This document shows positions 1-64,000 of a DNA stretch of 64,000 bases, piece after piece. Source of the stretch: Methanohalophilus mahii DSM 5219 (GTDB lineage Archaea > Halobacteriota > Methanosarcinia > Methanosarcinales > Methanosarcinaceae); contig NC_014002.1 in assembly GCF_000025865.1 (NCBI RefSeq), positions 1,302,001-1,366,000 of the forward strand, in the 5' to 3' direction. Below the pieces are notes generated by a model. That model worked only from the letters and a program-made list of their open reading frames with translations. It searched no databases and was not told where the DNA came from. Made by a program: the position numbers and the translations under genes. The number at the start of each line of letters is the position of its first letter. Position 1 is the first letter of the stretch.

Positions 1-222
1 GAAGGATTCCAGCAGTCCCTCTTTTTCCATCCTGCGCAGGGTTGTATACATGGTACCTGATTTGATGATGTGCCTGCCTTCACTTAATTCCTCTATGGCT
101 TTTACTATACCATAGCCATGAAGTGGCTCCTGGCATACTACCCGAAGGATAAGGAACTGGATCCATCTTCTTTCAGGATAATTGAGTTTGTTTTTGCAGT
201 TGTGTCCGCCAGTTTCACACAT
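1..222 (-). CDS. PadR-family transcriptional regulator, N-terminal part (cut by window edge)
   Basis: Only the first 74 codons are present; the rest lies beyond the window edge. After a short Cys/Lys-rich head the PadR winged-helix core is readable: RWIQFLILRVVCQEPLHGYG, then the recognition segment SGTMYTTLRRMEKEGLLES. PadR proteins are dimeric repressors that often respond to small molecules or metals and repress themselves. I chose the ATG at 222-220 because the family core follows at the usual distance. An imperfect palindrome at 231-249 lies just upstream and could be the autoregulatory operator. The effector cannot be told from this fragment. Confidence 0.85.
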   Translation of the reverse strand, partial: MCETGGHNCKNKLNYPERRWIQFLILRVVCQEPLHGYGIVKAIEELSEGRHIIKSGTMYTTLRRMEKEGLLESF

Positions 223-230
223 GCTTTTAC

Positions 231-249
231 TATATAACAATGTTATCTA
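231..249. promoter_or_regulatory. Imperfect palindrome upstream of the PadR gene (possible operator)
   Basis: TAACA at 235-239 and TGTTA at 241-245 form an inverted repeat with a 1-nt centre; flanking bases extend the dyad to 231-249 with one mismatch pair. It lies about 10 nt upstream of the PadR start codon in AT-rich DNA, where the promoter should be. That it is a PadR operator is inferred from position and symmetry only. Confidence 0.4.
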
Positions 250-642
250 TATATCGTTTATGGTGCTAAACTCTGCATTCCATAACCTTTCCTGTATTGA
301 CCAACTGTTGGATGGCAAAACTACAATGGAAGTGCTTGGTCATCTCTTTGAAGAGGAGAATGCACAGATAAACTGCTGCAATTGAAGAAAGGATCATGCT
401 TGCTGTTTTTCCGGTGAGAAAACACCTGATAGTTTTGACTTTAAATTCCAGCCACATACCAACAGGAAAATGATGGAAGACCTGACAACTCTGAGATTTG
501 ATCACATATTTTTACGGCGTTAACAGTATATATTATGCCGATGACATATAATATAAGGTTAATTTATAATTGGCAAAATAAGGGAAAATGGTGAATGAAG
601 CCAGATTGACTTATGCCTGAAAAGAAGAGGGGGGTAAAGAAA
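250..642. other. Intergenic region, possibly with decayed coding sequence
   Basis: I recognise no intact gene here. A plus-strand open frame at 401-523 reads like protein (it contains SGEKTPDSFDFKFQPHTNRK) but has no start and no family I can name; an overlapping frame ends at 385. These may be remnants of a lost gene. AT-rich DNA at about 543-570 probably holds the promoter of the downstream cytochrome gene. Confidence 0.4.
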
Positions 643-2850
643 TTGAAAGTGAACAAAATTGGAATATTAGTATTATTAATCGTAATTGCTATAATAGCTA
701 TAGCGGGTTGTGTCTCGGAAGAGCCAGAAACTGCTGATTCAAATGTTGAAACAGTTCAGGGGAAGATTGTGGATGTTAAAATGAATCCTGTGCCGGGTGC
801 CCTCGTACAGGTGGAGGGACAAAATGTCGCCAATACCACGGCATCTGATGGGTCCTTCAAACTTACCAACGTCGAGGCCGGCTCAGTATATCTTTATGTA
901 ACTGCACCATCTGAGAAGTATCTGGACGGTGAAACTCTTGAGTCAATCCCTGTAGATTCGGGATCGACGGTTTCTGATGTCACAATCACTCTTACGGGCA
1001 GGCCGAGCAACAATTCTACCCATGTTGGCATGGAGACATGCCAGATGTGCCATGGCAGGGTATGGTCCGACATGTTCGAAACTTTTGATGGCACAGGGGA
1101 TGCAGCGGCACATTCACGTTTTGTGGTTCAGGGCACCGACCAGATGATCTATCCCGACATGTGGCCCGAACCCGGTGACAAAGTGCTGCCCCGGGATCCC
1201 AATGGCGACCTTTTGATGGTGCAGGATCCGCAGGATGGTGAGGGCCTGGTGAACGTGGTTCTTTGCACACGTGATATTGAAGGAGAGCGGGAGTATCTGT
1301 TCAAATTCTATCCGGAAAGCGATACGAAGTTGACCGAGGATGATCTCGACTGCTCGGGGGCTGACGGGGACATATTCGCATGGAAGGATGAACAGGACAA
1401 CGGAACTTACGACCCAGAGGAGAATCCCATTTTCATCCCTGTGGCAGCCACCATCGGCGGCCAGGGGAACTGGGGCGAGGGTTGGCTGGATCCCAATCAT
1501 GAACAACCCGACCGTTATCCCAACTTCGGCGAAGGCAAACAACGTTACATGTGCCGGATGCAGGATGTGCCCTGGGTTCGCCAGTGGGCAAAAGATAACA
1601 ACGTGACCAACTGGCTTGAGGAGGACTACACAGACTACATATCCTATATGCCCGTGTACCTCATGCAGGACGGTACCCCTGCAGATAGCGATGCTCTGGC
1701 CCCCAACGATGTAGCTGCACCCAAGTTCTGGCAGAAGAGCCCCAACCACTGGGCCTATCCTGCAAACACCATGTCACGCAACTGTGCCGGATGTCATGCC
1801 ACAGGCGCAAAGATCGAGAAACAAGATTTCGACGATGCCCACGAACCGGGTGATACTAAACAGGTTGTCACGAACTTCGAGTTCAAAGACCTCGACATCA
1901 CATGTGAGACATGCCACGGCCCCGGCTCCGAACATGCGGAAAGCGGAGATAAAAACAAAATTATCTCACCACAGTATCTGACGGCCAAGGCGGGCAATGA
2001 GCTGTGTGGCCAGTGCCACGGATCCCATGCGGGCAAGAGTGCTACCCCCGAAGGCATTCACAAATACCCATATAACGGCAGCTATGAAAATTCATTAGGT
2101 AATGGTTTCTTCGTGCCCGGCGTAAACGACATCGAAGACTTCTATTACAATTATGATCAACCCACTTCAGGTCTGCAGGATTATTCCGGCACCTGGACAG
2201 AGGGTACTTTCCACAGCTGGCCCGATCAGGCACATGCCCGTGCACACTCCCAGATGCTTTCTGAGATGCGCCGCTCGGTTCACTACGACAACCCGTACGA
2301 AAAGCTTACCTGCTTTACCTGCCACGACGCTCACACCTTGGGTGCTCCAGACCTTGAGGTGGACGGGGTCAAGTTCGAGGAAGCCGCTTACAACGACAAC
2401 ACACTGTGTCTGACCTGCCATGCAAGCCACGGGCCATTTGAGGAGATTGCAAAAGAAGACGTAATCAACATGTCCAGGGACGATGGGTTCCTGGCCCGTA
2501 ACACTGTGGCTAGTGCGGTCTCCAGTCACATGGAAGAGAAGGCGAGTATGGGTGTTGCCCCCTATACCCCGACCAATGAGACTTCGCCGGCTGGCAGATG
2601 TACTTCATGCCACATGGCAAAGATCAGCAAACTTCAGGACGTGAATGATGACGCCCAGTGGCATCTGGCTCTTGATGCGGACGGTAAAAGTGCCGTAGCT
2701 GAGGGGAACGTGGGATCCCATGTGTTCGATGTGGTGTGGCCAGGCCAGAGCTCTGCACTGGTGCCGTTTGCCACACAGGATGCGGATGTAATGCCCAACT
2801 CGTGCGGTAACTGCCACGAATCTGCCCGTTTCAGCGGCGACGACGATTGA
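643..2850 (+). CDS. Octaheme c-type cytochrome lipoprotein with N-terminal carboxypeptidase-regulatory-like domain
   Basis: Predicted extracytoplasmic multiheme cytochrome for electron transfer. Eight CxxCH heme-binding motifs run from about residue 133 to 725: CQMCH, CAGCH, CETCH, CGQCH, CFTCH, CLTCH, CTSCH, CGNCH. The N-terminus is a lipoprotein-type signal, a hydrophobic stretch ending in IAGC. Residues ~35-110 look like a beta-sandwich of the carboxypeptidase-regulatory type (QGKIVDVKMNPVPGALVQVE). I prefer the TTG at 643 to the in-frame ATG at 613, because a strong Shine-Dalgarno (GAGGGGGG, 627-634) sits 8 nt before it and the resulting start MKVNKIG resembles MKVNKY of the other octaheme cytochrome in this window. 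It appears monocistronic, with a hairpin terminator behind it. It is longer than, and has one heme more than, the heptaheme MmcA type of Methanosarcina; the redox partner is unknown. Confidence 0.9.
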   Translation: MKVNKIGILVLLIVIAIIAIAGCVSEEPETADSNVETVQGKIVDVKMNPVPGALVQVEGQNVANTTASDGSFKLTNVEAGSVYLYVTAPSEKYLDGETLESIPVDSGSTVSDVTITLTGRPSNNSTHVGMETCQMCHGRVWSDMFETFDGTGDAAAHSRFVVQGTDQMIYPDMWPEPGDKVLPRDPNGDLLMVQDPQDGEGLVNVVLCTRDIEGEREYLFKFYPESDTKLTEDDLDCSGADGDIFAWKDEQDNGTYDPEENPIFIPVAATIGGQGNWGEGWLDPNHEQPDRYPNFGEGKQRYMCRMQDVPWVRQWAKDNNVTNWLEEDYTDYISYMPVYLMQDGTPADSDALAPNDVAAPKFWQKSPNHWAYPANTMSRNCAGCHATGAKIEKQDFDDAHEPGDTKQVVTNFEFKDLDITCETCHGPGSEHAESGDKNKIISPQYLTAKAGNELCGQCHGSHAGKSATPEGIHKYPYNGSYENSLGNGFFVPGVNDIEDFYYNYDQPTSGLQDYSGTWTEGTFHSWPDQAHARAHSQMLSEMRRSVHYDNPYEKLTCFTCHDAHTLGAPDLEVDGVKFEEAAYNDNTLCLTCHASHGPFEEIAKEDVINMSRDDGFLARNTVASAVSSHMEEKASMGVAPYTPTNETSPAGRCTSCHMAKISKLQDVNDDAQWHLALDADGKSAVAEGNVGSHVFDVVWPGQSSALVPFATQDADVMPNSCGNCHESARFSGDDD

Positions 2851-2868
2851 TACAACAAAATACCATAT

Positions 2869-2899
2869 TAGTGAGGTATATCCGGGAAATACCTCACTA
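2869..2899 (+). terminator. Hairpin plus T-rich tract after the octaheme cytochrome gene
   Basis: An 11-bp perfect stem (2869-2879 with 2889-2899, core GTGAGGTAT/ATACCTCAC) with a 9-nt loop begins 19 nt after the stop codon. Two T-runs follow (about 2905-2910 and 2919-2925), typical of an archaeal terminator. Confidence 0.7.
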
Positions 2900-2932
2900 C
2901 CCTACTTTTTTGAATTTATTTTTTGAGTAACT

Positions 2933-3272
2933 AAAAAATGTAATCGTTTATCGGGCAGACAAGTCCGGAGTTCTTTTCTAATTTCTGCTCAGCTAATTGA
3001 GGAGCCTGTCTTTAGAGTTTGGATTTAAAGGTCACTCATTTTACAAATATTTGCACAGATGAAATCCCCATCACTACTCATCTTGATAAGATTTAGAATC
3101 AAAAACCTCTATGGCAATCGGATCGATACCATAAGACTGATTGCAGCAGGCTGGACCTTATGATGTAATTGAAATGAGGATTTGACTGCAGCATGAATAT
3201 GGTAATTTTTCAAACAATTCTATTTGATATCACTTTCCGCATCCGTTCTGATCACACAAAAAGTATTAATAC
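2933..3272. other. Intergenic region upstream of arsR
   Basis: No intact gene. Around 3115-3205 short plus-strand open pieces read like IDTIRLIAAGWT and, after a frame change, YDVIEMRI. This could be a decayed coding relic, but it is too short to name. The promoter of the downstream ArsR gene should lie at about 3255-3272 (AAAAAGTATTAATAC). Confidence 0.35.
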
Positions 3273-3298
3273 ATGCATACATATATTCGAATATACGC
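3273..3298. promoter_or_regulatory. Palindromic ArsR-type operator at a leaderless promoter
   Basis: A perfect 14-bp palindrome (TATATTCGAATATA, 3282-3295) is preceded by ATGCATA (3273-3279) and abuts the ATG of the ArsR gene at 3299. A TATA-like stretch about 30 bp upstream suggests a leaderless transcript, so bound repressor would cover the start site. The ATGCATA motif recurs at the same relative place before the ArsR-ArsM gene (4919-4925). Confidence 0.55.
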
Positions 3299-3700
3299 AT
3301 GTATCCAATTGAATTAGCAAATCCAAAAATAACAGGCAAATGGGAAGACTTCTTTAAAGTCCTCTCTGATGAGACCCGCTTGAGAATCCTCATGCTTTTG
3401 AATCAAAGAGAACTTTGCGTGTGCGAGATATGCCAGATACTGGACCTGCCCCAGCCCAAAGTCTCCCGTCATCTTGCAAAAATGAGAGATCTTGATATTG
3501 TAAGAGGCAAGAAGGAAGACCAATGGGTTTTTTACTATCTGAACATCGCAGATCCACTGTTCAAGGGGATCATCCAGCAGATGGCTGAAAATAGCCAACA
3601 TCATCCTCTTGTTTGCAAAGATATGGAGCAGCTTGCTGAAAAAGAGAGTTCAGGAACAATGTGTGCACGAATTAAAGATAAAATAGGAGAGAATTCCTAA
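3299..3700 (+). CDS. arsR: ArsR/SmtB-family metalloregulator
   Basis: A 133-residue winged-helix repressor. The core LSDETRLRILMLLNQRELCV is followed by CEICQILDLPQPKVSRHLAK. The pair of cysteines in ELCVCEIC matches the ArsR alpha-3 arsenite/antimonite binding motif (ELCVCDLC), so trivalent arsenic sensing is likely. The ATG at 3299 is preferred to an upstream in-frame start because the conserved domain begins here and the operator palindrome would otherwise lie inside the gene. The stop codon shares one base with the ATG of the DUF169 gene (taATG), so the two are translationally coupled. Confidence 0.9.
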   Translation: MYPIELANPKITGKWEDFFKVLSDETRLRILMLLNQRELCVCEICQILDLPQPKVSRHLAKMRDLDIVRGKKEDQWVFYYLNIADPLFKGIIQQMAENSQHHPLVCKDMEQLAEKESSGTMCARIKDKIGENS

Positions 3701-4437
3701 TGGCAAATTTTGCAAAAGAACTTAAAGATATATTGAATCTTCAAAGAGCGCCGGTGGGAGTCAAATTCCTGAAAGCTGGAGAAGAGGTGGATTTTACAGG
3801 TACCTATGATGCCGCAACAAAATCCAGATATTGCCAGGCCCTTATGAGGGCCGGACAGGAGGAAAAAGTGTTGATAACTGCTGAAAACATATCCTGTCCT
3901 GCCTCTGCGGCTGGCTTTGGCCTGAAACCCCTGCCTGAAATGCTCTCTTCCGGAAAGATGCTGTTCAATATGGGTTTGTTCGATAGCCCTGATGCTGGCA
4001 GAAACGCCATGGAAGGAATGACCAGGCTTGAGCAAGGGAAATATGCAGCAGTTCTGCTAAGTCCTCTTGAGAACATCGAAGTAGAACCGGATATTGTTGT
4101 GATCGAAGCCTTGCCGGAACAGCTGATGTGGCTATCACTTGCATCCATATATGAAACTGGAAACCGATTGGAGTTCAATACAGCCGTATTTGAGGCAACA
4201 TGTGTGGATTCTACCGTGATCCCCTTTGTGACAGGAAAACTAAATTCGAGTTTAGGTTGCTATGGATGCAGAGAAGCTACAGATGCACTCGATGAAGAAA
4301 ATCTCATAGGCATACCCTACAAAGAGATGGAAAGAATCATCCCGAACCTTCAAAAACTTGCTGCGAAACCTATGAAAAAGGCAAGATCAAAAGAAGCATT
4401 GAAGTCGTTCAGCGGATGTGGATCTGACAGTGAATAA
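3700..4437 (+). CDS. DUF169 family protein
   Basis: A 245-residue protein of the DUF169 family, widespread in methanogens and clostridia and without established biochemistry. Family-like features are the opening KDILNLQRAPVGVKFLKAGE, a Cys-containing segment YCQALMRAGQEEKVLITAEN, ISCPASAAGFGL, and a C-terminal LGCYGCRE. The conserved cysteines suggest metal or cofactor binding. It is coupled to the ArsR gene by a 1-nt overlap and so is probably controlled by it. A very small ORF with a strong ribosome site follows 24 nt later. A role in arsenic or metal stress is inferred from the operon alone. Confidence 0.85.
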   Translation: MANFAKELKDILNLQRAPVGVKFLKAGEEVDFTGTYDAATKSRYCQALMRAGQEEKVLITAENISCPASAAGFGLKPLPEMLSSGKMLFNMGLFDSPDAGRNAMEGMTRLEQGKYAAVLLSPLENIEVEPDIVVIEALPEQLMWLSLASIYETGNRLEFNTAVFEATCVDSTVIPFVTGKLNSSLGCYGCREATDALDEENLIGIPYKEMERIIPNLQKLAAKPMKKARSKEALKSFSGCGSDSE

Positions 4438-4461
4438 TACTACTATAGAAGGAGGAATTGT

Positions 4462-4545
4462 ATGAACGACCAACAGAACCCAATGGATTAGATGCCGATG
4501 ATGTCAGGTGGAAAAATGCATGGCCACTATGGAAAGAAACAATGA
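4462..4545 (+). CDS. 27-codon Met/His-rich mini-ORF with an in-frame UAG (candidate pyrrolysine miniprotein)
   Basis: A near-perfect Shine-Dalgarno (AAGGAGGA, 4449-4456) sits 5 nt before the ATG. The frame reads MNDQQNPMD, then UAG at 4489-4491, then MPMMSGGKMHGHYGKKQ and TGA. If UAG is read as pyrrolysine (O), the product is 27 residues, with Met pairs and HGH that would suit copper or another soft metal. It is third in the ArsR-DUF169 operon, 24 nt after DUF169. Alternatives are a truncated remnant of a longer metal-related protein, or a 9-residue leader peptide ending at UAG. The ribosome site and Met/His composition are what I see; the decoding and metal role are inferred. Confidence 0.45.
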
Positions 4546-4665
4546 GTAAATCCATTAAAAGGACGCAAACCTCAGTCTTTGGTTCTTGACTCTTATCAAT
4601 GCCTGTTCGATATGAATCACTTCAATCTCCACTCCACTTCTTTTTGTTATCAGTGTACCCTCTGA

Positions 4666-4827
4666 TTATCTGCAACAGTCGCATCCACCTTTTAGAGAGA
4701 GCAAGTTGCCTTTATTATATTCTTCAGACCAGCAATCTTCACAGATTTTTATAACTCCTAATTTCACATGATTTACCTTCAGAAGAGAGTTTTCTTCCTT
4801 TGAACATATTGCACATTTAAATCCCAT
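4666..4827 (-). CDS. Small cysteine-rich putative zinc/metal-binding protein
   Basis: A 53-residue protein with three cysteine groups: CAIC near the N-terminus, ICEDCW in the middle and a GGCDCCR tail. The layout suggests a zinc knuckle plus a soft-metal binding tail. The ATG at 4827 has a good ribosome site (GAAGGTC) 6 nt upstream; in-frame starts at 4872 and 4932 lack one. It is divergent from the ArsR-ArsM gene across an operator-like palindrome, so co-regulation by arsenic is plausible. I do not recognise a named family. Confidence 0.6.
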
Positions 4828-4918
4828 TTTTAGACCTTCTGCTAATTGTTGTGAATTTGGTATCTCTAGCATATATCTAATTGTTTTCGGACAAAGTGAT
4901 AATCCCAAAAACTTAAAT

Positions 4919-4942
4919 ATGCATAAATGCACATATGTACAA
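4919..4942. promoter_or_regulatory. Operator-like dyad before the ArsR-ArsM gene
   Basis: ATGCATA (4919-4925) is followed by an imperfect dyad TGCACATATGTACA (4928-4941) whose ACATATGT core is perfect. It abuts the likely start codon at 4943 and lies between divergent genes. The arrangement copies the arsR operator at 3273-3298, where ATGCATA is followed by a palindrome and then ATG, suggesting related repressors. Confidence 0.5.
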
Positions 4943-5992
4943 ATGATGCTTCATGAAAAAGCTAAATTCTTCAAAGCATTGGGAGACCAAACGCGTCTTG
5001 CAATAATAGGATGCTTGCTAAAGCATGATCATTGTGCATGTGATTTTGCAACAATTACAGGCAAGGATCAAACCACTGTATCCCGGCATCTCAAGATACT
5101 TTGTGAAGCGGGCATACTGAAGTATGAAAAAGATGGCAGATATGTAATTTACAGCATAATGGATGATAATATGAAAGACAAACTTGAAAATTGCGGAATT
5201 GAAAAATTAGATTCATGCTGTTCTGATAATGCAGCAGATGCAGACGCTAAGAAAAACGTTGTAAAGGAAAAATACGGAAAAATTGCATTGGATGTTGTAC
5301 AGGGGTGTGGATGTTGCGGAGATCTCACAAAGGAAGAGGTATCAACATCCATTGGCTACTCATTTGAAGATACACAATCATTCTCTGCAGCAAATCTGGG
5401 ACTTGGATGTGGAAATCCAACGGCAATCGGTGAGATAAAAGAAGGCGATGTCGTTCTTGATCTTGGTTCAGGAGGAGGATTTGATAGTTTTATCGCTGCA
5501 AGGAAAGTGGGTAAAACCGGTAAAGTCATTGGCGTGGATATGACAGAAGATATGGTTGCAAAAGCAAGGAAGAATGCTGAGAAGTATGAATTGGATAATG
5601 TCGAATTCAGGCAGGGAGATATCGAATCTTTACCTGTTGAAGCGGATTCTGTTGATGTCATAATAAGCAACTGTGTAATCAATCTTGCACCTGACAAATC
5701 CAGGGTATTCAGGGAAGCATACCGTGTTCTCAAAAATGATGGGAGGATGTATGTTTCAGATATGGTTCTTCTGAATGACTTAACCCCCGAGCAAAGGAAT
5801 GATGAAGATCTTATATGTGCCTGTATAGGGGGTGCATTGCTGAAAGATGATTATCTGGGGACTATAAAAGATGCCGGATTCACTGTCCAGATAATAGATG
5901 AAGACAAAGATATTAGTGAAAATCAGTACTCAGGGTATCCGGTTATGAGCCTCAAACTAAAGGCTTTTAAAGCAGAAGTCGGTAGAGCTTGA
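4943..5992 (+). CDS. arsM: ArsR-type HTH fused to arsenite S-adenosylmethyltransferase
   Basis: An N-terminal winged helix (~1-75; [20 protein letters not shown], with CACDF and [10 protein letters not shown]) is joined to a class I SAM methyltransferase (~95-350). ArsM signatures include [10 protein letters not shown], the SAM-binding [13 protein letters not shown], and [15 protein letters not shown]. The cysteines in LGLGCGN, SNCVINL and CACIGGAL match the As(III)-binding triad known for ArsM enzymes. ArsM methylates arsenite stepwise to volatile or less toxic species. The fusion would let one protein sense arsenic at its own promoter and detoxify it. I start at the ATG pair 4943/4946; the in-frame ATG at 4919 lies in the operator dyad. 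Confidence 0.9.
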
Positions 5993-6077
5993 TTGTGATA
6001 TCCTGTATGTAATTTGTTTTAAAATGGAATGCCTCAATTGAGTATACTCTTCTGGCATTGCATTTTGGGGCAAATAT

Positions 6078-6332
6078 TACTTCATTTATAGTTTCATTGA
6101 AAAAGATGCAATGGATAAACAGGATTTTATCAGAACTGAGAACTATGGTTTAAGGTTTAAACCAACAGGATAAAAGGTATTAACATTTGATTTTTACATC
6201 ATGTTAAACAGAGTATTGCTATACAGAGGCAAGAACTTCTCATGGTTTTATATCTTGTTGTTGAAACTAAGAGAACTGGCATTCTATATTACTGGCAGGA
6301 TGTGGTCAAATCATATTTCAAATGGCATATGA
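6078..6332 (+). pseudogene. Decayed Cas1 (casposase-like) C-terminal fragment
   Basis: A single plus-strand frame, interrupted only by TAA at 6171, matches the C-terminal half of the intact Cas1 at 20759-21976. It reads YSFIEKDAMDKQDFIRTENY then GLRFKPTG, against FSLVEKGAMDKQDFIRTETY and ALRLKPTG in the intact protein. After the stop comes LYRGKNFSWFYILLLKLREL then AFYITGR, against KYRNKQHTWSAILLLKTREL and AQYLVGK. The N-terminal half and the terminal HTH are missing. The divergence shows it is a relative, not a recent copy, of the intact gene. I see no CRISPR repeats or other cas genes nearby, so it is probably a relic of an older casposon. Confidence 0.75.
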
Positions 6333-6457
6333 TACGTTGATAATATTCGATGAAGAGATGATTGTGCCTCCTCTTATCTAAATATGATATTGCAAAAACA
6401 TAAATATACAGCAGACAAACTGAATACAAGAAAGATTATGCAAACGGGGGGGTTATT

Positions 6458-7204
6458 GTGGAACAAAATGAATATATGAATACCAGAATTCCAATGATGG
6501 GCGAATTTGCTCCTTCTTTCAGGGCCCGTACCACACATGGGGAAGTGAATTTTCCAAAAGATTATGAAGGTAAATGGGTAATTTTTTTCAGCCACCCTGC
6601 AGATTTTACGCCTGTATGTACCACTGAATTTATTATGTTTGCAAAGATGGAGGCAGAATTGAGGCAGCTAAATACCGAACTTCTTGGTCTGTCAGTTGAC
6701 AGTGTACAATCACACATTTCCTGGTTACGCTCTATAAAGGAAAAGGTGGAATTCAATGATATCTCGGGCATAGATGTGGAATTTCCTATAGTAGAAGACC
6801 AGGGGTTGTCAATAGTAAAAAAATATGGGATGCTCCAGCCTTCTGAGAACAAAAGGTATATGAGATATATTCAGGACATTCGGGCGAACAATGCAACTGA
6901 TGAAAACGAAATCATAAATACCCAACCGGTTAGGGGAATATTCATAATCGACCCGGAGTCACGCATCCGCTATATGGCCTTTTATCCAATTTCCAATGGC
7001 AGAAACCTTGATGAAATAAAACGTAGCCTTCAGGCAATCCAGAAAACAGATTCGGAAAAAGTAGATACTCCTGTTAACTGGAATCCCGGCGATGACGTCA
7101 TAGTACCTACTCCTCTTTCCTATGAAGATGCAAAGAAGCGCATGGAAGATAAGGAATTGAATTGTTCCGATTGGTACATTTGCCTTCAGAATGATAAAAC
7201 CTGA
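6458..7204 (+). CDS. Peroxiredoxin (Prx6/AhpC-TSA type)
   Basis: A 248-residue thiol peroxidase that reduces hydrogen peroxide and organic peroxides. The active-site stretch HPADFTPVCTTEFIMFAK carries the peroxidatic Cys in the PxxxTxxC motif, and the conserved Arg region PVRGIFIIDPESRIRYM is present. A long C-terminal arm with two further cysteines (ELNCSDWYICLQ) is typical of archaeal Prx6-like enzymes. The GTG at 6458 is preceded by a G-rich ribosome site (ACGGGGGGG). It stands alone, with a likely promoter in the AT-rich DNA upstream. Confidence 0.95.
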   Translation: MEQNEYMNTRIPMMGEFAPSFRARTTHGEVNFPKDYEGKWVIFFSHPADFTPVCTTEFIMFAKMEAELRQLNTELLGLSVDSVQSHISWLRSIKEKVEFNDISGIDVEFPIVEDQGLSIVKKYGMLQPSENKRYMRYIQDIRANNATDENEIINTQPVRGIFIIDPESRIRYMAFYPISNGRNLDEIKRSLQAIQKTDSEKVDTPVNWNPGDDVIVPTPLSYEDAKKRMEDKELNCSDWYICLQNDKT

Positions 7205-7552
7205 TTTTTGAGCAGTATTATCACGTTCTAATAGTGCGGGATCATAGGTAAGTCGATTTTATAGGATGCTTTCTAAAGTGGTTGCACAATTTTATTTAAC
7301 TGATAAACCAAAGTTATTTGAACGATTCAAAAGTGTGAATAAAAGTAGTGAATAGGATTAGTACTTACAGTTGTTTAAATGCCCATTTATCTGAATGACT
7401 GAAATATTGTCATCGAAAATTGTCCTGAAGGGCAAGAGAGTGTTTTCTGGGCAAGTGTGGAAATCACAATAAGGTAGTCCCTAGATTCCATCACCGATAA
7501 TTGTGGAAAATGAAAGCTTGGTATTGCAGAGCAAAAAATTAAATCATCTACT
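7205..7552. other. Intergenic region between peroxiredoxin and cytochrome c genes
   Basis: This lies between convergent genes. A short plus-strand stretch near 7266-7350 reads like MLSKVVAQFYLTDKPKLFER before running into stops and may be a gene relic. At 7236-7250 there is a weak likeness to the casposon left end (GCGGGATCATAGGTA). Nothing else is recognisable. Confidence 0.3.
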
Positions 7553-8089
7553 TTATAATGTTTTCAGGTACTCAATCAAATCATCCAGATCTTCATCCGT
7601 CATTCTCCATCTTGGCATAGTTGAGTCAAGTGGTTGTCCTTCAGGGTCTATGCCCTCTCTTATGACTATCTTGATTGTCTCATCTGTGTATGGTATATGT
7701 CCTACATGCTCTTCAGATGTCAAACTATCGTAGGTAATATCGGCTGGTACCACGTATCCCATCATTATGGGGGCTCCTCCTTTTCCATCCACTCCATGGC
7801 AGTTAACACAGCTGCTACCATGTACATAGACCCAGCGAGGACCAGCGGTCATACTTAATCTGTAGCCTGAATCGTTAAAGCCGGTATAATAAATCATTTC
7901 CCCATTTGACTCAAAGTCTGTTACTTGATACTGACCAGACATATAATCTCCCTGATATGTATCCATGGGATATTGGCCTGAACCTACAGGTGCATATCTG
8001 GCATTTGATTCTAAATAAACCAAATAGCCAATACCAACGGTTCCTACTATAACAAGCAATGCAGCAACCAGAAGAAAAGAAGTTTTCAT
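7553..8089 (-). CDS. Membrane-anchored monoheme cytochrome c
   Basis: A 178-residue protein with an N-terminal hydrophobic anchor (FLLVAALLVIVGTVGIGYLV). One heme motif, SSCVNCHGVDGKGG, is followed by PIMMGYVV and a C-terminal MPRWRMTDEDLDDLIEYLKTL-like helix (split here by the usual loop), as in class I cytochromes c. The methionines in this C-terminal half could supply the sixth heme ligand. It should face outside the membrane. The SHOCT protein gene lies 15 nt upstream on the same strand, so the two are probably co-transcribed. Likely an electron shuttle with the nearby octaheme cytochromes; the direction of electron flow is unknown. Confidence 0.85.
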   Translation of the reverse strand: MKTSFLLVAALLVIVGTVGIGYLVYLESNARYAPVGSGQYPMDTYQGDYMSGQYQVTDFESNGEMIYYTGFNDSGYRLSMTAGPRWVYVHGSSCVNCHGVDGKGGAPIMMGYVVPADITYDSLTSEEHVGHIPYTDETIKIVIREGIDPEGQPLDSTMPRWRMTDEDLDDLIEYLKTL

Positions 8090-8104
8090 GTTGTGTCCCT
8101 TCTT

Positions 8105-8341
8105 TCAAATAATGTCTTTTTTGATCTCCTCAAATTCCTCTTTAGTAATTTCTCCTTTAGCATATCTGATTTTAGCAACTTCAAGGGCGGAAGCTTCTTC
8201 TTTTGCTTCTTCACGATTTTTGTTCTGATCAGTGAACCATTTTATAACTATAATCGTGCCTACAATTATAAATATCCAGAATAAAAGTCCAAGTAGCATA
8301 TGGCCGTAGCCAAAACCATAGTAACCCATATATCCATCCAT
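8105..8341 (-). CDS. Small membrane protein with SHOCT domain
   Basis: A 78-residue protein: a Gly/Tyr-rich head (MDGYMGYYGFGYGHM), one transmembrane helix (LLGLLFWIFIIVGTIIVIKW) and a C-terminal SHOCT motif (ALEVAKIRYAKGEITKEEFE). SHOCT domains are short oligomerisation-type modules of unclear function, often in small membrane proteins. I chose the ATG at 8341 because AGGGAGTGG lies just upstream; the longer in-frame start at 8368 places that site inside the gene. First gene of a probable pair with the monoheme cytochrome. Confidence 0.8.
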   Translation of the reverse strand: MDGYMGYYGFGYGHMLLGLLFWIFIIVGTIIVIKWFTDQNKNREEAKEEASALEVAKIRYAKGEITKEEFEEIKKDII

Positions 8342-8969
8342 TGTACCACTCCCTAAAACTATAATCATCAGTCACTTTAAGTTAATGCTAATGATTATGT
8401 TGATTTTGATACTGCATATAGGTTTTGGGTGTTGTAAAGGACTTGTTAATATGTTATATTAAATATTACAAGTCTATAGTTTCAAGTTGAAATCATTTAA
8501 GTGAACTAAATTTTAAATATTACTATAAGTTCATTCAGAACAAAATAGTATTATTCGAATTTATCTTTGATATCTAGGAAGGAAAGCACACCCATAATCA
8601 AATTTGCTACCACTGCAAGGAAATGATAGATATTTTTGAATGAGTTTAAAACAAAACCTTTTCAAGTACATTGATTGGACAAATTAACAAAGGTGTATCG
8701 AAAGGATGAAAAGATTTCTTTCCTCAAAAGATTTTTATAATCATGTTTCTACGTGTACTACTATTATTTGACTCATTGAAAGTTGGTTTAATTCTTAATA
8801 TATATCTCGTCCATATTAAAAAGACGTGGAAAATATAAAAAAACTATTGAGGATGTTAAGGATAAGCTGGATGATATCTGATGATCTAACCTTAATTCTA
8901 CAACTTAAAGCTGACTACCGCATCTGATTTATCTGAGCCAGTATTATCTTAGTCTTTTATTCCCACAGA
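8342..8969. other. AT-rich intergenic region with possible gene remnants
   Basis: There is no intact gene. On the minus strand 8551-8655 is open and reads like the last helix of a membrane protein (FLAVVANLIMGVLSFLDIKD). On the plus strand about 8814-8881 reads ILKRRGKYKKTIEDVKDKLD, like the end of a charged helix. Both lack starts. The promoter for the SHOCT/cytochrome pair should lie near 8360-8420. Confidence 0.35.
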
Positions 8970-9598
8970 TTAGTAAACAAATCCTCCATACATTTTTCTC
9001 AGTGAAGATTTTTGGAAATACCTTTCAACAGATTTCCACAAATGCCTATGCTGAAGTTCTTCCCTGACACCAAAAGGCTTAGTAACTACTATCAACAAGG
9101 GTGCAAGATGTCTCATGTAATCATCCGGCATTTTGAAATCAAGAATTGCAATTCTACCACTTTGCTCAGAGATTCGCTGCAATTCCTTATCACCTTGTCA
9201 TAGTCTGGAGATAGTGTCAATGCAAATGTTGAGAAGACTGCACCAACACCTTTTGGGATATTGTATTGAGAAACATCACAATGAACTAACTCAACATTTT
9301 CCCAGTTATTTTTCTTGACCCACTTCTCTGCCTTTTCGAGCATTTTATCAGTAATGTCCACTCCTATTATCTTGCCCTCTTTTCCAATCTTTTGTTGCAG
9401 CAATGGAAAATTGAGACCTGTGCCACAGCCCAATTCTACGACTGTATCACCTTTCTTGATATCAAGGGAGTCAATTGTGAGAACTCTATAATGATGTAAT
9501 CTAAAACCAATCAAATAATACAGGCAAGCGCTAATATCATAATTCTTTGCTCTTTTCCTGTATAGGTCTGCAACCTCTTTTGGACTTAAAACTGGCAA
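8970..9598 (-). pseudogene. Class I SAM-dependent methyltransferase, frameshifted
   Basis: The first frame (9598 to about 9185) carries the SAM fold: DTVVELGCGTGLNFPLL (motif I), IIGVDITDKMLEKAEKW (motif II), ENVELVHCDVSQ and VFSTFALTLSPDYDKVI. A one-base loss near 9183-9185 then moves the reading frame. The rest (QRISEQSGRIAILDFKMPDD ... GGFVY) continues in another frame to TAA at 8970 and completes a normal ~209-residue enzyme. Left as is, the first frame ends at 9113 with a nonsense tail. It resembles small UbiE/PmtA-like methyltransferases; the substrate is unknown. Either a recent loss of function or a sequencing error. Confidence 0.75.
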
Positions 9599-9669
9599 AT
9601 TATCCCCATCGGCATTGATATACTTTATATTGCTTTAATTGGAATTCAAAAACAGATTTACACGTCAAA

Positions 9670-10941
9670 TTACTCTTTTCTAAATATATAACCTATGAAC
9701 AGCATCGTAGCTGCAATAATCACTCCGAGTCCAGGCGTTTCTTCAGGAGGTGGTGAAACAGGTGTTTCCTCCTTCACGTTATGGTCCACTACAAAAGGTG
9801 TTGTTTGAGCGGCCCATTCTTTATCTTTGTCTATATGGCAAGAAATGCAAGAATACTCCAGTGTGATGTATGGATTTGCATACTCATTTCCATCTTCTAC
9901 ATCAACATAAATAAACCTGGCATTCACACTTGTATTGATCCTAAAGAGGTGTGAACTTATATCTGCTTTATAGGGGGATGTATTGACCGCAGATTTGACG
10001 TTCTTTGGCATGTGGCAGTCCACACACTCCACTCCTGCACTTCCCATAATCGACTCTTCGTATATTTGTGCAGCTGTTGGATGGCAGTCCCCACAATGGG
10101 TGATAATCCCAAATTCATCTATCTGATTAGTAGCACCCTCATGAACAGGCTTGTGCGGGTCATGACAAACAACACAGTTTAGATCTGACATGTTTCCCGA
10201 TGCCAGCAATTCCTGGTATTGTTCATTGTGTCTGACGAATCCATCACTTGCAGGAATCTTGTTATCTTCAGCTCCACGTCTGTGACATTGACCACAGAAC
10301 GAAGCATTTTCATTTACAGTAATTGCAACACCTCTAATCCCCTTTTCTGCTACATGCTCACTACCAGCTCCATGGCACGCTTCACATTGAATTCCACTGA
10401 ATTCCCATGAACCATTTATTCCAGGAAGGTTTTCCATTCTTTCATCATAGGATGCTCCGGTGGTATGACAATTCTGACAATCATATTCCAGAACCTCTCC
10501 TGCATGATAATCCACCCATTCTTCAGTCTCAATGTTATATTGGTTCGAACCATTGATTTCTAGATTATCTCCGGTTTTTGTTATGATGTATCCGTGGTTG
10601 CTGATGTATCTGGATTTCCACCCCCATCCACCGATAACATAGAGTACATCATCTTTTTCATAGCCTTCAGGCATTGGTAGGTCAGACCTAATTTCAAGAG
10701 CTTCATCCGGTGTCATGAGAATGTTTTTGTGACCTGATAAGTTCCAATATTCATAAATTTCTGAATGGCAGATCTCGCACTCGTCTGCTCCAATATATGT
10801 GGCACCTTCTACAGGCATAACTACTGGTTTTTTTTGGTCGCCTATTACATAGGTTTCTGCTGTTACTGATACGGAAAGAATAATGATGACCATAAATGTT
10901 GTCAGAATCACTGTTAATAATCTGTACTTATTAACTTTCAT
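9670..10941 (-). CDS. Surface-anchored octaheme c-type cytochrome
   Basis: A 423-residue secreted multiheme cytochrome. It has a signal peptide (LLTVILTTFMVIIILSVSVT) and eight CxxCH motifs: CEICH, CQNCH, CEACH, CGQCH, CVVCH, CGDCH, CVDCH, CISCH. A Pro-rich linker leads to a C-terminal anchor of PGF-CTERM type (ETPGLGVIIAATMLFIGYIF, then a basic end), so it should be fixed on the outer face of the membrane. The heme pattern with CHGAGSEH and CHDPHKP resembles the cytochrome c554 group. The DUF4405 membrane protein gene lies 73 nt upstream on the same strand. Likely role: extracellular or surface electron transfer. Confidence 0.9.
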   Translation of the reverse strand: MKVNKYRLLTVILTTFMVIIILSVSVTAETYVIGDQKKPVVMPVEGATYIGADECEICHSEIYEYWNLSGHKNILMTPDEALEIRSDLPMPEGYEKDDVLYVIGGWGWKSRYISNHGYIITKTGDNLEINGSNQYNIETEEWVDYHAGEVLEYDCQNCHTTGASYDERMENLPGINGSWEFSGIQCEACHGAGSEHVAEKGIRGVAITVNENASFCGQCHRRGAEDNKIPASDGFVRHNEQYQELLASGNMSDLNCVVCHDPHKPVHEGATNQIDEFGIITHCGDCHPTAAQIYEESIMGSAGVECVDCHMPKNVKSAVNTSPYKADISSHLFRINTSVNARFIYVDVEDGNEYANPYITLEYSCISCHIDKDKEWAAQTTPFVVDHNVKEETPVSPPPEETPGLGVIIAATMLFIGYIFRKE

Positions 10942-11014
10942 TTAATTTCCCACTCACATTTTGTTTCTGAGTTTCTCTTTGTCCTTATCTTTGGAACTTC
11001 AATTCAGAGAGCTT

Positions 11015-11323
11015 TCAATTGGGATAAATGAGATGATGAATTATAATTCCAATCAACAATACTAGACAAGCAAATATGTAAATTACACCATAAATTTTTC
11101 TTTTTCTCGGATCATTTACAGTTCTTTGATACATTTTCATGACTGAATTCCAATGCAGATATATGTGAACTAAAATTAAACCAAACAATACCAAACCCAA
11201 ATAGAGATGGATGTCTCCAAATAAATGCATTTTAAGTAGTAGAGAAAGCCCGATTCCAACTAATAACATGAGATCTAAGAACATCAAAGTCTCGATCAGA
11301 AAATTAAATGTTAGCTTTTTCAT
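11015..11323 (-). CDS. DUF4405 membrane protein (putative heme b-type subunit)
   Basis: A 102-residue protein with three predicted transmembrane helices (about 8-30, 38-58, 80-98). Histidines lie near the helix ends: FGDIHLYLG, LVHIYLHW and GIIIHHLIYP. DUF4405 proteins are thought to be small cytochrome b-like membrane anchors; heme ligation here is an inference from the histidines. It is upstream of the octaheme cytochrome on the same strand and could link the membrane quinone/methanophenazine pool to the surface cytochrome. Confidence 0.75.
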   Translation of the reverse strand: MKKLTFNFLIETLMFLDLMLLVGIGLSLLLKMHLFGDIHLYLGLVLFGLILVHIYLHWNSVMKMYQRTVNDPRKRKIYGVIYIFACLVLLIGIIIHHLIYPN

Positions 11324-11411
11324 AGATTCTTCCCACGGACTTGAAAATTCTTTTATCTTAAATTTAAAATGGCTGTAATGAATTTATGCTCATACTATAG
11401 GGTAATTTTAT

Positions 11412-12371
11412 TTATTTGCCTAGAACTTCTGGATTTACAATGTTCTGAGGTTCACCTTCCACAAATTTCTCCACATTTTCTATACAGATATATGTACACT
11501 CCTCAAGTGATTCTTCTGAAAGGAATGCTATATGGGGTGTGAGGACAACATTATCCAGTTCCATAAGAGCACTATCTTCTGGAAGTGGTTCGTTTTCAAA
11601 AACATCAAGTCCTGACCCTCTGATTTTTCTTTCTTGAAGCGTTTTTATCAATGCAGCCTCATCGACTACTTTTCCCCTTGATGTATTTATAAGGATTGAA
11701 GATGATTTCATTTTTGCAAGTTCTGCCTCTCCAATCATTTTTTCTGTATCAGGCGTGAGTGGGACATGTAAGGTAACAATATCAGATTCTGAAAGTAAGG
11801 TATCAAGGTCCACTAATTTGACTCCTAATCTCAGTTCTTTTTGTGGATTAGGATGAGCAGTTGTGGAAATTACATTCATATTAAACCCATGGGCAATCTG
11901 TATCACCCTTATACCTATGTTTCCGGTCCCGATTACTCCGATCGTCTTACCCATTAACTGGTTGCCTACATAATCGCGCCAATCGAACATTCCTTTGCGT
12001 ATTTTACTATCAGCTATATGCACTCTTCTGAACAAATTAAGAGCAAAAGCAAAAACCATCTCTGCCACCGAATCGAAGGCGTAGCCAGACACATTTGATA
12101 CTATCACTTTATTTTCAGTTGCTGAATCAAGATCTATGTGGTCATATCCAGTCTGCCAGACGGAAATCATCTTGAGATTTTTGGCATGAAGAAAAGCTTC
12201 ATTTGAAAATCCATACCTTCCAATCAGGATGATGTCTGCATCTTTTATCCTTTCAATAAATTCATCCAATGAAGAAGGCATTGTATCGAAAATACGTAAC
12301 TGACCAATTACCTCCAGTTTTTTTCGATATTCTTCAGGAAGGTATATTGGGTCAGCAACGACAATTTTCAT
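11412..12371 (-). CDS. D-isomer-specific 2-hydroxyacid dehydrogenase
   Basis: A 319-residue NAD(P)-dependent dehydrogenase of the D-2-hydroxyacid family, which interconverts 2-oxoacids and D-2-hydroxyacids. The Rossmann motif is GKTIGVIGTGNIGIRVIQIA. The catalytic residues are visible: Arg in ILINTSRGKVVDEAAL, Glu in DVFENEPLPEDS and His in LTPHIAFLS. The substrate (glyoxylate, phosphoglycerate-like or other) cannot be fixed from sequence. The ATG follows CAGGAGGAAAATA, and its first base is shared with the stop of the frame-corrected YHS gene, so the two form an operon. Confidence 0.9.
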   Translation of the reverse strand: MKIVVADPIYLPEEYRKKLEVIGQLRIFDTMPSSLDEFIERIKDADIILIGRYGFSNEAFLHAKNLKMISVWQTGYDHIDLDSATENKVIVSNVSGYAFDSVAEMVFAFALNLFRRVHIADSKIRKGMFDWRDYVGNQLMGKTIGVIGTGNIGIRVIQIAHGFNMNVISTTAHPNPQKELRLGVKLVDLDTLLSESDIVTLHVPLTPDTEKMIGEAELAKMKSSSILINTSRGKVVDEAALIKTLQERKIRGSGLDVFENEPLPEDSALMELDNVVLTPHIAFLSEESLEECTYICIENVEKFVEGEPQNIVNPEVLGK

Positions 12372-12558
12372 TATTTTCCTCCTGAATAAAATTCAATATA
12401 TTTTTCTGGATCTTCATCGAATTTTTTTTGCATGAAAGGGAACAAAAGTGGTATTTTTCTCCTTTATATTCACTCTTGAACTTTGCAGCCATTTCATCAA
12501 TTTCCATTTTGCATACAGGATCTATAACTGCCATCAATCTCGGGTCTATAATTCCCAT
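12352..12558 (-). CDS. YHS-domain metal-binding protein, apparently frameshifted in an A8 run
   Basis: A YHS domain reads normally through VIDPVCKMEIDEMAAKFKSE, then YKGEKYHFCSLSCKK. The family continuation (FDEDPEKYIEFYSGGK, then TAA at 12373-12371) is in another frame beyond a run of eight A residues on the coding strand (12422-12429). With nine As the gene would end exactly at the ATG of the dehydrogenase (taATG). As sequenced, it runs on in the wrong frame to 12352 with an unrelated tail (KIQKNILNFIQEENNENCRC). YHS domains bind soft metals through their Cys residues. The start is ATG 12558, after AGTGGTGAT. Causes could be a sequencing error, a phase-variable homopolymer, or slippage during expression. 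Confidence 0.7.
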   Translation of the reverse strand: MGIIDPRLMAVIDPVCKMEIDEMAAKFKSEYKGEKYHFCSLSCKKNSMKIQKNILNFIQEENNENCRC

Positions 12559-12706
12559 GATATCACCACTTCCCTTTTTAAATATGCACATTGTATTGCT
12601 ATTAAACTTTTGCTTCTGAAGATATGTTCTCAAAAAATGATTATAAACATTGATTTTTTAGAATACTCAATTTGGTCAACAAATCCGCTCCTGTGCCAAT
12701 CTATTA

Positions 12707-14005
12707 TTACTCATCTATATTGGGTCTTGACCCTATGAACCATTTTACACCAATAAAGATGAGTACTATAAGGATCAGGGATATGGCAACTAAAAACATA
12801 TCTGTGGATGCTTTTGTCACCAGAAGAGCACCAAGGACAACTGCATCAAGAATGATTGCTGTGGCCACAATATATGGGTTTACATTAATTTCTTCACGCA
12901 TATGGCGCAGAAGTCCCCAATGTATGATAATGTCCATTAATAGATAAAAGATAGCACCAAGAGAGGCTATCCTGCTTAGATCAAAAAATATCGTCAACAA
13001 TATGGCGACAACAACTGTGTATACAAGAGTGTGATTTTGGATATTTCCTGGCATACCAAAGTGTCTGTGTGGTATTATCTTCATGTCCGTTAACATTGCA
13101 AGCATACGGGAGACCGCAAAAATGCTTGCAATTATACCGGAAAGGGTTGCAATGATCGCTAATGCGACTGTGAACCATAATCCATAATTACCAAAAAAGG
13201 GCTTTGCTGCCTCTGCCAGTGCAAAATCCCTTGCCTCGATAATCTCAGGCAGGGTAAGACTTCCTACAACTGCAAATGATACTAAAAGATAAACAATAGC
13301 ACAGATCGTTATAGAAATGATTATTGCTCTGCTCACATTGCGATGAGGGTCCACGATCTCTGAGCCGCTGTTGGTAATAGTTGTAAAACCCTTGTATGCA
13401 AGCACTGACAATGCTATGGCTGCGAGATAGCCACCTGTGGCATTATCAATTGTACCTGTGGATGCACTTGTAAAAGAAAAATCAGCAACCCATAGTCCAA
13501 CGATCCCAAATATGGAGATCGCAGCTATTTTGATCAAAGCCATAAAAAATGAAAATTTTTCTATTACCACGTTACCAGATATATTGATTGCAAAAGCGAA
13601 TATGAGTAATCCTACACCTAAGATCGGTACAAGAAAGCTTCCCTGGTTGATATCGAATAATTGCAGTGTATATGTTCCAAAAGTTCGGGCAACAAGACTT
13701 TCATTAATCACCATTGAAAAAGCCATTAGCAACGCGCTAAATCCGGTAATTACTCCTTTTCCATATGCCTTTTCCAGATACATGGCAATTCCTCCTGCGG
13801 AAGGGTAGGCATTGGAAAATTTTATGTAAGAATATGCGCTGAAAGCCGTCACAATTGCGCCTATAAAAAATATAAGGGGAAATAATGTTCCAGCCAACTC
13901 TGCTATTTGTCCCAGCAATGCGAATATACCCGCACCGATCATTACTCCGGTGCCTAAAGATACAGCACCAGTAAGTGTCAAACTTTCTGGTTTATATCGA
14001 TTCAT
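12707..14005 (-). CDS. APC-superfamily amino acid permease
   Basis: A 432-residue, about 12-helix transporter. The first helix has the APC signature GTGVMIGAGIFALLGQIAEL, the substrate-binding unwound region. Further family stretches are SNAYPSAGGIAMYLEKAYGK and FTTITNSGSEIVDPHRNVSR, the latter conserved in APC permeases after helix 6. It is expected to take up an amino acid or related amine by proton or sodium symport; the substrate is not predictable here. Probably monocistronic, and the last chromosomal gene before the casposon. Confidence 0.9.
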   Translation of the reverse strand: MNRYKPESLTLTGAVSLGTGVMIGAGIFALLGQIAELAGTLFPLIFFIGAIVTAFSAYSYIKFSNAYPSAGGIAMYLEKAYGKGVITGFSALLMAFSMVINESLVARTFGTYTLQLFDINQGSFLVPILGVGLLIFAFAINISGNVVIEKFSFFMALIKIAAISIFGIVGLWVADFSFTSASTGTIDNATGGYLAAIALSVLAYKGFTTITNSGSEIVDPHRNVSRAIIISITICAIVYLLVSFAVVGSLTLPEIIEARDFALAEAAKPFFGNYGLWFTVALAIIATLSGIIASIFAVSRMLAMLTDMKIIPHRHFGMPGNIQNHTLVYTVVVAILLTIFFDLSRIASLGAIFYLLMDIIIHWGLLRHMREEINVNPYIVATAIILDAVVLGALLVTKASTDMFLVAISLILIVLIFIGVKWFIGSRPNIDE

Positions 14006-14456
14006 TTTTGTATCTCACAGAAATCCAAATTGATTATTGTTTTTCCATCTATAAATGAAAAGGTTTTAATCAATCTTTAATGTTTTCGCATTAAGAGAAA
14101 ATACCGCTGTGCTTAAACTCATAAGAATTGCTTCAGAAGCGGGGTGTAGTAATATTCCATACCTTCAAATAAGATACCTTCTACCAAAGGAATTGTAAAA
14201 GTATTATAACTAGTTGCCTAAAGAATTTTCTAATACATTTCCAAAGATGATTTTTTTTCTTTTTATATCTTACATCAATAAGGTCTAATGCTTTTAATTT
14301 TCATTTAATAAAACAGTATTATCCTTTTAATTATATCTTTGATACATCAAATTTCAGTCAAAGGAGAAATTGATGCAGATACCCATGTTGATGTTTATTA
14401 ATAAAATTCTTATAGTTTTATATAATTAGTTATAATAGACCTTAAACATATATTCC
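14006..14456. other. AT-rich intergenic region left of the casposon
   Basis: No gene recognised. Since a casposon terminal repeat ends at 14501 with its inner side pointing left, part of this stretch may be the remains of a second, decayed element. I could not find a matching left end or target duplication in it. Confidence 0.4.
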
Positions 14457-14501
14457 ATTAATAATTTCAGGGGTTGCATTTTTCTACCCTACCTATAACC
14501 C
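14457..14501. repeat. Orphan casposon terminal repeat, outside the left end of the intact element
   Basis: This 45-bp stretch is the near-perfect reverse complement of the casposon left end at 14516-14561, differing by a few substitutions and one indel. It ends ...CTACCTATAACCC, as the true right end (30852-30881) does. Its orientation is that of a right end, and it abuts the 14-bp target duplication. So it marks the right border of another casposon copy, now decayed, that used the same target. Confidence 0.75.
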
Positions 14502-14515
14502 GATTGGTTGGTGCG
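14502..14515. repeat. Left target-site duplication of the casposon
   Basis: GATTGGTTGGTGCG is identical to 30882-30895, where it forms the 3' end of the tRNA-Leu gene and its downstream flank. Fourteen to fifteen bp is the size known for casposon duplications, and tRNA 3' ends are known casposon targets. Confidence 0.85.
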
Positions 14516-14545
14516 GGGTTATAGGTAGGATAGAAAAATACAACC
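14516..14545. repeat. Casposon left terminal inverted repeat
   Basis: The 30 bp begin GGGTTATAGGTAGGATAG and continue AAAAATACAACC. The reverse complement of the right end gives GGGTTATAGGTAGAATTG then AAAAATGCAACC, so only a few positions differ. Weaker likeness continues inward (AAATTATTAA on both sides). Confidence 0.85.
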
Positions 14546-14887
14546 CTATGAAATTATTAATATTTATAGTTATTACTTAGAAATTATTATAAACATTATA
14601 TGTAACACATATATTTTATATTCAGGTATAAATCTTGAATATCTTTTTAACTTAAACCTTTTTATACTTACTTTCTATTCATTAATAGGAAATTATTTAG
14701 TGAATAATAAAAATAGAATCATTACGATTGAAATTATTGTAAGTATATTATTTTGTCTTATTTATTTTATTTAATATTAGTAATTCTGCTAGGGGATTTG
14801 TATACAAAAGTAATAGAAATGGGGTATGAGCCTAAATAAAGGTATTTTATTGGAGTATTTAACAAAAAACAAGTAGAGTTGATATAT
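14546..14887. other. AT-rich left end of the casposon, upstream of the SIR2 gene
   Basis: No gene recognised. The DNA is very AT-rich and likely contains the promoter for the SIR2 operon (for example the TTTTTATACTTA stretch near 14660). Confidence 0.4.
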
Positions 14888-15967
14888 ATGTTTACTGAAA
14901 CGAATCAAAGCATCAATTGGGATAATGAACAAGTTGTCTTTTTCTTTGGGGCTGGTGCGTCCAAACCTGAGGGAGGCATACTTACTACACAATTATTGGA
15001 AGAATCATTTAAATCGTCCAGCAATGACGAGAAAGTGAGTATGGTTAAAAAATATCTAAAAGATATCTACCATTATGAATGGAATAATCCAAATATTCCT
15101 ACTTTTGAAGAAATTCTTGGACCAATTGACATTGCATTACAGAAGCAGGAAAATATATCATCTGAGTGGGATATAAAAAAACTTAGTTGTCTCCGAGATA
15201 ATTTGATTTATTGTATATGTGATATACTAAACAAGAAGTTGAAATTTCCAAAAGGAATACACAGAGATTTTGTAAATAATTTGTTATCTATACAATCTGA
15301 TATGTGGAAAAAATGTAGCTTTGTAAGTCTGAACTATGACATTTTACTAGACAATGCATTGATGAAATATAGCAACAGAACCCCTTTTAATATTGATATT
15401 GAATATGGAATAAGATTTCGAAATGTAACATATAGAGAAGGTGAAATGCAAGATAATAACAATCGGCATATTCCAAGTAAAAAAACCGTTCCTTTATTGA
15501 AATTACATGGAAGTCTGAATTGGATATATTGTCCAACATGTAATTCAATAAAATTAACACCTAGAAAAAAGGGTGTCATGAACATATATACTAAATCTGA
15601 ACCTTGCGACTCTGATTTTTGTAAAGAAACTTCAATGCAAAGACCAATAGTTGTACCACCTACTTTTACAAAATCGTATGAAAATCCTTTTCTAGTATCC
15701 ATTTGGTTTCAAGCTGAAAACGTACTTCAAAAAGCTACACGAGTATATTTTATTGGATATTCGATGCCTGAATCTGATATACATATTCAATACCTATTGA
15801 AGAAATCCTTGTTTAGGCAAGACGGAAATTCTCCAAGAATTATAATTATCAATCCAGAGACTAAAAACGGAGATCTCCATAATAGATATAGAAGACTATT
15901 CGGTGAAGTGGAATATTATCCAATAGGGTTTGAACATTTTGCACATAACTTAACTAATTATTTATAA
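14888..15967 (+). CDS. SIR2-like domain protein (putative anti-phage NADase)
   Basis: A 359-residue SIR2-family protein. The nucleotide-binding motif VVFFFGAGASKPEGG is at ~17-30; FVSLNYDILLDN and LLKLHGSLNW give the conserved Asn-Tyr-Asp and the likely catalytic His (~207). A CPTC pair and two later cysteines (EPCDSDFC) may bind zinc. YFIGYSMPESDIHIQYLL is a typical C-terminal segment of prokaryotic SIR2 proteins. Such proteins often cleave NAD+ on phage detection and cause abortive infection; that role is inferred from family and cargo position. ATG 14888 is chosen over an upstream TTG. The next gene begins 11 nt later, probably as its partner. Confidence 0.8.
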   Translation: MFTETNQSINWDNEQVVFFFGAGASKPEGGILTTQLLEESFKSSSNDEKVSMVKKYLKDIYHYEWNNPNIPTFEEILGPIDIALQKQENISSEWDIKKLSCLRDNLIYCICDILNKKLKFPKGIHRDFVNNLLSIQSDMWKKCSFVSLNYDILLDNALMKYSNRTPFNIDIEYGIRFRNVTYREGEMQDNNNRHIPSKKTVPLLKLHGSLNWIYCPTCNSIKLTPRKKGVMNIYTKSEPCDSDFCKETSMQRPIVVPPTFTKSYENPFLVSIWFQAENVLQKATRVYFIGYSMPESDIHIQYLLKKSLFRQDGNSPRIIIINPETKNGDLHNRYRRLFGEVEYYPIGFEHFAHNLTNYL

Positions 15968-15978
15968 AGGTGAGATGC

Positions 15979-16383
15979 ATGGTTCAAGATGAGGACTCAG
16001 GGAGAGCCGGTAATAATTTTGGTCATCTTATGGCCAAATATGCAGCAAAAAACTTTGGTGTGAAATTACTCGATAACGGAAATAATAGCAATGAAACTAT
16101 ACTTGATGGCCAAAAAGTTGTCATAAAGAGTGCCCATAAAAGTAATAATAGGATAGGTATCCCACATAATGTCTTAGACAGAGTTGACAATGTGATTGCG
16201 ATACTTGAGGACAAAACAAGCCCGGTTAATGGTATTCACAAATATTCAATTTATAAAATTGATTCCAAATGGTTTAAATCAGAAATGAAACCGGATTATA
16301 AAAGAGATAATGTAGGACATCTTGGAGGTGGGAAAATTAGAAAATATGGCCCGAAAATTGGTGTTTTGTCTTGTGATTTTTGA
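15979..16383 (+). CDS. Hypothetical protein in SIR2 operon
   Basis: A 134-residue basic protein with no family I can name. A central segment, ETILDGQKVVIKSAHKSNNR, with acidic residues before a beta strand ending in IKSA, is reminiscent of PD-(D/E)xK nuclease cores, and NVIAILEDK could be the next strand; this is only a suggestion. The ATG at 15979 follows AAGGTGA by 6 nt (an in-frame GTG lies at 15970). With 11 nt from the SIR2 stop the two genes surely form an operon, so it may be the sensor, effector partner or regulator of the SIR2 protein. Confidence 0.6.
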   Translation: MVQDEDSGRAGNNFGHLMAKYAAKNFGVKLLDNGNNSNETILDGQKVVIKSAHKSNNRIGIPHNVLDRVDNVIAILEDKTSPVNGIHKYSIYKIDSKWFKSEMKPDYKRDNVGHLGGGKIRKYGPKIGVLSCDF

Positions 16384-16569
16384 ATCGGTTGTGATGGATA
16401 ATTTTCCCGATTAGTGGAATAAAGTAAATTAATGTTAATAATAAAGATTGAACAAATTTATAGTTTTTACCTTTAACAGCTATCAAATATTTTGGAATAT
16501 AAAAGAACTTCAAATTAATATTCGATTCATATAGTAAAATTTAAGTGTTGTCGAGTCACATCTGAAACT

Positions 16570-19254
16570 ATGTCAAAAGATAAATACAGTATTATCAGAA
16601 AAAAAGTAACCGATATATCAATTGTAAAATATCCCATTATTTCATTCTTATTTTGTATAATATTAATTACTGTTCCAGCTGTTGCATTTGCAGGTGGAGA
16701 TGGTTCTGCTGAGAATCCATATCAAATATCGAATGTAAATGAGCTTCAAAATATACAGAATGACTTGGGTGCAAATTATGTATTGATTAATAATATTGAT
16801 GCATCTGCAACATCTGAGTGGAATGATGGTGCAGGTTTTGAACCAATCGGTGATTATGATTACAGATTTACCGGTTTTCTTGATGGTAATAATTACACAA
16901 TATCAAATCTATATATCAATAATTCTTCTTCAGAATATGTAGGTTTATTCGGTTTTACCCGCAAAAATGATGGCTTACTGATAGTTGATCTAAGGCTTGA
17001 GAACATCAATGTAAGTGGATTCACATATGTAGGAGGAGTTGTTGGTAGGCATTTCCAGGGTGAAGTTAACAATATCTATGTTACAGGAAATATGAATGGT
17101 GACTCAAATGTGGGCACCTTAATCGGTTATAATAGTGGTAATGTTACTAATACCAATTCAAATGGAAACGTGACCAGCAACGGCGACTATGCAGGTGGTT
17201 TAATCGGCAGAAATGAAGGTAATGTTTCTGATAGCTATGCTACAGGGAATATAACAAGCAACGGAAAGCATACTGGAGGCTTAGTTGGTGGCAATAGTGG
17301 CAGTATTACTAATAGTCATGTTGCAGGACACGTAATTGGTGACTCAAATGTAGGAATCTTAGTCGGTTATAATAATGGATATGATGGTAACTACGTAACA
17401 ATCACAAATAGCTATGCTACAGGAAATGTGATTGGTAATTCAAACGTGGGTAGTTTAGTTGGTTATAATTATGGTCATAATAGTGGTAATTTGATTATTA
17501 CAAACAGCTATGCTACAGGAAATGTAACAAGTTATGGCGACCGTGCAGGTGGTTTAGTTGGTTATAATCACGGTTATTATGGTGGTCATTTGACAATCAC
17601 AAACAGCTATGCTACAGGAAATGTAACAAGTTATGGCGACCGTGCAGGTGGTTTAGTTGGTTATAATCACGGTTATTATGATGGTTACGTGACAATCACT
17701 AACAGTTATGCTAAAGGAAACGTAACAACCAACGGAAATTATGGTGGTGGTTTAGTTGGTTATAATTATAATTATGATAGTATTTCTCATGATAGCTACG
17801 TAAAAATCAAAAACAGTTATGCAACCGGAAATGTTAATGGCCACTGGTATATGGGTGGTTTAGTTGGTTATAATGATGCTGGTGGTGTTACTAATTGTTA
17901 TGCTATTGGAAATATAAACGGCAATGATTATTTGGGTGGTCTTGTTGCTGAAAATAGTGGTGATGTTTCTGATAGTTACTACAACAAAGAAACATCAGGA
18001 CAAAGTGATACAGGAAAAGGTATACCAAAAACTACTATCGAAATGAAAGAGCAATCAACATACACAAATTGGGATTTTGATAATGCATGGTTTATTCACG
18101 GATCCATAAATGATGGGTACCCTCAATTGCATAATTTCATATCTGTATATCCTCCGGTTTCTGACTTTACATCCAATGTTACTTCAGGGGTTGTTCCGCC
18201 ACTGTCTGTGAAATTTACAGATTTGTCATCAAAAGAACCCACACAATGGCTTTGGGATTTTGGTGACGGCAATACTTCAACAGACCAAAATCCAACACAT
18301 ACGTACACAAATTACGGAAACTATAATGTCAGTCTTACTGCAATTAACGATGTAGCTGATGATACTGAAACAAAAATTGACTATATTACTATCGATGAGA
18401 ACATTATATGCATGGCTAAATCAATCGGTTTTAATGATTCAAGTGCAGTAGAAGACAGTACTTTAACTATTCCATTAGAACTTCTCAATGTTTCAAATGG
18501 TCCAATCCAGACCATTAAATGTGATATACAATATAATGAATCAATTCTATCTCTTGAATCTATAGACTCAGGTAATCTCACATCAGGATGGACAGTATCT
18601 AAAGGTATCAATGAACATTCAATCACTCTGACTACTTCTGATAGTGAACTTACTATCCAAAACGAATCATCTGGACAGATCTGTAATATAACATTTTCCG
18701 TAGTTGGAAAGTCTGGTGAAAGTACTGAGCTAATTCCATGGAATGTTGATTTAGCAAATACTGCAAATTTACATGGTTATGCTTCTTCCAAAACTGGCAT
18801 TTTTACAATAGAAGCCCCAGGAAGATTGTCTGGTAATGTTAGCTACAACTTTAATGGCACAAATATTGAAAATGCTGATGTATCTCTTATGCAATCTGGA
18901 AATCTGATTGCTAAAAACACTACTAACACTTCAGGATATTATATATTTACAAATATTGAGCCTGGGGCATATAATATCATATTCGACAAGCCAGGTTTCT
19001 ACTCTGAAGAAATATCTGTACAAATATCCGCCGGTTCCGATATCTATAGAGATTCCAATATGATAATTACTGGTGATCTTGATGGAAATGGTATTTCTGC
19101 AGATGCAGTAGACGTTAACATGATGATGCAGGCTAGTGTAGGAAACTTAGCATCAGATCGTTATTTTGATCTTGATAAGAATGAAGAATTTGCAGATGCA
19201 GTAGACGTTAATATGATGATACAAGCCAGTGTCGGAGATATAGTATTGGAGTGA
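16570..19254 (+). CDS. Large secreted surface protein: GLUG repeats, PKD, cohesin and dockerin domains
   Basis: An 894-residue exported protein with a signal peptide (ISFLFCIILITVPAVAFAG). Residues ~130-480 hold about a dozen GLUG-like repeats of the pattern GGLVGYN...ITNSYATGNV. A PKD domain follows (~530-615; TQWLWDFGDGNTSTDQNPTH), then a cohesin domain (~620-755; NGPIQTIKCDIQYNESILSL), a carboxypeptidase-regulatory-like domain (~757-830) and a C-terminal dockerin with two Ca-binding repeats (DLDGNGISADAVDVNMMMQA; DLDKNEEFADAVDVNMMIQA). It has no membrane anchor of its own; the dockerin could dock onto the cohesin of the next protein. No strong ribosome site is seen; the ATG fits the signal peptide. 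Confidence 0.85.
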   Translation: MSKDKYSIIRKKVTDISIVKYPIISFLFCIILITVPAVAFAGGDGSAENPYQISNVNELQNIQNDLGANYVLINNIDASATSEWNDGAGFEPIGDYDYRFTGFLDGNNYTISNLYINNSSSEYVGLFGFTRKNDGLLIVDLRLENINVSGFTYVGGVVGRHFQGEVNNIYVTGNMNGDSNVGTLIGYNSGNVTNTNSNGNVTSNGDYAGGLIGRNEGNVSDSYATGNITSNGKHTGGLVGGNSGSITNSHVAGHVIGDSNVGILVGYNNGYDGNYVTITNSYATGNVIGNSNVGSLVGYNYGHNSGNLIITNSYATGNVTSYGDRAGGLVGYNHGYYGGHLTITNSYATGNVTSYGDRAGGLVGYNHGYYDGYVTITNSYAKGNVTTNGNYGGGLVGYNYNYDSISHDSYVKIKNSYATGNVNGHWYMGGLVGYNDAGGVTNCYAIGNINGNDYLGGLVAENSGDVSDSYYNKETSGQSDTGKGIPKTTIEMKEQSTYTNWDFDNAWFIHGSINDGYPQLHNFISVYPPVSDFTSNVTSGVVPPLSVKFTDLSSKEPTQWLWDFGDGNTSTDQNPTHTYTNYGNYNVSLTAINDVADDTETKIDYITIDENIICMAKSIGFNDSSAVEDSTLTIPLELLNVSNGPIQTIKCDIQYNESILSLESIDSGNLTSGWTVSKGINEHSITLTTSDSELTIQNESSGQICNITFSVVGKSGESTELIPWNVDLANTANLHGYASSKTGIFTIEAPGRLSGNVSYNFNGTNIENADVSLMQSGNLIAKNTTNTSGYYIFTNIEPGAYNIIFDKPGFYSEEISVQISAGSDIYRDSNMIITGDLDGNGISADAVDVNMMMQASVGNLASDRYFDLDKNEEFADAVDVNMMIQASVGDIVLE
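17500..17680 (+). repeat. Exact tandem duplication inside the GLUG repeat region
   Basis: Bases 17500-17581 recur exactly at 17599-17680 (82 of 82 bp, period 99 bp = 33 codons). The duplication keeps the frame and adds one GLUG unit, so it is a recent repeat-copy expansion. Confidence 0.85.
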
Positions 19255-19296
19255 AACTCAAGAATCTAAATAATTCTTATAAATACAGGAGAATAT

Positions 19297-20523
19297 ATGA
19301 CTCTAAAAAAAGTGAAAGTCTTGTTTGGGATTCTATCTATACTTATAATCACTTTACTATTGCCGATAGGAGCCAATTCAACTGAAAGTCTTGTTATGGC
19401 GGATTTAATCGGATTAAAGGAAGATTATGAAGCAAATGAGAACGATACACTATCAATTCCAATCATTATTCAAAATGTTTCCAATGGTCCAATCCAGACC
19501 ATTAAATGTGATATACAATACAATGAATCAGTTTTGTTCCTTGAATCTGTAGAAGTCGGTGACCTCACAAACGGATGGACTATTCTTACAGGGGATAATG
19601 TTCATTCTATAACTTTGACTACACCGGATAGTAGCATTTCCATAAGAAACGGATCTTCAGGAAATATATTTAATTTACACTTTAATGTGACTGGAAATGC
19701 AGGTGATACTACTGCAATTTATCCAGAAGACATTGATATGGCAAATACTGCAAATTTGCATGGAAGTGTACTATCTACAAACAAAACCGTTGATATCAAT
19801 AACAAAAAAACTACTGTTCCTTCAGAAGATGATTCTTCAGGGAATGGTGGAAGTGGTGGAGGAGGTGGTGGAGCCACAGGTGAAGAGTTTGAAAATATCG
19901 CCTCCAAGCATGCACAGGTAAGTAAGGTGGCTGCAGGTGAAGATGTAAGATATGAGTTCAGTGAAGATGATATTGATTTAATGACCATCCAGTTTACAAG
20001 CCTTTCCAATGAAGGTCAAACCAAAACATCAGTTGAAGTCCTCAAGGATACATCAGCGTTGGTGGATTCTTCTGCACCAGGAAAAGTCTATCAGAACCTG
20101 AATATCTGGGTTGGCAATGTCGCCTTTGATGAAGATGATATGGAGGATCCTGTAGTTGGATTCAGGGTAAGTAAAGAATGGATTTCTGATAATGATGTAG
20201 AACCATCTTCAATTGTCCTTTGCCGATATAATGATGGTGAATGGACCCAGCTTCCTACTGAAGTTATAGGTGAAGATAAGGATTATTTCACATATGAATC
20301 AGAAACCCCCGGATTTTCACCCTTTGCTATAACTGCAATCTCACAAAAAGAGGAATCTTCTGCAAATGCCACCTCGGGATTGAATGAATCATTAGAAGAA
20401 ATAATGAAGGAAAAAACTGATAATAAGACAGAGTCTAAATCAAATGAGACCCCTGGATTTGGTGTTTTGTTAACATGTGGGGTACTGACGATAATAGCTC
20501 TATTGACAAGAAAGAAGAATTAA
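19297..20523 (+). CDS. Cohesin-domain surface protein with PGF-CTERM anchor
   Basis: A 408-residue exported protein: signal peptide (FGILSILIITLLLPIGANS), cohesin domain (~30-160) closely related to that of the preceding protein, a Gly/Ser-rich linker (GNGGSGGGGGG), a PGF-pre-PGF-type domain (~200-350), a charged spacer and a C-terminal PGF-CTERM segment (ETPGFGVLLTCGVLTIIALL then RKKN). The tail is expected to be processed by an archaeosortase and lipid-anchored. The cohesin could bind the dockerin of the upstream gene product, displaying it on the surface. The two cohesin coding stretches share a nearly identical block (about 18485-18540 and 19474-19530), pointing to duplication or gene conversion. 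A decayed copy of this gene's 3' end lies at 30387-30538. Confidence 0.85.
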   Translation: MTLKKVKVLFGILSILIITLLLPIGANSTESLVMADLIGLKEDYEANENDTLSIPIIIQNVSNGPIQTIKCDIQYNESVLFLESVEVGDLTNGWTILTGDNVHSITLTTPDSSISIRNGSSGNIFNLHFNVTGNAGDTTAIYPEDIDMANTANLHGSVLSTNKTVDINNKKTTVPSEDDSSGNGGSGGGGGGATGEEFENIASKHAQVSKVAAGEDVRYEFSEDDIDLMTIQFTSLSNEGQTKTSVEVLKDTSALVDSSAPGKVYQNLNIWVGNVAFDEDDMEDPVVGFRVSKEWISDNDVEPSSIVLCRYNDGEWTQLPTEVIGEDKDYFTYESETPGFSPFAITAISQKEESSANATSGLNESLEEIMKEKTDNKTESKSNETPGFGVLLTCGVLTIIALLTRKKN

Positions 20524-20758
20524 GGAGAGAGATTCTTCATATTTTTTGACTTTTTGTTGATCGAATCACTATGATTAGGAACCTGTGAGTATGATAAGTG
20601 CCTCATCTATATAATCAACTGCTGTTGCAATATTATTGAATAGGTATTTGATAGTATGTCATGTTTGTCAATAAACCAAATGATAATTAATAAATAAACT
20701 GTAAGGAGATAATAAATGAAGTAAGGTATAACTTATTTCATTTTAGACTGTTATTACG
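20524..20758. other. Intergenic region between convergent surface-protein and cas1 genes
   Basis: No gene. A T-rich tract (ATATTTTTTGACTTTTTG) just after 20523 probably ends the surface-protein transcript. Confidence 0.4.
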
Positions 20759-21976
20759 TTACCTAATGGCAGAAACTCTCTGTTTCCATTCTTCCAATCT
20801 CTCCCTAACATGAGCATTCAAAGTAAACGGTTTCCCAGATTTAGCATTCTGTTTCATGTAGTGCAAAGTACCCTTAGAAAAACCCATTTTCTTCCACTCA
20901 ACATAAGAAATATCAAGAATCAACTGTCTGATTTCCATATTGTCCTGTCTTTCAATTTCATAGGCAGGAGACATGAAATCAACCATTTTGCGTTTGCCAA
21001 CAAGGTATTGAGCCAGTTCTCTTGTCTTCAGGAGCAATATAGCACTCCATGTATGTTGTTTATTCCTGTATTTGGCACGTTTATTCAGCCATTGATTAAC
21101 TTCCTCAGTAACCTTCCTGGCCCCTGTAGGCTTAAGCCTTAGCGCATAAGTTTCTGTCCGGATGAAATCCTGTTTATCCATTGCTCCTTTCTCAACCAGT
21201 GAGAATACGGCCAGATCAACAATAAACCTGAATGGTTCCTGCAAATCATAAGCAAGACTGTTTTTGCTCGAATTCATTTCATGCAAAAACCCAACATGTG
21301 GATCTAAGCCAACTGAGTTTATGGCCCTCAGACATTCAGCCTCAAGCAGAGCATATCCATAGTTGAGCATCACGTTGACCTTATCCCCTGCAGCAATCGG
21401 TCTTCTGTATTGGTCCAATCTGGCACAGAAATCATACTCTGCTGGTATGGCTTTTGCAAATTCATTCCAGTATTTCCAGGCAACTCCACCCTCAACTCCC
21501 ATAAGACCCCTTATCGTCCCTGTTTTGTTTAGTTTTTCAACATCATCAGAGAAATCAAACTCAATATCAGGATAGCGTTGTTTCAAAAAATCAAGCACTA
21601 CAATTGATTTATCAAACTTGGCCTCAATGAATTTTTTGGCAAGTTTTACTCTGGTTTGCTCATCTTCAAAAGCATGATACTGAGCAAACTTGGTCTTGAC
21701 ATTGGTACTTTCAGGAGGAAGCATGGTGGTCAACAATTTTCCATCCCAGTTGAGTATTGATATCTGGACATTATGCTTAATCAACCATCGGATTGCTTCA
21801 AGTGTAAGATTGCCACTTTTACCATACACAACAATATTGTCAATATCCATCCTTTTTGGAGAAAATACATATTCCTGAGGTTCTTCTGTGGTTGAGAATC
21901 TACCCTCTTTAATGTGTAGTTTAGCCCCACTTATCCGCATATCAATGCCATGACCATTGAGAAGTAGCAGTTTCAT
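20759..21976 (-). CDS. cas1: Cas1 casposase (integrase) with C-terminal HTH
   Basis: A 405-residue Cas1-family integrase. The N-terminal beta domain (KLLLLNGHG...VVYGKSGNLTLEAIRWLIKH) and alpha-helical domain carry the metal-binding residues: Glu162 in LMGVEGGVAWKYW, His232 in HVGFLHEMNS, and Asp244 with Glu247 in LAYDLQEPFRFIVD. After residue ~345 comes an HTH module (YVEWKKMGFSKGTLHYMK ... LNAHVRERLEEWKQ), the extension that marks casposases rather than CRISPR Cas1. It would insert the excised element into tRNA-Leu with a 14-bp duplication. It lies 16 nt behind the UAG-extended upstream gene, with TGGAGT just before its ATG, so the two are probably one transcript. Confidence 0.93.
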   Translation of the reverse strand: MKLLLLNGHGIDMRISGAKLHIKEGRFSTTEEPQEYVFSPKRMDIDNIVVYGKSGNLTLEAIRWLIKHNVQISILNWDGKLLTTMLPPESTNVKTKFAQYHAFEDEQTRVKLAKKFIEAKFDKSIVVLDFLKQRYPDIEFDFSDDVEKLNKTGTIRGLMGVEGGVAWKYWNEFAKAIPAEYDFCARLDQYRRPIAAGDKVNVMLNYGYALLEAECLRAINSVGLDPHVGFLHEMNSSKNSLAYDLQEPFRFIVDLAVFSLVEKGAMDKQDFIRTETYALRLKPTGARKVTEEVNQWLNKRAKYRNKQHTWSAILLLKTRELAQYLVGKRKMVDFMSPAYEIERQDNMEIRQLILDISYVEWKKMGFSKGTLHYMKQNAKSGKPFTLNAHVRERLEEWKQRVSAIR

Positions 21977-21992
21977 TTAGTGTACTCCATCA

Positions 21993-22859
21993 TTAATTGT
22001 CGATTCTGTACCTGATTTCCTTTATGATTTTTGCAGATTTTGGATTATTGTATTCATTTCGGATTTTTCTTTCTAGTTTATAGAGCTAATCTGTATTCTC
22101 TTCTATCAATATATTTTGACATGAATGCATATAATCGTCTTTTACATTTGACAAATCATCTAGGTTTTCGGCATCCCACTAAAGCTGATCTATTACCACA
22201 CTTTCTTTATAATTTCCTAGGAGATGAAGAATATTTCTTCTTAAAGATTCACTTTTATATTTCTGATGATAATCTTCTAATAATCTTTTCAACCATTCAA
22301 CTAGTCTAGTTTCTCTATCGGGTTCAATTCCATCTGCTAAAATACAATTAGAAACTATATTTACCAAAACACCTATCGAATTCTTATCCAATTCTTCAGT
22401 TTTATTCGATTCGTCAGTGAACGCATCTATTATCGCTTTTAATTCAACCTTATTTATGTTGTATTTGGATTTATACAAAGAAAGTTCACTAATAGCATCC
22501 TTTCTATCCTGAGAATCATTCGATTTTAAGAGTGAAGTAACTTCCTCAATATGCTTTTTTAAAACCGTGGTTTTTTTGAGTAAAAAATATGAAGCATTTT
22601 CAGCTGTTTCGTCTATACCGTATTTCTTGAAGTCTTCAAGCCCCTTGCCTTTTGAAATTTTTTTAGATTCTTTCAATGTAACTAGTGCTCTTTCAATCTT
22701 AGACTTACTGTAACCTTTAGCCTTGAAATGGTTTATCAATCGTGATCTTCTAAAGTACTCTTCCTTTGAGAGAAGATCGATTATTTCTGCTTCAATGTTT
22801 GCTTTCTTTTTAGTAGAGTTTGCTTTTTGGTTTAGAGTATTTTGCTTCATTTTCTGCAT
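21993..22859 (-). CDS. Casposon HTH-like protein with two in-frame UAG codons, upstream of cas1
   Basis: The first 226 codons encode a basic, Lys-rich N-terminus with a winged-helix-like segment (FRRSRLINHFKAKGYSKSKI) and a helical body (DAISELSLYKSKYNINKVEL). UAG follows at 22181-22179. Reading through gives WDAENLDDLSNVKDDYMHSC then QNILIEENTD, a second UAG, and LYKLERKIRNEYNNPKSAKI ending at TAA 21993. The 62 codons after the first UAG carry no TAA or TGA despite ~35% GC and look like real protein; the extended end lies 16 nt from cas1. With UAG as pyrrolysine the product is 288 residues. Without it, the gene ends at 22179 and leaves a 200-nt gap. Probable DNA-binding partner of Cas1; I do not recognise a named family. 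Confidence 0.65.
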
Positions 22860-23093
22860 TAAATGTTAGAATACATCCTCTGATAAACCTAACGGTGCAT
22901 AGTGGTTATTGGTGATTTTATTTGTAGAAAATACAGATGTCGAATAAATTTGGCTGCTCTCAGGCAGAAGTCCTCAGAACAGCCTTAATCAAACTAAAGG
23001 AGCGATAAGTACGCGGTTTTCCAGAAATACGAGAGTTATGAAGACTGGCTTGGTGCTGCAAAACCTCGCAAGTCCGAATATGCGAAAGGGATC

Positions 23094-23645
23094 ATGTGGC
23101 TACACGAGAAGTTCCCTGAATTAACATTGAAGGAATTGCGTGAGCTAAATGTGCAGGATTATAGCGTGGCTGAGACGCCCTGGAATGACCTGGAATCACA
23201 GGACAAGCGTGATCGTATCCTGGCCTTTCAGGTACTCAGAGCTATGCGCCAGGGAGAATCATTGACCTCGACAGCCAAAGAGCTGGGCATCAGTAAACAA
23301 CTTCCTGAAATGCATCTGGGGGAGGCGCTCTTCAAGGAAAACAAAAGATGGAGAGTTGCACCCACTGATTCCATTGAAGCAAAAATGACAGTTTACGAGA
23401 AGGACAGAGGCATTGCCACGATAGTCACTGCGAGTTCAGAAGACCGGTCTATGATTGGGAAATATTTTGCTGCGGTACAGAAAGCTCTGAAATCCGGAGA
23501 TCCTTCCGGTCTTGCACCGTTCGAGGATTTCACCATCATTGATGCTTCGGGTAATTCTCACAGACTGGAAACGGATCTCGAAACGCTATATGAACTCGAG
23601 TTTTCTATTGAAGAGCCTGAATTTTTTGAGATATATGCAAAATAA
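23094..23645 (+). CDS. Casposon HTH-domain protein, start uncertain
   Basis: A 183-residue protein with a central HTH-like stretch (QGESLTSTAKELGISKQLPE) and an acidic C-terminus. The coding frame clearly extends upstream of the first ATG (23094): from 23010 it reads YAVFQKYESYEDWLGAAKPR then KSEYAKGI, and AAAGGAG lies at 22995-23001. But no ATG, GTG or TTG exists between the stop at about 22995 and 23094. Either the true start codon was mutated (the frame-equivalent place is GATAAGTAC) or a rare start is used. It is the first of three closely spaced plus-strand genes with the HNH nuclease and PolB, so it is probably part of the replication or transposition module. Confidence 0.65.
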   Translation: MWLHEKFPELTLKELRELNVQDYSVAETPWNDLESQDKRDRILAFQVLRAMRQGESLTSTAKELGISKQLPEMHLGEALFKENKRWRVAPTDSIEAKMTVYEKDRGIATIVTASSEDRSMIGKYFAAVQKALKSGDPSGLAPFEDFTIIDASGNSHRLETDLETLYELEFSIEEPEFFEIYAK

Positions 23646-23666
23646 ACAAATTCTCAGGGGAAAATC

Positions 23667-24032
23667 ATGGATAAAGAAACATATGAACGAATAACTAAGA
23701 AGATGGCGCGTGACGGGAATTTTTCTCTTTGCTGCTATGGCTGTGGAGAAGATGATCCGGCGGTAATCAAGACTTTTGAGTGGCATCATTTGGATGGCAG
23801 AGCAAACTCGGACTATATAATACCACTTTGCCATAACTGTCATGCCAAAATTACTGCCGAGCAGAATAAAATCAAACCCAAAGACAGGTCCAGTAAGGCA
23901 ACATTGCTAAAAAGAAAAGGCATGCAACTAATTTCACAGGGGTCTTTCTTAAAAGTGATGGGTGGAAAACAGGTAGATCTTGGTCATTGGTTAATTGAAT
24001 ACGATACACTGCATGGAGGAGGAAATGACTAA
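23667..24032 (+). CDS. HNH endonuclease
   Basis: A 121-residue HNH nuclease, typical of casposons. Zinc-binding cysteine pairs CYGC (23/26) and CHNC (55/58) flank the catalytic HH of FEWHHLDGRANSDYIIPLCH. The start is 21 nt after the upstream HTH gene, with AGGGG nearby. The last 8 nt overlap the polB start, and its own C-terminal codons (HGGGND) supply the GGAGGAGG ribosome site for PolB, so the two are coupled. The role in casposon biology (excision, replication or target nicking) is not known. Confidence 0.88.
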   Translation: MDKETYERITKKMARDGNFSLCCYGCGEDDPAVIKTFEWHHLDGRANSDYIIPLCHNCHAKITAEQNKIKPKDRSSKATLLKRKGMQLISQGSFLKVMGGKQVDLGHWLIEYDTLHGGGND

Positions 24033-26697
24033 AGTCGCATTGAGAGGGTTTACCTGGAAGTCAAATGAGTCTTCCAAAACCTTTCCTTATAGACTAGGAC
24101 CTCCTTTGATACATTCCCGAGTACTTGTTTTTGATACTGAAACGACTATCGATCAGTACCAGAACCTGAAGATAGGGTATTTCCGGATATACCAGCGTGG
24201 ATGTATTCAGCATGATGGTCTATTTTACAACCCTGCAATGCTTTCTGAAAGGGAATGTAAGCAAGTTTAGGAGTACGTATCGAAGCACTCCATTGAAGTA
24301 TATAGTCTCAAGGAATTCGTGGATAAAGTCTTCTACAGAGAAATATATGTGCTCAAGACACTCTGTGTCGGATTCAATCTGGGGTTTGACCTGAGCAGGT
24401 TGGCAACCTATTCAGGAAATTCCAGGAATCAGAACAATGGTGGATTCACACTTACATTATCAAAGAAACGTGACGACCCCACAATTATAGTGCGCAGGCT
24501 TAATGATTCCAATAATTTTAAGTTGGGTAGTACAAAAAATAATCAGGGGAAGGAACGTTTTGATGGACATTTTTTAGATGTACAGTGTTTGGGACAGGTA
24601 CTCCTCGAATCAAAACATTTGTCTCTGGCGAGGGCTGGAGAGATGCTCAATACAGAGGTACGGAAAAAAGAAGGTATAGAGCATGGGACTGTTACCCAGG
24701 ACTACATTGATTATCTGATCACCGATGTACGTGTCACCTATCAGGTGTATGAGAAATTAATGAAAGAATTGAGGGAGTACCAGATTACCATTCCCCCCAC
24801 CCGGATCTATAGTGCAGCATCAATTGGTAAACATGCTCTGCAACAGTTAGGAATTGAGCCATTCAGGAAACATAAATCCAATTTCCCGGCCGAGATCATA
24901 GGCAATATAATGACCTCATATTTTGGTGGCAGGTGTGAATGCAAGATCAGGAAAACACCAACCAAGGTTACAGTCCTCGATTTTACAAGTATGTACCCAA
25001 CTGTGACCATGGAGATGGGTTTGTGGGATTTCATAATAGCCGACCGTCTTGAGCATGAAGATGTAACTGAAGAAATTAAAACACTATTCGGGAAACTGAG
25101 TCTGACTTACCTGCAAAACACGGATAACTGGAAGGATTTTGTGGTCATGGTAAAGATTCGGCCTGAGGAAGACGTGTTACCAGTCAGGATGAATTATAAA
25201 GGAGATTACGGGATTTTCAATGTGGGTATCAACCATCTATCGATTGAGTCCGGGATGTGGTTTGCCCTGCCTGATGTGATCAGTTCATATCTACTGACCG
25301 GCAAAATACCTGAGATTATTCAGGCAGTGCGGTTCATTCCAAAAGGTACGCAGGATGAATTGAGGAAATCAAAGATACTTGGTATGACTATCGATCCTGC
25401 AAAAGATAACCTAGTACAATTACTGGTTGAAGAGAGGCAGAAAATAAAGGTAGAGTTAGCAGGAAGTGAGATGGATGATCCTGACTATATCCGTCTGAAA
25501 AGCAGGGCACAGGCCATCAAGATCCTTGTGAATTCATTGAGTTATGGGATATTCATTGAATTAAACCCGGAGGAATGGAATAGTTATTTTAGGGTCTACG
25601 GTCTTGACAATTTCAGTACCGAGAAAAACAGGTATGAGAAACCGGGCAAGTATTTCCATCCTTTACTTGGGTCCATGATTACAGCAGGGTCCAGACTTTT
25701 CCTGGCAATGGCCGAAACCAAACTCAAAGAACTTGGTGGTACACACGCCTATATGGATACGGATTCTATCTTTGTTCCGCCTGAATATGCTCAGGAGATT
25801 ATAGACTATTTCCAGCCATTGAATCCTTATGCTCTGGATATTCCATTATTGAAACCTGAAAAAGAGGATATGTGGTTCTATGGGATTTCTTCCAAGAGAT
25901 ATGCCCTCTACAATTATGACAATGGAAATATCAAGTTCATGGAGGGTGAAAGGTCCTACAAATTGCACGGTCTCGGGCATCTGAGTAATCCATTCCCGAA
26001 TTCGGTTGTGGATTGGCACAGCGAGATCTGGCTGGATATCCTCAAGTTGCATTACAACCAGATTTCAGTGGAGGATATTGAAGCTAAATACGGAAACCTG
26101 TATGCTATCTCCAAACTAACGGTGAGTACTTCGAATATACTGAAGCGTTTCAAAAATCTTAATGAGGAGAAACCGTGGGAAAAACAGATCAAACCATTCA
26201 ATTTTTTCACTGTTGGATTCCACATGCAGCAGGATAAAGGCAAACCTGTTAAACCATTATCTCCGTTCTCAATGGATTCACAGAAGGTAGTTCATGAACC
26301 CTTCATAGATTATGAAACCGGCGAGGAAAAGCAGGGGTTGGAGTATTTCAAGCCACTGAGCAAAATCATTCTGCAGTACATCGAGCATCCGGAAAGTAAA
26401 CTGGATGGTAATGAGGGGGTTCTGGAAAGGAAACACGTTCATTCAGACGGAGTTTTATGTATCGGTAAGGAAGCGAACAATATCGTTGATCAGCCATTGA
26501 ACGTGGAACCAGCACAGATATTTCTTGAAACGGCTGCTGTAGAGGAGGAAATTTTATCGATTCCTCAGACACAGGCTGAAAGCTGTGGAGTGGATCGAGG
26601 GAATTTCAAACGCATAAAGGATCGAATAAAGAAGGGGAAACTGAACCTGAATACGCCTGCAGTAAAACGACTCCTGGCCAGACGTGTTCTACGTTAA
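24025..26697 (+). CDS. polB: Casposon family B DNA polymerase with an in-frame UAG at codon 82
   Basis: An 890-residue DNA polymerase if UAG at 24268-24270 is read through. Exonuclease motifs: ExoI VFDTETT (D37, E39), ExoII FNLGFD (N118, D122), ExoIII YLITDVRVTY (D234). Polymerase motifs: A LDFTSMYPT (D319), B KILVNSLSYG (~499-508), C YMDTDS (D578, D580). All catalytic residues are present. The UAG lies between ExoI and ExoII, at ...RECKQV-UAG-EYVSKHSIEV..., in one continuous frame. Stopping there, or restarting at GTG 24319, would give a polymerase without ExoI. The start ATG 24025 has the ribosome site GGAGGAGG. It is expected to copy the casposon. Pyrrolysine at residue 82 is an inference; a nonsense mutation is the alternative. 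Confidence 0.8.
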
Positions 26698-26759
26698 CTG
26701 GAAGGTGGGAATATGTGGAATGTAACCAATAAGATTACAAATCCATATTATTCGATAAT

Positions 26760-26836
26760 ATTCTCTAAATTCCAGAAATATTCCTTTAATATTCCCGGAA
26801 ATTCCCATACATTCCTACTTAATTCTATAATATTCT
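26760..26836. repeat. Helically phased ATTCY array (8 copies) upstream of the zinc-ribbon gene
   Basis: ATTCT or ATTCC begins at 26760, 26769, 26780, 26791, 26801, 26811, 26822 and 26832, with spacings 9, 11, 11, 10, 10, 11, 10, mean 10.3 bp, one turn of DNA. Two inverted copies (GGAAT at 26708 and 26717) lie upstream with spacing 9. All copies therefore face the same side of the helix, as in iteron-type replication origins or cooperative operators. It sits between polB and the next gene. Confidence 0.65.
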
Positions 26837-26880
26837 GAGATATACTTAGCAAATAAACAAAAAATAAGAGAGGTTGTACT

Positions 26881-27435
26881 ATGGAACAATTCAAAAACTT
26901 GGTTTGTTCAACTTGTAAACATCAATTCAAATCGAATATTCAGACGAAAAAACCCAGGTGTTCTGCCTGTGGCTCGTATAGTGTTGTTGAAATGGATGGT
27001 GACATTCCTGCAATTGACATTTTAGAGGAGTTGAAGAATGATATTATAACGGAAATGGAAGAGATTAATGACAGTATTGGAGAGGAATTACTATCAAGTC
27101 TATCAGAGAATCTTGATCAGTTGAAGGAAGCCATCATTAAGGATGGGCATCGCACAAGTGATACTGACAGGAAGGTACAAAATTACGAAATCGAAAATAT
27201 TGTCAAGCAGGTTTATGGTGAACTTGTAGCTGAGATTAAGGGTTTGCATGATGAATCTGTGAAAAGGTCAGACATGAAACTTGATTCAATTACAAACAGG
27301 ATAAGTGAACTTGAAGAGAAGAATGCTCTGCTGATTGCCAAGCAGGAAGAGGTTGTTGACGAAGTATCACGGAAACTGGATACATTGAATAGTAATATTG
27401 AGAAGATTGTAAGGGATGGGGGATTTACGCAATGA
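26881..27435 (+). CDS. Zinc-ribbon coiled-coil protein of the casposon
   Basis: A 184-residue protein. An N-terminal zinc ribbon has two Cys pairs (CSTC at 9-12, CSAC at 26-29). The rest is predicted long helix and coiled coil (ELEEKNALLIAKQEEVVDEV; RKLDTLNSNIEKIVR), acidic overall. The start ATG 26881 follows AGAGAGGTTG. The phased ATTCY array immediately upstream may be its operator, or the site it helps to recognise together with PolB. I do not recognise the family; a DNA-binding or replication-accessory role is inferred from the ribbon and position. Confidence 0.7.
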   Translation: MEQFKNLVCSTCKHQFKSNIQTKKPRCSACGSYSVVEMDGDIPAIDILEELKNDIITEMEEINDSIGEELLSSLSENLDQLKEAIIKDGHRTSDTDRKVQNYEIENIVKQVYGELVAEIKGLHDESVKRSDMKLDSITNRISELEEKNALLIAKQEEVVDEVSRKLDTLNSNIEKIVRDGGFTQ

Positions 27436-28005
27436 AGTACTGAATGGTAAATACAACATGTGTGTACAAACTAAGATAACATTTGGTAAAAACAGATATG
27501 ATGCAAAGATTCAAAGACATCATAACTGTTTTTTTTTGTTCCATTTAGACCTCGAAAATATTCATCTGGCTATCTGGTTTAGCAAAAGTATTGAAATTTG
27601 TATATTGAGCATCATTTGAAAAAGAGCCGTCTTTGGACAAAGCAAGTTCTATTCTTTAAATAAGTGTCTGCTGGAGTAAGGTTTTGTTATCAAGCCAGCA
27701 GGTTTTAATTTGTAAGCTCGTCTGAAAGTCTCTTTATCTGAAATACCTGTAATGAAAATAATAGGAATTGAACTATTTTGCTTTATTCAAATGAGTTCGC
27801 AGGATAGTGGGATTTAGATGGTACCCGTCCTTGTTACTACCACACGTATGATGCGGACGGCGCACCGATGCTCGCAGGCTCAAATCCTTTCTAGGCTTGA
27901 GATTTTCAAATCCAATACTCATTTTTGAGTACGCTCAAGTAATACTCATACTGTTGTCGAAATACTTTCCAGGAATGGGTTGAGTGGGAGAAAATCGGGC
28001 ATGTA
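27436..28005. other. Intergenic region in the casposon with a GC-rich island
   Basis: No intact gene. At about 27815-27893 a distinctly GC-rich island sits in AT-rich DNA; its plus frame reads GTRPCYYHTYDADGAPMLAG then SNPF and a stop, perhaps the end of a lost gene. The flanks are AT-rich without clear features. Confidence 0.35.
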
Positions 28006-30264
28006 TTAAAAATTTTGATTATCTTTTTTATCGTAGTTAGCTAGATAGAAATCAATAGTCTGTTTGTTAGCCGTGTACAACTTATCATTTTCATTTTTTA
28101 TTTTTATCAATCTAGATATTATAGATTCTAGTTCCACGAAATCATTCAGATTTTGGTAATTTAATTTTTTAATTCTTTTGGATGTGTAATCTCCAAACGT
28201 ATAACTCATTGATTCAGTAATAAATTTGCTTAAGAACAAAACTAACTTTCCGTCATCCGCTAAGATATCATCAATAAATTGTTCCCATCTTTTCTCTTTG
28301 TCCCAGTCACGCCACCTATAAATTATATAGATAAATTCGTCAGAATCCAACAATTTATTTTTGCAACCAATAATTTTTTCCAAACACAGTTTCTGCAATT
28401 CCTCAACTTTGTCAGGCGCAATAAAGGTGTCTTTTGGGTCATCATCCCTATCTTCGTTAGGAGTTTGGAGTGATACTTCTTGAACGGGTCCATACAGCCC
28501 TTTAGACAGTGGAATAGTATTTTTTAGAATTTTATAAATTTCCATAGATTCTCCATTGCGTTCGAATATCTGATGGAGGATTCTCATCATGTCCATATCA
28601 GCTCCATAATCAAACATGCCAGCCTTTTCTTTTGGTAAGTCATCAGAGATGTTGAATAGTGCTAGAACAATATTTTGAACTTTCTCTTGTGGAATGTACT
28701 TTTCCTCAGATGTATAATCCTGCATTTTTTGTAATACTTTTCGTATTTTATTTTTCTCTATATATTCTCGAAGAATTGATTCAAATGCTTCAACTGAATT
28801 TGTTTTGGTCAAAATGTTTTCCATTTCATATTGGCTTATTTCTTCCTCGCCTCCACCAGGAATTAGTGAAAAATAGCTATCAAAATTAGATGTAGCACAC
28901 ACTCTAAGGTCTCTACTCCAAGAGGCTTGAAAATCAGAACTATGATTTGTATTAATCTGTGGGAATAATGTTTTTACAAGTTGTATAGTATGTTCTCTCA
29001 CATCTTTTGCTAAATCATAGTCCTGATTTTCGATTTTAGCAATCCTATCATTTATGTTAGAAGAGTTAAACATATCTGTTGAAGTGAAAAGAGAGTTTTG
29101 ACTTTTCATGAAGTTATAAAAATCAGGATCAAATACTCTTATAGCTTCTATTGCAGTGAAATCTATGGGATTTACTTCCATTATTTCATCATTGTACATT
29201 TGTGATATGTTAAATTTTAAACTACTCATAAACCTTTTAACATCTCTTATATTTTTAAAATAATATTTAAATCCAGAGTTGTAAACATTGGCCCAATATG
29301 AATCACCTTGATTATAGAATCTCTGTGCAGATTCAGGTAATGAACCAAGTACTTGATTTAATTCTTCAAAGAAATACTTTGAAGTAGTATTAGGCTTTGC
29401 AAAAGGAATATCGAAATCAACCTGTACTATTTTGTTTAAGTAGTCTTTACCCGATACTCCTGCTTGCACCTCTAAATTTTTTTCAATAATTTTTCGATCA
29501 AATGCTAAAAGATAAATAATATTTGGAAAATCTGCATTAATTCGAATTAATCTAAATATTTGCTTTATTTCAGATTGATTTAATCGATCAATATCATCAA
29601 TTACAATAATTAATTTTTTTTGTCTTTTTAGCAACTCGTTTTTGATTTCCGTTTTTACTTCTAATATTGACTTTTTATTATATGCATTTTTTTTATTTAA
29701 AATATCAGCTAATTTTGCTAAATAATTTTTAAATATTCCAGCAACTACAAGTACAGCACTTAAACCAAGTACTGAATATTTCACATACATATCAGCAATA
29801 TTAATCCAACCAGTTATTTCATTTGTAGAAATACCTACTAAACTTATACCTATTATTAGACTAAAAGCATATCCCGAAACTGTTTTTTCATCTGGTACCA
29901 GACTAAGCAAACTTGAATAATACGTGAGTTTCTCAGCAATCTTTTTGTCATTGCTTTCCCCTCTTATTTTAATTTCTTTTGCAACTTCATTGAAAAAATG
30001 CTCACTCAAGTTCTTTTGCTCTGAAAAATTCCAAGGATTAAATTCAATTACAGTAGGTATATCCTTTAAATTTTTATTCTTAATGTGCCTTAAAGCAAGT
30101 TTAATTGCAGAGGACTTACCAGACCCCCATTCTCCATGGACCGCAACAATAAGACTTTCTTTTTCCTTCCAACTTAAAAGAGATTCAGCTAAATGTTGTG
30201 AAAATCCTTTTCGGTTCAAAAAGTCCTCTTTTTCTGTTTCTATTGGTTTGTCAGGAATAAACAT
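28006..30264 (-). CDS. KAP-family P-loop NTPase (putative defence gene)
   Basis: A 752-residue KAP NTPase. Walker A is AVHGEWGSGKSSAIKLAL (~45-60). FNPWNFSEQKNLSEHFFNEV is the KAP signature. Two hydrophobic helices are inserted at ~135-180 (AFSLIIGISLVGIS; YSVLGLSAVLVVAGIF), so it is membrane-associated. Walker B is KLIIVIDDIDRLNQSEIKQI, followed by a sensor-like YLLAFDRKII. KAP proteins include the phage-exclusion protein PifA and many defence-island genes; that role here is inferred. I start at ATG 30264 (MFIPDKPIE); a GTG lies at 30279. The gene is very AT-rich, unlike the host genes, which suits recently acquired cargo. The C-terminal ~350 residues have no recognisable domain. Confidence 0.8.
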   Translation of the reverse strand: MFIPDKPIETEKEDFLNRKGFSQHLAESLLSWKEKESLIVAVHGEWGSGKSSAIKLALRHIKNKNLKDIPTVIEFNPWNFSEQKNLSEHFFNEVAKEIKIRGESNDKKIAEKLTYYSSLLSLVPDEKTVSGYAFSLIIGISLVGISTNEITGWINIADMYVKYSVLGLSAVLVVAGIFKNYLAKLADILNKKNAYNKKSILEVKTEIKNELLKRQKKLIIVIDDIDRLNQSEIKQIFRLIRINADFPNIIYLLAFDRKIIEKNLEVQAGVSGKDYLNKIVQVDFDIPFAKPNTTSKYFFEELNQVLGSLPESAQRFYNQGDSYWANVYNSGFKYYFKNIRDVKRFMSSLKFNISQMYNDEIMEVNPIDFTAIEAIRVFDPDFYNFMKSQNSLFTSTDMFNSSNINDRIAKIENQDYDLAKDVREHTIQLVKTLFPQINTNHSSDFQASWSRDLRVCATSNFDSYFSLIPGGGEEEISQYEMENILTKTNSVEAFESILREYIEKNKIRKVLQKMQDYTSEEKYIPQEKVQNIVLALFNISDDLPKEKAGMFDYGADMDMMRILHQIFERNGESMEIYKILKNTIPLSKGLYGPVQEVSLQTPNEDRDDDPKDTFIAPDKVEELQKLCLEKIIGCKNKLLDSDEFIYIIYRWRDWDKEKRWEQFIDDILADDGKLVLFLSKFITESMSYTFGDYTSKRIKKLNYQNLNDFVELESIISRLIKIKNENDKLYTANKQTIDFYLANYDKKDNQNF

Positions 30265-30386
30265 GGGTCCGACTCTCACTATTATATCGGAAAATCACAT
30301 TTCAAATATATTCTACAATACGCATGTTTATCTTTTATATTAAACGTATGCATTTTTATGTTTCTTTAGAAACCCTTTAATTTAGT

Positions 30387-30538
30387 AATGAAGGAAAAAA
30401 AACGATAATAATAAAGATTCTAAATCAAATGAAACGTCTGGATTTGGATCTTTGTTAACATCTGAGGTACTGATGATAGCAACTCTATTAACAAGAAGGA
30501 ATGAATGAGAAGATGAATCCTTCATTATTTGGTTTTTT
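30387..30538 (+). pseudogene. Decayed 3' fragment of the PGF-CTERM surface gene
   Basis: This stretch matches 20403-20560, the last ~120 coding bases plus the 3' flank of the cohesin/PGF-CTERM gene. The relic reads SKSNETSGFGSLLTSEVLMI then ATLLTRRNE against SKSNETPGFGVLLTCGVLTI then IALLTRKKN. Upstream of this the frame is broken by indels and tandem TAA. It shows that a second copy of the surface gene once lay near the right end of the element. Confidence 0.75.
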
Positions 30539-30851
30539 GAAACATTTAAAAAAACACCAAGTTCCAACATTGTAAGTTGCCCATGCATTGGTATTAATTG
30601 GTGGACAAAATCAGATGTATTCGGTTACATCCAAAGTTCGATGCCCCTACATCAAATTCTTTCTTTGTTATCGTGATGATGGGATTTCCAATTGTACTTG
30701 TTTTGAGAAGAGAAAGGGATTAATTGAAGAAGTGAGATATCTCTTCCATTTTCAATTTTTTTATACATTGTAATTTGTTCATTCATTTAATTATGATTAG
30801 AAAAAAATTGATACTTGCTTTATAAAAAATACTTAATAATTTTTTATCTAA
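30539..30851. other. Right subterminal region of the casposon
   Basis: No clear gene. An ORF at 30588-30773 contains a Cys-bearing stretch (KVRCPYIKFFLCYRDDGISN) but has no ribosome site and no recognisable family; it may be a remnant. Confidence 0.3.
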
Positions 30852-30881
30852 GGTTGCATTTTTCAATTCTACCTATAACCC
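30852..30881. repeat. Casposon right terminal inverted repeat
   Basis: Ends ...TCTACCTATAACCC; inverted, it matches the left end at 14516-14545 with a few differences. It is followed directly by the target duplication and the tRNA-Leu gene. Confidence 0.85.
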
Positions 30882-30895
30882 GATTGGTTGGTGCG
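30882..30895. repeat. Right target-site duplication, at the tRNA-Leu 3' end
   Basis: Identical to 14502-14515. Its last seven bases (30889-30895) are the end of the tRNA-Leu gene including the encoded CCA, so insertion left the tRNA intact. Confidence 0.85.
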
Positions 30896-30974
30896 AGAGG
30901 GGGGATTCGAACCCACGAACTCCTACGAGAATGGATCTTGAGTCCATCGCCGTTGGCCGCTTGGCTACTCTCGC
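30889..30974 (-). tRNA. tRNA-Leu (anticodon CAA)
   Basis: The acceptor stem pairs GCGAGAG (30974-30968) with CTCTCGC; discriminator A; CCA encoded (30891-30889). The D arm has GCC/GGC, the anticodon stem ATGGA/TCCAT encloses the loop CTCAAGA with anticodon CAA, there is a long class II variable arm, and the T arm is GTGGG-TTCGAAT-CCCCC. It reads UUG. It is the target of the casposon. Confidence 0.95.
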
Positions 30975-31198
30975 ACATTTTTTATTGCAGATTCTGTTTG
31001 GGTACTGCAACCAGAATATGCAACATCTAAATAACACGATTTTTTATAAATCTATCGCAGGAAAAACATAATTGGGACAGCACTGACAACTATACTGGCC
31101 ATTTTCTCATTTTTTTATTGCAAGCAGGAACACCTCAATACATCATACAAAACCTATTTTTGTAATCAGTTCCAAGTTCCATATACAGAGGTTATTTC

Positions 31199-31864
31199 AT
31201 GAGATATCCAATATATCTTTTCCTTATCATTCTAGTGTTTTCATCAGGATGCATTTCCAACACACCGCAGGAAACAGAAGGTAGCGGTGTGCAGGATAAT
31301 GAGACAGAGACACTGGAATATGACGGTGTTGAACTTACACCGATTGAAGAGCAGCGCAACAATGGTATCAAGGGAACCCAGTATATTGATAGAGAGACCT
31401 ACACACTCAAAATCAGCGGGATGGTAAATGAAACTACACTTATAAGTTATGAACAGCTCACCTCCTCCCGGGCCGTTTCCAGGGTAATACCGCTTGATTG
31501 TGTAGAAGGATGGCGCTTTACAGCACTGTGGACAGGTGTACCGGTGGATATCCTTCTGGAAGAAGCCGGAGTCAGAAAAGGGGCTAACACGGTTATTTTC
31601 TATTCAAAGGACGGTTATTCTACATCCCTTCCGCTGGATTACCTGATTGATAACAATATTATTGTTGCCTACAAACTTAATAACGTCACCCTCCCCCAAG
31701 AAAGGGGCTTCCCCCTGCAACTTGTAGCAGAGGGAAAATATGGTTACAAATGGGCTAAATGGATCACCGCGATAGAGGTGACAGACGATGAGAATTATGA
31801 AGGATTCTGGGAAAGGCGTGGCTACAATAATAATGCAGATGTAGATGGTCCAAGGTTTCAATAA
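31199..31864 (+). CDS. Sulfite oxidase-type molybdopterin-fold lipoprotein
   Basis: A 221-residue exported protein. The lipoprotein signal (YLFLIILVFSSGCIS) gives an N-terminal lipid anchor. The body matches the oxidoreductase molybdopterin-binding domain: LKISGMVNETTLISYEQLTS, the cysteine in VIPLDCVEGWRFTALWTG that ligates Mo in this family, and QLVAEGKYGYKWAKWITAIE. The electron acceptor and substrate are not predictable. ATG 31199 lies behind GAGGTTATTTC. It stands alone, right of tRNA-Leu. Confidence 0.85.
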   Translation: MRYPIYLFLIILVFSSGCISNTPQETEGSGVQDNETETLEYDGVELTPIEEQRNNGIKGTQYIDRETYTLKISGMVNETTLISYEQLTSSRAVSRVIPLDCVEGWRFTALWTGVPVDILLEEAGVRKGANTVIFYSKDGYSTSLPLDYLIDNNIIVAYKLNNVTLPQERGFPLQLVAEGKYGYKWAKWITAIEVTDDENYEGFWERRGYNNNADVDGPRFQ

Positions 31865-32166
31865 ATACAAATGAATTTCAGAAATATAGAAGAAGGCAGA
31901 GATATTGTAGAACAGGTGCAAACCATACAATTCGGGACTTTTTTGTTTCTAAGCCCAGATACCTCCGCCTTAATCTGCCAGAAGTTATAATCAATCCTCT
32001 GTTGTGCTTATACTTCTACAATATAATATACAGAGTATATAGAATATATATATCCCAGAACTACAGGTCAGAACCAATTGTACCTGATATATACTGATAC
32101 TGCCGGATAATTATGCAATTTTCGTGAAATAAACTTTTTAAATATAAACTCTGTCTACTATTAGCA
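31865..32166. other. Intergenic region upstream of the SnoaL-like gene
   Basis: No gene seen. A TATA-like element (CTTTTTAAATATAAAC, near 32132-32147) about 25 bp before the next start suggests a near-leaderless promoter. Confidence 0.45.
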
Positions 32167-32610
32167 ATGGGAAACAATGAGACTAACGATGAGCAAATTT
32201 GTGGCTCTATTGATAAAAACAAAGAAATCGTGCTGAAAGTCGCCAGAGAAGGATGGAGTCCTGTTATGGTGGATAAACATTGCACTGAAGATTATCTGAT
32301 GCATTATGGCGGAGAAATACTGGACCGGGAAAATCTCAAGGAATTCATGGGTGCCATACACCATGCCCTTCCAGACCTTCATTTTGAAATAGAAGACATG
32401 ATCGCCGAAGAGGATAAAGTTGTTACACGCTGGAAAGCAGAAGGCACCCATAAAAGAACATTTCAGGGTGTGTTTCCTACAAACCGCAAAATTAGTTTTA
32501 CTGGCATAACCATAAGCAGGGTAAAAGGTGAAAAGATTGCCGAGGACTGGGAAGAGGTAGACCAGCTCAATTTCACCCAGCAATTTGGCGTCTATCCCGA
32601 CGATATATAA
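32167..32610 (+). CDS. SnoaL-like / ester cyclase family protein (NTF2 fold)
   Basis: A 147-residue protein of the SnoaL-like polyketide cyclase group. Family stretches are KHCTEDYLMHYGGEILDREN, FMGAIHHALPDLHFEIEDMI, VTRWKAEGTHKRTFQGVFPT and ISRVKGEKIAEDWEEVDQLN. In methanogens these small NTF2-fold proteins have no assigned substrate. Monocistronic, with a TATA-like box close to the start. Confidence 0.8.
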   Translation: MGNNETNDEQICGSIDKNKEIVLKVAREGWSPVMVDKHCTEDYLMHYGGEILDRENLKEFMGAIHHALPDLHFEIEDMIAEEDKVVTRWKAEGTHKRTFQGVFPTNRKISFTGITISRVKGEKIAEDWEEVDQLNFTQQFGVYPDDI

Positions 32611-32718
32611 TTTATTCTATAGCAGGCAACACTATCCCCTGCCCAGTTGATTTTAATATAAAAAGATATTAATTCAACCATCTAATCATCACTGGCATCA
32701 ATCCTTCGGAGAATTCAA

Positions 32719-34392
32719 TTGGTAACCACTAACATCATATTGGCGATATTTTTAGTATATTGGGCCGCAGTAGCCTATCTTAACAAAAAGGGAGTACTGG
32801 AAAAGTACAATATATCGGCATACGGCCCCATACTCATGATCAGAACTGTCAGGGGGCTGGCTCTTCTGGACAAACTTGCAAAACCCCGCCGTTACTGGAG
32901 AGTATTTGCAAATACCGGCATTGTGCTGATGTTCATAGGCATGTTTGCCATGCTTTTTATTGTCATTCTTTCAGATATCGCGCTTATTGCTTCCCTTACA
33001 GAGAATGCAATGCCTCAACCCGGGAAATTCAATGAGGCCCGCAATGTATTCCTGATTCCCGGTGTCAACGAATTTATCCCCCTTACATGGGGTATCATTG
33101 CCCTGATAGTAACACTGGTAGTTCATGAATTTGCCCATGCCATTCTTGCCAGGGTAGAAGATATCAGGGTAAAATCCATGGGAATACTTGTTGCCCTGGT
33201 GCCCATAGGAGGATTTGCTGAACCCGATGAGGAACAACTTTTCGGGGAAGGGAAAGACGAATTTGGAAGTCCTGTAATAAATGAGAAAAAAGCCACCAGA
33301 AACCAGCGTGCACGCATCCTGGCCGCTGGAGTGATGTCCAATTTTGCAGTGGCCCTGATTGCTTTTGTTCTCTTTTTCGGACCTGTATTGGGAGCTGTAG
33401 CTCCTATGAGCGACACAATGGTCGTGGATGTTAAAGAAGACTCTGTAGCTGACATGGCAGGTATTGAAAAGGGAATGGTAATTACCGGCATCGATGATCA
33501 GGAAATACGTTATGCCAGTGACGTTGTAGCCTATTTGAACAAAACAGAAATCGGATCTACGGTCACCCTGAAAGCAGCCAAAGACCGAAAGGTAAGAGAG
33601 TATGAACTGAAAGTAACCGACAAGCAGGATACCGGAGATTTTGGAATATATATCAATGATATTGTAGATGGTTCACCTGCAGAAAGAAGTAACCTTGAAA
33701 AAGGGATGTTTTTACTATCCATCAATAATGTTACTACCCAAACCCCTAAAGAATTTGTCAATTTCATGAATACCACAACTGCCGGCCAGGAAGTGGAAAT
33801 AGAGGTTAAGACAACTGAGGGGGAAAATAAAATATACACTTTGACACTGGGGCAACATCCTGATGGCACTTCCGAAAAAGGGTTTTTGGGAGTTTATTAT
33901 GGCACAGATGGAGTAAAAAATATACCGGTAGGACTTTCGATCGGCGAGTACCCCGCCCATGAATATCTGGATATGCTCAAAGGCCTGCCTTCCATGCTCA
34001 CAGGCGTAGCTGGCTGGGTAATTATGTTAGGTCTGCCCATAATCGGATTTGCAGGAGAAGGATTCCCCGGGTTTAGTGGCACCCTTGCCCAGTTCTATGA
34101 ACCCGTTGGGTGGGGTGAACCTCTCGGTGTAGGAGTTTTCTGGATTGCCAACAGCCTTCTTTGGATTGGATGGCTGAACTTCTATGTAGGCTTATTCAAC
34201 TGCCTCCCTGCTGTACCGCTGGATGGAGGACATGTATTCAGGGATTACCTCCAGTCATTCCTCAAAAGGTTTACAGGAGATGAAATCAAGTCAACCACCC
34301 TTGCAGGAACCATAGCAGGCACATTTACGATATTTATCATATTGTCCTTTGTCCTGATGATATTCGGACCCTACATAGTACATGGTTTCTAA
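32719..34392 (+). CDS. Site-2 protease (M50) with two PDZ domains
   Basis: A 557-residue intramembrane zinc metalloprotease. HEFAHAILA carries the HExxH motif (~136) and NCLPAVPLDGGHVFRD the second zinc-ligand motif (~495). Two PDZ-like domains lie between (~230-295, AGIEKGMVITGIDDQE; ~310-385, SNLEKGMFLLSINN), with hydrophobic helices at both ends. Such proteases cleave membrane-bound regulators. The TTG at 32719 follows GGAG by 7 nt. It is the first gene of a tight operon with a K+ channel, an RCK protein and a TauE-like exporter (gaps of 3-11 nt once the channel is read to its full length). Confidence 0.9.
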   Translation: MVTTNIILAIFLVYWAAVAYLNKKGVLEKYNISAYGPILMIRTVRGLALLDKLAKPRRYWRVFANTGIVLMFIGMFAMLFIVILSDIALIASLTENAMPQPGKFNEARNVFLIPGVNEFIPLTWGIIALIVTLVVHEFAHAILARVEDIRVKSMGILVALVPIGGFAEPDEEQLFGEGKDEFGSPVINEKKATRNQRARILAAGVMSNFAVALIAFVLFFGPVLGAVAPMSDTMVVDVKEDSVADMAGIEKGMVITGIDDQEIRYASDVVAYLNKTEIGSTVTLKAAKDRKVREYELKVTDKQDTGDFGIYINDIVDGSPAERSNLEKGMFLLSINNVTTQTPKEFVNFMNTTTAGQEVEIEVKTTEGENKIYTLTLGQHPDGTSEKGFLGVYYGTDGVKNIPVGLSIGEYPAHEYLDMLKGLPSMLTGVAGWVIMLGLPIIGFAGEGFPGFSGTLAQFYEPVGWGEPLGVGVFWIANSLLWIGWLNFYVGLFNCLPAVPLDGGHVFRDYLQSFLKRFTGDEIKSTTLAGTIAGTFTIFIILSFVLMIFGPYIVHGF

Positions 34393-34403
34393 ACACAGGA
34401 TGG

Positions 34404-35300
34404 ATGAAAATGAAATTACCGGCCATGTGGAGACGATCACTGTACCATTACATGGGCATTTCCCTGGGAGTGGTGATCATCGATACGATCGTCTTCCTTC
34501 TGCTGGTAAATTATGAAGGACAAACGCAATATTATAATCCTGTTGATGCTATATATTGGGTAATCTCAACTGCCACTACTGTAGGTTACGGAGACATTGT
34601 ATTAACAAGTCCAATCGGCAAAATTTTTGCCATCTTCGTACAATTAAGTGGTGTAATCATGGTATTTGGTATTTTGATTACTTTTGTCATCACACCGTGG
34701 TTTGAAAGATCCCTGAACATGCCCCTCCCTGCAAAAGCCCCGGAATCTATCACTTCCCATATCATAATATGTGGTTATAATAAATTGATGCAAACTCTTA
34801 TAGAAGAACTGCAGGAACAAAATGTAAGTTTTGTAATAATTGAGGAAGATGAAGAAGTGGTTCGCAGGCTTCTCGATCAAAATCTTTCCTGCATATATGG
34901 CAGGGCTACAGAAGATAAAACCCTGGAAAATGCCAGAATAAAAAATGCCCGTTTTTTAATAGCCAACCGCTCGGACGAAGAAAACGCCAGTATTGTACTT
35001 ACTGCTTCAAACCTTGCAGATACTTATATAATATCAGTTGCAGAGGATTCTGCCAATATCAAGTATCTCAAATATGCAGGTGCAAAAAGAGTCGTCTCCC
35101 CAAAACTTGTACTCGGACGATTCCTTGGGAAAAAAGGATTGGACCCCTATGTCAGAGGGCTTGGCGGAGCGACTGCATTTCTGGGAGATAATAATATTGT
35201 AGAATTACCAGTCTATCCTGCAAGTTCCCTTATTGGCAAATCATTAAAAGAAAATGATATTCATACAAAGACGGGCGCTAACATAATCGGCTTAAGATAA
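34404..35300 (+). CDS. Potassium channel with RCK domain, cut short by an in-frame TAA
   Basis: An MthK-like channel: two transmembrane helices, the selectivity filter TATTVGYGDIVLTS (59-64 TVGYGD), then a TrkA-N/RCK domain (HIIICGYNKLMQTLIEELQE ...). The frame meets TAA at 35298-35300 just inside the C-terminal TrkA-C domain. The remaining 37 codons stay open in frame (EGKLLLKVEDREIIKENTVL then LATGTMEQLSDLKDLTK) up to TAA at 35412-35414, 10 nt before the next gene. So the gene has gained an ochre codon, or the base is wrong. It is TAA, so pyrrolysine cannot explain it. The pore and most of the RCK remain; regulation may be altered. Confidence 0.85.
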   Translation: MKMKLPAMWRRSLYHYMGISLGVVIIDTIVFLLLVNYEGQTQYYNPVDAIYWVISTATTVGYGDIVLTSPIGKIFAIFVQLSGVIMVFGILITFVITPWFERSLNMPLPAKAPESITSHIIICGYNKLMQTLIEELQEQNVSFVIIEEDEEVVRRLLDQNLSCIYGRATEDKTLENARIKNARFLIANRSDEENASIVLTASNLADTYIISVAEDSANIKYLKYAGAKRVVSPKLVLGRFLGKKGLDPYVRGLGGATAFLGDNNIVELPVYPASSLIGKSLKENDIHTKTGANIIGLR

Positions 35301-35424
35301 GAAGGCAAATTACTCCTTAAAGTTGAGGACAGGGAAATAATCAAGGAAAATACAGTGCTGCTTGCAACCGGCACCATGGAACAGTTAAGTGATTTGAAAG
35401 ATCTCACAAAATAAGAGGATTGGA

Positions 35425-36108
35425 ATGCAACGGGGCCATATAGTAGTTCTTGGATATGGGGATGTAGGTAAAAGGGTTGCAGAAATACTTGATGAGACCA
35501 AAATCCCCTTTGTAATTGTAGATTCGAAGGAAGAACTTTTTTTCAAAAAGGATTTTGAATATATTATAGGAAACGGTACAGATGAAGAAATCCTGAAGAG
35601 TGCAGGCATAGAGGATGCCTCCACAATTATAATTTGTTTAAATGATGATACTGATGTAATTTTTGCAACTCTGGTGAGCAGAGGCCTAAACCCCGATTCA
35701 ACTATATTTGCAAGGGCAAATTCGGTAGAATCCATTGATAAAATATACAAGGCGGGAGGCGATTATGTAGCGTCTCTGTCCATTGTTGCCGGGCAGATGC
35801 TGGCAAAAATAACCTCTTTATGTTACTATTCAGAAGAATACTGCCCGATAGACGAGATCATGTTGTATGAAGGGATCGAGATCGAACGGTATGTTGTGGA
35901 TAAAAGGATGGAAGGCAGAACAGTGGGCAGTCTTGGTCTGTATGAAACTACAGGCTGTCGTATTATTGGTTACATGAAAAATGAACAGGTACACATCGAC
36001 GAACTGGATGACATCGTACTTGAAAGGAACGATGTCATATCGGTTGTAGGGACACGGGAAAATATTGCCCGCTTCAAAGCAAAATACAAAGATGTAAAGG
36101 ATAAATGA
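35425..36108 (+). CDS. TrkA/RCK-type potassium transport regulatory protein
   Basis: A 227-residue soluble protein: TrkA-N Rossmann domain (GHIVVLGYGDVGKRVAEILD; FEYIIGNGTDEEILKSAGIE) followed by a TrkA-C domain (~140-220; MEGRTVGSLGLYETTGCRII). Such proteins bind nucleotides and gate K+ channels or transporters. It directly follows the channel gene in the same operon, so it is probably its regulatory partner. The ribosome site is AGAGGATTGG before ATG 35425. Confidence 0.88.
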   Translation: MQRGHIVVLGYGDVGKRVAEILDETKIPFVIVDSKEELFFKKDFEYIIGNGTDEEILKSAGIEDASTIIICLNDDTDVIFATLVSRGLNPDSTIFARANSVESIDKIYKAGGDYVASLSIVAGQMLAKITSLCYYSEEYCPIDEIMLYEGIEIERYVVDKRMEGRTVGSLGLYETTGCRIIGYMKNEQVHIDELDDIVLERNDVISVVGTRENIARFKAKYKDVKDK

Positions 36109-36111
36109 GAA

Positions 36112-36885
36112 ATGTTTACGGACCCTCTTCTCCTTGCATTAATTATTCTGTTCCTTTCCTCTGTTTTTGCATATCTGGGAATCGGGGGAGCGGTGATCTA
36201 CGTGCCTCTTTTTTACTGGATAGGGATCGACCTGCGAATAGCTATTCCGCTTTCCCTTTTGCTCAATGTGGTTACTACCGGTTCATCCTCATTTATATAC
36301 CTGAGAAAGAAAACAATTGACTTCCATGCTGCAATCCCCTTTCTGGTATTCTCGGTTATCGGGGCACCCATCGGGAAATACATAGGGACACAGATCTCAG
36401 AAAATGCAATTATTTCAATTTTCAGTTTTGTCATAGTCCTTGTAGGTTTGATTATGATGGCCCCCGGTTCAAGAAATGCGATCCTGCCCAAACCTGCAGA
36501 TAAAAAACGTTTGCTCATGGGATTGCTGGTCGGTCTTGGAGCGGGGGTATGTGCCGGTTTACTGGGTATCGGGGGAGGTTCTTTTGTAGTTCCCCTTCTG
36601 CTGGCCTTCGGATACGGAGTCCGGGAGGCCGCTGCAACATCTTCGCTGATTGTTCTCGTCTCTTCGGCTTCCGGTCTGGTGGCTCATCTCAACAACATAT
36701 CCCTTACAGACAGCACAGTAATTTCACTTGGATTAGCTGCCTTCATTGGAAGCCAGCTGGGATCCCATATCATGTATACACCTAGGGGCAACCTTGAAGC
36801 ATTCTCCAGAAAATATTTCAAAAATATTTTTGGACTTTTTCTTATTGTGGTTGCGCTTCTCTTACAATATCGAGTCCATTTTTAA
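36112..36885 (+). CDS. TauE/SafE-family sulfite or organoanion exporter
   Basis: A 257-residue membrane protein with about eight helices in two repeated halves: LGIGGAVIYVPLFYWIGIDL and LLGIGGGSFVVPLLLAFGYG carry the family GIGGG motifs. Members export sulfite, sulfoacetate or similar anions. It follows the RCK gene by 3 nt, as the last gene of the S2P operon. The cargo anion is not predictable. Confidence 0.85.
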   Translation: MFTDPLLLALIILFLSSVFAYLGIGGAVIYVPLFYWIGIDLRIAIPLSLLLNVVTTGSSSFIYLRKKTIDFHAAIPFLVFSVIGAPIGKYIGTQISENAIISIFSFVIVLVGLIMMAPGSRNAILPKPADKKRLLMGLLVGLGAGVCAGLLGIGGGSFVVPLLLAFGYGVREAAATSSLIVLVSSASGLVAHLNNISLTDSTVISLGLAAFIGSQLGSHIMYTPRGNLEAFSRKYFKNIFGLFLIVVALLLQYRVHF

Positions 36886-36942
36886 ATGTCGCTTATAGAA
36901 AAGTTTAATAAACGTTATCACTATGATAAGGCTGCTTCCTGC

Positions 36943-37040
36943 GGGCCCGTGGGGTAGCCAGGATATCCTGATGGGCTTCGATGTAACCTGGAAAGGTGCG
37001 AAGATACCCATTGACTCGTGTTCGAATCACGGCGGGCCCG
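36943..37040 (+). tRNA. tRNA-Arg (anticodon UCG) with a 24-nt intron
   Basis: Acceptor GGGCCCG (36943-36949) pairs with CGGGCCC (37033-37039); discriminator G; no CCA encoded. Anticodon stem ATGGG (36971-36975) pairs with CCCAT (37007-37011); anticodon TCG at 36978-36980. T arm TCGTG-TTCGAAT-CACGG. The intron, 36982-37005, lies between positions 37 and 38; its GAAG pairs with CTTC of the anticodon loop and an inner ACC/GGT stem follows, giving a bulge-helix-bulge for the archaeal splicing endonuclease. It reads CGA. Confidence 0.9.
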
Positions 37041-37073
37041 TTCTGTTTTAAATGGTAGTTGAATACCAGTTAC

Positions 37074-38693
37074 TTATTCATCCAGATTTATTTCAAAACC
37101 TACAACCGGTTGTCCAAGCCCGAAATTGAGTATGACTTGCGGATGAATTTCTCCCATCACACCCACCTTTGTGCCATTTACCAGAATATCTGCTTTTCGG
37201 CCTTCGATAAATGCCGGATCTTCTGATGGACTAACTGAATAAGGAATATTTCGCTCCAGCATCATAGAATCAACGATTTCCCTTATTTCCTCGAAATTTG
37301 CCAGTGCATGAATAGACGTAGCTGCCAGATGCAGCTTATTTGCACAATTTACGATAGCCTCACCTACCTCAAATATGCGCTGAGGCAGTTCATGATGCTG
37401 GTTCAGGGAAAGAATTTCCAGCTGGTTGGGCAGAAGGGTCGTGCGTATCATTGTCTGATCTTCACTGATGGGATGCATAACAGGCGTCACATCTTCTGTA
37501 TGTGGCCTTCTCATATTATCAAAATGCACTTTCTCACTGGTAAGAGTGAATGGCATCACTTCAGAATATCCCAATCCAACCATAATCTCCCTGATATTAT
37601 CCTGTATCAGGGAAAGGGGATGTGCCTCACCGGTTGTTGAAGTGGACGGGAATATTGCCTCAATATTGTCAAAGCCTACTGAAATTGCAATGTCTTCAAT
37701 TATATCATAATTATGCAGGATATCTGCCCTGTAGGGAGGAATTTCTATCTCCACTACATTTGTGCCTGCAGGTGATGCCGCATAACGCATTCTTCTCAAA
37801 TGGCTTGCTACTTCATCTGATGTGAAGTCCATACCAATAAGGGATTTTACTTCATCCATTGAAATAATGCGTTTTTCCGGTGAAAGATCAGGAGTGAATT
37901 TTGATTCCCCGTCGGGATAATTGATCTTAACAGATTCAATCCTGCCTCCACGATCAGCAAGTGCAGCCACAACAATGTTAAGGGCTGTATAGACTTCCGC
38001 ACTCAGACCTGTTACATCTATGAAAAGGTCGGTGGTATTTTTGTCCACCATCGTTAGTGTTCCGTTTATAATAGGTGGGAAGGAAAGCACCTGATCCTTA
38101 GCATCAAGTATAAGGGGATATTTTGAATAGCCTTCAAGAAGAGGGGCAAAACGTGTGCCCTTTGGATGTCTTTCAAGAATATCTGCCAGGCTCATGGGTT
38201 CGGTGAAATCGAGGGGAACAAATTCCACTGATGGGTCCGCACCGATATACCTGAAAGGTGGTTTGATCCTCGAAAGGTCATGAACCCCTATTGATACTTT
38301 CTTACGATCCCTACCCAACCCCCAGTGCAGGGATTCCTGCAGGTCCATCAGAGCTTTTATTGAGGATTCGGTGAATTTGACTCCGCGGACAATCGCACAA
38401 GCAAGCACAGGACGGATATTCTTTATATCATCGTCTAGAGATATTTCAACATCTGAATGTTTAATATCATATTTTACGGGACCTGTTTCAATATCCATAA
38501 ATCCCCGCATTGCTCTGGAAACACCTTCGACACTATATAGGTCGGGACGATCAGGGAAGAATTCGATATCAATGGATTTCTCTTCAAGACGTTCGATATC
38601 TGCTCCGATCATGGGAACCCTGTCTATTATGCTATCCCTGTCAGTACCTGTAAGTTTCTCAAGGTCTTCATAATCCAGTGTTATAATGGGCAT
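37074..38693 (-). CDS. pheT: Phenylalanyl-tRNA synthetase beta subunit
   Basis: A 539-residue archaeal-type PheRS beta, partner of PheS (not in this window) in charging tRNA-Phe. Typical stretches are [20 protein letters not shown] (B1-like domain), [60 protein letters not shown] and the catalytic-like core end VGFEINLDE. The start ATG 38693 follows GGAAGATCCCC; an in-frame start 48 nt upstream lacks support. The ~190-nt upstream gap is shared with the divergent pilus ATPase gene. Confidence 0.93.
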
Positions 38694-38885
38694 GGGGATC
38701 TTCCGTAAAGTTGGTCTGTATGCTTGGAAAGTAATGGGCATCTAAGATTTAATGTTTTTCATGGATTTGGCAGAGAAGGAATTATCCATAACTATAATAA
38801 TGATAATAATATTATTAGTGGTATATATCTACACTGCGTTCAGGCCCATAATACCCACAAATAACAATTAATTTCCGGTGACAAA

Positions 38886-41039
38886 ATGAGTGATGAAGAT
38901 TCCGTAAAAAAGGGTATGGATAATTCAACCAAGGAAGATTATTCAAAGAACAATAAAAATTCATCCACTGGAAAGCAAGAAGAATCGGGATTAATAGAAC
39001 CAAAACTTTTCAAACCCGGATCATTCCATAAAAAAGAAAATTTCCCTCAAAAGGGTACCCTATTTGTTGAAGAAAAGAAGGATGAAATTATTTTCACACC
39101 TCTCAAAGGTGAAAAAATCATACATAGAGAAAATTCATCTGCAAACAAAAATAATGAAGAGCAAAGAATAATATCAAGTGAAGAATCAGATGTTTCCGAT
39201 TCTAAAGAGGATTTACCAAATATATTCACTCCACCTCCAGAAAATGAAACTACTGACAAAAATATTGGCAATATACAGGAAAAAACAACTGAAGCCATTG
39301 ACACAGAAGACCTGAATGAAAACGATATGGCAAAGGCATCCTCATCTCAAGTTCCTGTTGCCACCGATGACACGGAAAATTTACTGGCGGATGAACTGGA
39401 AGAGGAAGATAAAGAACCAGACGAAAAGACTGATTCGCAAACTAAAATAAAAACAAGTTTCAAAAATATTAATTTTGTCCAGAAAATACGTAATCTCCTT
39501 GAAAGAGAAATAGAACCAATTGAACAGTATGATCCTGCTATCCATGGCCCAATTACATATTTTGAAGGAATAGCAAATTATGAAGAAATTGAGAGATATT
39601 GGCTTGATGAGCCGTTTTGTTTTGTTGTCATACTTTATAATGAACTCCTCAATGATTATCTATACCAGATAGTTGAGCCAAAATTAGACGAATTTGAAGA
39701 AATCTTCCTGACAGAGATTAAAGATCGTCTGCGTGATGTTTTACTTGTGGAAAATATTGACAGGCTGGCGGATAAAGAAAAGATACTGGAAGATAAAATA
39801 CTGATTATCCTTAAGGATTATGCTATTAAATTTACCCCCTTAATGTTGGGAAAAATAATTTATTATGTGAAACGGGACTTTGTCAGACTGGGAAAAATTG
39901 ATCCACTGATGTATGACGATGGGATAGAAGATATATCGGGTAACGGACACGATAAACCTGTTTTTCTCTACCACAAAAAATACACCAATATTTCCACCAA
40001 TATTTATTTTGATGAGGATGAACTCAATTCTTTTATAATCCAACTTGCTCAGAAAAGTGGTAAACATATATCTGTAGCCGAGCCAATGATAGATGCTACA
40101 ATGCCCGATGGATCCCGTATCCAGATGACTCTGGGTACAACTGTAACCACTCACGGCAGTACCTTCACAATTCGTAAATTCAGTGAAACTCCTATTACAC
40201 CAATTGACCTGCTTGAATGGGGTACTTTCTCTTCGGCAGGAATGGCATATCTGTGGTTGTGTATTGAAAATAATAAGAGTCTAATATATGCAGGAGGCAC
40301 AGCTTCAGGTAAGACTTCGTCATTGAATGCAGTCTCCCTATTCATTCCTGAAAAAGCAAAAATCATTTCCCTTGAGGATACAAGGGAACTTAAGTTGCCA
40401 CATATTAATTGGATACCGGGAGTCACTAGGGATTCATTTACAGCAGATGATAGGGGAGCCGTTGATATGTACGACCTGCTGAGGGCGGCTTTGAGACAGA
40501 GACCCGAGTACCTGCTGGTAGGTGAGGTCAGGGGCAAAGAAGCACTGACTTTGTTTCAGGCAATGTCTACAGGCCACACCACATTTTCCACGATGCATGC
40601 TGATTCTGTGTCATCGGCAATTCACAGGCTGGAGAATCCTCCTATAAGTGTGCCCAGGAATATGATCCAGGCCCTTGACATAATGAGTATTCAGGCACAG
40701 ACATTTTCAGCAGGTAAACGTGTCAGAAGAAACCTGAAACTTGTGGAGATCACCGATATAGATCCAAATACCCGCAATATTCGAACCAACGATATATTTA
40801 CGTGGGATTCATCTACTGATTCCTTCAGACATACAGGTAAATCCAAAGCATTGAACGATATAAAGCTACAAAGGGGCTGGAAAGAAGCAGATATAAAACG
40901 AGAACTTCAAACCCGGCAAGATATACTTGAATATATGTTGGATAATGGTATCCGGGATTTCAAAGAGATTGCTACCATCATTAAAGAGTACCAGGCAACA
41001 CCTGAAAAGACCCTTGCCAGATTTGGAATGGATAAATGA
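38886..41039 (+). CDS. Type II/IV secretion (pilus/archaellum-like) ATPase
   Basis: A 717-residue GspE/TadA-type assembly ATPase. The first ~190 residues are charged and low-complexity, probably disordered. The conserved part includes FITQL-like linker helices, GSRIQMTLGTTVTTHGSTFT, Walker A YAGGTASGKTSSLNA, the Asp box EDTRELKLP, Walker B EYLLVGEVRGKEAL and the His box STMHADSV. It powers assembly of type IV pilin-like filaments. The ATG of the platform protein gene overlaps its stop (ATGA). No pilin gene is seen nearby. Confidence 0.9.
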   Translation: MSDEDSVKKGMDNSTKEDYSKNNKNSSTGKQEESGLIEPKLFKPGSFHKKENFPQKGTLFVEEKKDEIIFTPLKGEKIIHRENSSANKNNEEQRIISSEESDVSDSKEDLPNIFTPPPENETTDKNIGNIQEKTTEAIDTEDLNENDMAKASSSQVPVATDDTENLLADELEEEDKEPDEKTDSQTKIKTSFKNINFVQKIRNLLEREIEPIEQYDPAIHGPITYFEGIANYEEIERYWLDEPFCFVVILYNELLNDYLYQIVEPKLDEFEEIFLTEIKDRLRDVLLVENIDRLADKEKILEDKILIILKDYAIKFTPLMLGKIIYYVKRDFVRLGKIDPLMYDDGIEDISGNGHDKPVFLYHKKYTNISTNIYFDEDELNSFIIQLAQKSGKHISVAEPMIDATMPDGSRIQMTLGTTVTTHGSTFTIRKFSETPITPIDLLEWGTFSSAGMAYLWLCIENNKSLIYAGGTASGKTSSLNAVSLFIPEKAKIISLEDTRELKLPHINWIPGVTRDSFTADDRGAVDMYDLLRAALRQRPEYLLVGEVRGKEALTLFQAMSTGHTTFSTMHADSVSSAIHRLENPPISVPRNMIQALDIMSIQAQTFSAGKRVRRNLKLVEITDIDPNTRNIRTNDIFTWDSSTDSFRHTGKSKALNDIKLQRGWKEADIKRELQTRQDILEYMLDNGIRDFKEIATIIKEYQATPEKTLARFGMDK

Positions 41040-43261
41040 AAAATGGTGGGATAAACTTGGATGGATCACAAACTGAAGAAAATGACGCCACAGTTGAACC
41101 TGATGCAACCGGGGAATCTACGGATTCTGTCAATAAAGCATCCCACCTACCTCAAACCAATAAGATATCGTTCAAACAAAAAATAACAAACTCTTCCAGA
41201 CATCTGAAAACACGTTTAAAGTTAAATGGAACAAACAATTCAGAAAAAGATTATGGTCATATTCTTTTTGAACTTGCTAAAAATATTCCTTTTGCCCTGC
41301 TTGGAGAGAAGATAAAGGAAAAAGGAGACAGGTATTCAAACCTCCAGCTCCAGCTCAAACAGGCACGAATTCCTGTATCCTATGAGATGTATGTATCAGC
41401 AGGTATATTTTATTCTGTTGTTGCAGGGATTTTCGGGGCTTTGCTGGGATTTTTATTTGCTTATCTTATTTTCACTATCATAGGATTGCCCGATCAGCTC
41501 ACCGGCATTCAGGTCAATTCATCTTTTGCATGGTTGCTGGCCTACAGGGATATTATAATAGGCTTTTTTATTGTTATTTTCCTGACACTTATGCTGGGGG
41601 GGATAACTTATGTCCTTTTCATGTTTTATCCTGCATTCCAGGCTGGTGAGAGGAAAAACAATATCGATCAACAGCTCCCCTATGCAGTAACTTTCATGTA
41701 TGCATTAACAAGGGGCGGGATGAATATCCTGGATGTATTCAAATCCCTTGCAAAAGCAGAAGATACCTATGGTGAAGTGGCTGTCGAAGTCGATACCATT
41801 GTGAAGGATATGGAATATTTCGGACATGACATCAGAACCGCATTGGCAAATATATCCAGCACTACCCCTTCAGACAGGTTTCAGGATTTGATATACAATC
41901 TTGTTACAATTATAGATAGTGGAGGGGATATTGCAAAATATTTCCAGGATAAATCTGACCAGTATTTGCAAAAAAGTATGGTAGACCAGAAAGGTTTCCT
42001 GGAAACACTGGCATTGCTTTCTGAATCATATGTAACCGCGTTTGTGGCCGGCCCACTGTTTATAATAATAATGGGAGTGATGATGATAATAATGGGCTCC
42101 GGGTCAAAATCAATGGTATATGCAATCATATATGCTGTACTCCCTATCGGTTCCCTCATGTTTGTTGTTATGATCAGTATAATAACACCTGGCGAGCTCG
42201 GGGAACCAAAACTACTCAAAACCACTGATACATACGATCATGGAATTCCCGAAGTGCCTCTACACCTTCAGCCGGTTTATGATGAAAACGGGGAAGTTGT
42301 AGATGAAACTGAGGACAAAGTAAAAAAACGCGGATATTTTGAAAGTTTCATAAAATCAAAAAAGGGCCTTCAATATAAGAAATATATAAGGAATCCCTTA
42401 AAGCCAATGCTTGAAAAACCCGAATATACACTGATTATAACAGGCCCGATTGGCGCATGTATAATAATAATTCCTCTCCTGCTCAATATGAATGATGGCG
42501 GATTACCTTCCGGGATAATTGATTTTATTGATGATTATCTTGTATTTGGATTCTTTGCAACCGTTGTCCCTCTGACAATATTCTATGAAAAGAAAAATAG
42601 GCGCAAGAAGAAGCTGGAACAAAATATTCCTGACCTGTTGAAAAAACTGGCCAGTACTAATGAGACCGGAATGACCTTGCAGGATTCAATAAAGCTTATG
42701 TCAAGAAAGGAGACTGATACGCTCAGCAAGGAAATAAAAAAGGTATGGAGGGATATTTCCTGGGGAGTAAACATAAATGACAGTCTTGTCAGATTTGCAA
42801 ACCGTCTGAGGACGCAGGTTGTGGCAAGGTCATTTACCCTTATTACCAAAGCCAATGAGTCCAGTGGGGATATAGGGCAGGTCTTACTCGTGGCATCCCG
42901 TGATGCATCATCAGAACAGGATATGAAACGGGAGCGTTCAATGAGCATGATGATTTATATAGTAATTATCTACATCGCTTTTCTTGTTTTTGTAGGTGTG
43001 ATCTATGTAATATCCACCACATTCCTGACAGAAATGGCAGATGCAGGTGCAAAAATGGCTGCTTCGGGAACACAGGGAAGTTTCCTTTCAAGTTTTAACT
43101 TGGACGAGTATACGAGATTGTTCAAACATGCCTGTCTGATACAGGGTCTGAGTTCCGGCCTGATGGCAGGAGCAATGGGTGAAGGAAAAGTCCTTGCTGG
43201 ATTGAAACATTCAATAGTGATGATGACAATTGCATATGTTATCTTTACTGTATTTATCTGA
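41036..43261 (+). CDS. Type II secretion F / TadC-like membrane platform protein
   Basis: A 741-residue membrane protein with two T2SSF domains: the first with AVTFMYALTRGGMNILDVFK, the second with IPDLLKKLASTNETGMTLQD. Nine or so hydrophobic helices cluster at ~120-200, 335-390, 475-525 and 645-735. It forms the inner-membrane platform for the ATPase encoded just upstream (4-nt overlap). A charged, disordered head of ~60 residues precedes the first domain. The double-domain form is common in methanogen pilus systems. Confidence 0.88.
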   Translation: MKNGGINLDGSQTEENDATVEPDATGESTDSVNKASHLPQTNKISFKQKITNSSRHLKTRLKLNGTNNSEKDYGHILFELAKNIPFALLGEKIKEKGDRYSNLQLQLKQARIPVSYEMYVSAGIFYSVVAGIFGALLGFLFAYLIFTIIGLPDQLTGIQVNSSFAWLLAYRDIIIGFFIVIFLTLMLGGITYVLFMFYPAFQAGERKNNIDQQLPYAVTFMYALTRGGMNILDVFKSLAKAEDTYGEVAVEVDTIVKDMEYFGHDIRTALANISSTTPSDRFQDLIYNLVTIIDSGGDIAKYFQDKSDQYLQKSMVDQKGFLETLALLSESYVTAFVAGPLFIIIMGVMMIIMGSGSKSMVYAIIYAVLPIGSLMFVVMISIITPGELGEPKLLKTTDTYDHGIPEVPLHLQPVYDENGEVVDETEDKVKKRGYFESFIKSKKGLQYKKYIRNPLKPMLEKPEYTLIITGPIGACIIIIPLLLNMNDGGLPSGIIDFIDDYLVFGFFATVVPLTIFYEKKNRRKKKLEQNIPDLLKKLASTNETGMTLQDSIKLMSRKETDTLSKEIKKVWRDISWGVNINDSLVRFANRLRTQVVARSFTLITKANESSGDIGQVLLVASRDASSEQDMKRERSMSMMIYIVIIYIAFLVFVGVIYVISTTFLTEMADAGAKMAASGTQGSFLSSFNLDEYTRLFKHACLIQGLSSGLMAGAMGEGKVLAGLKHSIVMMTIAYVIFTVFI

Positions 43262-43275
43262 AGATGAGGACAACT

Positions 43276-43923
43276 ATGAAAATTGCAGGAATCGATGAAG
43301 CTGGCAAAGGACCGGTAATTGGACCAATGTGTGTCGCCGGTGTTATTATGGATGAATCAAAGATAAATGCCCTGAAGAACCTGGGTGTGGCTGACTCAAA
43401 AAAACTGTCTCCTAAAAGAAGGGAAAACCTTGCCCGCCAGATACGTAAATATGCCGACGGGATCTTTATTCAGGAAATAGAAGCCTGCCAGATAGATGAA
43501 TTACGCAACATAATGAGCATGAATGATATCATGATAAGAGGGTTTTCAAGTGTCCTCGAAAACCTGAAACCCGATCTTGCATATGTAGATGCTGCGGATG
43601 TAAATGCAGAAAGGTTCGGCAAGAAACTTCTTGCAGCTTTTGAAAAGAAACATGAACGAGAAAAAAAACCCGAGATCATTTCAGAGCATGGTGCCGATGA
43701 CATATACCCGATAGTATCTGCGGCATCCATTATTGCAAAAGTCAGAAGAGATGAGCTTATCGGAAATATCAAAACAGCTATCAATGAAGATTTTGGAAGC
43801 GGTTATCCATCTGACCCGAAAACTAAAAAATTCCTTCAGGAGTGGATGGATAAAAATGGTAATTTACCCGATTTTGTCAGGCATTCCTGGAAAACCGCTG
43901 CAAAACTAAAAGGAAGCAGATGA
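43276..43923 (+). CDS. rnhB: Ribonuclease HII
   Basis: A 215-residue RNase HII that removes ribonucleotides from DNA and RNA primers. KIAGIDEAGKGPVIGPM carries the first acidic pair (DE) and the GRG-like motif; YVDAADVN and the SAASIIAKVRRD region carry the other active-site acids. The C-terminus SGYPSDPKTKKFLQEW and FVRHSWKT is family-typical. ATG 43276 follows TGAGG by 6 nt and is preferred to the ATG at 43264. The gene ends one base from the convergent purQ. Confidence 0.92.
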   Translation: MKIAGIDEAGKGPVIGPMCVAGVIMDESKINALKNLGVADSKKLSPKRRENLARQIRKYADGIFIQEIEACQIDELRNIMSMNDIMIRGFSSVLENLKPDLAYVDAADVNAERFGKKLLAAFEKKHEREKKPEIISEHGADDIYPIVSAASIIAKVRRDELIGNIKTAINEDFGSGYPSDPKTKKFLQEWMDKNGNLPDFVRHSWKTAAKLKGSR

Positions 43924-44616
43924 TTATTTCCGGCCGGATTCAACCATCGACTTAAACATCAAAAGACCATCATCCGAACCTATAATTGTCTCCGATGCTC
44001 TTTCGGGATGTGGCATCATACCCAAAACATTACCCTCTCTATTTGTGATTCCTGCAATGTTATTAAGTGAACCATTTGGGTTGACATCTTTGGAGGGGTT
44101 GCCTTTTTCATCTACATACCTGAATACGACCTGATTATTATCCTCCAGCTGTTGCAGGGATGCGTCATCATGGTAGTATCTGCCATCCTTATGGGCAATA
44201 GGGATGCGGATTACCTGGCCCTTTTCATACATTGAAGTAAAGGGTGTATTCGTATTTTCCACCCTCAGGTACGACCATTCACATTTGAACTTGGGATAGC
44301 TGTTTGTTGTGAGGGCTCCATCCAGCAAACCTGATTCAGTAAGTATCTGGAAACCGTTGCATATCCCCATCACAGGCTTGCCATCGTTGGCCAGTTTTTT
44401 CACAGCTTCCATAATAGGTGTTCTTGAAGCAATAGCACCTGATCTCAGATAGTCACCATATGAGAAACCACCCGGGATTATAGCAGCTTCATAGCCATCA
44501 AGTTTTCCCTCTTTATACCAGACAAGTTCGGCTTTGATTCCAAGTACATCCTGCAAGATATGCAGGACATCATTATCACAATTACTTCCACCGAACTGTA
44601 TGATGGCAACAGTCAT
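43924..44616 (-). CDS. purQ: Phosphoribosylformylglycinamidine synthase, glutaminase subunit
   Basis: A 230-residue class I glutamine amidotransferase that feeds ammonia to PurL in purine synthesis. The nucleophile Cys is in MGICNGFQILTESGLL, an oxyanion region in IIPGGFSYGDYLRSGAIASR, and the His/Glu of the triad in GMMPHPERASE. The start codon overlaps the purS stop (aATGA), so PurS and PurQ are coupled, as in other organisms using the three-subunit FGAR amidotransferase. Confidence 0.95.
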   Translation of the reverse strand: MTVAIIQFGGSNCDNDVLHILQDVLGIKAELVWYKEGKLDGYEAAIIPGGFSYGDYLRSGAIASRTPIMEAVKKLANDGKPVMGICNGFQILTESGLLDGALTTNSYPKFKCEWSYLRVENTNTPFTSMYEKGQVIRIPIAHKDGRYYHDDASLQQLEDNNQVVFRYVDEKGNPSKDVNPNGSLNNIAGITNREGNVLGMMPHPERASETIIGSDDGLLMFKSMVESGRK

Positions 44617-44864
44617 TCTATTTCCCTCAGGTCAATCGAGTAATCGTGAATTATAGGATTTGCAATTAGTTTCTGGCACATTTGGTCAACAAGGTCACGG
44701 GCATTTTCTTCTGATTCTGCATTAATTTCAATGACATACCTTTTGGTGCTTTTAACGCTCTCTGTATTATAACCTAGGTGTCCCAGAGCACGTTTGATAG
44801 TGGTTCCTTCAGGATCCAGCATACCGGCCTTTAGATTGATAGTGACTTCTGCCTCATATAGCAT
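44613..44864 (-). CDS. purS: Phosphoribosylformylglycinamidine synthase subunit PurS
   Basis: An 83-residue small subunit that bridges PurL and PurQ. Family stretches are AEVTINLKAGMLDPEGTTIK, ALGHLGYNTESVKSTKRYVI and QMCQKLIANPIIHDYSI. It overlaps purQ by 4 nt and is first in the pair. Confidence 0.93.
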   Translation of the reverse strand: MLYEAEVTINLKAGMLDPEGTTIKRALGHLGYNTESVKSTKRYVIEINAESEENARDLVDQMCQKLIANPIIHDYSIDLREIE

Positions 44865-44932
44865 ATTAATCCTCAGCTGTGATTGTAAAATAATCCAACC
44901 CTAGACATAAATGATTTGTTATATAATCTCTT

Positions 44933-45520
44933 CTATAGGCGCTGTTTTGCCCCCATAACCCGCTGTATAAAAGTAATATGAGTCAGGATTGCAATAAGTA
45001 CAAGTGCCTGCAGGAGGAAACCTGAAAGTGCGCCGATGATAAGAATTATAATTCTTTCTGATCTTTCTGCCACCCCTATGTCAAGTTTGGATACACCTGC
45101 TGCTTCGGCACGTGCACGTGTGTAACTGACAAGATATGAGCCGATCATTGCGAAGACACACCAGAGCCACCCTTCTATAAAAAATCCAGTCCCTTGAATT
45201 GTATTGTTTACAAAACCATAAATCAAGCCTGTAAAAACAATAGCATCTGCATAACGATCACATACCGAATCAAGTACCCCTCCAAAAGCCGATGTTGTAC
45301 CACTGGCACGTGCAACAGCCCCGTCTAAAACGTCAAGTACACCCCCCAGAATTAAAAAAAGGGCACCCAATAAAAGATCGCCTTTTGCAAATTCAAAAGC
45401 TGCCAGAAAACTTACAATAAGCCCAAGATATGTGATGGTGTCGGGAGAAAAGGGGATTCTGGATGCAAATGGCAATACAGAATGACGTATGGAGTTTTTT
45501 AAATTACCAAGTATTTCCAT
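44933..45520 (-). CDS. CDP-alcohol phosphatidyltransferase (probable archaetidylinositol phosphate synthase type)
   Basis: A 195-residue membrane enzyme with about five helices. The CDP-alcohol phosphotransferase motif DG-x2-AR-x8-G-x3-D-x3-D is complete (LDVLDGAVARASG ... VLDSVCDRYAD). It transfers an alcohol phosphate to CDP-archaeol to make a polar lipid head group; in euryarchaea genes of this size and type are archaetidylinositol phosphate synthases, but the substrate is inferred. Its stop codon is TAG (44935-44933), the only one in the window that looks like a genuine terminator; reading through would add 19 residues. Confidence 0.85.
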   Translation of the reverse strand: MEILGNLKNSIRHSVLPFASRIPFSPDTITYLGLIVSFLAAFEFAKGDLLLGALFLILGGVLDVLDGAVARASGTTSAFGGVLDSVCDRYADAIVFTGLIYGFVNNTIQGTGFFIEGWLWCVFAMIGSYLVSYTRARAEAAGVSKLDIGVAERSERIIILIIGALSGFLLQALVLIAILTHITFIQRVMGAKQRL

Positions 45521-45599
45521 CCCTCTTCATAAATTGGTAGCATAAGCGTAGATATATTGGGATTTCACATATATAAAATTAAACACAAATAATGGGTAC

Positions 45600-46226
45600 T
45601 TAGTAATTGGATGTTTGTTTGTTTTGCTGATTAAGCAGTGATATAGCTTTTTTCAGATAATTTTTTGCTTCTTCACATTCCGGATCAAGATTTAATACAT
45701 GAGAAAAACACCGTGTTGCTTCATCATATGCCCCTTTTAAGAAATTTGATACACCCCGACAGTTCCACAGAATGGTTTTCTTTTCAGCAGAATCCGTTTC
45801 CCTGATATTTATCTGTTCATAACACATAAGGGCTTCTTCATATTTTTCCATAGTACAGAACATCATGCCTTTATTCAGCCATGCATTATCATAATTGGGA
45901 TCGATTTGCGTGGACCTTTCAAAACATTCAATCGCTTTTTCTGGCTATTTCAACTAGGAATAAACTATACCTCTATTATACCAGATGTCAGGATTATTCC
46001 CATCAAGTTCAAGAGCATGATCAAAACAACGAATCGCTTCCTGGTATTCTGTCAGATCACTGTGGGCAATACCTTTATTCGTCCATACAAGGGCAATCGC
46101 TTCGTTATCCCATATAAGAGAATCTTTTTCCACTTCGAGAACGCGTGAGTAGCAGCGAATCTTGTCTTCAGGATATTCGGCGTGAAAACCAAGCTGAAAC
46201 CATTTTTCTGCCGCCATTCCTTCCAT
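45600..46226 (-). CDS. TPR-repeat protein with two in-frame UAG codons
   Basis: The reading frame codes for about five tetratricopeptide repeats over 208 codons: YQEAIRCFDHALELDGNNPD, then IWYNRGIVYS-UAG-LK-UAG-PEKAIECFERSTQIDP, then YEEALMCYEQINIRE and YDEATRCFSHVLNLDPECEE. The UAGs (45956-45954 and 45947-45945) fall inside the third repeat, where TPRs usually have residues such as Gln or Arg, and the repeat continues in phase on both sides. No TAA or TGA interrupts it. If read as pyrrolysine the protein is intact; otherwise this is a pseudogene with two CAG-to-TAG type changes. TPRs mediate protein binding; the partner is unknown. Confidence 0.65.
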
Positions 46227-46620
46227 TTATAGTATGCTCCTGACCACGCCAGATATAAAGTATAAGTACAAATATAAGGTAATTAGAAGTATAAAATACT
46301 TATTATCTATTACATATAATCATCCAAAAGGGACAGCAAAGAAGTTCAATTTTGTAGAATATACAAGCATAACCGTTGTTGAATCATATATCCAATGAGT
46401 CTTTAATCATACTTTTCTGAAATACTGACGTGATGTAACTGGCAGATTTATATTGTGCAGCTTTCTTATTTGAATTACAAACAGATAGAAAAGTATAAAT
46501 TTTTTGGCTCCATTATATAGAGCAAAAATAGAATTATGAATAGACTTCCAATCACTGATTCAACTTTATGGGGGAGAAGAATCAGGATAACAAAAAAATA
46601 TTCATAAACGGGGGTATTAA
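46227..46620. other. Intergenic region between the divergent TPR and gpgS genes
   Basis: AT-rich, no gene seen. Promoters for both genes should lie here; the last 20 bases contain the G-rich ribosome site of gpgS (CGGGGGTATTAA). Confidence 0.5.
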
Positions 46621-47844
46621 ATGGATTTTCATCAGGAGGATATTACTACAATACATGATTTTTGCATTGATGTCAATAAACTTGAAAAAAAAATCAAGCA
46701 ACTTGAACAAAAACGACCTGCTTGCCTGATTATACCGATATTATACGAAGAAGTCGAAAACCATCCCCTCCAGCAAATCGTGGAGGTATTAAACAGGTGC
46801 GACTGTGTTAAACAAATAATTATTCCAATGGCAGCTGATAATAAAGAACAATACAGAAAAGCTGCACAATTTTTCAGCCATTTAAAAACTGACCATATGC
46901 TTATATGGTGTAATGGCAAAAGGGTCCAAAATATCATTGATGAAATGAAAGAGATTGATCTTGACCTTACAGGTTTCCGGGGCAAGGGCATGGATGCCTG
47001 GTTGGCCCTGGGCGTTGCCAGTCTGAATTCCTATGCAATCGCCCTGCATGATGCGGATATTGTCAATTACACATCTGCCATTCCGTTAAAACTTCTATAC
47101 CCTATAGTCAATCGTGATCTGAATTTCTTTTTCAACAAAGGTTATTATGCAAGGGTAAATCTGGACAAAAAAACTATGCATGGACGTGTTTATCGTCTTT
47201 TTGTCCAGCCCCTGATGGATACCCTCCACAGGGAACTGCGATGTGATTCAGAGATCCTGGATTATTTCAGGTCTTTCCGCTACACCCTCTCCGGAGAATT
47301 TGCAATGACAAGCGATCTTGCCCTCAATATAAGAATTCCGGCCGATTGGGGACTTGAAGTCGGATTGCTTGCAGAAGTCTACCGCAATGCCACTTTCAAG
47401 AGGGTATGCCAGACAGACCTTGGGTTTTACGATCATAAACATAAAAAACTTGGCAAGGACCGCACTGAAGGTCTCTGCAAGATGACCGGCGATATATTCT
47501 CAACATTTTTACGCATAATCACCGAATCATCAACCACTCCTATATCCCCTTCACTTTTGCATAGTATACAGGTAAAATATAAGAGAAGGGGCCAGGACCT
47601 TATAAGGAAATATTATACAGATGCCCTTTTCAATGGCCTTAACTTTAACCGCCACGAAGAGGAAACCTATGTGGATATGTTCTCAAAAGTAATCACGAAA
47701 TCCGGGGAAGAATATCTTGATAAGACCCATGACATGCTGTTGCCAGAATGGACAAGAGTCCTCTCCGCAATACCTGACCTAAGGGAACAAATATGTTATG
47801 CAGCACGCGAGGATGCCAGGGAATTCAATGGTAACGTATTTTGA
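46621..47844 (+). CDS. gpgS: Glucosyl-3-phosphoglycerate synthase
   Basis: A 407-residue GT81 glycosyltransferase that makes glucosyl-3-phosphoglycerate, precursor of the compatible solute glucosylglycerate. GT-A fold signs are CLIIPILYEEVENHPLQQIV, GFRGKGMDAWLALGVASLNS and the metal-binding LHDADIVNY. The acceptor part includes FRYTLSGEFAMTSDLALNIR and DWGLEVGLLAEVYRN, typical of archaeal GpgS. The matching phosphatase is not next to it. The gene suggests osmotic or nitrogen-limitation adaptation. Confidence 0.88.
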   Translation: MDFHQEDITTIHDFCIDVNKLEKKIKQLEQKRPACLIIPILYEEVENHPLQQIVEVLNRCDCVKQIIIPMAADNKEQYRKAAQFFSHLKTDHMLIWCNGKRVQNIIDEMKEIDLDLTGFRGKGMDAWLALGVASLNSYAIALHDADIVNYTSAIPLKLLYPIVNRDLNFFFNKGYYARVNLDKKTMHGRVYRLFVQPLMDTLHRELRCDSEILDYFRSFRYTLSGEFAMTSDLALNIRIPADWGLEVGLLAEVYRNATFKRVCQTDLGFYDHKHKKLGKDRTEGLCKMTGDIFSTFLRIITESSTTPISPSLLHSIQVKYKRRGQDLIRKYYTDALFNGLNFNRHEEETYVDMFSKVITKSGEEYLDKTHDMLLPEWTRVLSAIPDLREQICYAAREDAREFNGNVF

Positions 47845-47904
47845 GAATTGGATAATAGATTGAAAAGTCAGGTTTAAATAACAAATACAGCGCATACCTT
47901 TACT

Positions 47905-49050
47905 ATGATATCCCAGAAAGTCGCAGGCATACCACCCTTTTACGTTATGGAAGTACTGGAGAGGGCCCAGCAGCTCGAAGCGCAGGGGAAAAGTATTATT
48001 CACCTGGAAATCGGGGAACCGGATTTCCCCACCGCTCCTCATATATGCGAAGCTGCCCACAATGCCCTGGATGCCTGCAATACAACCTACACACACAGTC
48101 AGGGTATTCCGGAACTCAGGAAGTCAATAGCTGCGGATTATAACACACGTTTTAATCTTGATATCGACCCTTCGCAGGTAGTTGTTACTTCAGGTACAAG
48201 CCCGGCCCTTATGTTGAGTTTCATGGCGCTTGTTGATGAAGGGATGAAGGTAACGATGTCAAATCCTCATTATGCATGTTATCCCAATTTCGTCAAAGCC
48301 ATTGGAGGCAAAGCGGTCCTTGTTCCTGCAAAAGAGGAAGAGGGCTATTGCCTGAATTCGGATAATCTTTCGGCAAATATTGATGCTGATACAGCTGCCA
48401 TTCTCATGAATAGTCCCTCCAACCCCGCAGGTTACCTTATGCCTCCAGAAGAGATGCAGGCAATTGCTGACCTGGCAGGAGCTATCCCGATAATTTCCGA
48501 TGAGATTTACCAGGGACTTGTTTACAGGAATGCAGAGGACCATAGCATACTGGAATACACGGATAATGCAATCGTACTCAATGGTTTTTCCAAAAAATAC
48601 TGTATGACCGGCTGGAGACTGGGGTACATGATCGTACCCCCTAACATGACCCGATTGATCCAGAAGATGCAGCAGAATTTTTTTATATGTGCCAACAATT
48701 TTGTCCAGCACGCCGCAGTTGCAGCGCTCACAGGTCCACAGGACCATGTGAAATCAATGGTTGAGACCTATGATAAACGTCGTATTTACATGCTGGAAAA
48801 ACTCAAAAGTATGGGTTTTGGCATTAATTATACGCCGGATGGTGCTTTCTACATCCTGGCTGATGCAGGTGAGTTTACCGGGAATGCACTTGAATTCAGC
48901 AGGCAGATTCTGGAAGAAACCGGAGTGGCCATTACGCCGGGAATCGACTTTGGATCAGGTGGGGAAGGCCATGTGAGATTCTCATATGCCAACAGTATAG
49001 AAAATATAGAAACGGGAATGGAAAGACTTGATGCTTTCCTTAACGGGTAA
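47905..49050 (+). CDS. Class I/II pyridoxal-phosphate aminotransferase
   Basis: A 381-residue aminotransferase of the aspartate/alanine group. SIIHLEIGEPDFPTAPHICE is the N-terminal substrate-binding stretch; VVTSGTSPALML and NSPSNPAGYLMPPEEM bind cofactor; the PLP lysine is in GFSKKYCMTGWRLGY; VRFSYANS carries the carboxylate-binding Arg. The amino acid substrate cannot be fixed. The 3' end overlaps the convergent P-type ATPase gene by 11 nt. Confidence 0.92.
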   Translation: MISQKVAGIPPFYVMEVLERAQQLEAQGKSIIHLEIGEPDFPTAPHICEAAHNALDACNTTYTHSQGIPELRKSIAADYNTRFNLDIDPSQVVVTSGTSPALMLSFMALVDEGMKVTMSNPHYACYPNFVKAIGGKAVLVPAKEEEGYCLNSDNLSANIDADTAAILMNSPSNPAGYLMPPEEMQAIADLAGAIPIISDEIYQGLVYRNAEDHSILEYTDNAIVLNGFSKKYCMTGWRLGYMIVPPNMTRLIQKMQQNFFICANNFVQHAAVAALTGPQDHVKSMVETYDKRRIYMLEKLKSMGFGINYTPDGAFYILADAGEFTGNALEFSRQILEETGVAITPGIDFGSGGEGHVRFSYANSIENIETGMERLDAFLNG

Positions 49051-51697
49051 TCTTGCTGCTTTGACGCTTACGCAGCATCTTTTCGGTTTCGATCACAAAG
49101 AACACAGAACTGGCGGTTAATACTATAATTACCCAGTCAATTAACCTTAAAGGTGCTGTGTCAAGGATGTCATTAATCAATGGGTTATAGGTTATCAACA
49201 ATTGTAGCAGGATTACCACAATCACCCCCGCCAACATTGACATGTTGGAAAATAGCCGGCCAAATATATTTTCATAAATGGATTTTGAACTGAAAAGATA
49301 GAAGATCTCAAAGAATACAATGGTATTCAAGGCAATGGTCTGTGCTGTAGCTACTGTGGTTTTCTGGTCGTTGATTTCAAAGAAGAATAACAGGAATGTT
49401 GCTGTTACCATCAGCAGGGCAACTAAAAGGATTCTTTGCTTGATAACCGGCAGTAAAAGCGGCTCTTCGGGTGGACGTGGATGTCTTCTCAATAACAGGG
49501 ATTCCTTGGGTTCAAAGACAATTGGTACACCCAGACCAATTGCTGTTACAGTATTAATCCACAGTATATGTAGAGGCAAGAGAGGAGGATTGGTAATTCC
49601 CAGCAGCACTGCAGCCATTACAGCAAGCCCCTCAGCGGCATTGGTGGGCAGCATCCATAAAATTACCTTCTGGATTTTGTCGTAAACATCCCTGCCTTCC
49701 TCCACAGCATTTACAATGGAAGCAAAGTTATCATCTGCAAGCACCATGTCCGAAGCCTCCTTGGCAACCTCTGTACCGGATTTGCCCATTGCAATCCCTA
49801 TATCTGCTCTTTTGAGGGCTGGTGCATCATTTATTCCGTCACCTGTGACGGCCACAATCTCTCCCTGCTCCTGCAGCAACCTGACAATACGGGATTTATC
49901 TTCCGGGGAAGTCCGGGCAAAGACAGAAACATTTTTTAATTTTTCATGCAGGTGCTCATCCGACATGCTATCAAGCTCTGAACCTGTAAGTACACCGTCT
50001 GTGGATATACCGAGTTGATTTGCGATACTGTGAGCTGTGAGTCCATGATCCCCCGTGATCATGATTACACGGATACCGGCTGTATTGCATTTTTTTATAG
50101 CATCCCTTACCTCTTCCCGGGGAGGGTCACGCATCCCCTGCAGTCCCAGGAAAACAAGATCGTCAATATCCTCTTCCTTCACTTCTTTCCTGCCAGTTCC
50201 CATTTCCCGGTATGCCATGGCAATAACCCGCAAACCTTTGGACGCCATGTTTGAAGCAGCTTCGAGTATTTCGGTCGGATCAAAAACCTCATCATCTCCG
50301 TACTTTGAGGAGCACATCCTGATTATTGTTTCAGGTGAGCCCTTTACAAAAATTACATTGGATTTTTCATCCATTTCATGCAGAGTGGCCATAAATCGCT
50401 TTTCAGATTCAAAGGGCAGTGAATCAATACGAGGTAAATGGAAAGATGATGCTTTCAAAGCGGATACCAGCAGTGCCCCTTCTGTGGGATCACCAGCCAC
50501 ACCTCCTTCTTCACGGAGATACGCATCGTTACACAGGGAACCTGCCTTGAGGGTTTCCATCAAGGAACCATAATCATAAGGAGAAATTTGCACACCTTCG
50601 CTGGCAAAGCCCCCTTTGGGCGAATAGCCTTCACCTGTAACCTCAAACCAGCCTTCAGAGGTGTATATGGTTGTTACGGTCATTTGATTCATTGTCAGGG
50701 TGCCTGTCTTATCGGAACATATGACAGTAGCTGACCCCAGTGTTTCCACAGAAGGCAGGTTCCGTATGATGGCATTCTTTGAGGCCATGGATTTTACCCC
50801 TATGGCCAGTGATATGGTGATAAGAGCTGGCAAACCTTCAGGAATGGCCGCAACTGCAAGACTCACTGAAGCCAGAAAAATATCCAGATTCTCAAAGCCC
50901 TGCAGGCGTCCGATAATAAATGTTATTAGCGAAGCAAAGAGGATGACAACAAAGAGTAGTTTCCCCAGATGGTTTATGGTGCGTATCAGGGGGGTGGAAA
51001 TACTTTCCGATTCCTTGATGAGTTCTGAGATCCTACCTATCTCGGTACGGGGGCCGGTTGCCACCACCACCCCATATCCAACACCCTGCGTTACAAGAGT
51101 GGCAGCGAATGCCATGTTTTTCTGGTCTGCAAGTGGTACGTCCTCACCGGAAATGGCTGTGGTTTTCTTTTCAACCGGCGTGGATTCACCGGTCAGAGCT
51201 GATTCATCAATACGCAGGTTCTTGGTCTGGAAAAGTCTTACATCGGCAGGTACCCGTGCACCGGCTTCAAAGAGCACCACATCCCCTGCTACCAGTTCTC
51301 GACTGGGAATGACTTTGCGCTGTCCATTGCGCAGTACAGTAGCTTCGGGACGCATCATCCGGGCAAGGGATTCCAGAGCGTTTTCAGCCTTTTTTTCCTG
51401 CACAAAACCAATTATTGCATTGGCCAGGACCACTCCGCCAATCACAGCAGTATCTGCATATTCCTTTAAGAAGAACGTGACTATTGCAGCAGCGATTAAC
51501 ACATAGATTAATGGGCTTGCAAATTGCTTGGCAAAAAGATACAGTGGACCATGTTTCTTTTTTGCCTCAACTTCATTGTACCCATAGGTAGATAATCGAA
51601 AAGATGCTTCATCTTCGCTTAAGCCTTCCTTATTGCTTTCAAGGAGAGAAAAGGTCTCCTCTGAACTAGCATGGTACCACTTAACCTCCCCATTCAT
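49040..51697 (-). CDS. Cation-transporting P-type ATPase (P2 type)
   Basis: An 885-residue ion pump with ten predicted helices. An N-terminal cation-ATPase domain (WYHASSEETFSLLESN) is followed by the actuator TGES (ALTGESTPVEKK), the ion site VAAIPEGLPALITI in helix 4, the phosphorylation site CSDKTGTLTMNQMT, the nucleotide-binding FVKGSPE and the hinge TGDGINDAPALKRADIGIAM. Helix 6 has NAAEGLAVM. The PEGLP motif fits Ca2+/Na+-type P2 pumps; the ion is not certain. Monocistronic and convergent with the aminotransferase gene. Confidence 0.92.
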   Translation of the reverse strand: MNGEVKWYHASSEETFSLLESNKEGLSEDEASFRLSTYGYNEVEAKKKHGPLYLFAKQFASPLIYVLIAAAIVTFFLKEYADTAVIGGVVLANAIIGFVQEKKAENALESLARMMRPEATVLRNGQRKVIPSRELVAGDVVLFEAGARVPADVRLFQTKNLRIDESALTGESTPVEKKTTAISGEDVPLADQKNMAFAATLVTQGVGYGVVVATGPRTEIGRISELIKESESISTPLIRTINHLGKLLFVVILFASLITFIIGRLQGFENLDIFLASVSLAVAAIPEGLPALITISLAIGVKSMASKNAIIRNLPSVETLGSATVICSDKTGTLTMNQMTVTTIYTSEGWFEVTGEGYSPKGGFASEGVQISPYDYGSLMETLKAGSLCNDAYLREEGGVAGDPTEGALLVSALKASSFHLPRIDSLPFESEKRFMATLHEMDEKSNVIFVKGSPETIIRMCSSKYGDDEVFDPTEILEAASNMASKGLRVIAMAYREMGTGRKEVKEEDIDDLVFLGLQGMRDPPREEVRDAIKKCNTAGIRVIMITGDHGLTAHSIANQLGISTDGVLTGSELDSMSDEHLHEKLKNVSVFARTSPEDKSRIVRLLQEQGEIVAVTGDGINDAPALKRADIGIAMGKSGTEVAKEASDMVLADDNFASIVNAVEEGRDVYDKIQKVILWMLPTNAAEGLAVMAAVLLGITNPPLLPLHILWINTVTAIGLGVPIVFEPKESLLLRRHPRPPEEPLLLPVIKQRILLVALLMVTATFLLFFFEINDQKTTVATAQTIALNTIVFFEIFYLFSSKSIYENIFGRLFSNMSMLAGVIVVILLQLLITYNPLINDILDTAPLRLIDWVIIVLTASSVFFVIETEKMLRKRQSSKITR

Positions 51698-51874
51698 AAA
51701 AAAAGAATGGAATTATGGAGTTAAAGTTTTTGTGATTGAATAAACGTCTCCCATAAATACCCACCTGGATACTGGGTGTAACATTGATATTTTCATCAAT
51801 ATTTTTACAAGTAACTGAAATATGCATCATTATGAAATATAATAGAGACAAATATAATCAAACACGGTGTGAAA

Positions 51875-52369
51875 ATGGTTAGAAGACAAATTGAAAGTGT
51901 ACTTATAGAAATTCCAAAGGGAAGTCGAAATAAATATGAGTATGACAAAGAAAAGGAAATGATAAAGTTTGACAGGATGCTCTTCTCTTCAATGGTCTAT
52001 CCCTGTGATTACGGTTTCTTTCCCGACACTCTTGCTCTTGATGGGGACCCCTTAGATGCATTGGTACTAACATGGGAACCTACATTCCCGGGTTGTTTGA
52101 TAGATGTGCACCCTGTTGCATTGTTTGATATGATGGACGATAAAGGCAGAGATGAAAAGATACTATGTGTTCCGGAAACAGACCCCCTGTGGATACACAT
52201 AGAAACAATAGATCAAGTCCCACCTCATCTTTTAAAGGAGATTACCCATTTTTTTGAAACGTATAAAAACTTAGAAAATAAAGATGTGGAGATAATTGGA
52301 TGGAAAACTCTGGAAAATGCAATCAATGTAATTAAAGAAGCAAAAAATAGACATCGAAACCAAAAGTAA
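51875..52369 (+). CDS. ppa: Inorganic pyrophosphatase (family I)
   Basis: A 164-residue soluble family I pyrophosphatase. IEIPKGSRNKYEYDKEKEMI binds pyrophosphate; the metal-binding acids are in LDGDPLDALVLTWEP and DDKGRDEKILCVPETDP; FFETYKNLENKDVEIIGW closes the active site. It hydrolyses PPi from biosynthesis. ATG 51875 is preferred to the GTG at 51869, since GGTGTG lies immediately before it. Confidence 0.95.
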   Translation: MVRRQIESVLIEIPKGSRNKYEYDKEKEMIKFDRMLFSSMVYPCDYGFFPDTLALDGDPLDALVLTWEPTFPGCLIDVHPVALFDMMDDKGRDEKILCVPETDPLWIHIETIDQVPPHLLKEITHFFETYKNLENKDVEIIGWKTLENAINVIKEAKNRHRNQK

Positions 52370-52429
52370 CTTTCTGCAGATAATCCCTGTTAATTCTGTA
52401 ACTCATATTAAAGGACAGAAAAGGAGAGA

Positions 52430-52512
52430 CGCTGAGGGGGAGATTCGAACTCCCGAGGGGTCAAGCCCCACAAGCTTTCCAGGCTTGCGCCGTACCGCTA
52501 GACTACCTCAGC
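52430..52512 (-). tRNA. tRNA-Ser (anticodon GGA)
   Basis: Acceptor GCTGAGG (52512-52506) pairs with CCTCAGC; discriminator G, as in archaeal tRNA-Ser; no CCA encoded. Anticodon stem CAAGC/GCTTG with loop CTGGAAA gives GGA. A long variable arm (TGGGGCTTGACCCCTC) and T arm GGGAG-TTCGAAT-CTCCC confirm class II. It lies just downstream of the cbf5 end of the ribosomal operon on the same strand. Confidence 0.95.
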
Positions 52513-52522
52513 AAATATGATT

Positions 52523-53551
52523 TCATGTACGCTGCATACGTTTTGTATTCCAGCGACTCGGATAAACATCGTCATTCATTATTACTCTTTCGGTGATAGC
52601 AGCAATTCCACTGGATAAATTCAGGATTTCAGAGGAGTCCATTGATGCTTTTGCAAGAGCAACAATTTCACCTTTCAAGCTAAAAACGGCAACATCACCC
52701 TTTTTTTGGATATCAGAATCGAAGCCGACAATACCCGGTACTGTAAGTGCTGCTCCATGACAGATCGCACTTACGGCGGAATCACGGATTGTGATGTGCG
52801 GCAGATTTACAAGGGCTTCCTCCATTGGTCTGATAATGCGGCGCAAATGCTCTTCATCACCATTTTCCTGCCAGAATACAAAAGCGTCTTTCAGGTCATG
52901 CAGGGTAACAAGTGATGATTCATCAAATGGTCCTGTGCCAACCCTTCTGAGCTGTTGCATATGGGCCCCACAACCAACCACAAGCCCGATATCATGACAG
53001 AGTTTGCGTATATAGGTTCCTGCCTCACATCTAACCCTGAAAAGTACAAGATTGTCTTCGACTTCCAGAACATCCAGGGAATAGATATTGCGTATCCTGA
53101 CAGCACGCTTGACTGCCGAGACTACAGGAGGAGTCTGGTATATAGGGCCGGTAAATTCATCGCATACCTTCCGCACACGTTCTTCAGGAACATTTTCGTG
53201 GAGGCGCATGAGACAGATATATTCTTTGGCTGAAAGACGAAGTGCAGAGACAGCTTTTGTTGCCTTACCCAGCATGATCGGTAAAACACCCGTCACCCGT
53301 GGATCCAGTGAACCTGAATGGCCTGCCCTGGGGAGTTCAAGCATATCCCTGACCCAAGCAGTGACCTCATGACTTGTAGGGCCGGCGGGCTTGTCAAGGT
53401 TTACCACTCCCATCCTCATGTAAAAAGAGAGAGGACGCTTGTGAGGAGGACAACCATAAGACGGATCTGTATGAGCATCTCCTTTGAGAATATATTCCCT
53501 TTGTCGGGTTAAATCGCTATCAACATTAATATTATTCGTTAAAAAACCCAC
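52523..53551 (-). CDS. cbf5: tRNA/rRNA pseudouridine synthase Cbf5
   Basis: About 342 residues. VVNLDKPAGPTSHEVTAWVR and the catalytic Asp in AGHSGSLDPRVTGVLPIMLG define the TruB/Cbf5 family; RCEAGTYIRKLCHDIGLVVG is also typical. The C-terminal PUA domain (MEEALVNLPHITIRDSAVSA ... ITERVIMNDDVYPSRW) binds box H/ACA guide RNA or tRNA. It works with Nop10, Gar1 and L7Ae. The start is uncertain: no ATG exists near the expected N-terminus; GTG 53551 or TTG 53563 both overlap the end of cmk. Confidence 0.88.
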   Translation of the reverse strand: MGFLTNNINVDSDLTRQREYILKGDAHTDPSYGCPPHKRPLSFYMRMGVVNLDKPAGPTSHEVTAWVRDMLELPRAGHSGSLDPRVTGVLPIMLGKATKAVSALRLSAKEYICLMRLHENVPEERVRKVCDEFTGPIYQTPPVVSAVKRAVRIRNIYSLDVLEVEDNLVLFRVRCEAGTYIRKLCHDIGLVVGCGAHMQQLRRVGTGPFDESSLVTLHDLKDAFVFWQENGDEEHLRRIIRPMEEALVNLPHITIRDSAVSAICHGAALTVPGIVGFDSDIQKKGDVAVFSLKGEIVALAKASMDSSEILNLSSGIAAITERVIMNDDVYPSRWNTKRMQRT

Positions 53552-54071
53552 CCAGATTATCAATTGCAGTCTTCAATATATCACATATCTGGTATTGGTT
53601 CCAGCGGTTTGACTCGATCACCAGATCATAGATTGAAAGGTCATTTATATCTATATCATAAATTTCCCGATATCTCAAAGATTCGGAAGATTCTCTTTCT
53701 ATTGTTTCGTTGAGTTTTGCTTCAAAGGAAGAGCCCTCACGCCCAACGATACGTTCAACACGGACCTTGCGGGATGCTTTGAGCCATATACACAGTGCTT
53801 CATCACCTGCCATATGGCCGGCCAGCCTGCCCTCCAGAATTATGTTATCCCGGCTTAAAGCAATATCCTGCTGCCTCTGATCAATCATCCTGTCTATTGC
53901 AGGGTCGGATTCGGCAAATTTTCCGAATTCACCCAGACTCATGGAATGTTCTTTTGCAAGATTGCGGAATACGTCACCTGCTGAAATCATTTCAATGTCA
54001 TAATGTGAGGCGAGTATCCGGGATACGGTGGTGGTTCCACTGCCCGGAAGACCGCTTATCGTAAGAAGCAT
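53532..54071 (-). CDS. cmk: Cytidylate kinase
   Basis: A 179-residue archaeal-type CMP/dCMP kinase. P-loop SGLPGSGTTTVSRILA at 7-22; EGRLAGHMAGDEALCIWLKA and VGREGSSFEAKLNETIERES are family-typical. It overlaps cbf5 at its 3' end and follows the DUF106 gene by one base, the usual archaeal order adk-DUF106-cmk-cbf5. Confidence 0.93.
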   Translation of the reverse strand: MLLTISGLPGSGTTTVSRILASHYDIEMISAGDVFRNLAKEHSMSLGEFGKFAESDPAIDRMIDQRQQDIALSRDNIILEGRLAGHMAGDEALCIWLKASRKVRVERIVGREGSSFEAKLNETIERESSESLRYREIYDIDINDLSIYDLVIESNRWNQYQICDILKTAIDNLGGFFNE

Positions 54072-54710
54072 TCACACGCCACCGATATCCAGAGCCTTTC
54101 GTACAACCTGACTGATAGCCAGAGAAGTGATAAAATACCAGAATATCCAGTACTGGATAGGCCCGATTATAGGAGTCGTTAAAAGGATCTCACCTATGAA
54201 TGGGAAGGTAAGTACAGCACTACCATGTTCGCTTATGTAGTAATATGCCCACATGAAAAGGGGAAGGGATATGATACTAATATAGGCCATTGGCTTGAAC
54301 TGCTGCTTGGACATTTCCATCTGGTCAGACATCATTTCCTTACGCTGCTCATCCAGCTTATTGATCATGTAATTGTTCTGGGCCAACTGCGCTTCACGAT
54401 ACTCCTTCTGGAAAGATTTCATACGCTCCTGAGTACTGCGCATAAGTTCCCAGTCAATAGTATATTTCTGAATAAGAGAGGCATAAAGAGCAGTAATGGC
54501 AGCCATGATAAAAAGTACAACATGGAAATTACTTTCACCAACCAGCATGATAATTGGGTCCATTATAATTCCCACAATCGATCCGATTATTTCCCTGCCT
54601 TCCTCGCCAATCAGAACGATTGCAAGCATAAGAGATATACCTACAGCTATGACAAATCTTTCAAGCAGCTGTTTTAATTTTGCATTTTCCAAGGCAACCA
54701 TCACCGGCAT
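54072..54710 (-). CDS. DUF106 membrane insertase (EMC3/TMCO1/YidC-like)
   Basis: A 212-residue membrane protein with a first helix at ~18-36, a second near 65-80, a charged cytoplasmic coiled coil at ~85-140 (MKSFQKEYREAQLAQNNYMI) and two C-terminal helices (YISIISLPLFMWAYYYIS; IQYWIFWYFITSLAISQV). Archaeal DUF106 proteins belong to the Oxa1/YidC insertase superfamily. Its place next to secY and the ribosomal genes suits co-translational membrane insertion. Confidence 0.88.
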   Translation of the reverse strand: MPVMVALENAKLKQLLERFVIAVGISLMLAIVLIGEEGREIIGSIVGIIMDPIIMLVGESNFHVVLFIMAAITALYASLIQKYTIDWELMRSTQERMKSFQKEYREAQLAQNNYMINKLDEQRKEMMSDQMEMSKQQFKPMAYISIISLPLFMWAYYYISEHGSAVLTFPFIGEILLTTPIIGPIQYWIFWYFITSLAISQVVRKALDIGGV

Positions 54711-54722
54711 TTTTCATTTAAT

Positions 54723-55373
54723 TCAATTCAAATATTTATCAAGGACAACGCGTATATCATCAAAGACGCTATTTATATCCTTTTCGCCATTGATATGCAC
54801 CACTAAATTCTTGTTAGCATAATAATCTATCAAGGGCTGTGTCTTATTTTTATAGGATTCCAAACGCTGGCGAATGACTTCTTCCCTGTCATCTTCACGC
54901 TGGTACAATTGTCCTCCACAGGAATCACATACACCTTCATTTTGTGGAGGATTAAACCTGACGTGATAACTTTCGCCACATTCACACATGTAACGACCGG
55001 AAAGACGTCCTACGAGTTCTTCGTCCGGAACATCAATATTCAGCACAACGTCCAGTGGCATTCCGATTTCCTCAAGAATACCATCCAGGGCCTCAGCCTG
55101 TGGTATGGTCCGGGGATAACCATCCAGCAAATAACCTTTCTTACAATCAGGTTCTGCCAGACGATTTTTAATAATACCTATCAGAACTTCATCAGGCACA
55201 AGTTCTCCACGGTTCATGTAATGTTCCGCCTTTTTGCCCAGTTCGGTTCCTTGCTTTACATTGGCCCTGAGGATATCCCCTGTAGAGATATGAGGGATAT
55301 CATAATAACTGGAAAGTTCTTTGGCCTGGGTACCTTTTCCGGCACCCGGTGGCCCAAATAACACCACATTCAT
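54723..55373 (-). CDS. adk: Adenylate kinase
   Basis: A 216-residue bacterial-type (long LID) adenylate kinase. P-loop GPPGAGKGTQAKELSSYY; DGYPRTIPQAEALDGI; the LID has a zinc-type Cys pattern (CECGESYHVRFNPPQ ... CDSCGG). Interconverts ATP, AMP and ADP. It is encoded between secY and the DUF106 gene with gaps of 12-20 nt. Confidence 0.95.
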   Translation of the reverse strand: MNVVLFGPPGAGKGTQAKELSSYYDIPHISTGDILRANVKQGTELGKKAEHYMNRGELVPDEVLIGIIKNRLAEPDCKKGYLLDGYPRTIPQAEALDGILEEIGMPLDVVLNIDVPDEELVGRLSGRYMCECGESYHVRFNPPQNEGVCDSCGGQLYQREDDREEVIRQRLESYKNKTQPLIDYYANKNLVVHINGEKDINSVFDDIRVVLDKYLN

Positions 55374-55392
55374 ATTTTTCCTTCCTATATTA

Positions 55393-56871
55393 TTACTCCT
55401 TTCCGAAGAAAGAGCGCATCATTGGATGCATTTCCATCATCTGTTCAGAAGCTATATCCTCATACAACCTGTAGACAATACTTACTGCCAACAGAAGACC
55501 GGTACCCCCGGCACCACCAATGGTACCAAGCAAACTTGCAACCAATGTAAGAGCACCGATAAGTGCACCACCTATGATGGTAACTCTTGGTATGTAGCGC
55601 TCCATTACTTTTTCTATACTACCAATGTTCCTTCTAAAACCTGGTATCTGCATACCGGAATTAAACACTTTCTGGGCCGTTGGTTTGGCACCCATTCCTG
55701 TAGTCTCTATCCAGAACAGCGCAAATATGATACCACCGGCAATCAACATGAAAGCATCTACAAATACATGGAGTCCAATCTGCCATAGTTCTGGGGCAGC
55801 CACACCATAACCTGTATATGTTTCCTGTACTAAAGAAGGAATCCAGTCATAAGGGCTGTTAATAGGTGCCAGATAATACATCACCCCGTTGATAGGGGTT
55901 GAACCGGAATATTCTCCAAAAATTGTAATTCCCCGGCCTGCAAGCATAAGACCGATTAACTGTATATTTGCCTGTAGTGCTCTGACAAGAATCATCGGCA
56001 GAACTGAAGCATAGATCAGTTTCACAGGGAACCGACCTCTTGCCCCTTTCACGGAACTATGTGCAAGAGGAATTTCAATACGGGTACTTTCTGCATATAC
56101 AACCAAAAAGAAAATTGCAACTGTAGTGATAAGCGCCAATATTCCTCCCTGTATCAGGATAAACATGAAACCATCACCGGAGAAAAGATAATCTGCTCCT
56201 ACATTCTGAATGATATAAAGCCATTTGGGAATAATACCGGCAGGCAATCCGGATTGATCGGGTACCCAGTTAATTAAACCGGTCACAATCTGCTGTGAAA
56301 CACCCGCAACAATGAAAAGTCCTACACCGGATCCAATACCCCACTTGGAAACAATTTCGTCCATAAATAAGATCAATACTCCACCCAAACATATCTGGAG
56401 GAATATCAGGAATGTAAGTACTCCCAGACCCACTCCCAGAGATGCGGCAATACTTGCATCAGGTTGAATGTAACCTCCAACAATCTGAGGTAGTGCAGTA
56501 AGTACAATCATAATGAATACGAGAAACTTTTGAGCACCCTGGAAAAAAGCTTGATCCCGGGGGTCTGACATATCGAGTTTGATAATATCTGCACCGGTGA
56601 GAAGCTGAAGAACAATGGATGCAGTAACAATAGGGCCAATACCAAGAAGCATCAGAGTACCGGAAGCTCCAGCAAAGAAAGCTCTGTATTGGTCGAATAG
56701 GTCAATGGATTCTGAGGAAAGCCCAAACAGAGGTACATTTGCAAGAGCAAAGTACAGCATGAGGATCCCCAGAGTCCACAGCAGTTTATTCTTGAAGTGA
56801 ACATGCCCTTCCGGACTTGACACAGCAGGTAATCTGTTAAAAAACGGTTCTAAACTTTCCTTAAAGCTCAT
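55393..56871 (-). CDS. secY: Preprotein translocase subunit SecY
   Basis: A 492-residue ten-helix translocation pore. The plug region and helix 2-3 (FAGASGTLMLLGIGPIVTAS; IVLQLLTGADIIKLD) and the cytoplasmic loops (RIEIPLAHSSVKGARGRFPV; GMQIPGFRRNIGSIEKVMER) are typical of archaeal SecY. ATG 56871 follows AGGTGTAATTG; a TTG lies one codon upstream. It follows rpl15 by about 90 nt in the same operon. Confidence 0.95.
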   Translation of the reverse strand: MSFKESLEPFFNRLPAVSSPEGHVHFKNKLLWTLGILMLYFALANVPLFGLSSESIDLFDQYRAFFAGASGTLMLLGIGPIVTASIVLQLLTGADIIKLDMSDPRDQAFFQGAQKFLVFIMIVLTALPQIVGGYIQPDASIAASLGVGLGVLTFLIFLQICLGGVLILFMDEIVSKWGIGSGVGLFIVAGVSQQIVTGLINWVPDQSGLPAGIIPKWLYIIQNVGADYLFSGDGFMFILIQGGILALITTVAIFFLVVYAESTRIEIPLAHSSVKGARGRFPVKLIYASVLPMILVRALQANIQLIGLMLAGRGITIFGEYSGSTPINGVMYYLAPINSPYDWIPSLVQETYTGYGVAAPELWQIGLHVFVDAFMLIAGGIIFALFWIETTGMGAKPTAQKVFNSGMQIPGFRRNIGSIEKVMERYIPRVTIIGGALIGALTLVASLLGTIGGAGGTGLLLAVSIVYRLYEDIASEQMMEMHPMMRSFFGKE

Positions 56872-56958
56872 CAATTACACCTTTTGCCAGGTTCCAATAT
56901 TGTAATATATAAATGTAAATATATCGGATAGGTTAATAAGAGTAATGTCATTTAGACA

Positions 56959-57393
56959 TTACTCTTTTATAGCAACACATGATCCGCCGGCTTCCTCGAT
57001 CTTTGATCGGGCAGATCCGGAAAAACTGGATGCTGTAATTTCCATTTTTTTGTTAACCTTTCCTGAGCCCAGAACTTTTTCAATTTCCAGGTCTGCAAGA
57101 TTGATTTTATATATGCCATCCTCAACATTTGCAAAACCATCCACTACAAGTTGGTCTGCAAGTTCATCAAGTTCACCTACATTTACAATGGAAACTTCAT
57201 GAATTGATTTTAAAGGACGTTTGAATCCATATTTACCGTGGGTGTAACCACCCTGAAGTGCACGGACAAAATGATGATTGACTTCACCACATCTGCCACG
57301 TCCACCGCGGTTTCCAGCACCACGTCTGTTTTTGGTAGTGCCGCCACCACAGGTCCTGGAACCCCTATACTTCTTTGTTTGAGTTTTACCCAT
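56959..57393 (-). CDS. rpl15: Ribosomal protein uL15
   Basis: A 144-residue large-subunit protein. The basic, glycine-rich head ([20 protein letters not shown]) and [20 protein letters not shown] are typical of archaeal L15; it ends with the conserved VEEAGG-like [14 protein letters not shown]. It follows rpl30 by 4 nt and is the last ribosomal gene before secY. Confidence 0.95.
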
Positions 57394-57397
57394 AATC

Positions 57398-57859
57398 TCA
57401 CCTCATCTTGTTAAGAAGAACATTGATGTTTTCATCATGGTTACCAAGTACCCCACCATTCTGAATAGGCCTTTTGATACCTGAATGACCTTTTCTTGGA
57501 GGATGTAACCTGAATACAGGTTTCAGACCTGGAATTGCGGAAAAACTGGCTTTGCCTTCGGAAACGGCTTCTGCAAAAGAAGCAATCGAATCAAAATCTG
57601 TATTTTCAGCAATGTATTCATCGGTAAGAGAGATTCCACCTTCGATTTTACCACGGTTGGCAAGAATCTGGGTAAGGGTTTGTGCATCGATCTTACCATA
57701 AGCCACGTAGTCCTTCACTTTCTGGATCATACCATTGTTATTGGGTGTCTCATCGAGTATCACGCAGTGATTGATACGATTCAGGCGAAGCATAGTTAAG
57801 GTATCAGCAATGGGTTTCCTGACATTAACATTTCCACGCATTCTTATAACCGCATACAT
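57398..57859 (-). CDS. rpl30: Ribosomal protein uL30
   Basis: A 153-residue archaeal/eukaryotic-type (long) L30/L7e. [40 protein letters not shown] and the C-terminal [20 protein letters not shown] are diagnostic. It starts 2 nt after rps5 ends. Confidence 0.95.
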
Positions 57860-57861
57860 TT

Positions 57862-58497
57862 TCAGGCCTCCTTACATTCCATTTTGAGAGGTTCCCTAAT
57901 TGTACCGGTATGCTTGAGAGCATTGTATGTTGCTTTGGCAAAGTTGAGGGTAGTTCTGGTCTGACCTTCGGTCCTTGTCCAGACATCCTTGATACCGGCC
58001 TTTTCAAGCACTTTCCTTGCAGTATCCCCTGCAGCAAGACCAAGACCCCTGGGAGCTGGTTTCAGTTCTACATTGACACTGCCTGCTTTGCCACGCACCT
58101 CGGAAGGAACAGTATGTGGAAGCCCACAACCACATTCCCAGGAACCGCAGCCACGTTTTACACGAGTAATGTTCATCTTGGCATTGCGAATTGCCTTACG
58201 GATAGCAGGTCCAACCTGTCCGTCTTTGGCCTGACCAAGACCCACATACCCGTCACCATTTCCTACAATAACTGTTGCCCTGAACTTGACACGTCTTCCA
58301 GAGTCAGTCATCCTCTGAACCATATTAATATCAAGTACTTCATCTTCAAGACCGGGTAACAGTATATCCACAATATTAGATTCCCTGATTGGCAAACCTG
58401 ACTCAATAGCTTCGTCCATAGAAGTTATCTGTCCTTCAGCTACCAGACTGCCAAGTCTTGTGAGGGGAACCCAATCTTCTTCATATTGATATGCCAT
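57862..58497 (-). CDS. rps5: Ribosomal protein uS5
   Basis: A 211-residue small-subunit protein with the S5 double-stranded RNA-binding fold: [20 protein letters not shown] then GQAKDGQV, and [20 protein letters not shown]. Archaeal length. It lies between rpl18 and rpl30. Confidence 0.95.
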
Positions 58498-58506
58498 ATA
58501 ACCACC

Positions 58507-59028
58507 TTAATTGAAATCCGAAAGGATCTTTTCTTTTGTCGCCTCGAAAACCTCTGGCAGATTTGATCCTTCAAGATATTCTGCCACATGTTCTCCACTT
58601 ATGCGCTCATCTGATGGGAATACAGCAGGATTGTGCGGGATATCCATTCCGGAATCCACTGCACCTTTAAGAGCTGCATAGACTTTACAACCAGCAGAGG
58701 GAGATTGTAATCCAATATCCAGCACACCTGTTTCATAGCCTTCAGCAAGCGCTTTATTTCCAAAAAGCAAGCCTGTAAGATAAGCCGCAGTGGTGTTGCT
58801 GGTAGATCCCTCATAACCGTATTTGCCCAATTCGCCTGAAATTGCGGAGACAAGAGTTTCGTCTCCTTCATTATTTGGAATTACCAGCTGTATCCTGACA
58901 TTCCTAATACTTTTCCTAACAACAAGACGATTTTCTTTTGAAAGGAGCAATCTCAGACGTTGGTGATAATCAGTACGCCCTTCCCTTCTTCTTCTGAAAG
59001 GAACTTTATAACGGGGGCCTGTTGCCAT
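58507..59028 (-). CDS. rpl18: Ribosomal protein uL18
   Basis: A 173-residue 5S-rRNA-binding protein. [20 protein letters not shown] and [20 protein letters not shown] are the archaeal signature; [20 protein letters not shown] lies near the C-terminus. Confidence 0.95.
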
Positions 59029-59074
59029 GATTTATCCTCCAACATATAATATGTAAATTCATTTTAATCAATAC

Positions 59075-59521
59075 TCATTCATCTTTTCCGATATCGAGGT
59101 GAGCTTCAAGATGAGCAACACTTCTGTATTCTCCACCTTTGGCTTTCCTGTAAACCTTACAATAGGTGGGTCTGTCGAGTGCACCATCATCACGAAGTTC
59201 TTTGAGCCTGCGGCGAAGTGCACGGATCTTTTTCATCCATTGCTCTTTACGAGGGTTTCTTGCACCTTTCTTACCTTTCCTGGACCCATGACCCTTTCTG
59301 TGGCCATATTTCCTCTTGGCATCTCTGGCACGAGCCCTGCCGCGACTTACACCTTTAACAGGTGCGGACTTTATATTACCACTTTCAACAAGTTCACGAA
59401 TATCTTCCCTTGTGATCGCAGCAGCGATATCCTCAGATGCTTCGGGGTCAAGCCAGACACGGTTCATTCCGCATCCTAAGACTTTAGATGCAATCCTGCG
59501 CTGGTTGGTGAGATTTGTCAT
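59075..59521 (-). CDS. rpl19e: Ribosomal protein eL19
   Basis: A 148-residue archaeal/eukaryotic-specific protein. [20 protein letters not shown], the RNA-binding basic stretch [20 protein letters not shown] and [20 protein letters not shown] are diagnostic. It follows rpl32e by one base. Confidence 0.95.
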
Positions 59522-59522
59522 C

Positions 59523-59948
59523 TCATTGACCTCCTTTACGATTGAATATCTTTATACCCATTTCATCCGCTTTGGACTCAATAAGAGCTCTTTTCCTGCC
59601 GCCGACTTTGCCAGATATACGGATTGCCTGTATGGAGGCATCGATATCTTCCACATCAGCCGGGTTATGCACAAGCACTTCTACAAATCCGGATGGATGT
59701 AATCCCTTTACTGTTTTGGGACTTCCATAACCTACCTGTGCGATAGAACCCTTGGCAACATAATGTCTACGCAATTTGCCCTGCAAACCTCTGGGACGTC
59801 TCCAGTTGGAATCAAGACGCTTGAATTTGTGGGAACCCGCTCTTTTGAAAGTGGGTTTTTTACTTTTCTGGAGTTTGCGTGCCTTGAAAAGCCTTTTACA
59901 TTCGGCATCTTCGAAAAGCCCACATTTTAAATCAGTATTCTCTTCCAT
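59523..59948 (-). CDS. rpl32e: Ribosomal protein eL32
   Basis: A 141-residue archaeal/eukaryotic-specific protein. The core [20 protein letters not shown] then [10 protein letters not shown] is diagnostic, followed by [21 protein letters not shown] use ATG 59948 after GGTGGT rather than the in-frame GTG at 59957. Confidence 0.94.
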
Positions 59949-59962
59949 TAAGACCACCTATC

Positions 59963-60493
59963 TCAACTCTTCTCAATAAGATATAATCCGTCCTGGAATA
60001 CACGGGGATCAAAAGCTTTGATGCGTGTAATCTGTTCCATATTGGAAGCAGTTTGTCCTACATCTTCCCTGTTGATGCCAGTAATTGTCACTTCATCAGA
60101 GCTGGTTTTGACTTTGGTTTCACCAATTATCCTGGAAACCCTTGCCCTTTTCTCACCAAGGAAATTATTGATAAGCAATTTATCTCCTTCTACTTTAAGC
60201 TGCATTGGAAAGTGAGAGTAAACTACTTTCATCTTATACTCAAAACCATTGACAACACCATCCATAAGATTGCTTATGTGAGAAGCAAAGGTTCCAACCA
60301 TTGCTTTTTGCCTTTTCCTTACGGACTGGCAATCCACAGTTACTTCAGATTCATCAACGGTAATAGTGATCCCGGGATACCAGAGACGCTTTGTATTGGT
60401 ACCTTTTTCTCCTGAGGCGGTGAAGACCTTATTATCATAGGAAACTGTCACACCTTCAGGGATTGGGACTGCTTTTTTCGTTTCTTTAACCAT
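59963..60493 (-). CDS. rpl6: Ribosomal protein uL6
   Basis: A 176-residue large-subunit protein. [40 protein letters not shown] and [20 protein letters not shown] are family-typical, with the archaeal C-terminus [19 protein letters not shown]. It follows rps8 by 18 nt. Confidence 0.95.
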
Positions 60494-60511
60494 ATCAACT
60501 TCCCCTTATAT

Positions 60512-60904
60512 TCAGTAAACAAACGAAAGGAGCTGACCTCCGACATTTTGCTCACGTGCCTGATACTGGGAGATTACACCAGCAGGAGTCGTGAGAATTA
60601 ATGTACCGAAGTTTCTTGCAGGAAGGAATTGCTTTTCCCATTTTTCGAGGTTATCAGCACCTACTGAATGTCTGGGTTTGATAGCACCACATTTGTTTAT
60701 CCTTCCGGCAAGTTCAACTTTATAAAGGCCAGCTTTGCCGTCATCTTCAAATTCAAATTCACCGATATATCCGGACTCTTTCATTACTTTCAGGACGTTG
60801 CCAATCAGTTTTGATGCAGGTTTGACGGTACATTCCTGTTTACCTACGGATTCTGCATTCTTAATTACCGACAGTGCATCTGCAAGAGGATCTAATAATA
60901 CCAT
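60512..60904 (-). CDS. rps8: Ribosomal protein uS8
   Basis: A 130-residue rRNA-binding protein. [20 protein letters not shown] begins it, and it ends with the S8 signature [20 protein letters not shown] then [12 protein letters not shown] 60904 follows GAGGTGATT by a few bases and is chosen over the upstream TTG at 60910. Confidence 0.95.
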
Positions 60905-60915
60905 AATCAATCACC

Positions 60916-61068
60916 TCATGTATATTTTTCAAAACCCATTTCATGGGCTACTTCCCTGAAACAATGCCTGCAAAGGTAGATGCCGTATTTACGGATCAAT
61001 CCCTGCTTACGACCGCATCTTCTGCACTCGCTGGCACCACGTCCAAAACTTTTCTTGGTTTGTACCAT
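60916..61068 (-). CDS. rps14: Ribosomal protein uS14 (zinc-binding type)
   Basis: A 50-residue S14 with two zinc-binding Cys pairs, [10 protein letters not shown] and [16 protein letters not shown]. It starts [14 protein letters not shown]. Its ATG shares a base with the rpl5 stop (taATG), and it ends 11 nt before rps8. The position between rpl5 and rps8 is the conserved one. Confidence 0.95.
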
Positions 61069-61577
61069 TATACGACCTCCACCGCATATTTCTCCTTGAA
61101 GAATGAAATTGAATCATCCTTTGTTATTTTATGTGAACTGGAGATTTTATGTTTTGAAGCACGCCTTTTCTTGACCCTGTAACCCGGACGGTTTACTATG
61201 ACATTTATGTCCATCCCAAAGATACCGATATTCGGATCATATCTCATTCCAGGGAAATCAGTGTGCTCTTCGATTCCGAAAGCCACGTTTCCATCATTAT
61301 CAAACTGGGAAGCAGAAAGTTTCTTCTCAATAATGTCAATCGACGTTGAAAGAAAATCTTCTGCATTCTTTCCCCTGAGGGTTACTTTACATCCTATTGG
61401 TTCATGCTTTTTGATACCAAAGGAAGGCATGGTTCTTCTGGAATAGCATCTGACAACTTCCTGTCCGGTAATAGTTGACAATATTCCTTCTGCATCCACA
61501 AGATGCTGACCACTCTCTCCTACACCCATATGAACAACTACCTTGTCAATGCTGGGATCTCTCATTGGGTTAGTCAA
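61068..61577 (-). CDS. rpl5: Ribosomal protein uL5
   Basis: A 169-residue 5S-rRNA-binding protein. [39 protein letters not shown] and [20 protein letters not shown] are diagnostic. The TTG at 61577 (MTNPMRDPS) fits the archaeal N-terminus and overlaps rps4e by 8 nt; ATG 61565 is possible. Confidence 0.94.
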
Positions 61578-62280
61578 TCAGCTCACCACCCATTGTAATT
61601 TCAGGCTCGTCTTCGCCAATTACAAAAACATAATCCTCAATTGTTTCGAAATCGGTTTTTCCAGAAATGGAGACCGTATTCTTCTTGGAACTGAGAACTG
61701 TGTTGATCTCGGCTATCTTTCCGACCTCTCCGGTGTGGCTACCGCCTACAATAAGGGCAAGATTACCTTCTTTGTATTCGATGTGTTTAAGGATCTCCTT
61801 ACCAGGAATAGATATCACAATAGAATCCTTTCTTTTGTAATCGTTTGATCCAAGCACATTGGACCCGTCATCCAGATTAAGCTGTAACTTGCCACCTTTT
61901 ATGCAGGTCTTTCCGTCAATTCTGCAAAGTTTCTTTTCCTCGATACCTCCAATTTTCTGGAGGGAAAGCCTTCCCATTCTGTCAAGCAAAACCCTGTAAG
62001 AAGTGTTATCGGAAGGTATAGTAATAATATCCATTATCCCTACGGGTAAACGAACGTCTTTGCGTACTACACCGTCAACCAGAACTTTCCCTTCGGAAAG
62101 GACTCTTTTTGCCTCTGCCCTGTTATCCACTATGCCAAGCATATCACGCAGCACTACGGCAAGAGGTACGCTCTGTTCTTTGCTGTGAGGGCCTGGCCTG
62201 GTAGAGGTTATCCATTTTCTAGATTTCTTGGATATCTGCCAGCTTTTCGGGACAGATATTCTCTTTTGATGTTTGCCCAC
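61570..62280 (-). CDS. rps4e: Ribosomal protein eS4
   Basis: A 236-residue archaeal/eukaryotic-specific protein with an S4 domain and a KOW motif ([20 protein letters not shown]). The opening [20 protein letters not shown] and [20 protein letters not shown] are diagnostic. It starts with GTG after AGGTGATA. Confidence 0.95.
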
Positions 62281-62284
62281 ACTA

Positions 62285-62638
62285 TCACCTGCTCTTTAGT
62301 AATCTTGATTCTCTCTGTTTATCGTTCAAATCCAGTGATGTAATCATTAAATTCGACGGATAAAGCGGCCTGGGTACTTCTGTCCCATCTGCCTTGGTAA
62401 CGTAGACGCCCTCAATCACGACCATTCCAGTTTTTAGAGAAGCACCTTCTACCAATCCTTTTGTTCCTGCATGGTCACCACGCATTACCTGTACGGTATC
62501 GCCTACCGATACAGTTGCATTGCGTCCGTACTTGGAACGCAGGTCCTTGGAAAGAGGAGCTTTCATGTATTTTTGTTTGACGTGGAGAGGGGCAGTGCCA
62601 CGTGCCTTTCTCTGTTTTCTTGGCTGTTTTGACACCAT
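62285..62638 (-). CDS. rpl24: Ribosomal protein uL24
   Basis: A 117-residue protein with a KOW motif ([20 protein letters not shown]). The archaeal start [20 protein letters not shown] follows GAGGTAATCAAT at ATG 62638; an upstream in-frame TTG would overlap rpl14 and is unlikely. Confidence 0.94.
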
Positions 62639-62648
62639 ATTGATTACC

Positions 62649-63047
62649 TCACACAATCATTGATGCTGTAGTCCCTATCTTGGGGAAACGTTCTGCGACT
62701 TCCCTGGCAATGGGACCCTTAATATCTGTTCCTTTGGGGAAACCGGTGGGATCTGTAATTACCACTGCGTTATCCTCAAAGCTAACCCGGGTTCCATCAG
62801 GTCTGCGGAATTCTTTTTTCTGCCTGACAACTACTGCGTGGAGTATCTGCCTTCTCATTTCAGGAGTTCCTTTCTTGACTGAGACGACACACATATCACC
62901 CAAACCTGCTTTTGGCTGGCGGTTTTTCACACCACGGTATTTCTTGACAGAAATAATTTCCACAGTCCTTGCACCGGTATTGTCAACACAGTCGATACGT
63001 GCACCGGCATTAAGGCATTTGGGGACACTGGAACGCATTCCTTTCAT
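62649..63047 (-). CDS. rpl14: Ribosomal protein uL14
   Basis: A 132-residue rRNA-binding protein. [40 protein letters not shown] and [20 protein letters not shown] are diagnostic. The ATG at 63047 follows GGAGG by 7 nt and overlaps the rps17 stop region by 4 nt. Confidence 0.95.
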
Positions 63048-63373
63048 ACATGTGCCTCCGTCTTAACAACTACGTAAGCTTTGGTCTTGCTCAGGGGACG
63101 ACATTCTGCTATTGTTACAATGTCCCCTTCCTTTGCATCAATGCAAGGAGGGTTGTGAGCATGTATCTTTGACTGACGTTTCTCGTACCGCTGGTACTTA
63201 TTGATGAATTTATCATATTTTCGCTGGATTACAACTGTCCTATCCATACTGTCACTGACTACCTTTCCAGACAACACCTGCCCCCTTACGGGAAGTGTGC
63301 CATGGAAAGGACAATTTATGTCGTCACATTCTTCGGAAGGTTCAGGAACATCCAATCCAATGTTTCGTGCCAT
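63044..63373 (-). CDS. rps17: Ribosomal protein uS17
   Basis: A 109-residue archaeal S17. [20 protein letters not shown] then [12 protein letters not shown] is the archaeal head; [20 protein letters not shown] and [20 protein letters not shown] are conserved. ATG 63373 follows GAGGTAATAATC; longer in-frame starts overlap rnp1. Confidence 0.95.
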
Positions 63374-63378
63374 GATTA

Positions 63379-63687
63379 TTACCTCATGCGTAATTTCCTG
63401 ATATTCTTGGTCCTGTTTTCGGGTTGTGAGAGCAAGAGGATGCCCCCGACCTCTACTGATGTGGCCGGGGAACACCCAGAACCAACTGGTAGATGAAACA
63501 CAAATTTGGAACCAGATTTTGGTACTTGTTTTTCGTACATATCTTCGACCTCGATTACCAACATGTTCCGCGTCTCATCTACTACTTTTCCATTAATGCC
63601 TGCAAGATATTGATTGGTAGAATCAACCACATCAACCATCAATCCTATCAATTCGTGATAGATCAGGTTTTGTGGTGATATATCCAA
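63379..63687 (-). CDS. rnp1: Ribonuclease P protein component 1 (Rpp29)
   Basis: A 102-residue RNase P subunit with an Sm-like fold. Conserved stretches are [37 protein letters not shown] and [20 protein letters not shown]. It starts with TTG after AAGGAGATATAAA, between rpl29 and rps17, its usual archaeal place. Confidence 0.93.
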
Positions 63688-63688
63688 T

Positions 63689-63892
63689 TTATATCTCCTT
63701 CATTTCCCTCTGGATGGTTTTTATTCTCGCAATCGTCCTTCTGAGTTCCTTAATACGACCGGGATTTTCAGGTGCGCCACCCGCAGAGGAAAGGGCACGT
63801 TCCTTGATAAGCTCGTTCATGAGTTTTTCAAGTTCATCTATTTTTTCATTGGGAGACATATCCCTGATTTCCTTTACACGAAGGATTGCCAT
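63689..63892 (-). CDS. rpl29: Ribosomal protein uL29
   Basis: A 67-residue two-helix protein. [32 protein letters not shown] and [20 protein letters not shown] are diagnostic. Its ATG shares one base with the stop of the upstream gene (tgATG). Confidence 0.94.
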
Positions 63893-64000
63893 CAGTTATC
63901 CCCCCTATGAACACGTGCCATGGGATGCCAGTAATCATGTTCTTCATGCTTGTGCTGCCATACCCCTTCAACAAGCCTACGCTGCTCACCTGGAAGTTGT
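63892..64000 (-). CDS. rps3: C-terminal end of the gene upstream of rpl29 (probably ribosomal protein uS3)
   Basis: Only the last 35 codons lie in the window; they read [34 protein letters not shown] and TGA. The archaeal order S3-L29-Rnp1-S17 and the 1-nt stop/start overlap with rpl29 suggest uS3, whose archaeal C-terminal tail is variable. The identification rests on gene order, not on a recognised motif. Confidence 0.6.

Follow-up and report, generated by a model that had tools for sequence, protein, structure and literature searches.

A decayed casposase of a second lineage beside an arsM-like gene in Methanohalophilus mahii and its sister species

A short stretch of the window (the whole 64-kb piece of the Methanohalophilus mahii genome analysed here), at positions 6084–6299 of the forward strand, holds a casposase relic, which sequence comparisons support as derived from a lineage distinct from that of the casposon resident in the same window. 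The relic is most probably a dead remnant of this second casposon lineage that became joined to an arsM-like gene in an ancestor within the genus, was inherited from there and now lies at two tRNA-Leu loci.

The frame at 6078–6332 (+) is open apart from a single internal TAA (6171–6173). A tblastn search of the 64-kb window with the resident casposase gave, besides its own gene, an ungapped match at 6084–6299 with 39 of 72 residues identical (54%, E 3e-18), corresponding to residues 257–328 of the resident's 405; the next match in the window had an E value of 1.5, a difference that rules out chance similarity. At the DNA level, 57 of 73 positions are identical in the best part. The first-pass annotation had read a single frame with one TAA matching a casposase at this place, which these data confirm, and had called the match the C-terminal half; the homology stands but, since the match spans residues 257–328, the relic represents the stretch that precedes the C-terminal helix-turn-helix (HTH) and not the whole half. 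The HTH itself is absent from the relic (the match stops at residue 328, while the intact relative described below extends to residue 400), as is an intact catalytic part (residues 1–256 are missing and the TAA lies inside the frame). We take the catalytic residues of casposases to be located before residue 257. Because of the stop and the loss of both the first 256 residues and the HTH, the relic is unable to act as an integrase. The 84-residue relic piece alone matched nothing in Pfam or NCBIfam and a search of the plasmid collection was without a match; its identity as a casposase is founded on pairwise and phylogenetic evidence and not on domain profiles.

Matches to the relic were present in 62 of the 111 genomes of the family (the M. 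mahii genome counted), the best after the relic itself being in the same genus (G032:C1:248672, 71%). In an alignment of 36 casposase and Cas1 sequences, the relic shared 52/72 residues with the intact casposase of genome G032 (row L157, the gene of locus L070), 49/72 with a second, truncated G032 copy, 29–37/72 with 15 other casposase rows (L121, one of these, being incomplete) and 7/43 with L123, a divergent and incomplete casposase row. The relic grouped with the two G032 casposases with support of 100/99 (short-region tree and full tree), and the resident clade was separate from this clade in both trees (99/97 and 100/100). The proposal of a distinct casposon lineage is therefore upheld, the relic being closer to the G032 casposase (52/72) than to the resident one (39/72), in agreement with the trees. 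The branch leading to the relic is long (0.40–0.43), as expected for a decaying gene. Comparison with the L070 cas1 gave dN 0.17 and dS 0.72, and the codon changes specific to the relic comprise 15 nonsynonymous, 9 synonymous and one stop, from which we read that constraint probably acted on the gene over most of the time since its separation, with decay setting in afterwards.

The intact G032 relative belongs to a complete casposon of 8,928 bp (L070, G032:C1, 1659–10586) that adjoins tRNA-Leu(TAG) and is flanked by identical 14-nt target duplications (AGAAAAATAGTGCG). Its ends (GGGATATAGTTATCTC) are of a type of their own, differing from that of the resident casposon; its Cas1 was confirmed by Pfam scan, and, on their likeness to ORFs of the window, further ORFs are putatively PolB (888 aa), HNH and HTH-like. 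The cas1 gene points towards the tRNA, as the relic does. This casposon neighbours the end of yet another element.

Upstream of the relic lies an arsM-like gene that is linked to it in sister species (4919–5992, +; ArsR-HTH and methyltransferase, PF01022 and PF13847), the 3' flank of which (5993–6083, +) runs into the relic in an alignment of six loci; downstream, what remains of the relic is bounded by a peroxiredoxin gene copy (6389–7222, +; also at G000:C1:1085543–1086365, 95%). The arsM-like gene was found by DNA match in five of the eight Methanohalophilus genomes (G000, G031, G032, G034 and G036). At five loci in four of these genomes the transition from the arsM 3' flank to the cas1 start falls at one and the same position: in the window, in L065 and L071 (both G032), in L066 (G034) and in L067 (G031). 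What follows the junction varies, with cas1 residues 257–328 in the window, the start of this stretch followed by a gap and then residues up to 319 in L065, residues ~341 to 379 in L067 and residues 343–363 in L071; the cas1 start of L066 was seen through an 86% DNA match to L071 and the six-locus alignment, not by tblastn. At L068 (G036) the arsM flank is present and the cas1 start is absent, and a larger cas1 piece (residues 272–404) lies ~1.5 kb further on. Nine methyltransferase loci outside the genus, three of which (L041–L043) resemble the arsM-like gene of the window over more than 1 kb, showed no cas1 piece beyond one chance-level hit (E 0.88). Given the junction shared by five loci, the relic is an old remnant travelling with arsM and eroded differently in each species.

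The surroundings of the junction involve more than one tRNA. In the window the arsM-cas1 unit is upstream of tRNA-Leu(CAA) (30889–30974, −; ARAGORN), the integration site of the resident casposon; in G032 (L065) the unit is fused to tRNA-Leu(CAA), and over the 10 kb past this tRNA G032 is collinear with the window at 88%, so that the window is ~24.6 kb longer between relic and tRNA. The tRNA-Leu(CAA) flanks examined in the six other congeners hold neither arsM nor cas1, and tblastn over 10–18 kb around the tRNAs of those six detected a cas1 piece only in L105, near its tRNA-Leu(TAA). It is near this second tRNA that arsM occurs in G031, G034 and G036 (at 8–22 kb), and L071 of G032, ~40 kb from tRNA-Leu(TAA), lacks the arsM gene itself but keeps its flanks together with the cas1 piece; the same junction is thus found near two tRNA-Leu genes. 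Related genomes, in which the first-pass annotation had proposed to look for a complete ancestor at the same locus, do contain an intact relative (L070, at tRNA-Leu(TAG)). The relic is not simply the remainder of a local insertion, since it is attached to arsM and their junction also stands near another tRNA-Leu gene.

Two further observations concern the islands before tRNA-Leu(TAA). The ~40 kb of G032 that precede this tRNA (L071, L072 and L100; G032:C1, ~1597–1640 kb) are rich in casposon ends and hold several cas1 pieces, with both lineages represented, forming a pile of tandem and broken casposons. In the corresponding island of the M. mahii genome, two pieces of L074 (4978–5184 and 9665–9798; G000:C1 ~1083 and ~1088 kb) encode cas1 residues 329–397 and 199–257 and flank the second peroxiredoxin copy. 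Owing to these pieces, a cas1 split exactly at residue 257 through insertion of an MscS-peroxiredoxin-arsM block was considered; a simple split is not claimed, because the upstream piece of L074 continues as NLIEKDNSDE, skipping residues.

One junction standing near two tRNA-Leu genes, both represented by traces in G032 (L065 and L071), is what would be seen if a casposon derivative had carried the arsM-cas1 unit as cargo from one tRNA-Leu gene to another, mobilised in trans by a casposase, with the relic as the remainder of the derivative's own casposase; we regard this alternative as possible but doubtful. Casposon ends were scored with a matrix built from 14 ends over 31 bases, and in L071 a site (3976, preceded by TTGCTGTGTAGTGCG) in the interval separating the peroxiredoxin gene from the arsM position reached 35.8 bits, whereas the highest score among 60 shuffled 64-kb sequences was 16.4. 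The places orthologous to it scored 16.9 (L066), 21.1 (L068) and 22.9 bits (L104), and a second place, 5' of peroxiredoxin, scored 8.1–17.8 bits in three loci and below 7 in L074; the scores at L071 3976 and its orthologous places indicate that old casposon ends are present there. However, these ends are of the resident type, unlike the cas1 piece; no unit bounded on either side by matching duplications turned up; the arsM copy in the window has no end at its left edge (best score −6.3 bits); and recombination between tRNA-Leu islands yields an identical pattern. The wider form of this idea, in which stress genes (the arsM-like gene and, separately, peroxiredoxin) would have been cargo of casposon derivatives that lacked a functional casposase and were moved in trans between Methanohalophilus tRNA-Leu genes, with the relic as the casposase of such an element, appears unlikely to us, and arsM as casposon cargo is treated here as a possibility only. 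A literature search restricted to papers outside subscription returned no report of casposons with arsenic, arsenite methyltransferase or peroxiredoxin.

Two other places resemble casposon ends. Directly after the peroxiredoxin copy of the window, TGCGGGATCATAGGTA (7235–7250) resembles the beginning of a casposon end together with its duplication, over the first 16 bases only; it fits a 16-base end pattern without mismatch, as does just one other place in the genome, the pattern having been written after the site was seen, and with fewer than 7 bits on the end matrix it is a weak candidate for a casposon end. In L104 (G035:C2, 3969–15975), ~12 kb encoding MttB-type and dimethylamine methyltransferases, a corrinoid protein and amino acid permeases lie between two inverted casposon ends, one of 49.0 bits that had served to train the matrix and one of 22.9 bits; this unit adjoins tRNA-Leu(TAA), and its two flanking 14-mers differ.

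The resident casposon (14516–30881), delimited by its pair of terminal inverted repeats (TIRs), carries SIR2-like, Cas1, PolB and KAP ATPase genes identified by Pfam, ends of the type GGGTTATAGGTAGG and a 14-nt target duplication (GATTGGTTGGTGCG) in a left copy (14502–14515) and a right copy (30882–30895), the latter overlapping the 3' end of the tRNA. Its casposase (405 aa; 20759–21976, −; PF01867, E 7e-68) has the Methanosarcina mazei casposase as its best solved match (PDB 6opm, E 1e-198, 403 residues). The element, with its KAP ATPase, is probably the MetMah-C1 of PMC4046053. Its PolB looks split in two ORFs (23995–24270 and 24319–26697), against a single 888-aa ORF in L070, and given this apparent split the resident casposon may not be self-sufficient. 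The left end (14516) is ~8.2 kb from the relic, close to the annotated distance of about 8 kb.

Next to this left end is an orphan casposon end (14456–14501, −, interior to the left; 49.0 bits on the end matrix, of which it is itself one of the 14 training ends). It matches the resident left end at 29/31 positions and the end at tRNA-Leu(TAA) of G035 at 31/31, faces left and is separated from the resident left end by exactly the 14-nt duplication; as it abuts the target duplication of the resident, another casposon must once have been there, in a tandem insertion at tRNA-Leu(CAA). This end had been suggested as a companion of the relic, in which case the two would be remains of one older casposon that occupied tRNA-Leu(CAA) before the resident. 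The end is real, and the relic is oriented towards the tRNA like cas1 in the intact G032 casposon, but we consider a common origin improbable: the orphan end is of the resident type and the relic is of another lineage with different ends, L070-type ends (GGGATATAGTTATCTC) are absent from positions 1–14600 of the window at up to 3 mismatches of 16, and the arsM-cas1 junction exists away from tRNA-Leu(CAA) too. By its sequence, the orphan end was more likely left by another casposon of the resident type than by the relic's element, and on account of its type is probably not the relic's companion. The end-matrix scan found no casposon end at 4800–4960 or 6290–6400, flanking the arsM-relic unit; TIRs with a target duplication, as around a complete casposon, do not surround the relic; and the PolB, HNH and HTH genes that the resident has, and that L070 has as judged by likeness, are lacking among the scanned ORFs from 4919 to 14005. 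The element behind the relic is not delimited, because no end of its lineage is nearby.

Descent from the CRISPR Cas1 of a lost locus, although CRISPR-type Cas1 genes do occur in the genus (G031, G034 and G036), is refuted as far as the sampled Cas1s go and has next to no probability, since the relic shares only 10–17 identities over 68–71 positions (maximum 17/71) with 16 CRISPR-type Cas1s of relatives, compared with 52/72 for the best casposase, and the tree nests it inside the casposases (100/99). Nor does the M. mahii genome offer a better CRISPR-type match, a point on which the first-pass annotation had made its reading depend: over the whole genome (G000, 2,012,424 bases, one contig) the one Cas1 recognised by Pfam is the resident casposase.

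We therefore return to the reading of the relic as the remnant of a second lineage joined to arsM in an ancestor within the genus. A second casposon lineage, of which a sister species still has an intact copy at tRNA-Leu(TAG), would have contributed cas1; a rearrangement in a casposon pile at a tRNA-Leu gene of that ancestor would have fused arsM, on its 3' side, with this gene starting at residue ~257; and the junction would have been inherited, also reaching a second locus, tRNA-Leu(CAA), in the lineages of M. mahii and G032. In M. mahii, the unit is now separated from its tRNA by a peroxiredoxin copy and other genes, as well as by one further casposon end and the resident casposon. The homology, the lineage, the common junction and the two tRNA-Leu settings are shown by the data; we infer the order of events and the path by which the arsM-cas1 unit came to the second tRNA, be it transposition or recombination among casposon copies.

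Adjacent casposons have been described in M. ... psychrophilus among the family 2 casposons (Krupovic et al. 2014, PMC4046053), and tandem casposon insertions are already known (PMC4046053, PMC6563490, PMC10359463). The nearest relative of the relic in a complete element resembles family 2 casposons in its Cas1, ends, 14-nt duplications and tRNA-Leu site, whereas of the relic itself 72 codons are left, which are attached to an arsM-like gene and traceable across sister species. The tandem casposons of PMC6563490 and PMC10359463 are likewise matched by the orphan end, duplication and resident end in a row at one tRNA, but the outer element here is known by its end alone. The M. mazei casposase (PMC6977970) shares tRNA-Leu as a site and CGCA in the duplication, unlike the relic, which covers residues 257–328 only and has a stop. 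The literature search, restricted as above, found no paper with both casposon and Methanohalophilus.

The relic is thus a real but ordinary genomic fossil, variously eroded in sister species; since tandem and decaying casposons are known, it is a new example of these, and the trace across species is what it adds. Members of at least two casposon lineages have inserted at tRNA-Leu genes within one archaeal genus, and their debris is readable as orthologous fossils across species, which offers a way to order insertions. If the arsM unit did travel as cargo of such elements, casposons would be vehicles for adaptive genes among methanogens.

Follow-up and report, generated by a model that had tools for sequence, protein, structure and literature searches.

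Family 2 casposons have in their core an HTH protein that carries HEAT repeats at its C-terminus (Krupovic et al. 2014, PMC4046053). The same survey describes a KAP ATPase in MetMah-C1, the element of Methanohalophilus mahii, and calls MetBur-C3 of Methanococcoides burtonii inactivated on account of amber mutations in two genes; its text leaves UAG codons in MetMah-C1 unmentioned and does not contain the word pyrrolysine (PMC4046053). Mobile-element genes in which UAG is presumed to encode pyrrolysine are already known in the form of transposases, including that of M. mazei (PMC2933860, PMC3639795). M. mahii is itself listed as a pyrrolysine organism (PMC3639795). In Methanosarcina, decoding and termination are in competition at UAG (PMC2933860, PMC8211752), and an amber codon introduced into M. 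acetivorans led mostly to termination (PMC2933860).

We examined a casposon located in a 64,000-nucleotide window of M. mahii DSM 5219, to which all coordinates refer unless a locus is named. The element appears to be MetMah-C1, because its gene order and ATPase cargo fit the published account (PMC4046053), and the gene directly upstream of cas1 appears to encode the conserved core HTH protein with a C-terminal HEAT domain (HTH-HEAT) of the family 2 casposons. The order cas1, HTH-HEAT, divergent HTH, HNH and PolB is that of the relatives' loci, and the layout of a winged HTH followed by helical repeats and the adjacency to cas1 are also shared with the family. What distinguishes the M. mahii element from the family 2 description is the presence of two UAG codons in its HTH-HEAT gene and of one in its PolB gene.

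The cas1 gene (20759..21976, minus strand; PF01867, 229 bits) encodes a casposase of 405 aa without an in-frame UAG that shares 68-76% identity with the family's other casposases, in alignments spanning at least 397 residues. On the plus strand lie the second conserved HTH gene (22998..23645), the HNH nuclease gene (23667..24032), recognized by conserved order and homology in relatives, and the PolB gene (24025..26697), recognized by exonuclease and polymerase motifs and by its homologues. Compared with its homologues, the second HTH gene has ATA where they start with ATG and is about one base short near codon 8; the next in-frame ATG is at 23094, within the affected stretch 22998-23110 (plus strand). 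Translation may begin at this ATG; alternatively, there may be damage to the gene or an error in the sequence. A large cargo ATPase gene with a P-loop (28006..30279, minus strand) is taken to be that of the KAP-family ATPase of MetMah-C1, an assignment made from PMC4046053 and the P-loop and not from a family search.

Comparison of chosen end regions of the casposon detected no inverted repeats above the shuffled background. The element is flanked by direct repeats of 135 nt (20411-20545 and 30396-30530) that are 78% identical and both look like the terminal part of a gene for a PGF-CTERM surface protein. At 27978-28010 (plus strand) a short sequence similar to a portion of the cas1 C-terminus (VEWEKIG) stands in the opposite orientation to cas1, and C-terminal fragments of cas1 are also found near several relatives' casposons. 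Elsewhere in the window, 6084-6299 (plus strand) holds a decayed cas1 fragment, 54% identical to the casposase over 72 residues and with one in-frame stop, which by its sequence is a remnant of another casposon.

The HTH-HEAT gene (21993..22859, minus strand) runs from an ATG at 22859 to a TAA at 21993-21995 and comprises 288 codons before this stop. Its interior is devoid of UAA and UGA, the only in-frame stops being UAG at codon 227 (22179..22181) and codon 258 (22086..22088), both on the minus strand. Translation with UAG as a residue thus agrees with the preliminary description of this DNA, which had reported a gene upstream of cas1 with two UAG codons and a full frame of 288 residues. That account also placed the end of the frame 16 nt before the cas1 ATG, which is correct (ATG at 21976), and foresaw a gap of about 200 nt if the first UAG terminates, for which we compute 202 nt. 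The run of 62 codons free of TAA and TGA that it noted is real; this count includes the UAG itself, and the tail past UAG227 has 61 codons (21996..22178, minus strand). The chance of 61 codons without TAA or TGA at 30% GC is about 0.008 under a first-order Markov model and about 0.012 under base shuffling. The open tail is therefore modest, suggestive evidence when judged by composition alone, and it is the homology evidence that is decisive.

Homologues of the HTH-HEAT protein were found in 27 genomes besides the source in a search of 185 genomes of Methanosarcinales. Rather than ending by residue 226, most of these align through residue ~283-285, beside cas1, and have sense codons at both UAG sites. 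In an alignment of thirty loci the UAG227 column holds Lys, Ile or Met in the other loci and the UAG258 column Glu in most of them; the UAG positions themselves are not conserved among relatives, and stops near residue 226 occur in none of the relatives. Past the first UAG, D229, Y243, I252, E253, L259 and L266 are invariant or nearly so (D229, Y243 and L259 strictly so among the aligned loci), and all six are present in the M. mahii protein. From end to end this protein is more divergent than its relatives, and with a same-genus homologue only ~31% identical the M. mahii copy has no close relative. Divergence downstream of the UAG is nevertheless not random-like, since conserved columns are kept at equal rates before and after UAG227 (0.62 versus 0.61), the ratio of 0.98 lying inside the range of intact relatives.

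The position of the gene relative to cas1 gives a similar picture. Nearly all HTH-HEAT homologues have cas1 directly downstream, and in 19 of the 27 that could be measured the stop codon and the cas1 ATG overlap, by 4 nt in 11 loci and by 1 nt in 8. Apart from one rearranged locus, the other measurable homologues have their stop 2 to 45 nt from cas1. The gap of 202 nt left by a stop at UAG227 is unlike any of these. The earlier proposal that readthrough links the gene to cas1 stands in the sense of translational adjacency within an operon and does not extend to a fusion protein, as the TAA precedes the cas1 ATG. Full-length homologues with the 4-nt overlap also occur in Methanoculleus and Methanogenium, whose genomes contain no PylS above the cut-off. 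A wider genome collection was searched with Cas1 as the query, and no relatives were found in viral contigs.

An AlphaFold2 model of the HTH-HEAT protein has a mean pLDDT of 83, and its best-modelled part is the tail region, with residues 210-280 all helical at ~90-97. UAG227 falls within the predicted helix 221-232, so that a stop at this codon would remove half of this helix together with the last four, which belong to the HEAT-like domain. Profile matches to HEAT_2 were obtained for 6 of the 27 homologues and are weak (best E 0.0015), and a fold search against the PDB returned weak helical-repeat matches, adaptins and alphaReps among them, at E 0.075 or worse. The product would accordingly be described as a winged-HTH protein whose C-terminal helical domain is HEAT-like, a label that is weak by both sequence and fold.

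The PolB gene presents the same pattern. Its single in-frame UAG is codon 82 counted from the ATG at 24025 (24268..24270, plus strand); exonuclease motif I (FDTET) precedes this codon and the other exonuclease and polymerase motifs follow it. Homologues align from residue 1 to ~885, across UAG82, and the 808 codons after the UAG are free of UAA, UGA and frameshifts. UAG is absent from most other intact casposons, and truly decayed copies elsewhere carry UGA and UAA.

The host possesses a complete system for pyrrolysine, the 22nd amino acid. The M. mahii genome, a single contig of 2,012,424 bases, encodes PylS (368 bits; cut-off 178), and ARAGORN placed a tRNA-Pyl with a CUA anticodon beside pylS; a tRNA-Pyl pattern modelled on that of M. 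mazei gave no match. Frames for PylB, PylC and PylD, named by sequence recognition and not by family search, adjoin pylS. Among the methylamine methyltransferases, MttB and two copies of MtmB each contain a single internal TAG, and two reading frames recognized by sequence as MtbB have an internal TAG. In a 464-kb sample of the genome only 12 of the 417 ORFs with at least 100 aa are closed by TAG, and these 12 include MtbB, MttB and the HTH-HEAT gene, whose TAGs are internal. A transporter-like gene (L049:11155-12297, minus strand) has UAG at codon 289 followed by 91 codons that read like a membrane protein, and is a chromosomal pyrrolysine candidate. The pylB gene (L039:2266-3447, minus strand) has UAG as its stop, and an unrelated extension of 39 codons separates this UAG from the one that follows in frame as the next stop. 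UAG thus still terminates, or is read through, at a gene of pyrrolysine synthesis, and it is not exclusively a sense codon in M. mahii. Archaea that read all of their UAG codons as pyrrolysine were reportedly described in 2025. A pylB gene ending in UAG has been reported for other species (PMC2933860).

A second case was found in a genome of 2,575,032 bases (G091) that encodes PylS at 440 bits and has three casposons side by side, the arrangement published for MetBur-C1 to C3 of M. burtonii; we infer that the third (L083, G091:C1:586874-592893) is MetBur-C3. It has one UAG each in HTH-HEAT, HNH and PolB, at positions differing from those of the M. mahii element, and no internal UAA or UGA. Its PolB is under purifying selection, like that of its UAG-free neighbour: dN/dS against copy 1 is 0.157, with private changes numbering 39 nonsynonymous and 66 synonymous in the third copy and 33 and 69 in UAG-free copy 1. 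For HTH-HEAT and HNH of the third copy the substitution counts are too low to judge, and the UAG in HNH replaces a conserved Trp. As PolB has remained under purifying selection despite its UAG, the published verdict of inactivation for MetBur-C3 is probably wrong, and this sister element may be alive although it was declared dead.

We consider it highly probable that the gene upstream of cas1 is an intact family 2 casposon core gene whose UAG codons are decoded as pyrrolysine to give the full 288-residue protein. This case is built on homology, the host code and the selection test in G091. Homology to full-length proteins elsewhere covers the entire frame, and since the host reads UAG as pyrrolysine the 288-residue protein is probably made. 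The preliminary description had spoken of UAG readthrough; the homologous, conserved tail bears this out, while in a host with a pyrrolysine system and almost no UAG stops the event is most likely sense-codon decoding and not a regulated readthrough or switch. That the reading frame simply terminates at codon 227, to give a 226-residue product and an untranslated tail, is what the standard code would predict, and this we regard as very improbable given the conservation of the tail, the adjacency to cas1, the host code and the UAG in PolB. A design in which 226- and 288-residue forms are both made, with a switch tied to pyrrolysine supply, would draw on the competition between decoding and termination in Methanosarcina (PMC2933860, PMC8211752) and on the UAG at the end of M. 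mahii pylB. It is quite unlikely, as the UAG position is unconserved, relatives lack a stop near residue 226 and the first UAG halves a predicted helix; nor was any known RNA element found near the UAGs, an Rfam search giving one weak match far below its cut-off.

Decay of the casposon, in which the UAGs are nonsense lesions, the tail is a remnant and any readthrough is incidental, is also unlikely, even though it has several observations in its favour. The start codon and one base are missing from the adjacent HTH gene, so that the M. mahii element may be partly worn; nearly all intact casposons other than this one lack the UAGs; and the HTH-HEAT protein is more divergent than others. Against this, all three in-frame stops of the element are the codon that is sense in its host. 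UAG would make up 38-45% of the one-step nonsense mutations here, so that three out of three is not very unlikely by chance (p ~0.06-0.09); with the G091 element included, six out of six gives p ~0.003-0.008, a result that is weaker if the first UAG of each element is discounted. Decay would also have to spare both the tail and 808 PolB codons from UAA, UGA and frameshifts, when truly decayed copies elsewhere have acquired UGA and UAA, and it sits poorly with purifying selection on the parallel UAG-bearing element of G091.

Under decoding as pyrrolysine, tRNA-Pyl(CUA) would read UAG227 and UAG258 as well as UAG82 of PolB, and ribosomes ending at the UAA beside cas1 may help to translate cas1 by coupling. 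Following published proposals, the HTH domain would bind DNA, either the element end or the target, and the HEAT-like domain would hold Cas1 or other partners; others have proposed that the protein helps Cas1 to find its site. The UAGs presumably arose as small changes that could be tolerated because UAG is a sense codon in M. mahii. As they are unconserved among relatives, a particular chemical function of pyrrolysine at these sites is improbable, and their absence from most other intact casposons marks them as private and probably neutral. This sets the casposon apart from MtmB, MtbB and MttB, whose UAGs are decoded by the same host machinery: the pyrrolysine of the methyltransferases is conserved and catalytic, whereas that of the casposon is unconserved and probably incidental. 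The pyrrolysine-type transposases are likewise mobile-element genes with UAG presumed to be pyrrolysine, but they are unrelated to the casposon and their UAG is shared by the family, while casposon UAGs are private to single elements. Another close parallel is MetBur-C3, which also resides in a pyrrolysine-using methanogen and has UAGs in core genes, none of them interrupted by UAA or UGA.

This explanation is the ordinary biology of pyrrolysine-using methanogens, overlooked for the casposon in the literature we examined. Its main value is to correct the reading of UAG-bearing casposons, which the standard code misreads as dead or truncated: core genes of elements that are the presumed ancestors of CRISPR adaptation would here be written with UAG as sense. 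A testable question follows, namely whether transposon activity is tied to the host's pyrrolysine supply and whether the code limits the hosts that can be entered. It is conceivable, though we hold it doubtful, that casposons which acquire UAG codons become confined to hosts that use pyrrolysine and show activity only as long as it is produced. If true, the polymerase and the HTH-HEAT partner, and hence replication and integration, would depend on pylT and methylamine metabolism, and the genetic code would act both as a host-range barrier and as an on/off control of the transposon.

Follow-up and report, generated by a model that had tools for sequence, protein, structure and literature searches.

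Gene organization of casposon MetMah-C1

The window (the whole 64,000-nucleotide stretch of DNA of the halophilic methanogen Methanohalophilus mahii that was analyzed) contains a casposon in which cas1 and HTH1, both on the reverse strand, lie with HTH2 and an HNH nuclease gene upstream of polB, and genes for a small CxxC protein and a KAP NTPase lie downstream. A cas1-solo gene, a full-length B-family PolB, an HNH gene with two HTH genes, and a conserved gene order are all features of family 2 casposons, and the element is the published MetMah-C1, placed in family 2 with MetBur-C1 to C3 by Krupovic et al. in 2014 (PMC4046053). The KAP gene points to this identity, a KAP NTPase being named there as MetMah-C1 cargo.

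Cas1, the casposase (20759 to 21976, reverse strand; 405 aa), is intact, with a full-length profile match (Pfam Cas_Cas1, 7e-68) and no in-frame stop in the casposon census described below. HTH1 (21993 to 22859, reverse strand) adjoins cas1 and spans 288 codons when read through two TAGs to a terminal TAA at 21993 to 21995; casposon HTH1 homology, by both tblastn and profile match, runs on past both. The first of these TAGs (22179 to 22181, reverse strand) falls where relatives have K or I and the second (22086 to 22088, reverse strand) where they have E or K; neither figures in an earlier note on this DNA, made from sequence alone. HTH2 (23022 to 23645, forward strand; tblastn and profile match) is damaged at its 5′ end, in that in-frame homology is seen from about 23022 onward, the first in-frame start being an ATG at 23094 (183 aa). 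Between 23000 and 23100, an ATA lies near the expected place of the ATG and the frame shifts near codon 8. The HNH nuclease gene (23667 to 24032, forward strand) was likewise recognized by tblastn and profile match. Beyond polB, an open reading frame (26881 to 27435, forward strand) for a small protein with two CxxC pairs stands where casposons encode a zinc-binding protein and has no Pfam match; it is followed by the gene for the KAP-family P-loop NTPase (28006 to 30279, reverse strand; Pfam KAP_NTPase, 3.2e-45).

No terminal inverted repeats, gapped or ungapped, rose above shuffled controls; the 2014 description reports such repeats for all but MetBur-C1 to C3 (PMC4046053). Across the element from the gene at 19297 to 20523, window positions 30390 to 30525 resemble the 3′-terminal part of that gene (the SKSNETPGFG... 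tail), and by this resemblance the segment appears to be left over from a paralogous gene for a surface protein. The damage to HTH2 and the lack of detectable inverted repeats suggest that MetMah-C1 may be decaying, a matter separate from the meaning of its UAG codons. Viral-contig and phage collections yielded no relatives, and no second strain with the same element copy was present among the genus genomes examined, which contain only one other full-length PolB (62% identical and without a UAG).

An in-frame UAG codon in the casposon DNA polymerase gene

The polB gene (24025 to 26697, forward strand; Pfam DNA_pol_B_2 and casposon PolB homology) starts with an ATG that overlaps the HNH stop codon (ATGA) and runs for 890 codons through one TAG to a terminal TAA. 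This TAG, a putative pyrrolysine codon at codon 82 (24268 to 24270, forward strand), is the sole internal stop in the frame, as the earlier note had it, and identity to casposon PolBs is 62 to 65% across the full length, through the TAG. We located each of the catalytic motifs that a read-through product had been said to contain: the exonuclease motifs ExoI (DTET, 37 to 40), ExoII (NLGFD, 118 to 122), and ExoIII (YLITD, 230 to 234), and the polymerase motifs A (DFTSMYPT, 319 to 326), B (KILVNSLSYG, 499 to 508), and C (YMDTDS, 576 to 581), which recur across 44 aligned homologues. The UAG does lie between ExoI and ExoII, but the description of these motifs as just before and just after it was loose, as it is 42 residues past the first and 36 ahead of the second. 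Nearly all other full-length casposon PolB copies have an open frame of about 880 to 910 codons with no interruption.

Column 82 is highly variable among the 43 homologues (97th percentile of column entropy), with E in 13 copies, K in 12, V in 4, S and L in 3 each, and also N, I, F, R, and Q; UAG is found in only 1 of 44 copies. The alignment with related casposon PolBs that the earlier note had proposed as a check thus went against a conserved UAG. As E and K are the commonest residues in relatives, the codon probably arose from GAG or AAG. Elsewhere, conserved columns are retained: MetMah PolB breaks 4 of the 192 columns that never vary among the 33 other copies in its group, compared with up to 5 in uninterrupted PolB copies and 11 in a frameshifted copy, and MetMah Cas1 breaks 1 of 125. 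Relaxed selection on MetMah PolB is therefore not seen, although a recent loss would escape this column test. An AlphaFold2 model of PolB built from five sequences had a mean pLDDT of 36.8 and was set aside, and a codon-usage scan of the flanks of every stop had low power, missing PolB itself.

If translation stopped at the UAG, it would leave merely an 81-residue fragment, and restarting downstream could give a second protein, a polymerase without ExoI and hence without proofreading. The candidate restarts are GTG at 24319 (792 residues) and ATG at 24643 (684 residues), and the sequence AAGGA does lie four bases 5′ of the GTG. However, AAGGA sits within codons for residues common to relatives in the same segment, no other intact PolB copy is split there, and the downstream product would retain ExoII and ExoIII, which are needless in a polymerase lacking ExoI. 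Such a split also leaves the two UAGs of HTH1 unexplained, and we regard the production of two proteins as very unlikely.

Host capacity to decode UAG and the scarcity of UAG as a terminator

An absence of pyl genes had been named as one of the findings that would count against pyrrolysine in PolB, but M. mahii has pylS adjoined by pylT, the gene for tRNA-Pyl with anticodon CUA, and pylB, pylC, and pylD (assigned by order, position, and sequence rather than from curated models) are next in the cluster; the proposal thus withstands this test. The M. mahii genome paper names PylS and proposes pyrrolysine at an amber codon in citrate synthase (PMC3017947). We found host genes with in-frame TAGs to include that for citrate synthase, with one internal TAG and full-length homology on both sides of it, together with an MFS transporter gene, mtmB (two of three genes), and mtbB. 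The third MtmB homologue, without a TAG where the other two carry one, is encoded at locus L062 (G000:C1:1403992-1405338, forward strand). In the MFS transporter gene (L046:11158-12372, reverse strand), a single Pfam MFS_1 match spans the TAG.

TAG is almost absent as a gene terminator in M. mahii, as would be the case if UAG were a general sense codon. In a 462-kb sample representing 23% of the genome, TAG terminates 7 of 349 coding frames, and three of these seven ends (in mtbB, the MFS gene, and casposon HTH1) are actually internal; the remaining four have the next stop after 0, 4, 19, and 39 codons. Among the latter type of ends, pylB (L036:6266-7447, reverse strand) finishes with a TAG followed by 39 open codons to a TAA, overlapping the pylC start, and readthrough there would lengthen PylB when pyrrolysine is plentiful. 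A membrane protein gene in the window (44933 to 45526, reverse strand; CDP-alcohol phosphatidyltransferase-like) has a TAG, 19 open codons, and then a TGA.

TAG ends are similarly rare in another Methanohalophilus genome (G041, 0 of 82), in G095, which we take to be Methanococcoides burtonii from its three casposons (1 of 122), and in G014, of the same genus as G095 (2 of 76), the genus labels of all compared genomes being inferred; the three TAG ends of G095 and G014 all have more than 100 open codons beyond them. They account for 12.9% and 15.4% of ends in two Methanolobus-like genomes, and for 12.2% and 0% (0 of 57) in two Methanosarcina-like genomes, so that the low-TAG split does not strictly follow genus. 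When pooled, Methanohalophilus and Methanococcoides have 10 TAG ends among 629, at least four of the 10 being internal, versus 31 of 289 in the four other genomes (p 3.5e-9). Because pylS was found in each of the compared genomes searched for it (G041, G095, G029, and G141), pyl genes alone do not explain the terminator difference. We also note an in-frame TAG within the Pfam VWA_2 match of a VWA-domain protein in G095 (L141:13616-15268, forward strand).

Substitutional in-frame stops in casposon genes are exclusively TAG

We counted in-frame stops in Cas1, HTH1, HTH2, HNH, and PolB (about 78,650 codons) of 44 Methanosarcinaceae casposons with a full-length PolB, by matching profiles against six-frame translations; all stops were written as X there, so that no stop type was favored. 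This identified six substitutional TAGs, no TAA, and no TGA, and homology through each TAG continues without a change of frame. The six TAGs are divided between MetMah-C1 (one in polB and two in HTH1) and MetBur-C3 (one each in polB, HNH, and HTH1), the latter being locus L064 (G095:C1:586871-591696), with its PolB TAG at about codon 61; the neighboring copies MetBur-C1 and MetBur-C2 have none. Five TGAs in the census are nonsubstitutional, lying in a frameshifted stretch (L124) or where a shortened match terminates (L132). TGAs first scored within PolB in G065, G124, and G164 were rejected as internal on reanalysis, and those of the G019 PolB were rejected as substitutional, being part of a frameshifted stretch.

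Under a model of one-base changes from codon to stop, 36 to 40% of stops are expected to be TAG, and the probability of six of six is 0.002 to 0.004. A single TAG in one gene is within chance, but taken jointly with the other genes the pattern exceeds it. The six TAGs are confined to two elements and so are only partly independent of each other, and the bias therefore provides moderate support.

These data bear on whether MetMah-C1 is simply a decaying element whose UAGs are nonsense mutations, with full-length PolB and HTH1 absent or too scarce to matter. An HTH2 gene with no start codon where one is expected and with a frameshift near codon 8, the lack of detectable terminal inverted repeats, and the frequent frameshifting or truncation of casposon PolBs in the family are all as expected of a pseudogene, and MetBur-C3 has been termed inactivated on account of its amber mutations (PMC4046053). 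However, decay should yield TAA and TGA in addition to TAG, PolB and Cas1 retain their conserved columns, and in a host that decodes UAG the step from amber codon to dead gene is weakened; overall, we consider this explanation unlikely.

The positions of the TAGs are also informative. Relatives have mostly Y or V at the MetBur-C3 PolB site (position 61), E, K, or Q at the MetBur HTH1 site, and W, E, or K at the MetBur HNH site, and since the TAGs are thus at nonconserved positions, a shared catalytic role for pyrrolysine is excluded. The RNA that follows each of the three TAGs of MetMah-C1 has no unusual degree of structure (z scores of −0.24, 0.50, and 1.43), and a search for a PYLIS-like structure found none; pyrrolysine decoding without a dedicated signal has been reviewed (PMC9499178). 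A regulatory role is conceivable, in which the pyrrolysine codon ties casposon replication to pyrrolysine supply and hence to growth on methylamines, and UAG decoding is indeed needed by two genes of MetMah-C1 and three of MetBur-C3. Nonetheless, no UAG site is common to the two elements, all other copies have none, and neither a conserved context nor a downstream structure is evident, making regulated readthrough highly improbable. A sequencing error at PolB codon 82 is a negligible concern: although the element is known from one genome among those examined, that genome is a single contig, the element contains two further TAGs, and a second species shows the pattern as well.

Pyrrolysine as the likely reading of casposon UAG codons

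We conclude that the UAG at PolB codon 82 is likely a sense codon, with pyrrolysine inserted widely at UAG in M. mahii. The pyl cluster, the rarity of TAG ends, the in-frame UAGs of host genes, and the TAG-only stops of the census all support pyrrolysine in PolB, so the part of the earlier note proposing a pyrrolysine-containing polymerase stands to the extent that full-length PolB very probably contains the residue. What lacks support is the idea that pyrrolysine is special to this polymerase: the column is variable, none of the other copies carries a UAG in it, and HTH1 contains two more. Our best reading is that UAG here would be a near-neutral pyrrolysine codon with neither catalytic nor regulatory roles, readthrough being presumed. 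We infer pyrrolysine decoding, its efficiency, and the activity of the enzyme from sequence.

The likely route is that tRNA-Pyl(CUA) is produced in M. mahii and loaded with pyrrolysine, and that the residue is inserted at UAG widely, the breadth of insertion being suggested by the near abandonment of UAG as a stop in the genome. The charged tRNA most likely outcompetes release factor at UAG, in keeping with reviewed cases of signal-free pyrrolysine decoding (PMC9499178), and sense codons one base away could then mutate to UAG at little cost wherever a long lysine-like side chain is tolerated. MetMah-C1, under such a code, would have gained the UAG of polB and both of those in HTH1, and the polB product would be an 890-residue polymerase with all of its motifs and with pyrrolysine at a tolerant position.

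We think it rather improbable that MetMah-C1 and MetBur-C3 are both still active as mobile elements and dependent on an archaeal UAG-sense code. If they were, the polymerase and HTH protein would be made only in pyrrolysine-decoding hosts, and the code would confine host range and might tie mobility to the pyrrolysine supply.

Relationship to known systems

MetBur-C3 resembles MetMah-C1 in having in-frame TAGs, located in polB, HNH, and HTH1. We count three TAG-containing genes where two with amber mutations are published, and propose sense codons where the published interpretation is inactivation (PMC4046053; reviewed in 2023, PMC9939771); that interpretation should be reconsidered. The UAGs of MetMah-C1 receive no mention in the main text of the original description (PMC4046053). 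More generally, casposons judged dead from amber codons may be fully coding where the host reads UAG as pyrrolysine, and standard-code gene finders split such genes. CRISPR adaptation is proposed to descend from casposons, and knowing which copies are alive is of consequence.

A 2025 paper in Science reportedly proposes a 'Pyl code', in which every TAG codon is read as pyrrolysine in certain archaea, and the terminator statistics of Methanohalophilus and Methanococcoides fit this description. If UAG has turned into a regular sense codon in these lineages, pyrrolysine is to be expected at sites with no need of it. The citrate synthase gene is a close parallel in the same genome, also having one internal TAG, but is a host housekeeping gene, whereas casposon polB is mobile.

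Pyrrolysine in casposon genes was not found in the literature examined, although its occurrence beyond the methyltransferases is already known, in Methanosarcina transposases and in Thg1 (PMC8211752; PMC3639795). Those genes resemble the casposon genes in having an in-frame UAG, at a site not known to require pyrrolysine, in a pyrrolysine-decoding archaeon, and the transposase genes, like those of casposons, belong to mobile elements. They differ in function, as the products of the casposon genes would be an HTH protein and a DNA polymerase of family B. In contrast to the methylamine methyltransferases, in which pyrrolysine is functional, the UAG at PolB position 82 is unconserved among homologues, and the casposon genes add a mobile-element DNA polymerase and a DNA-binding protein to the set of genes that probably contain dispensable pyrrolysine.
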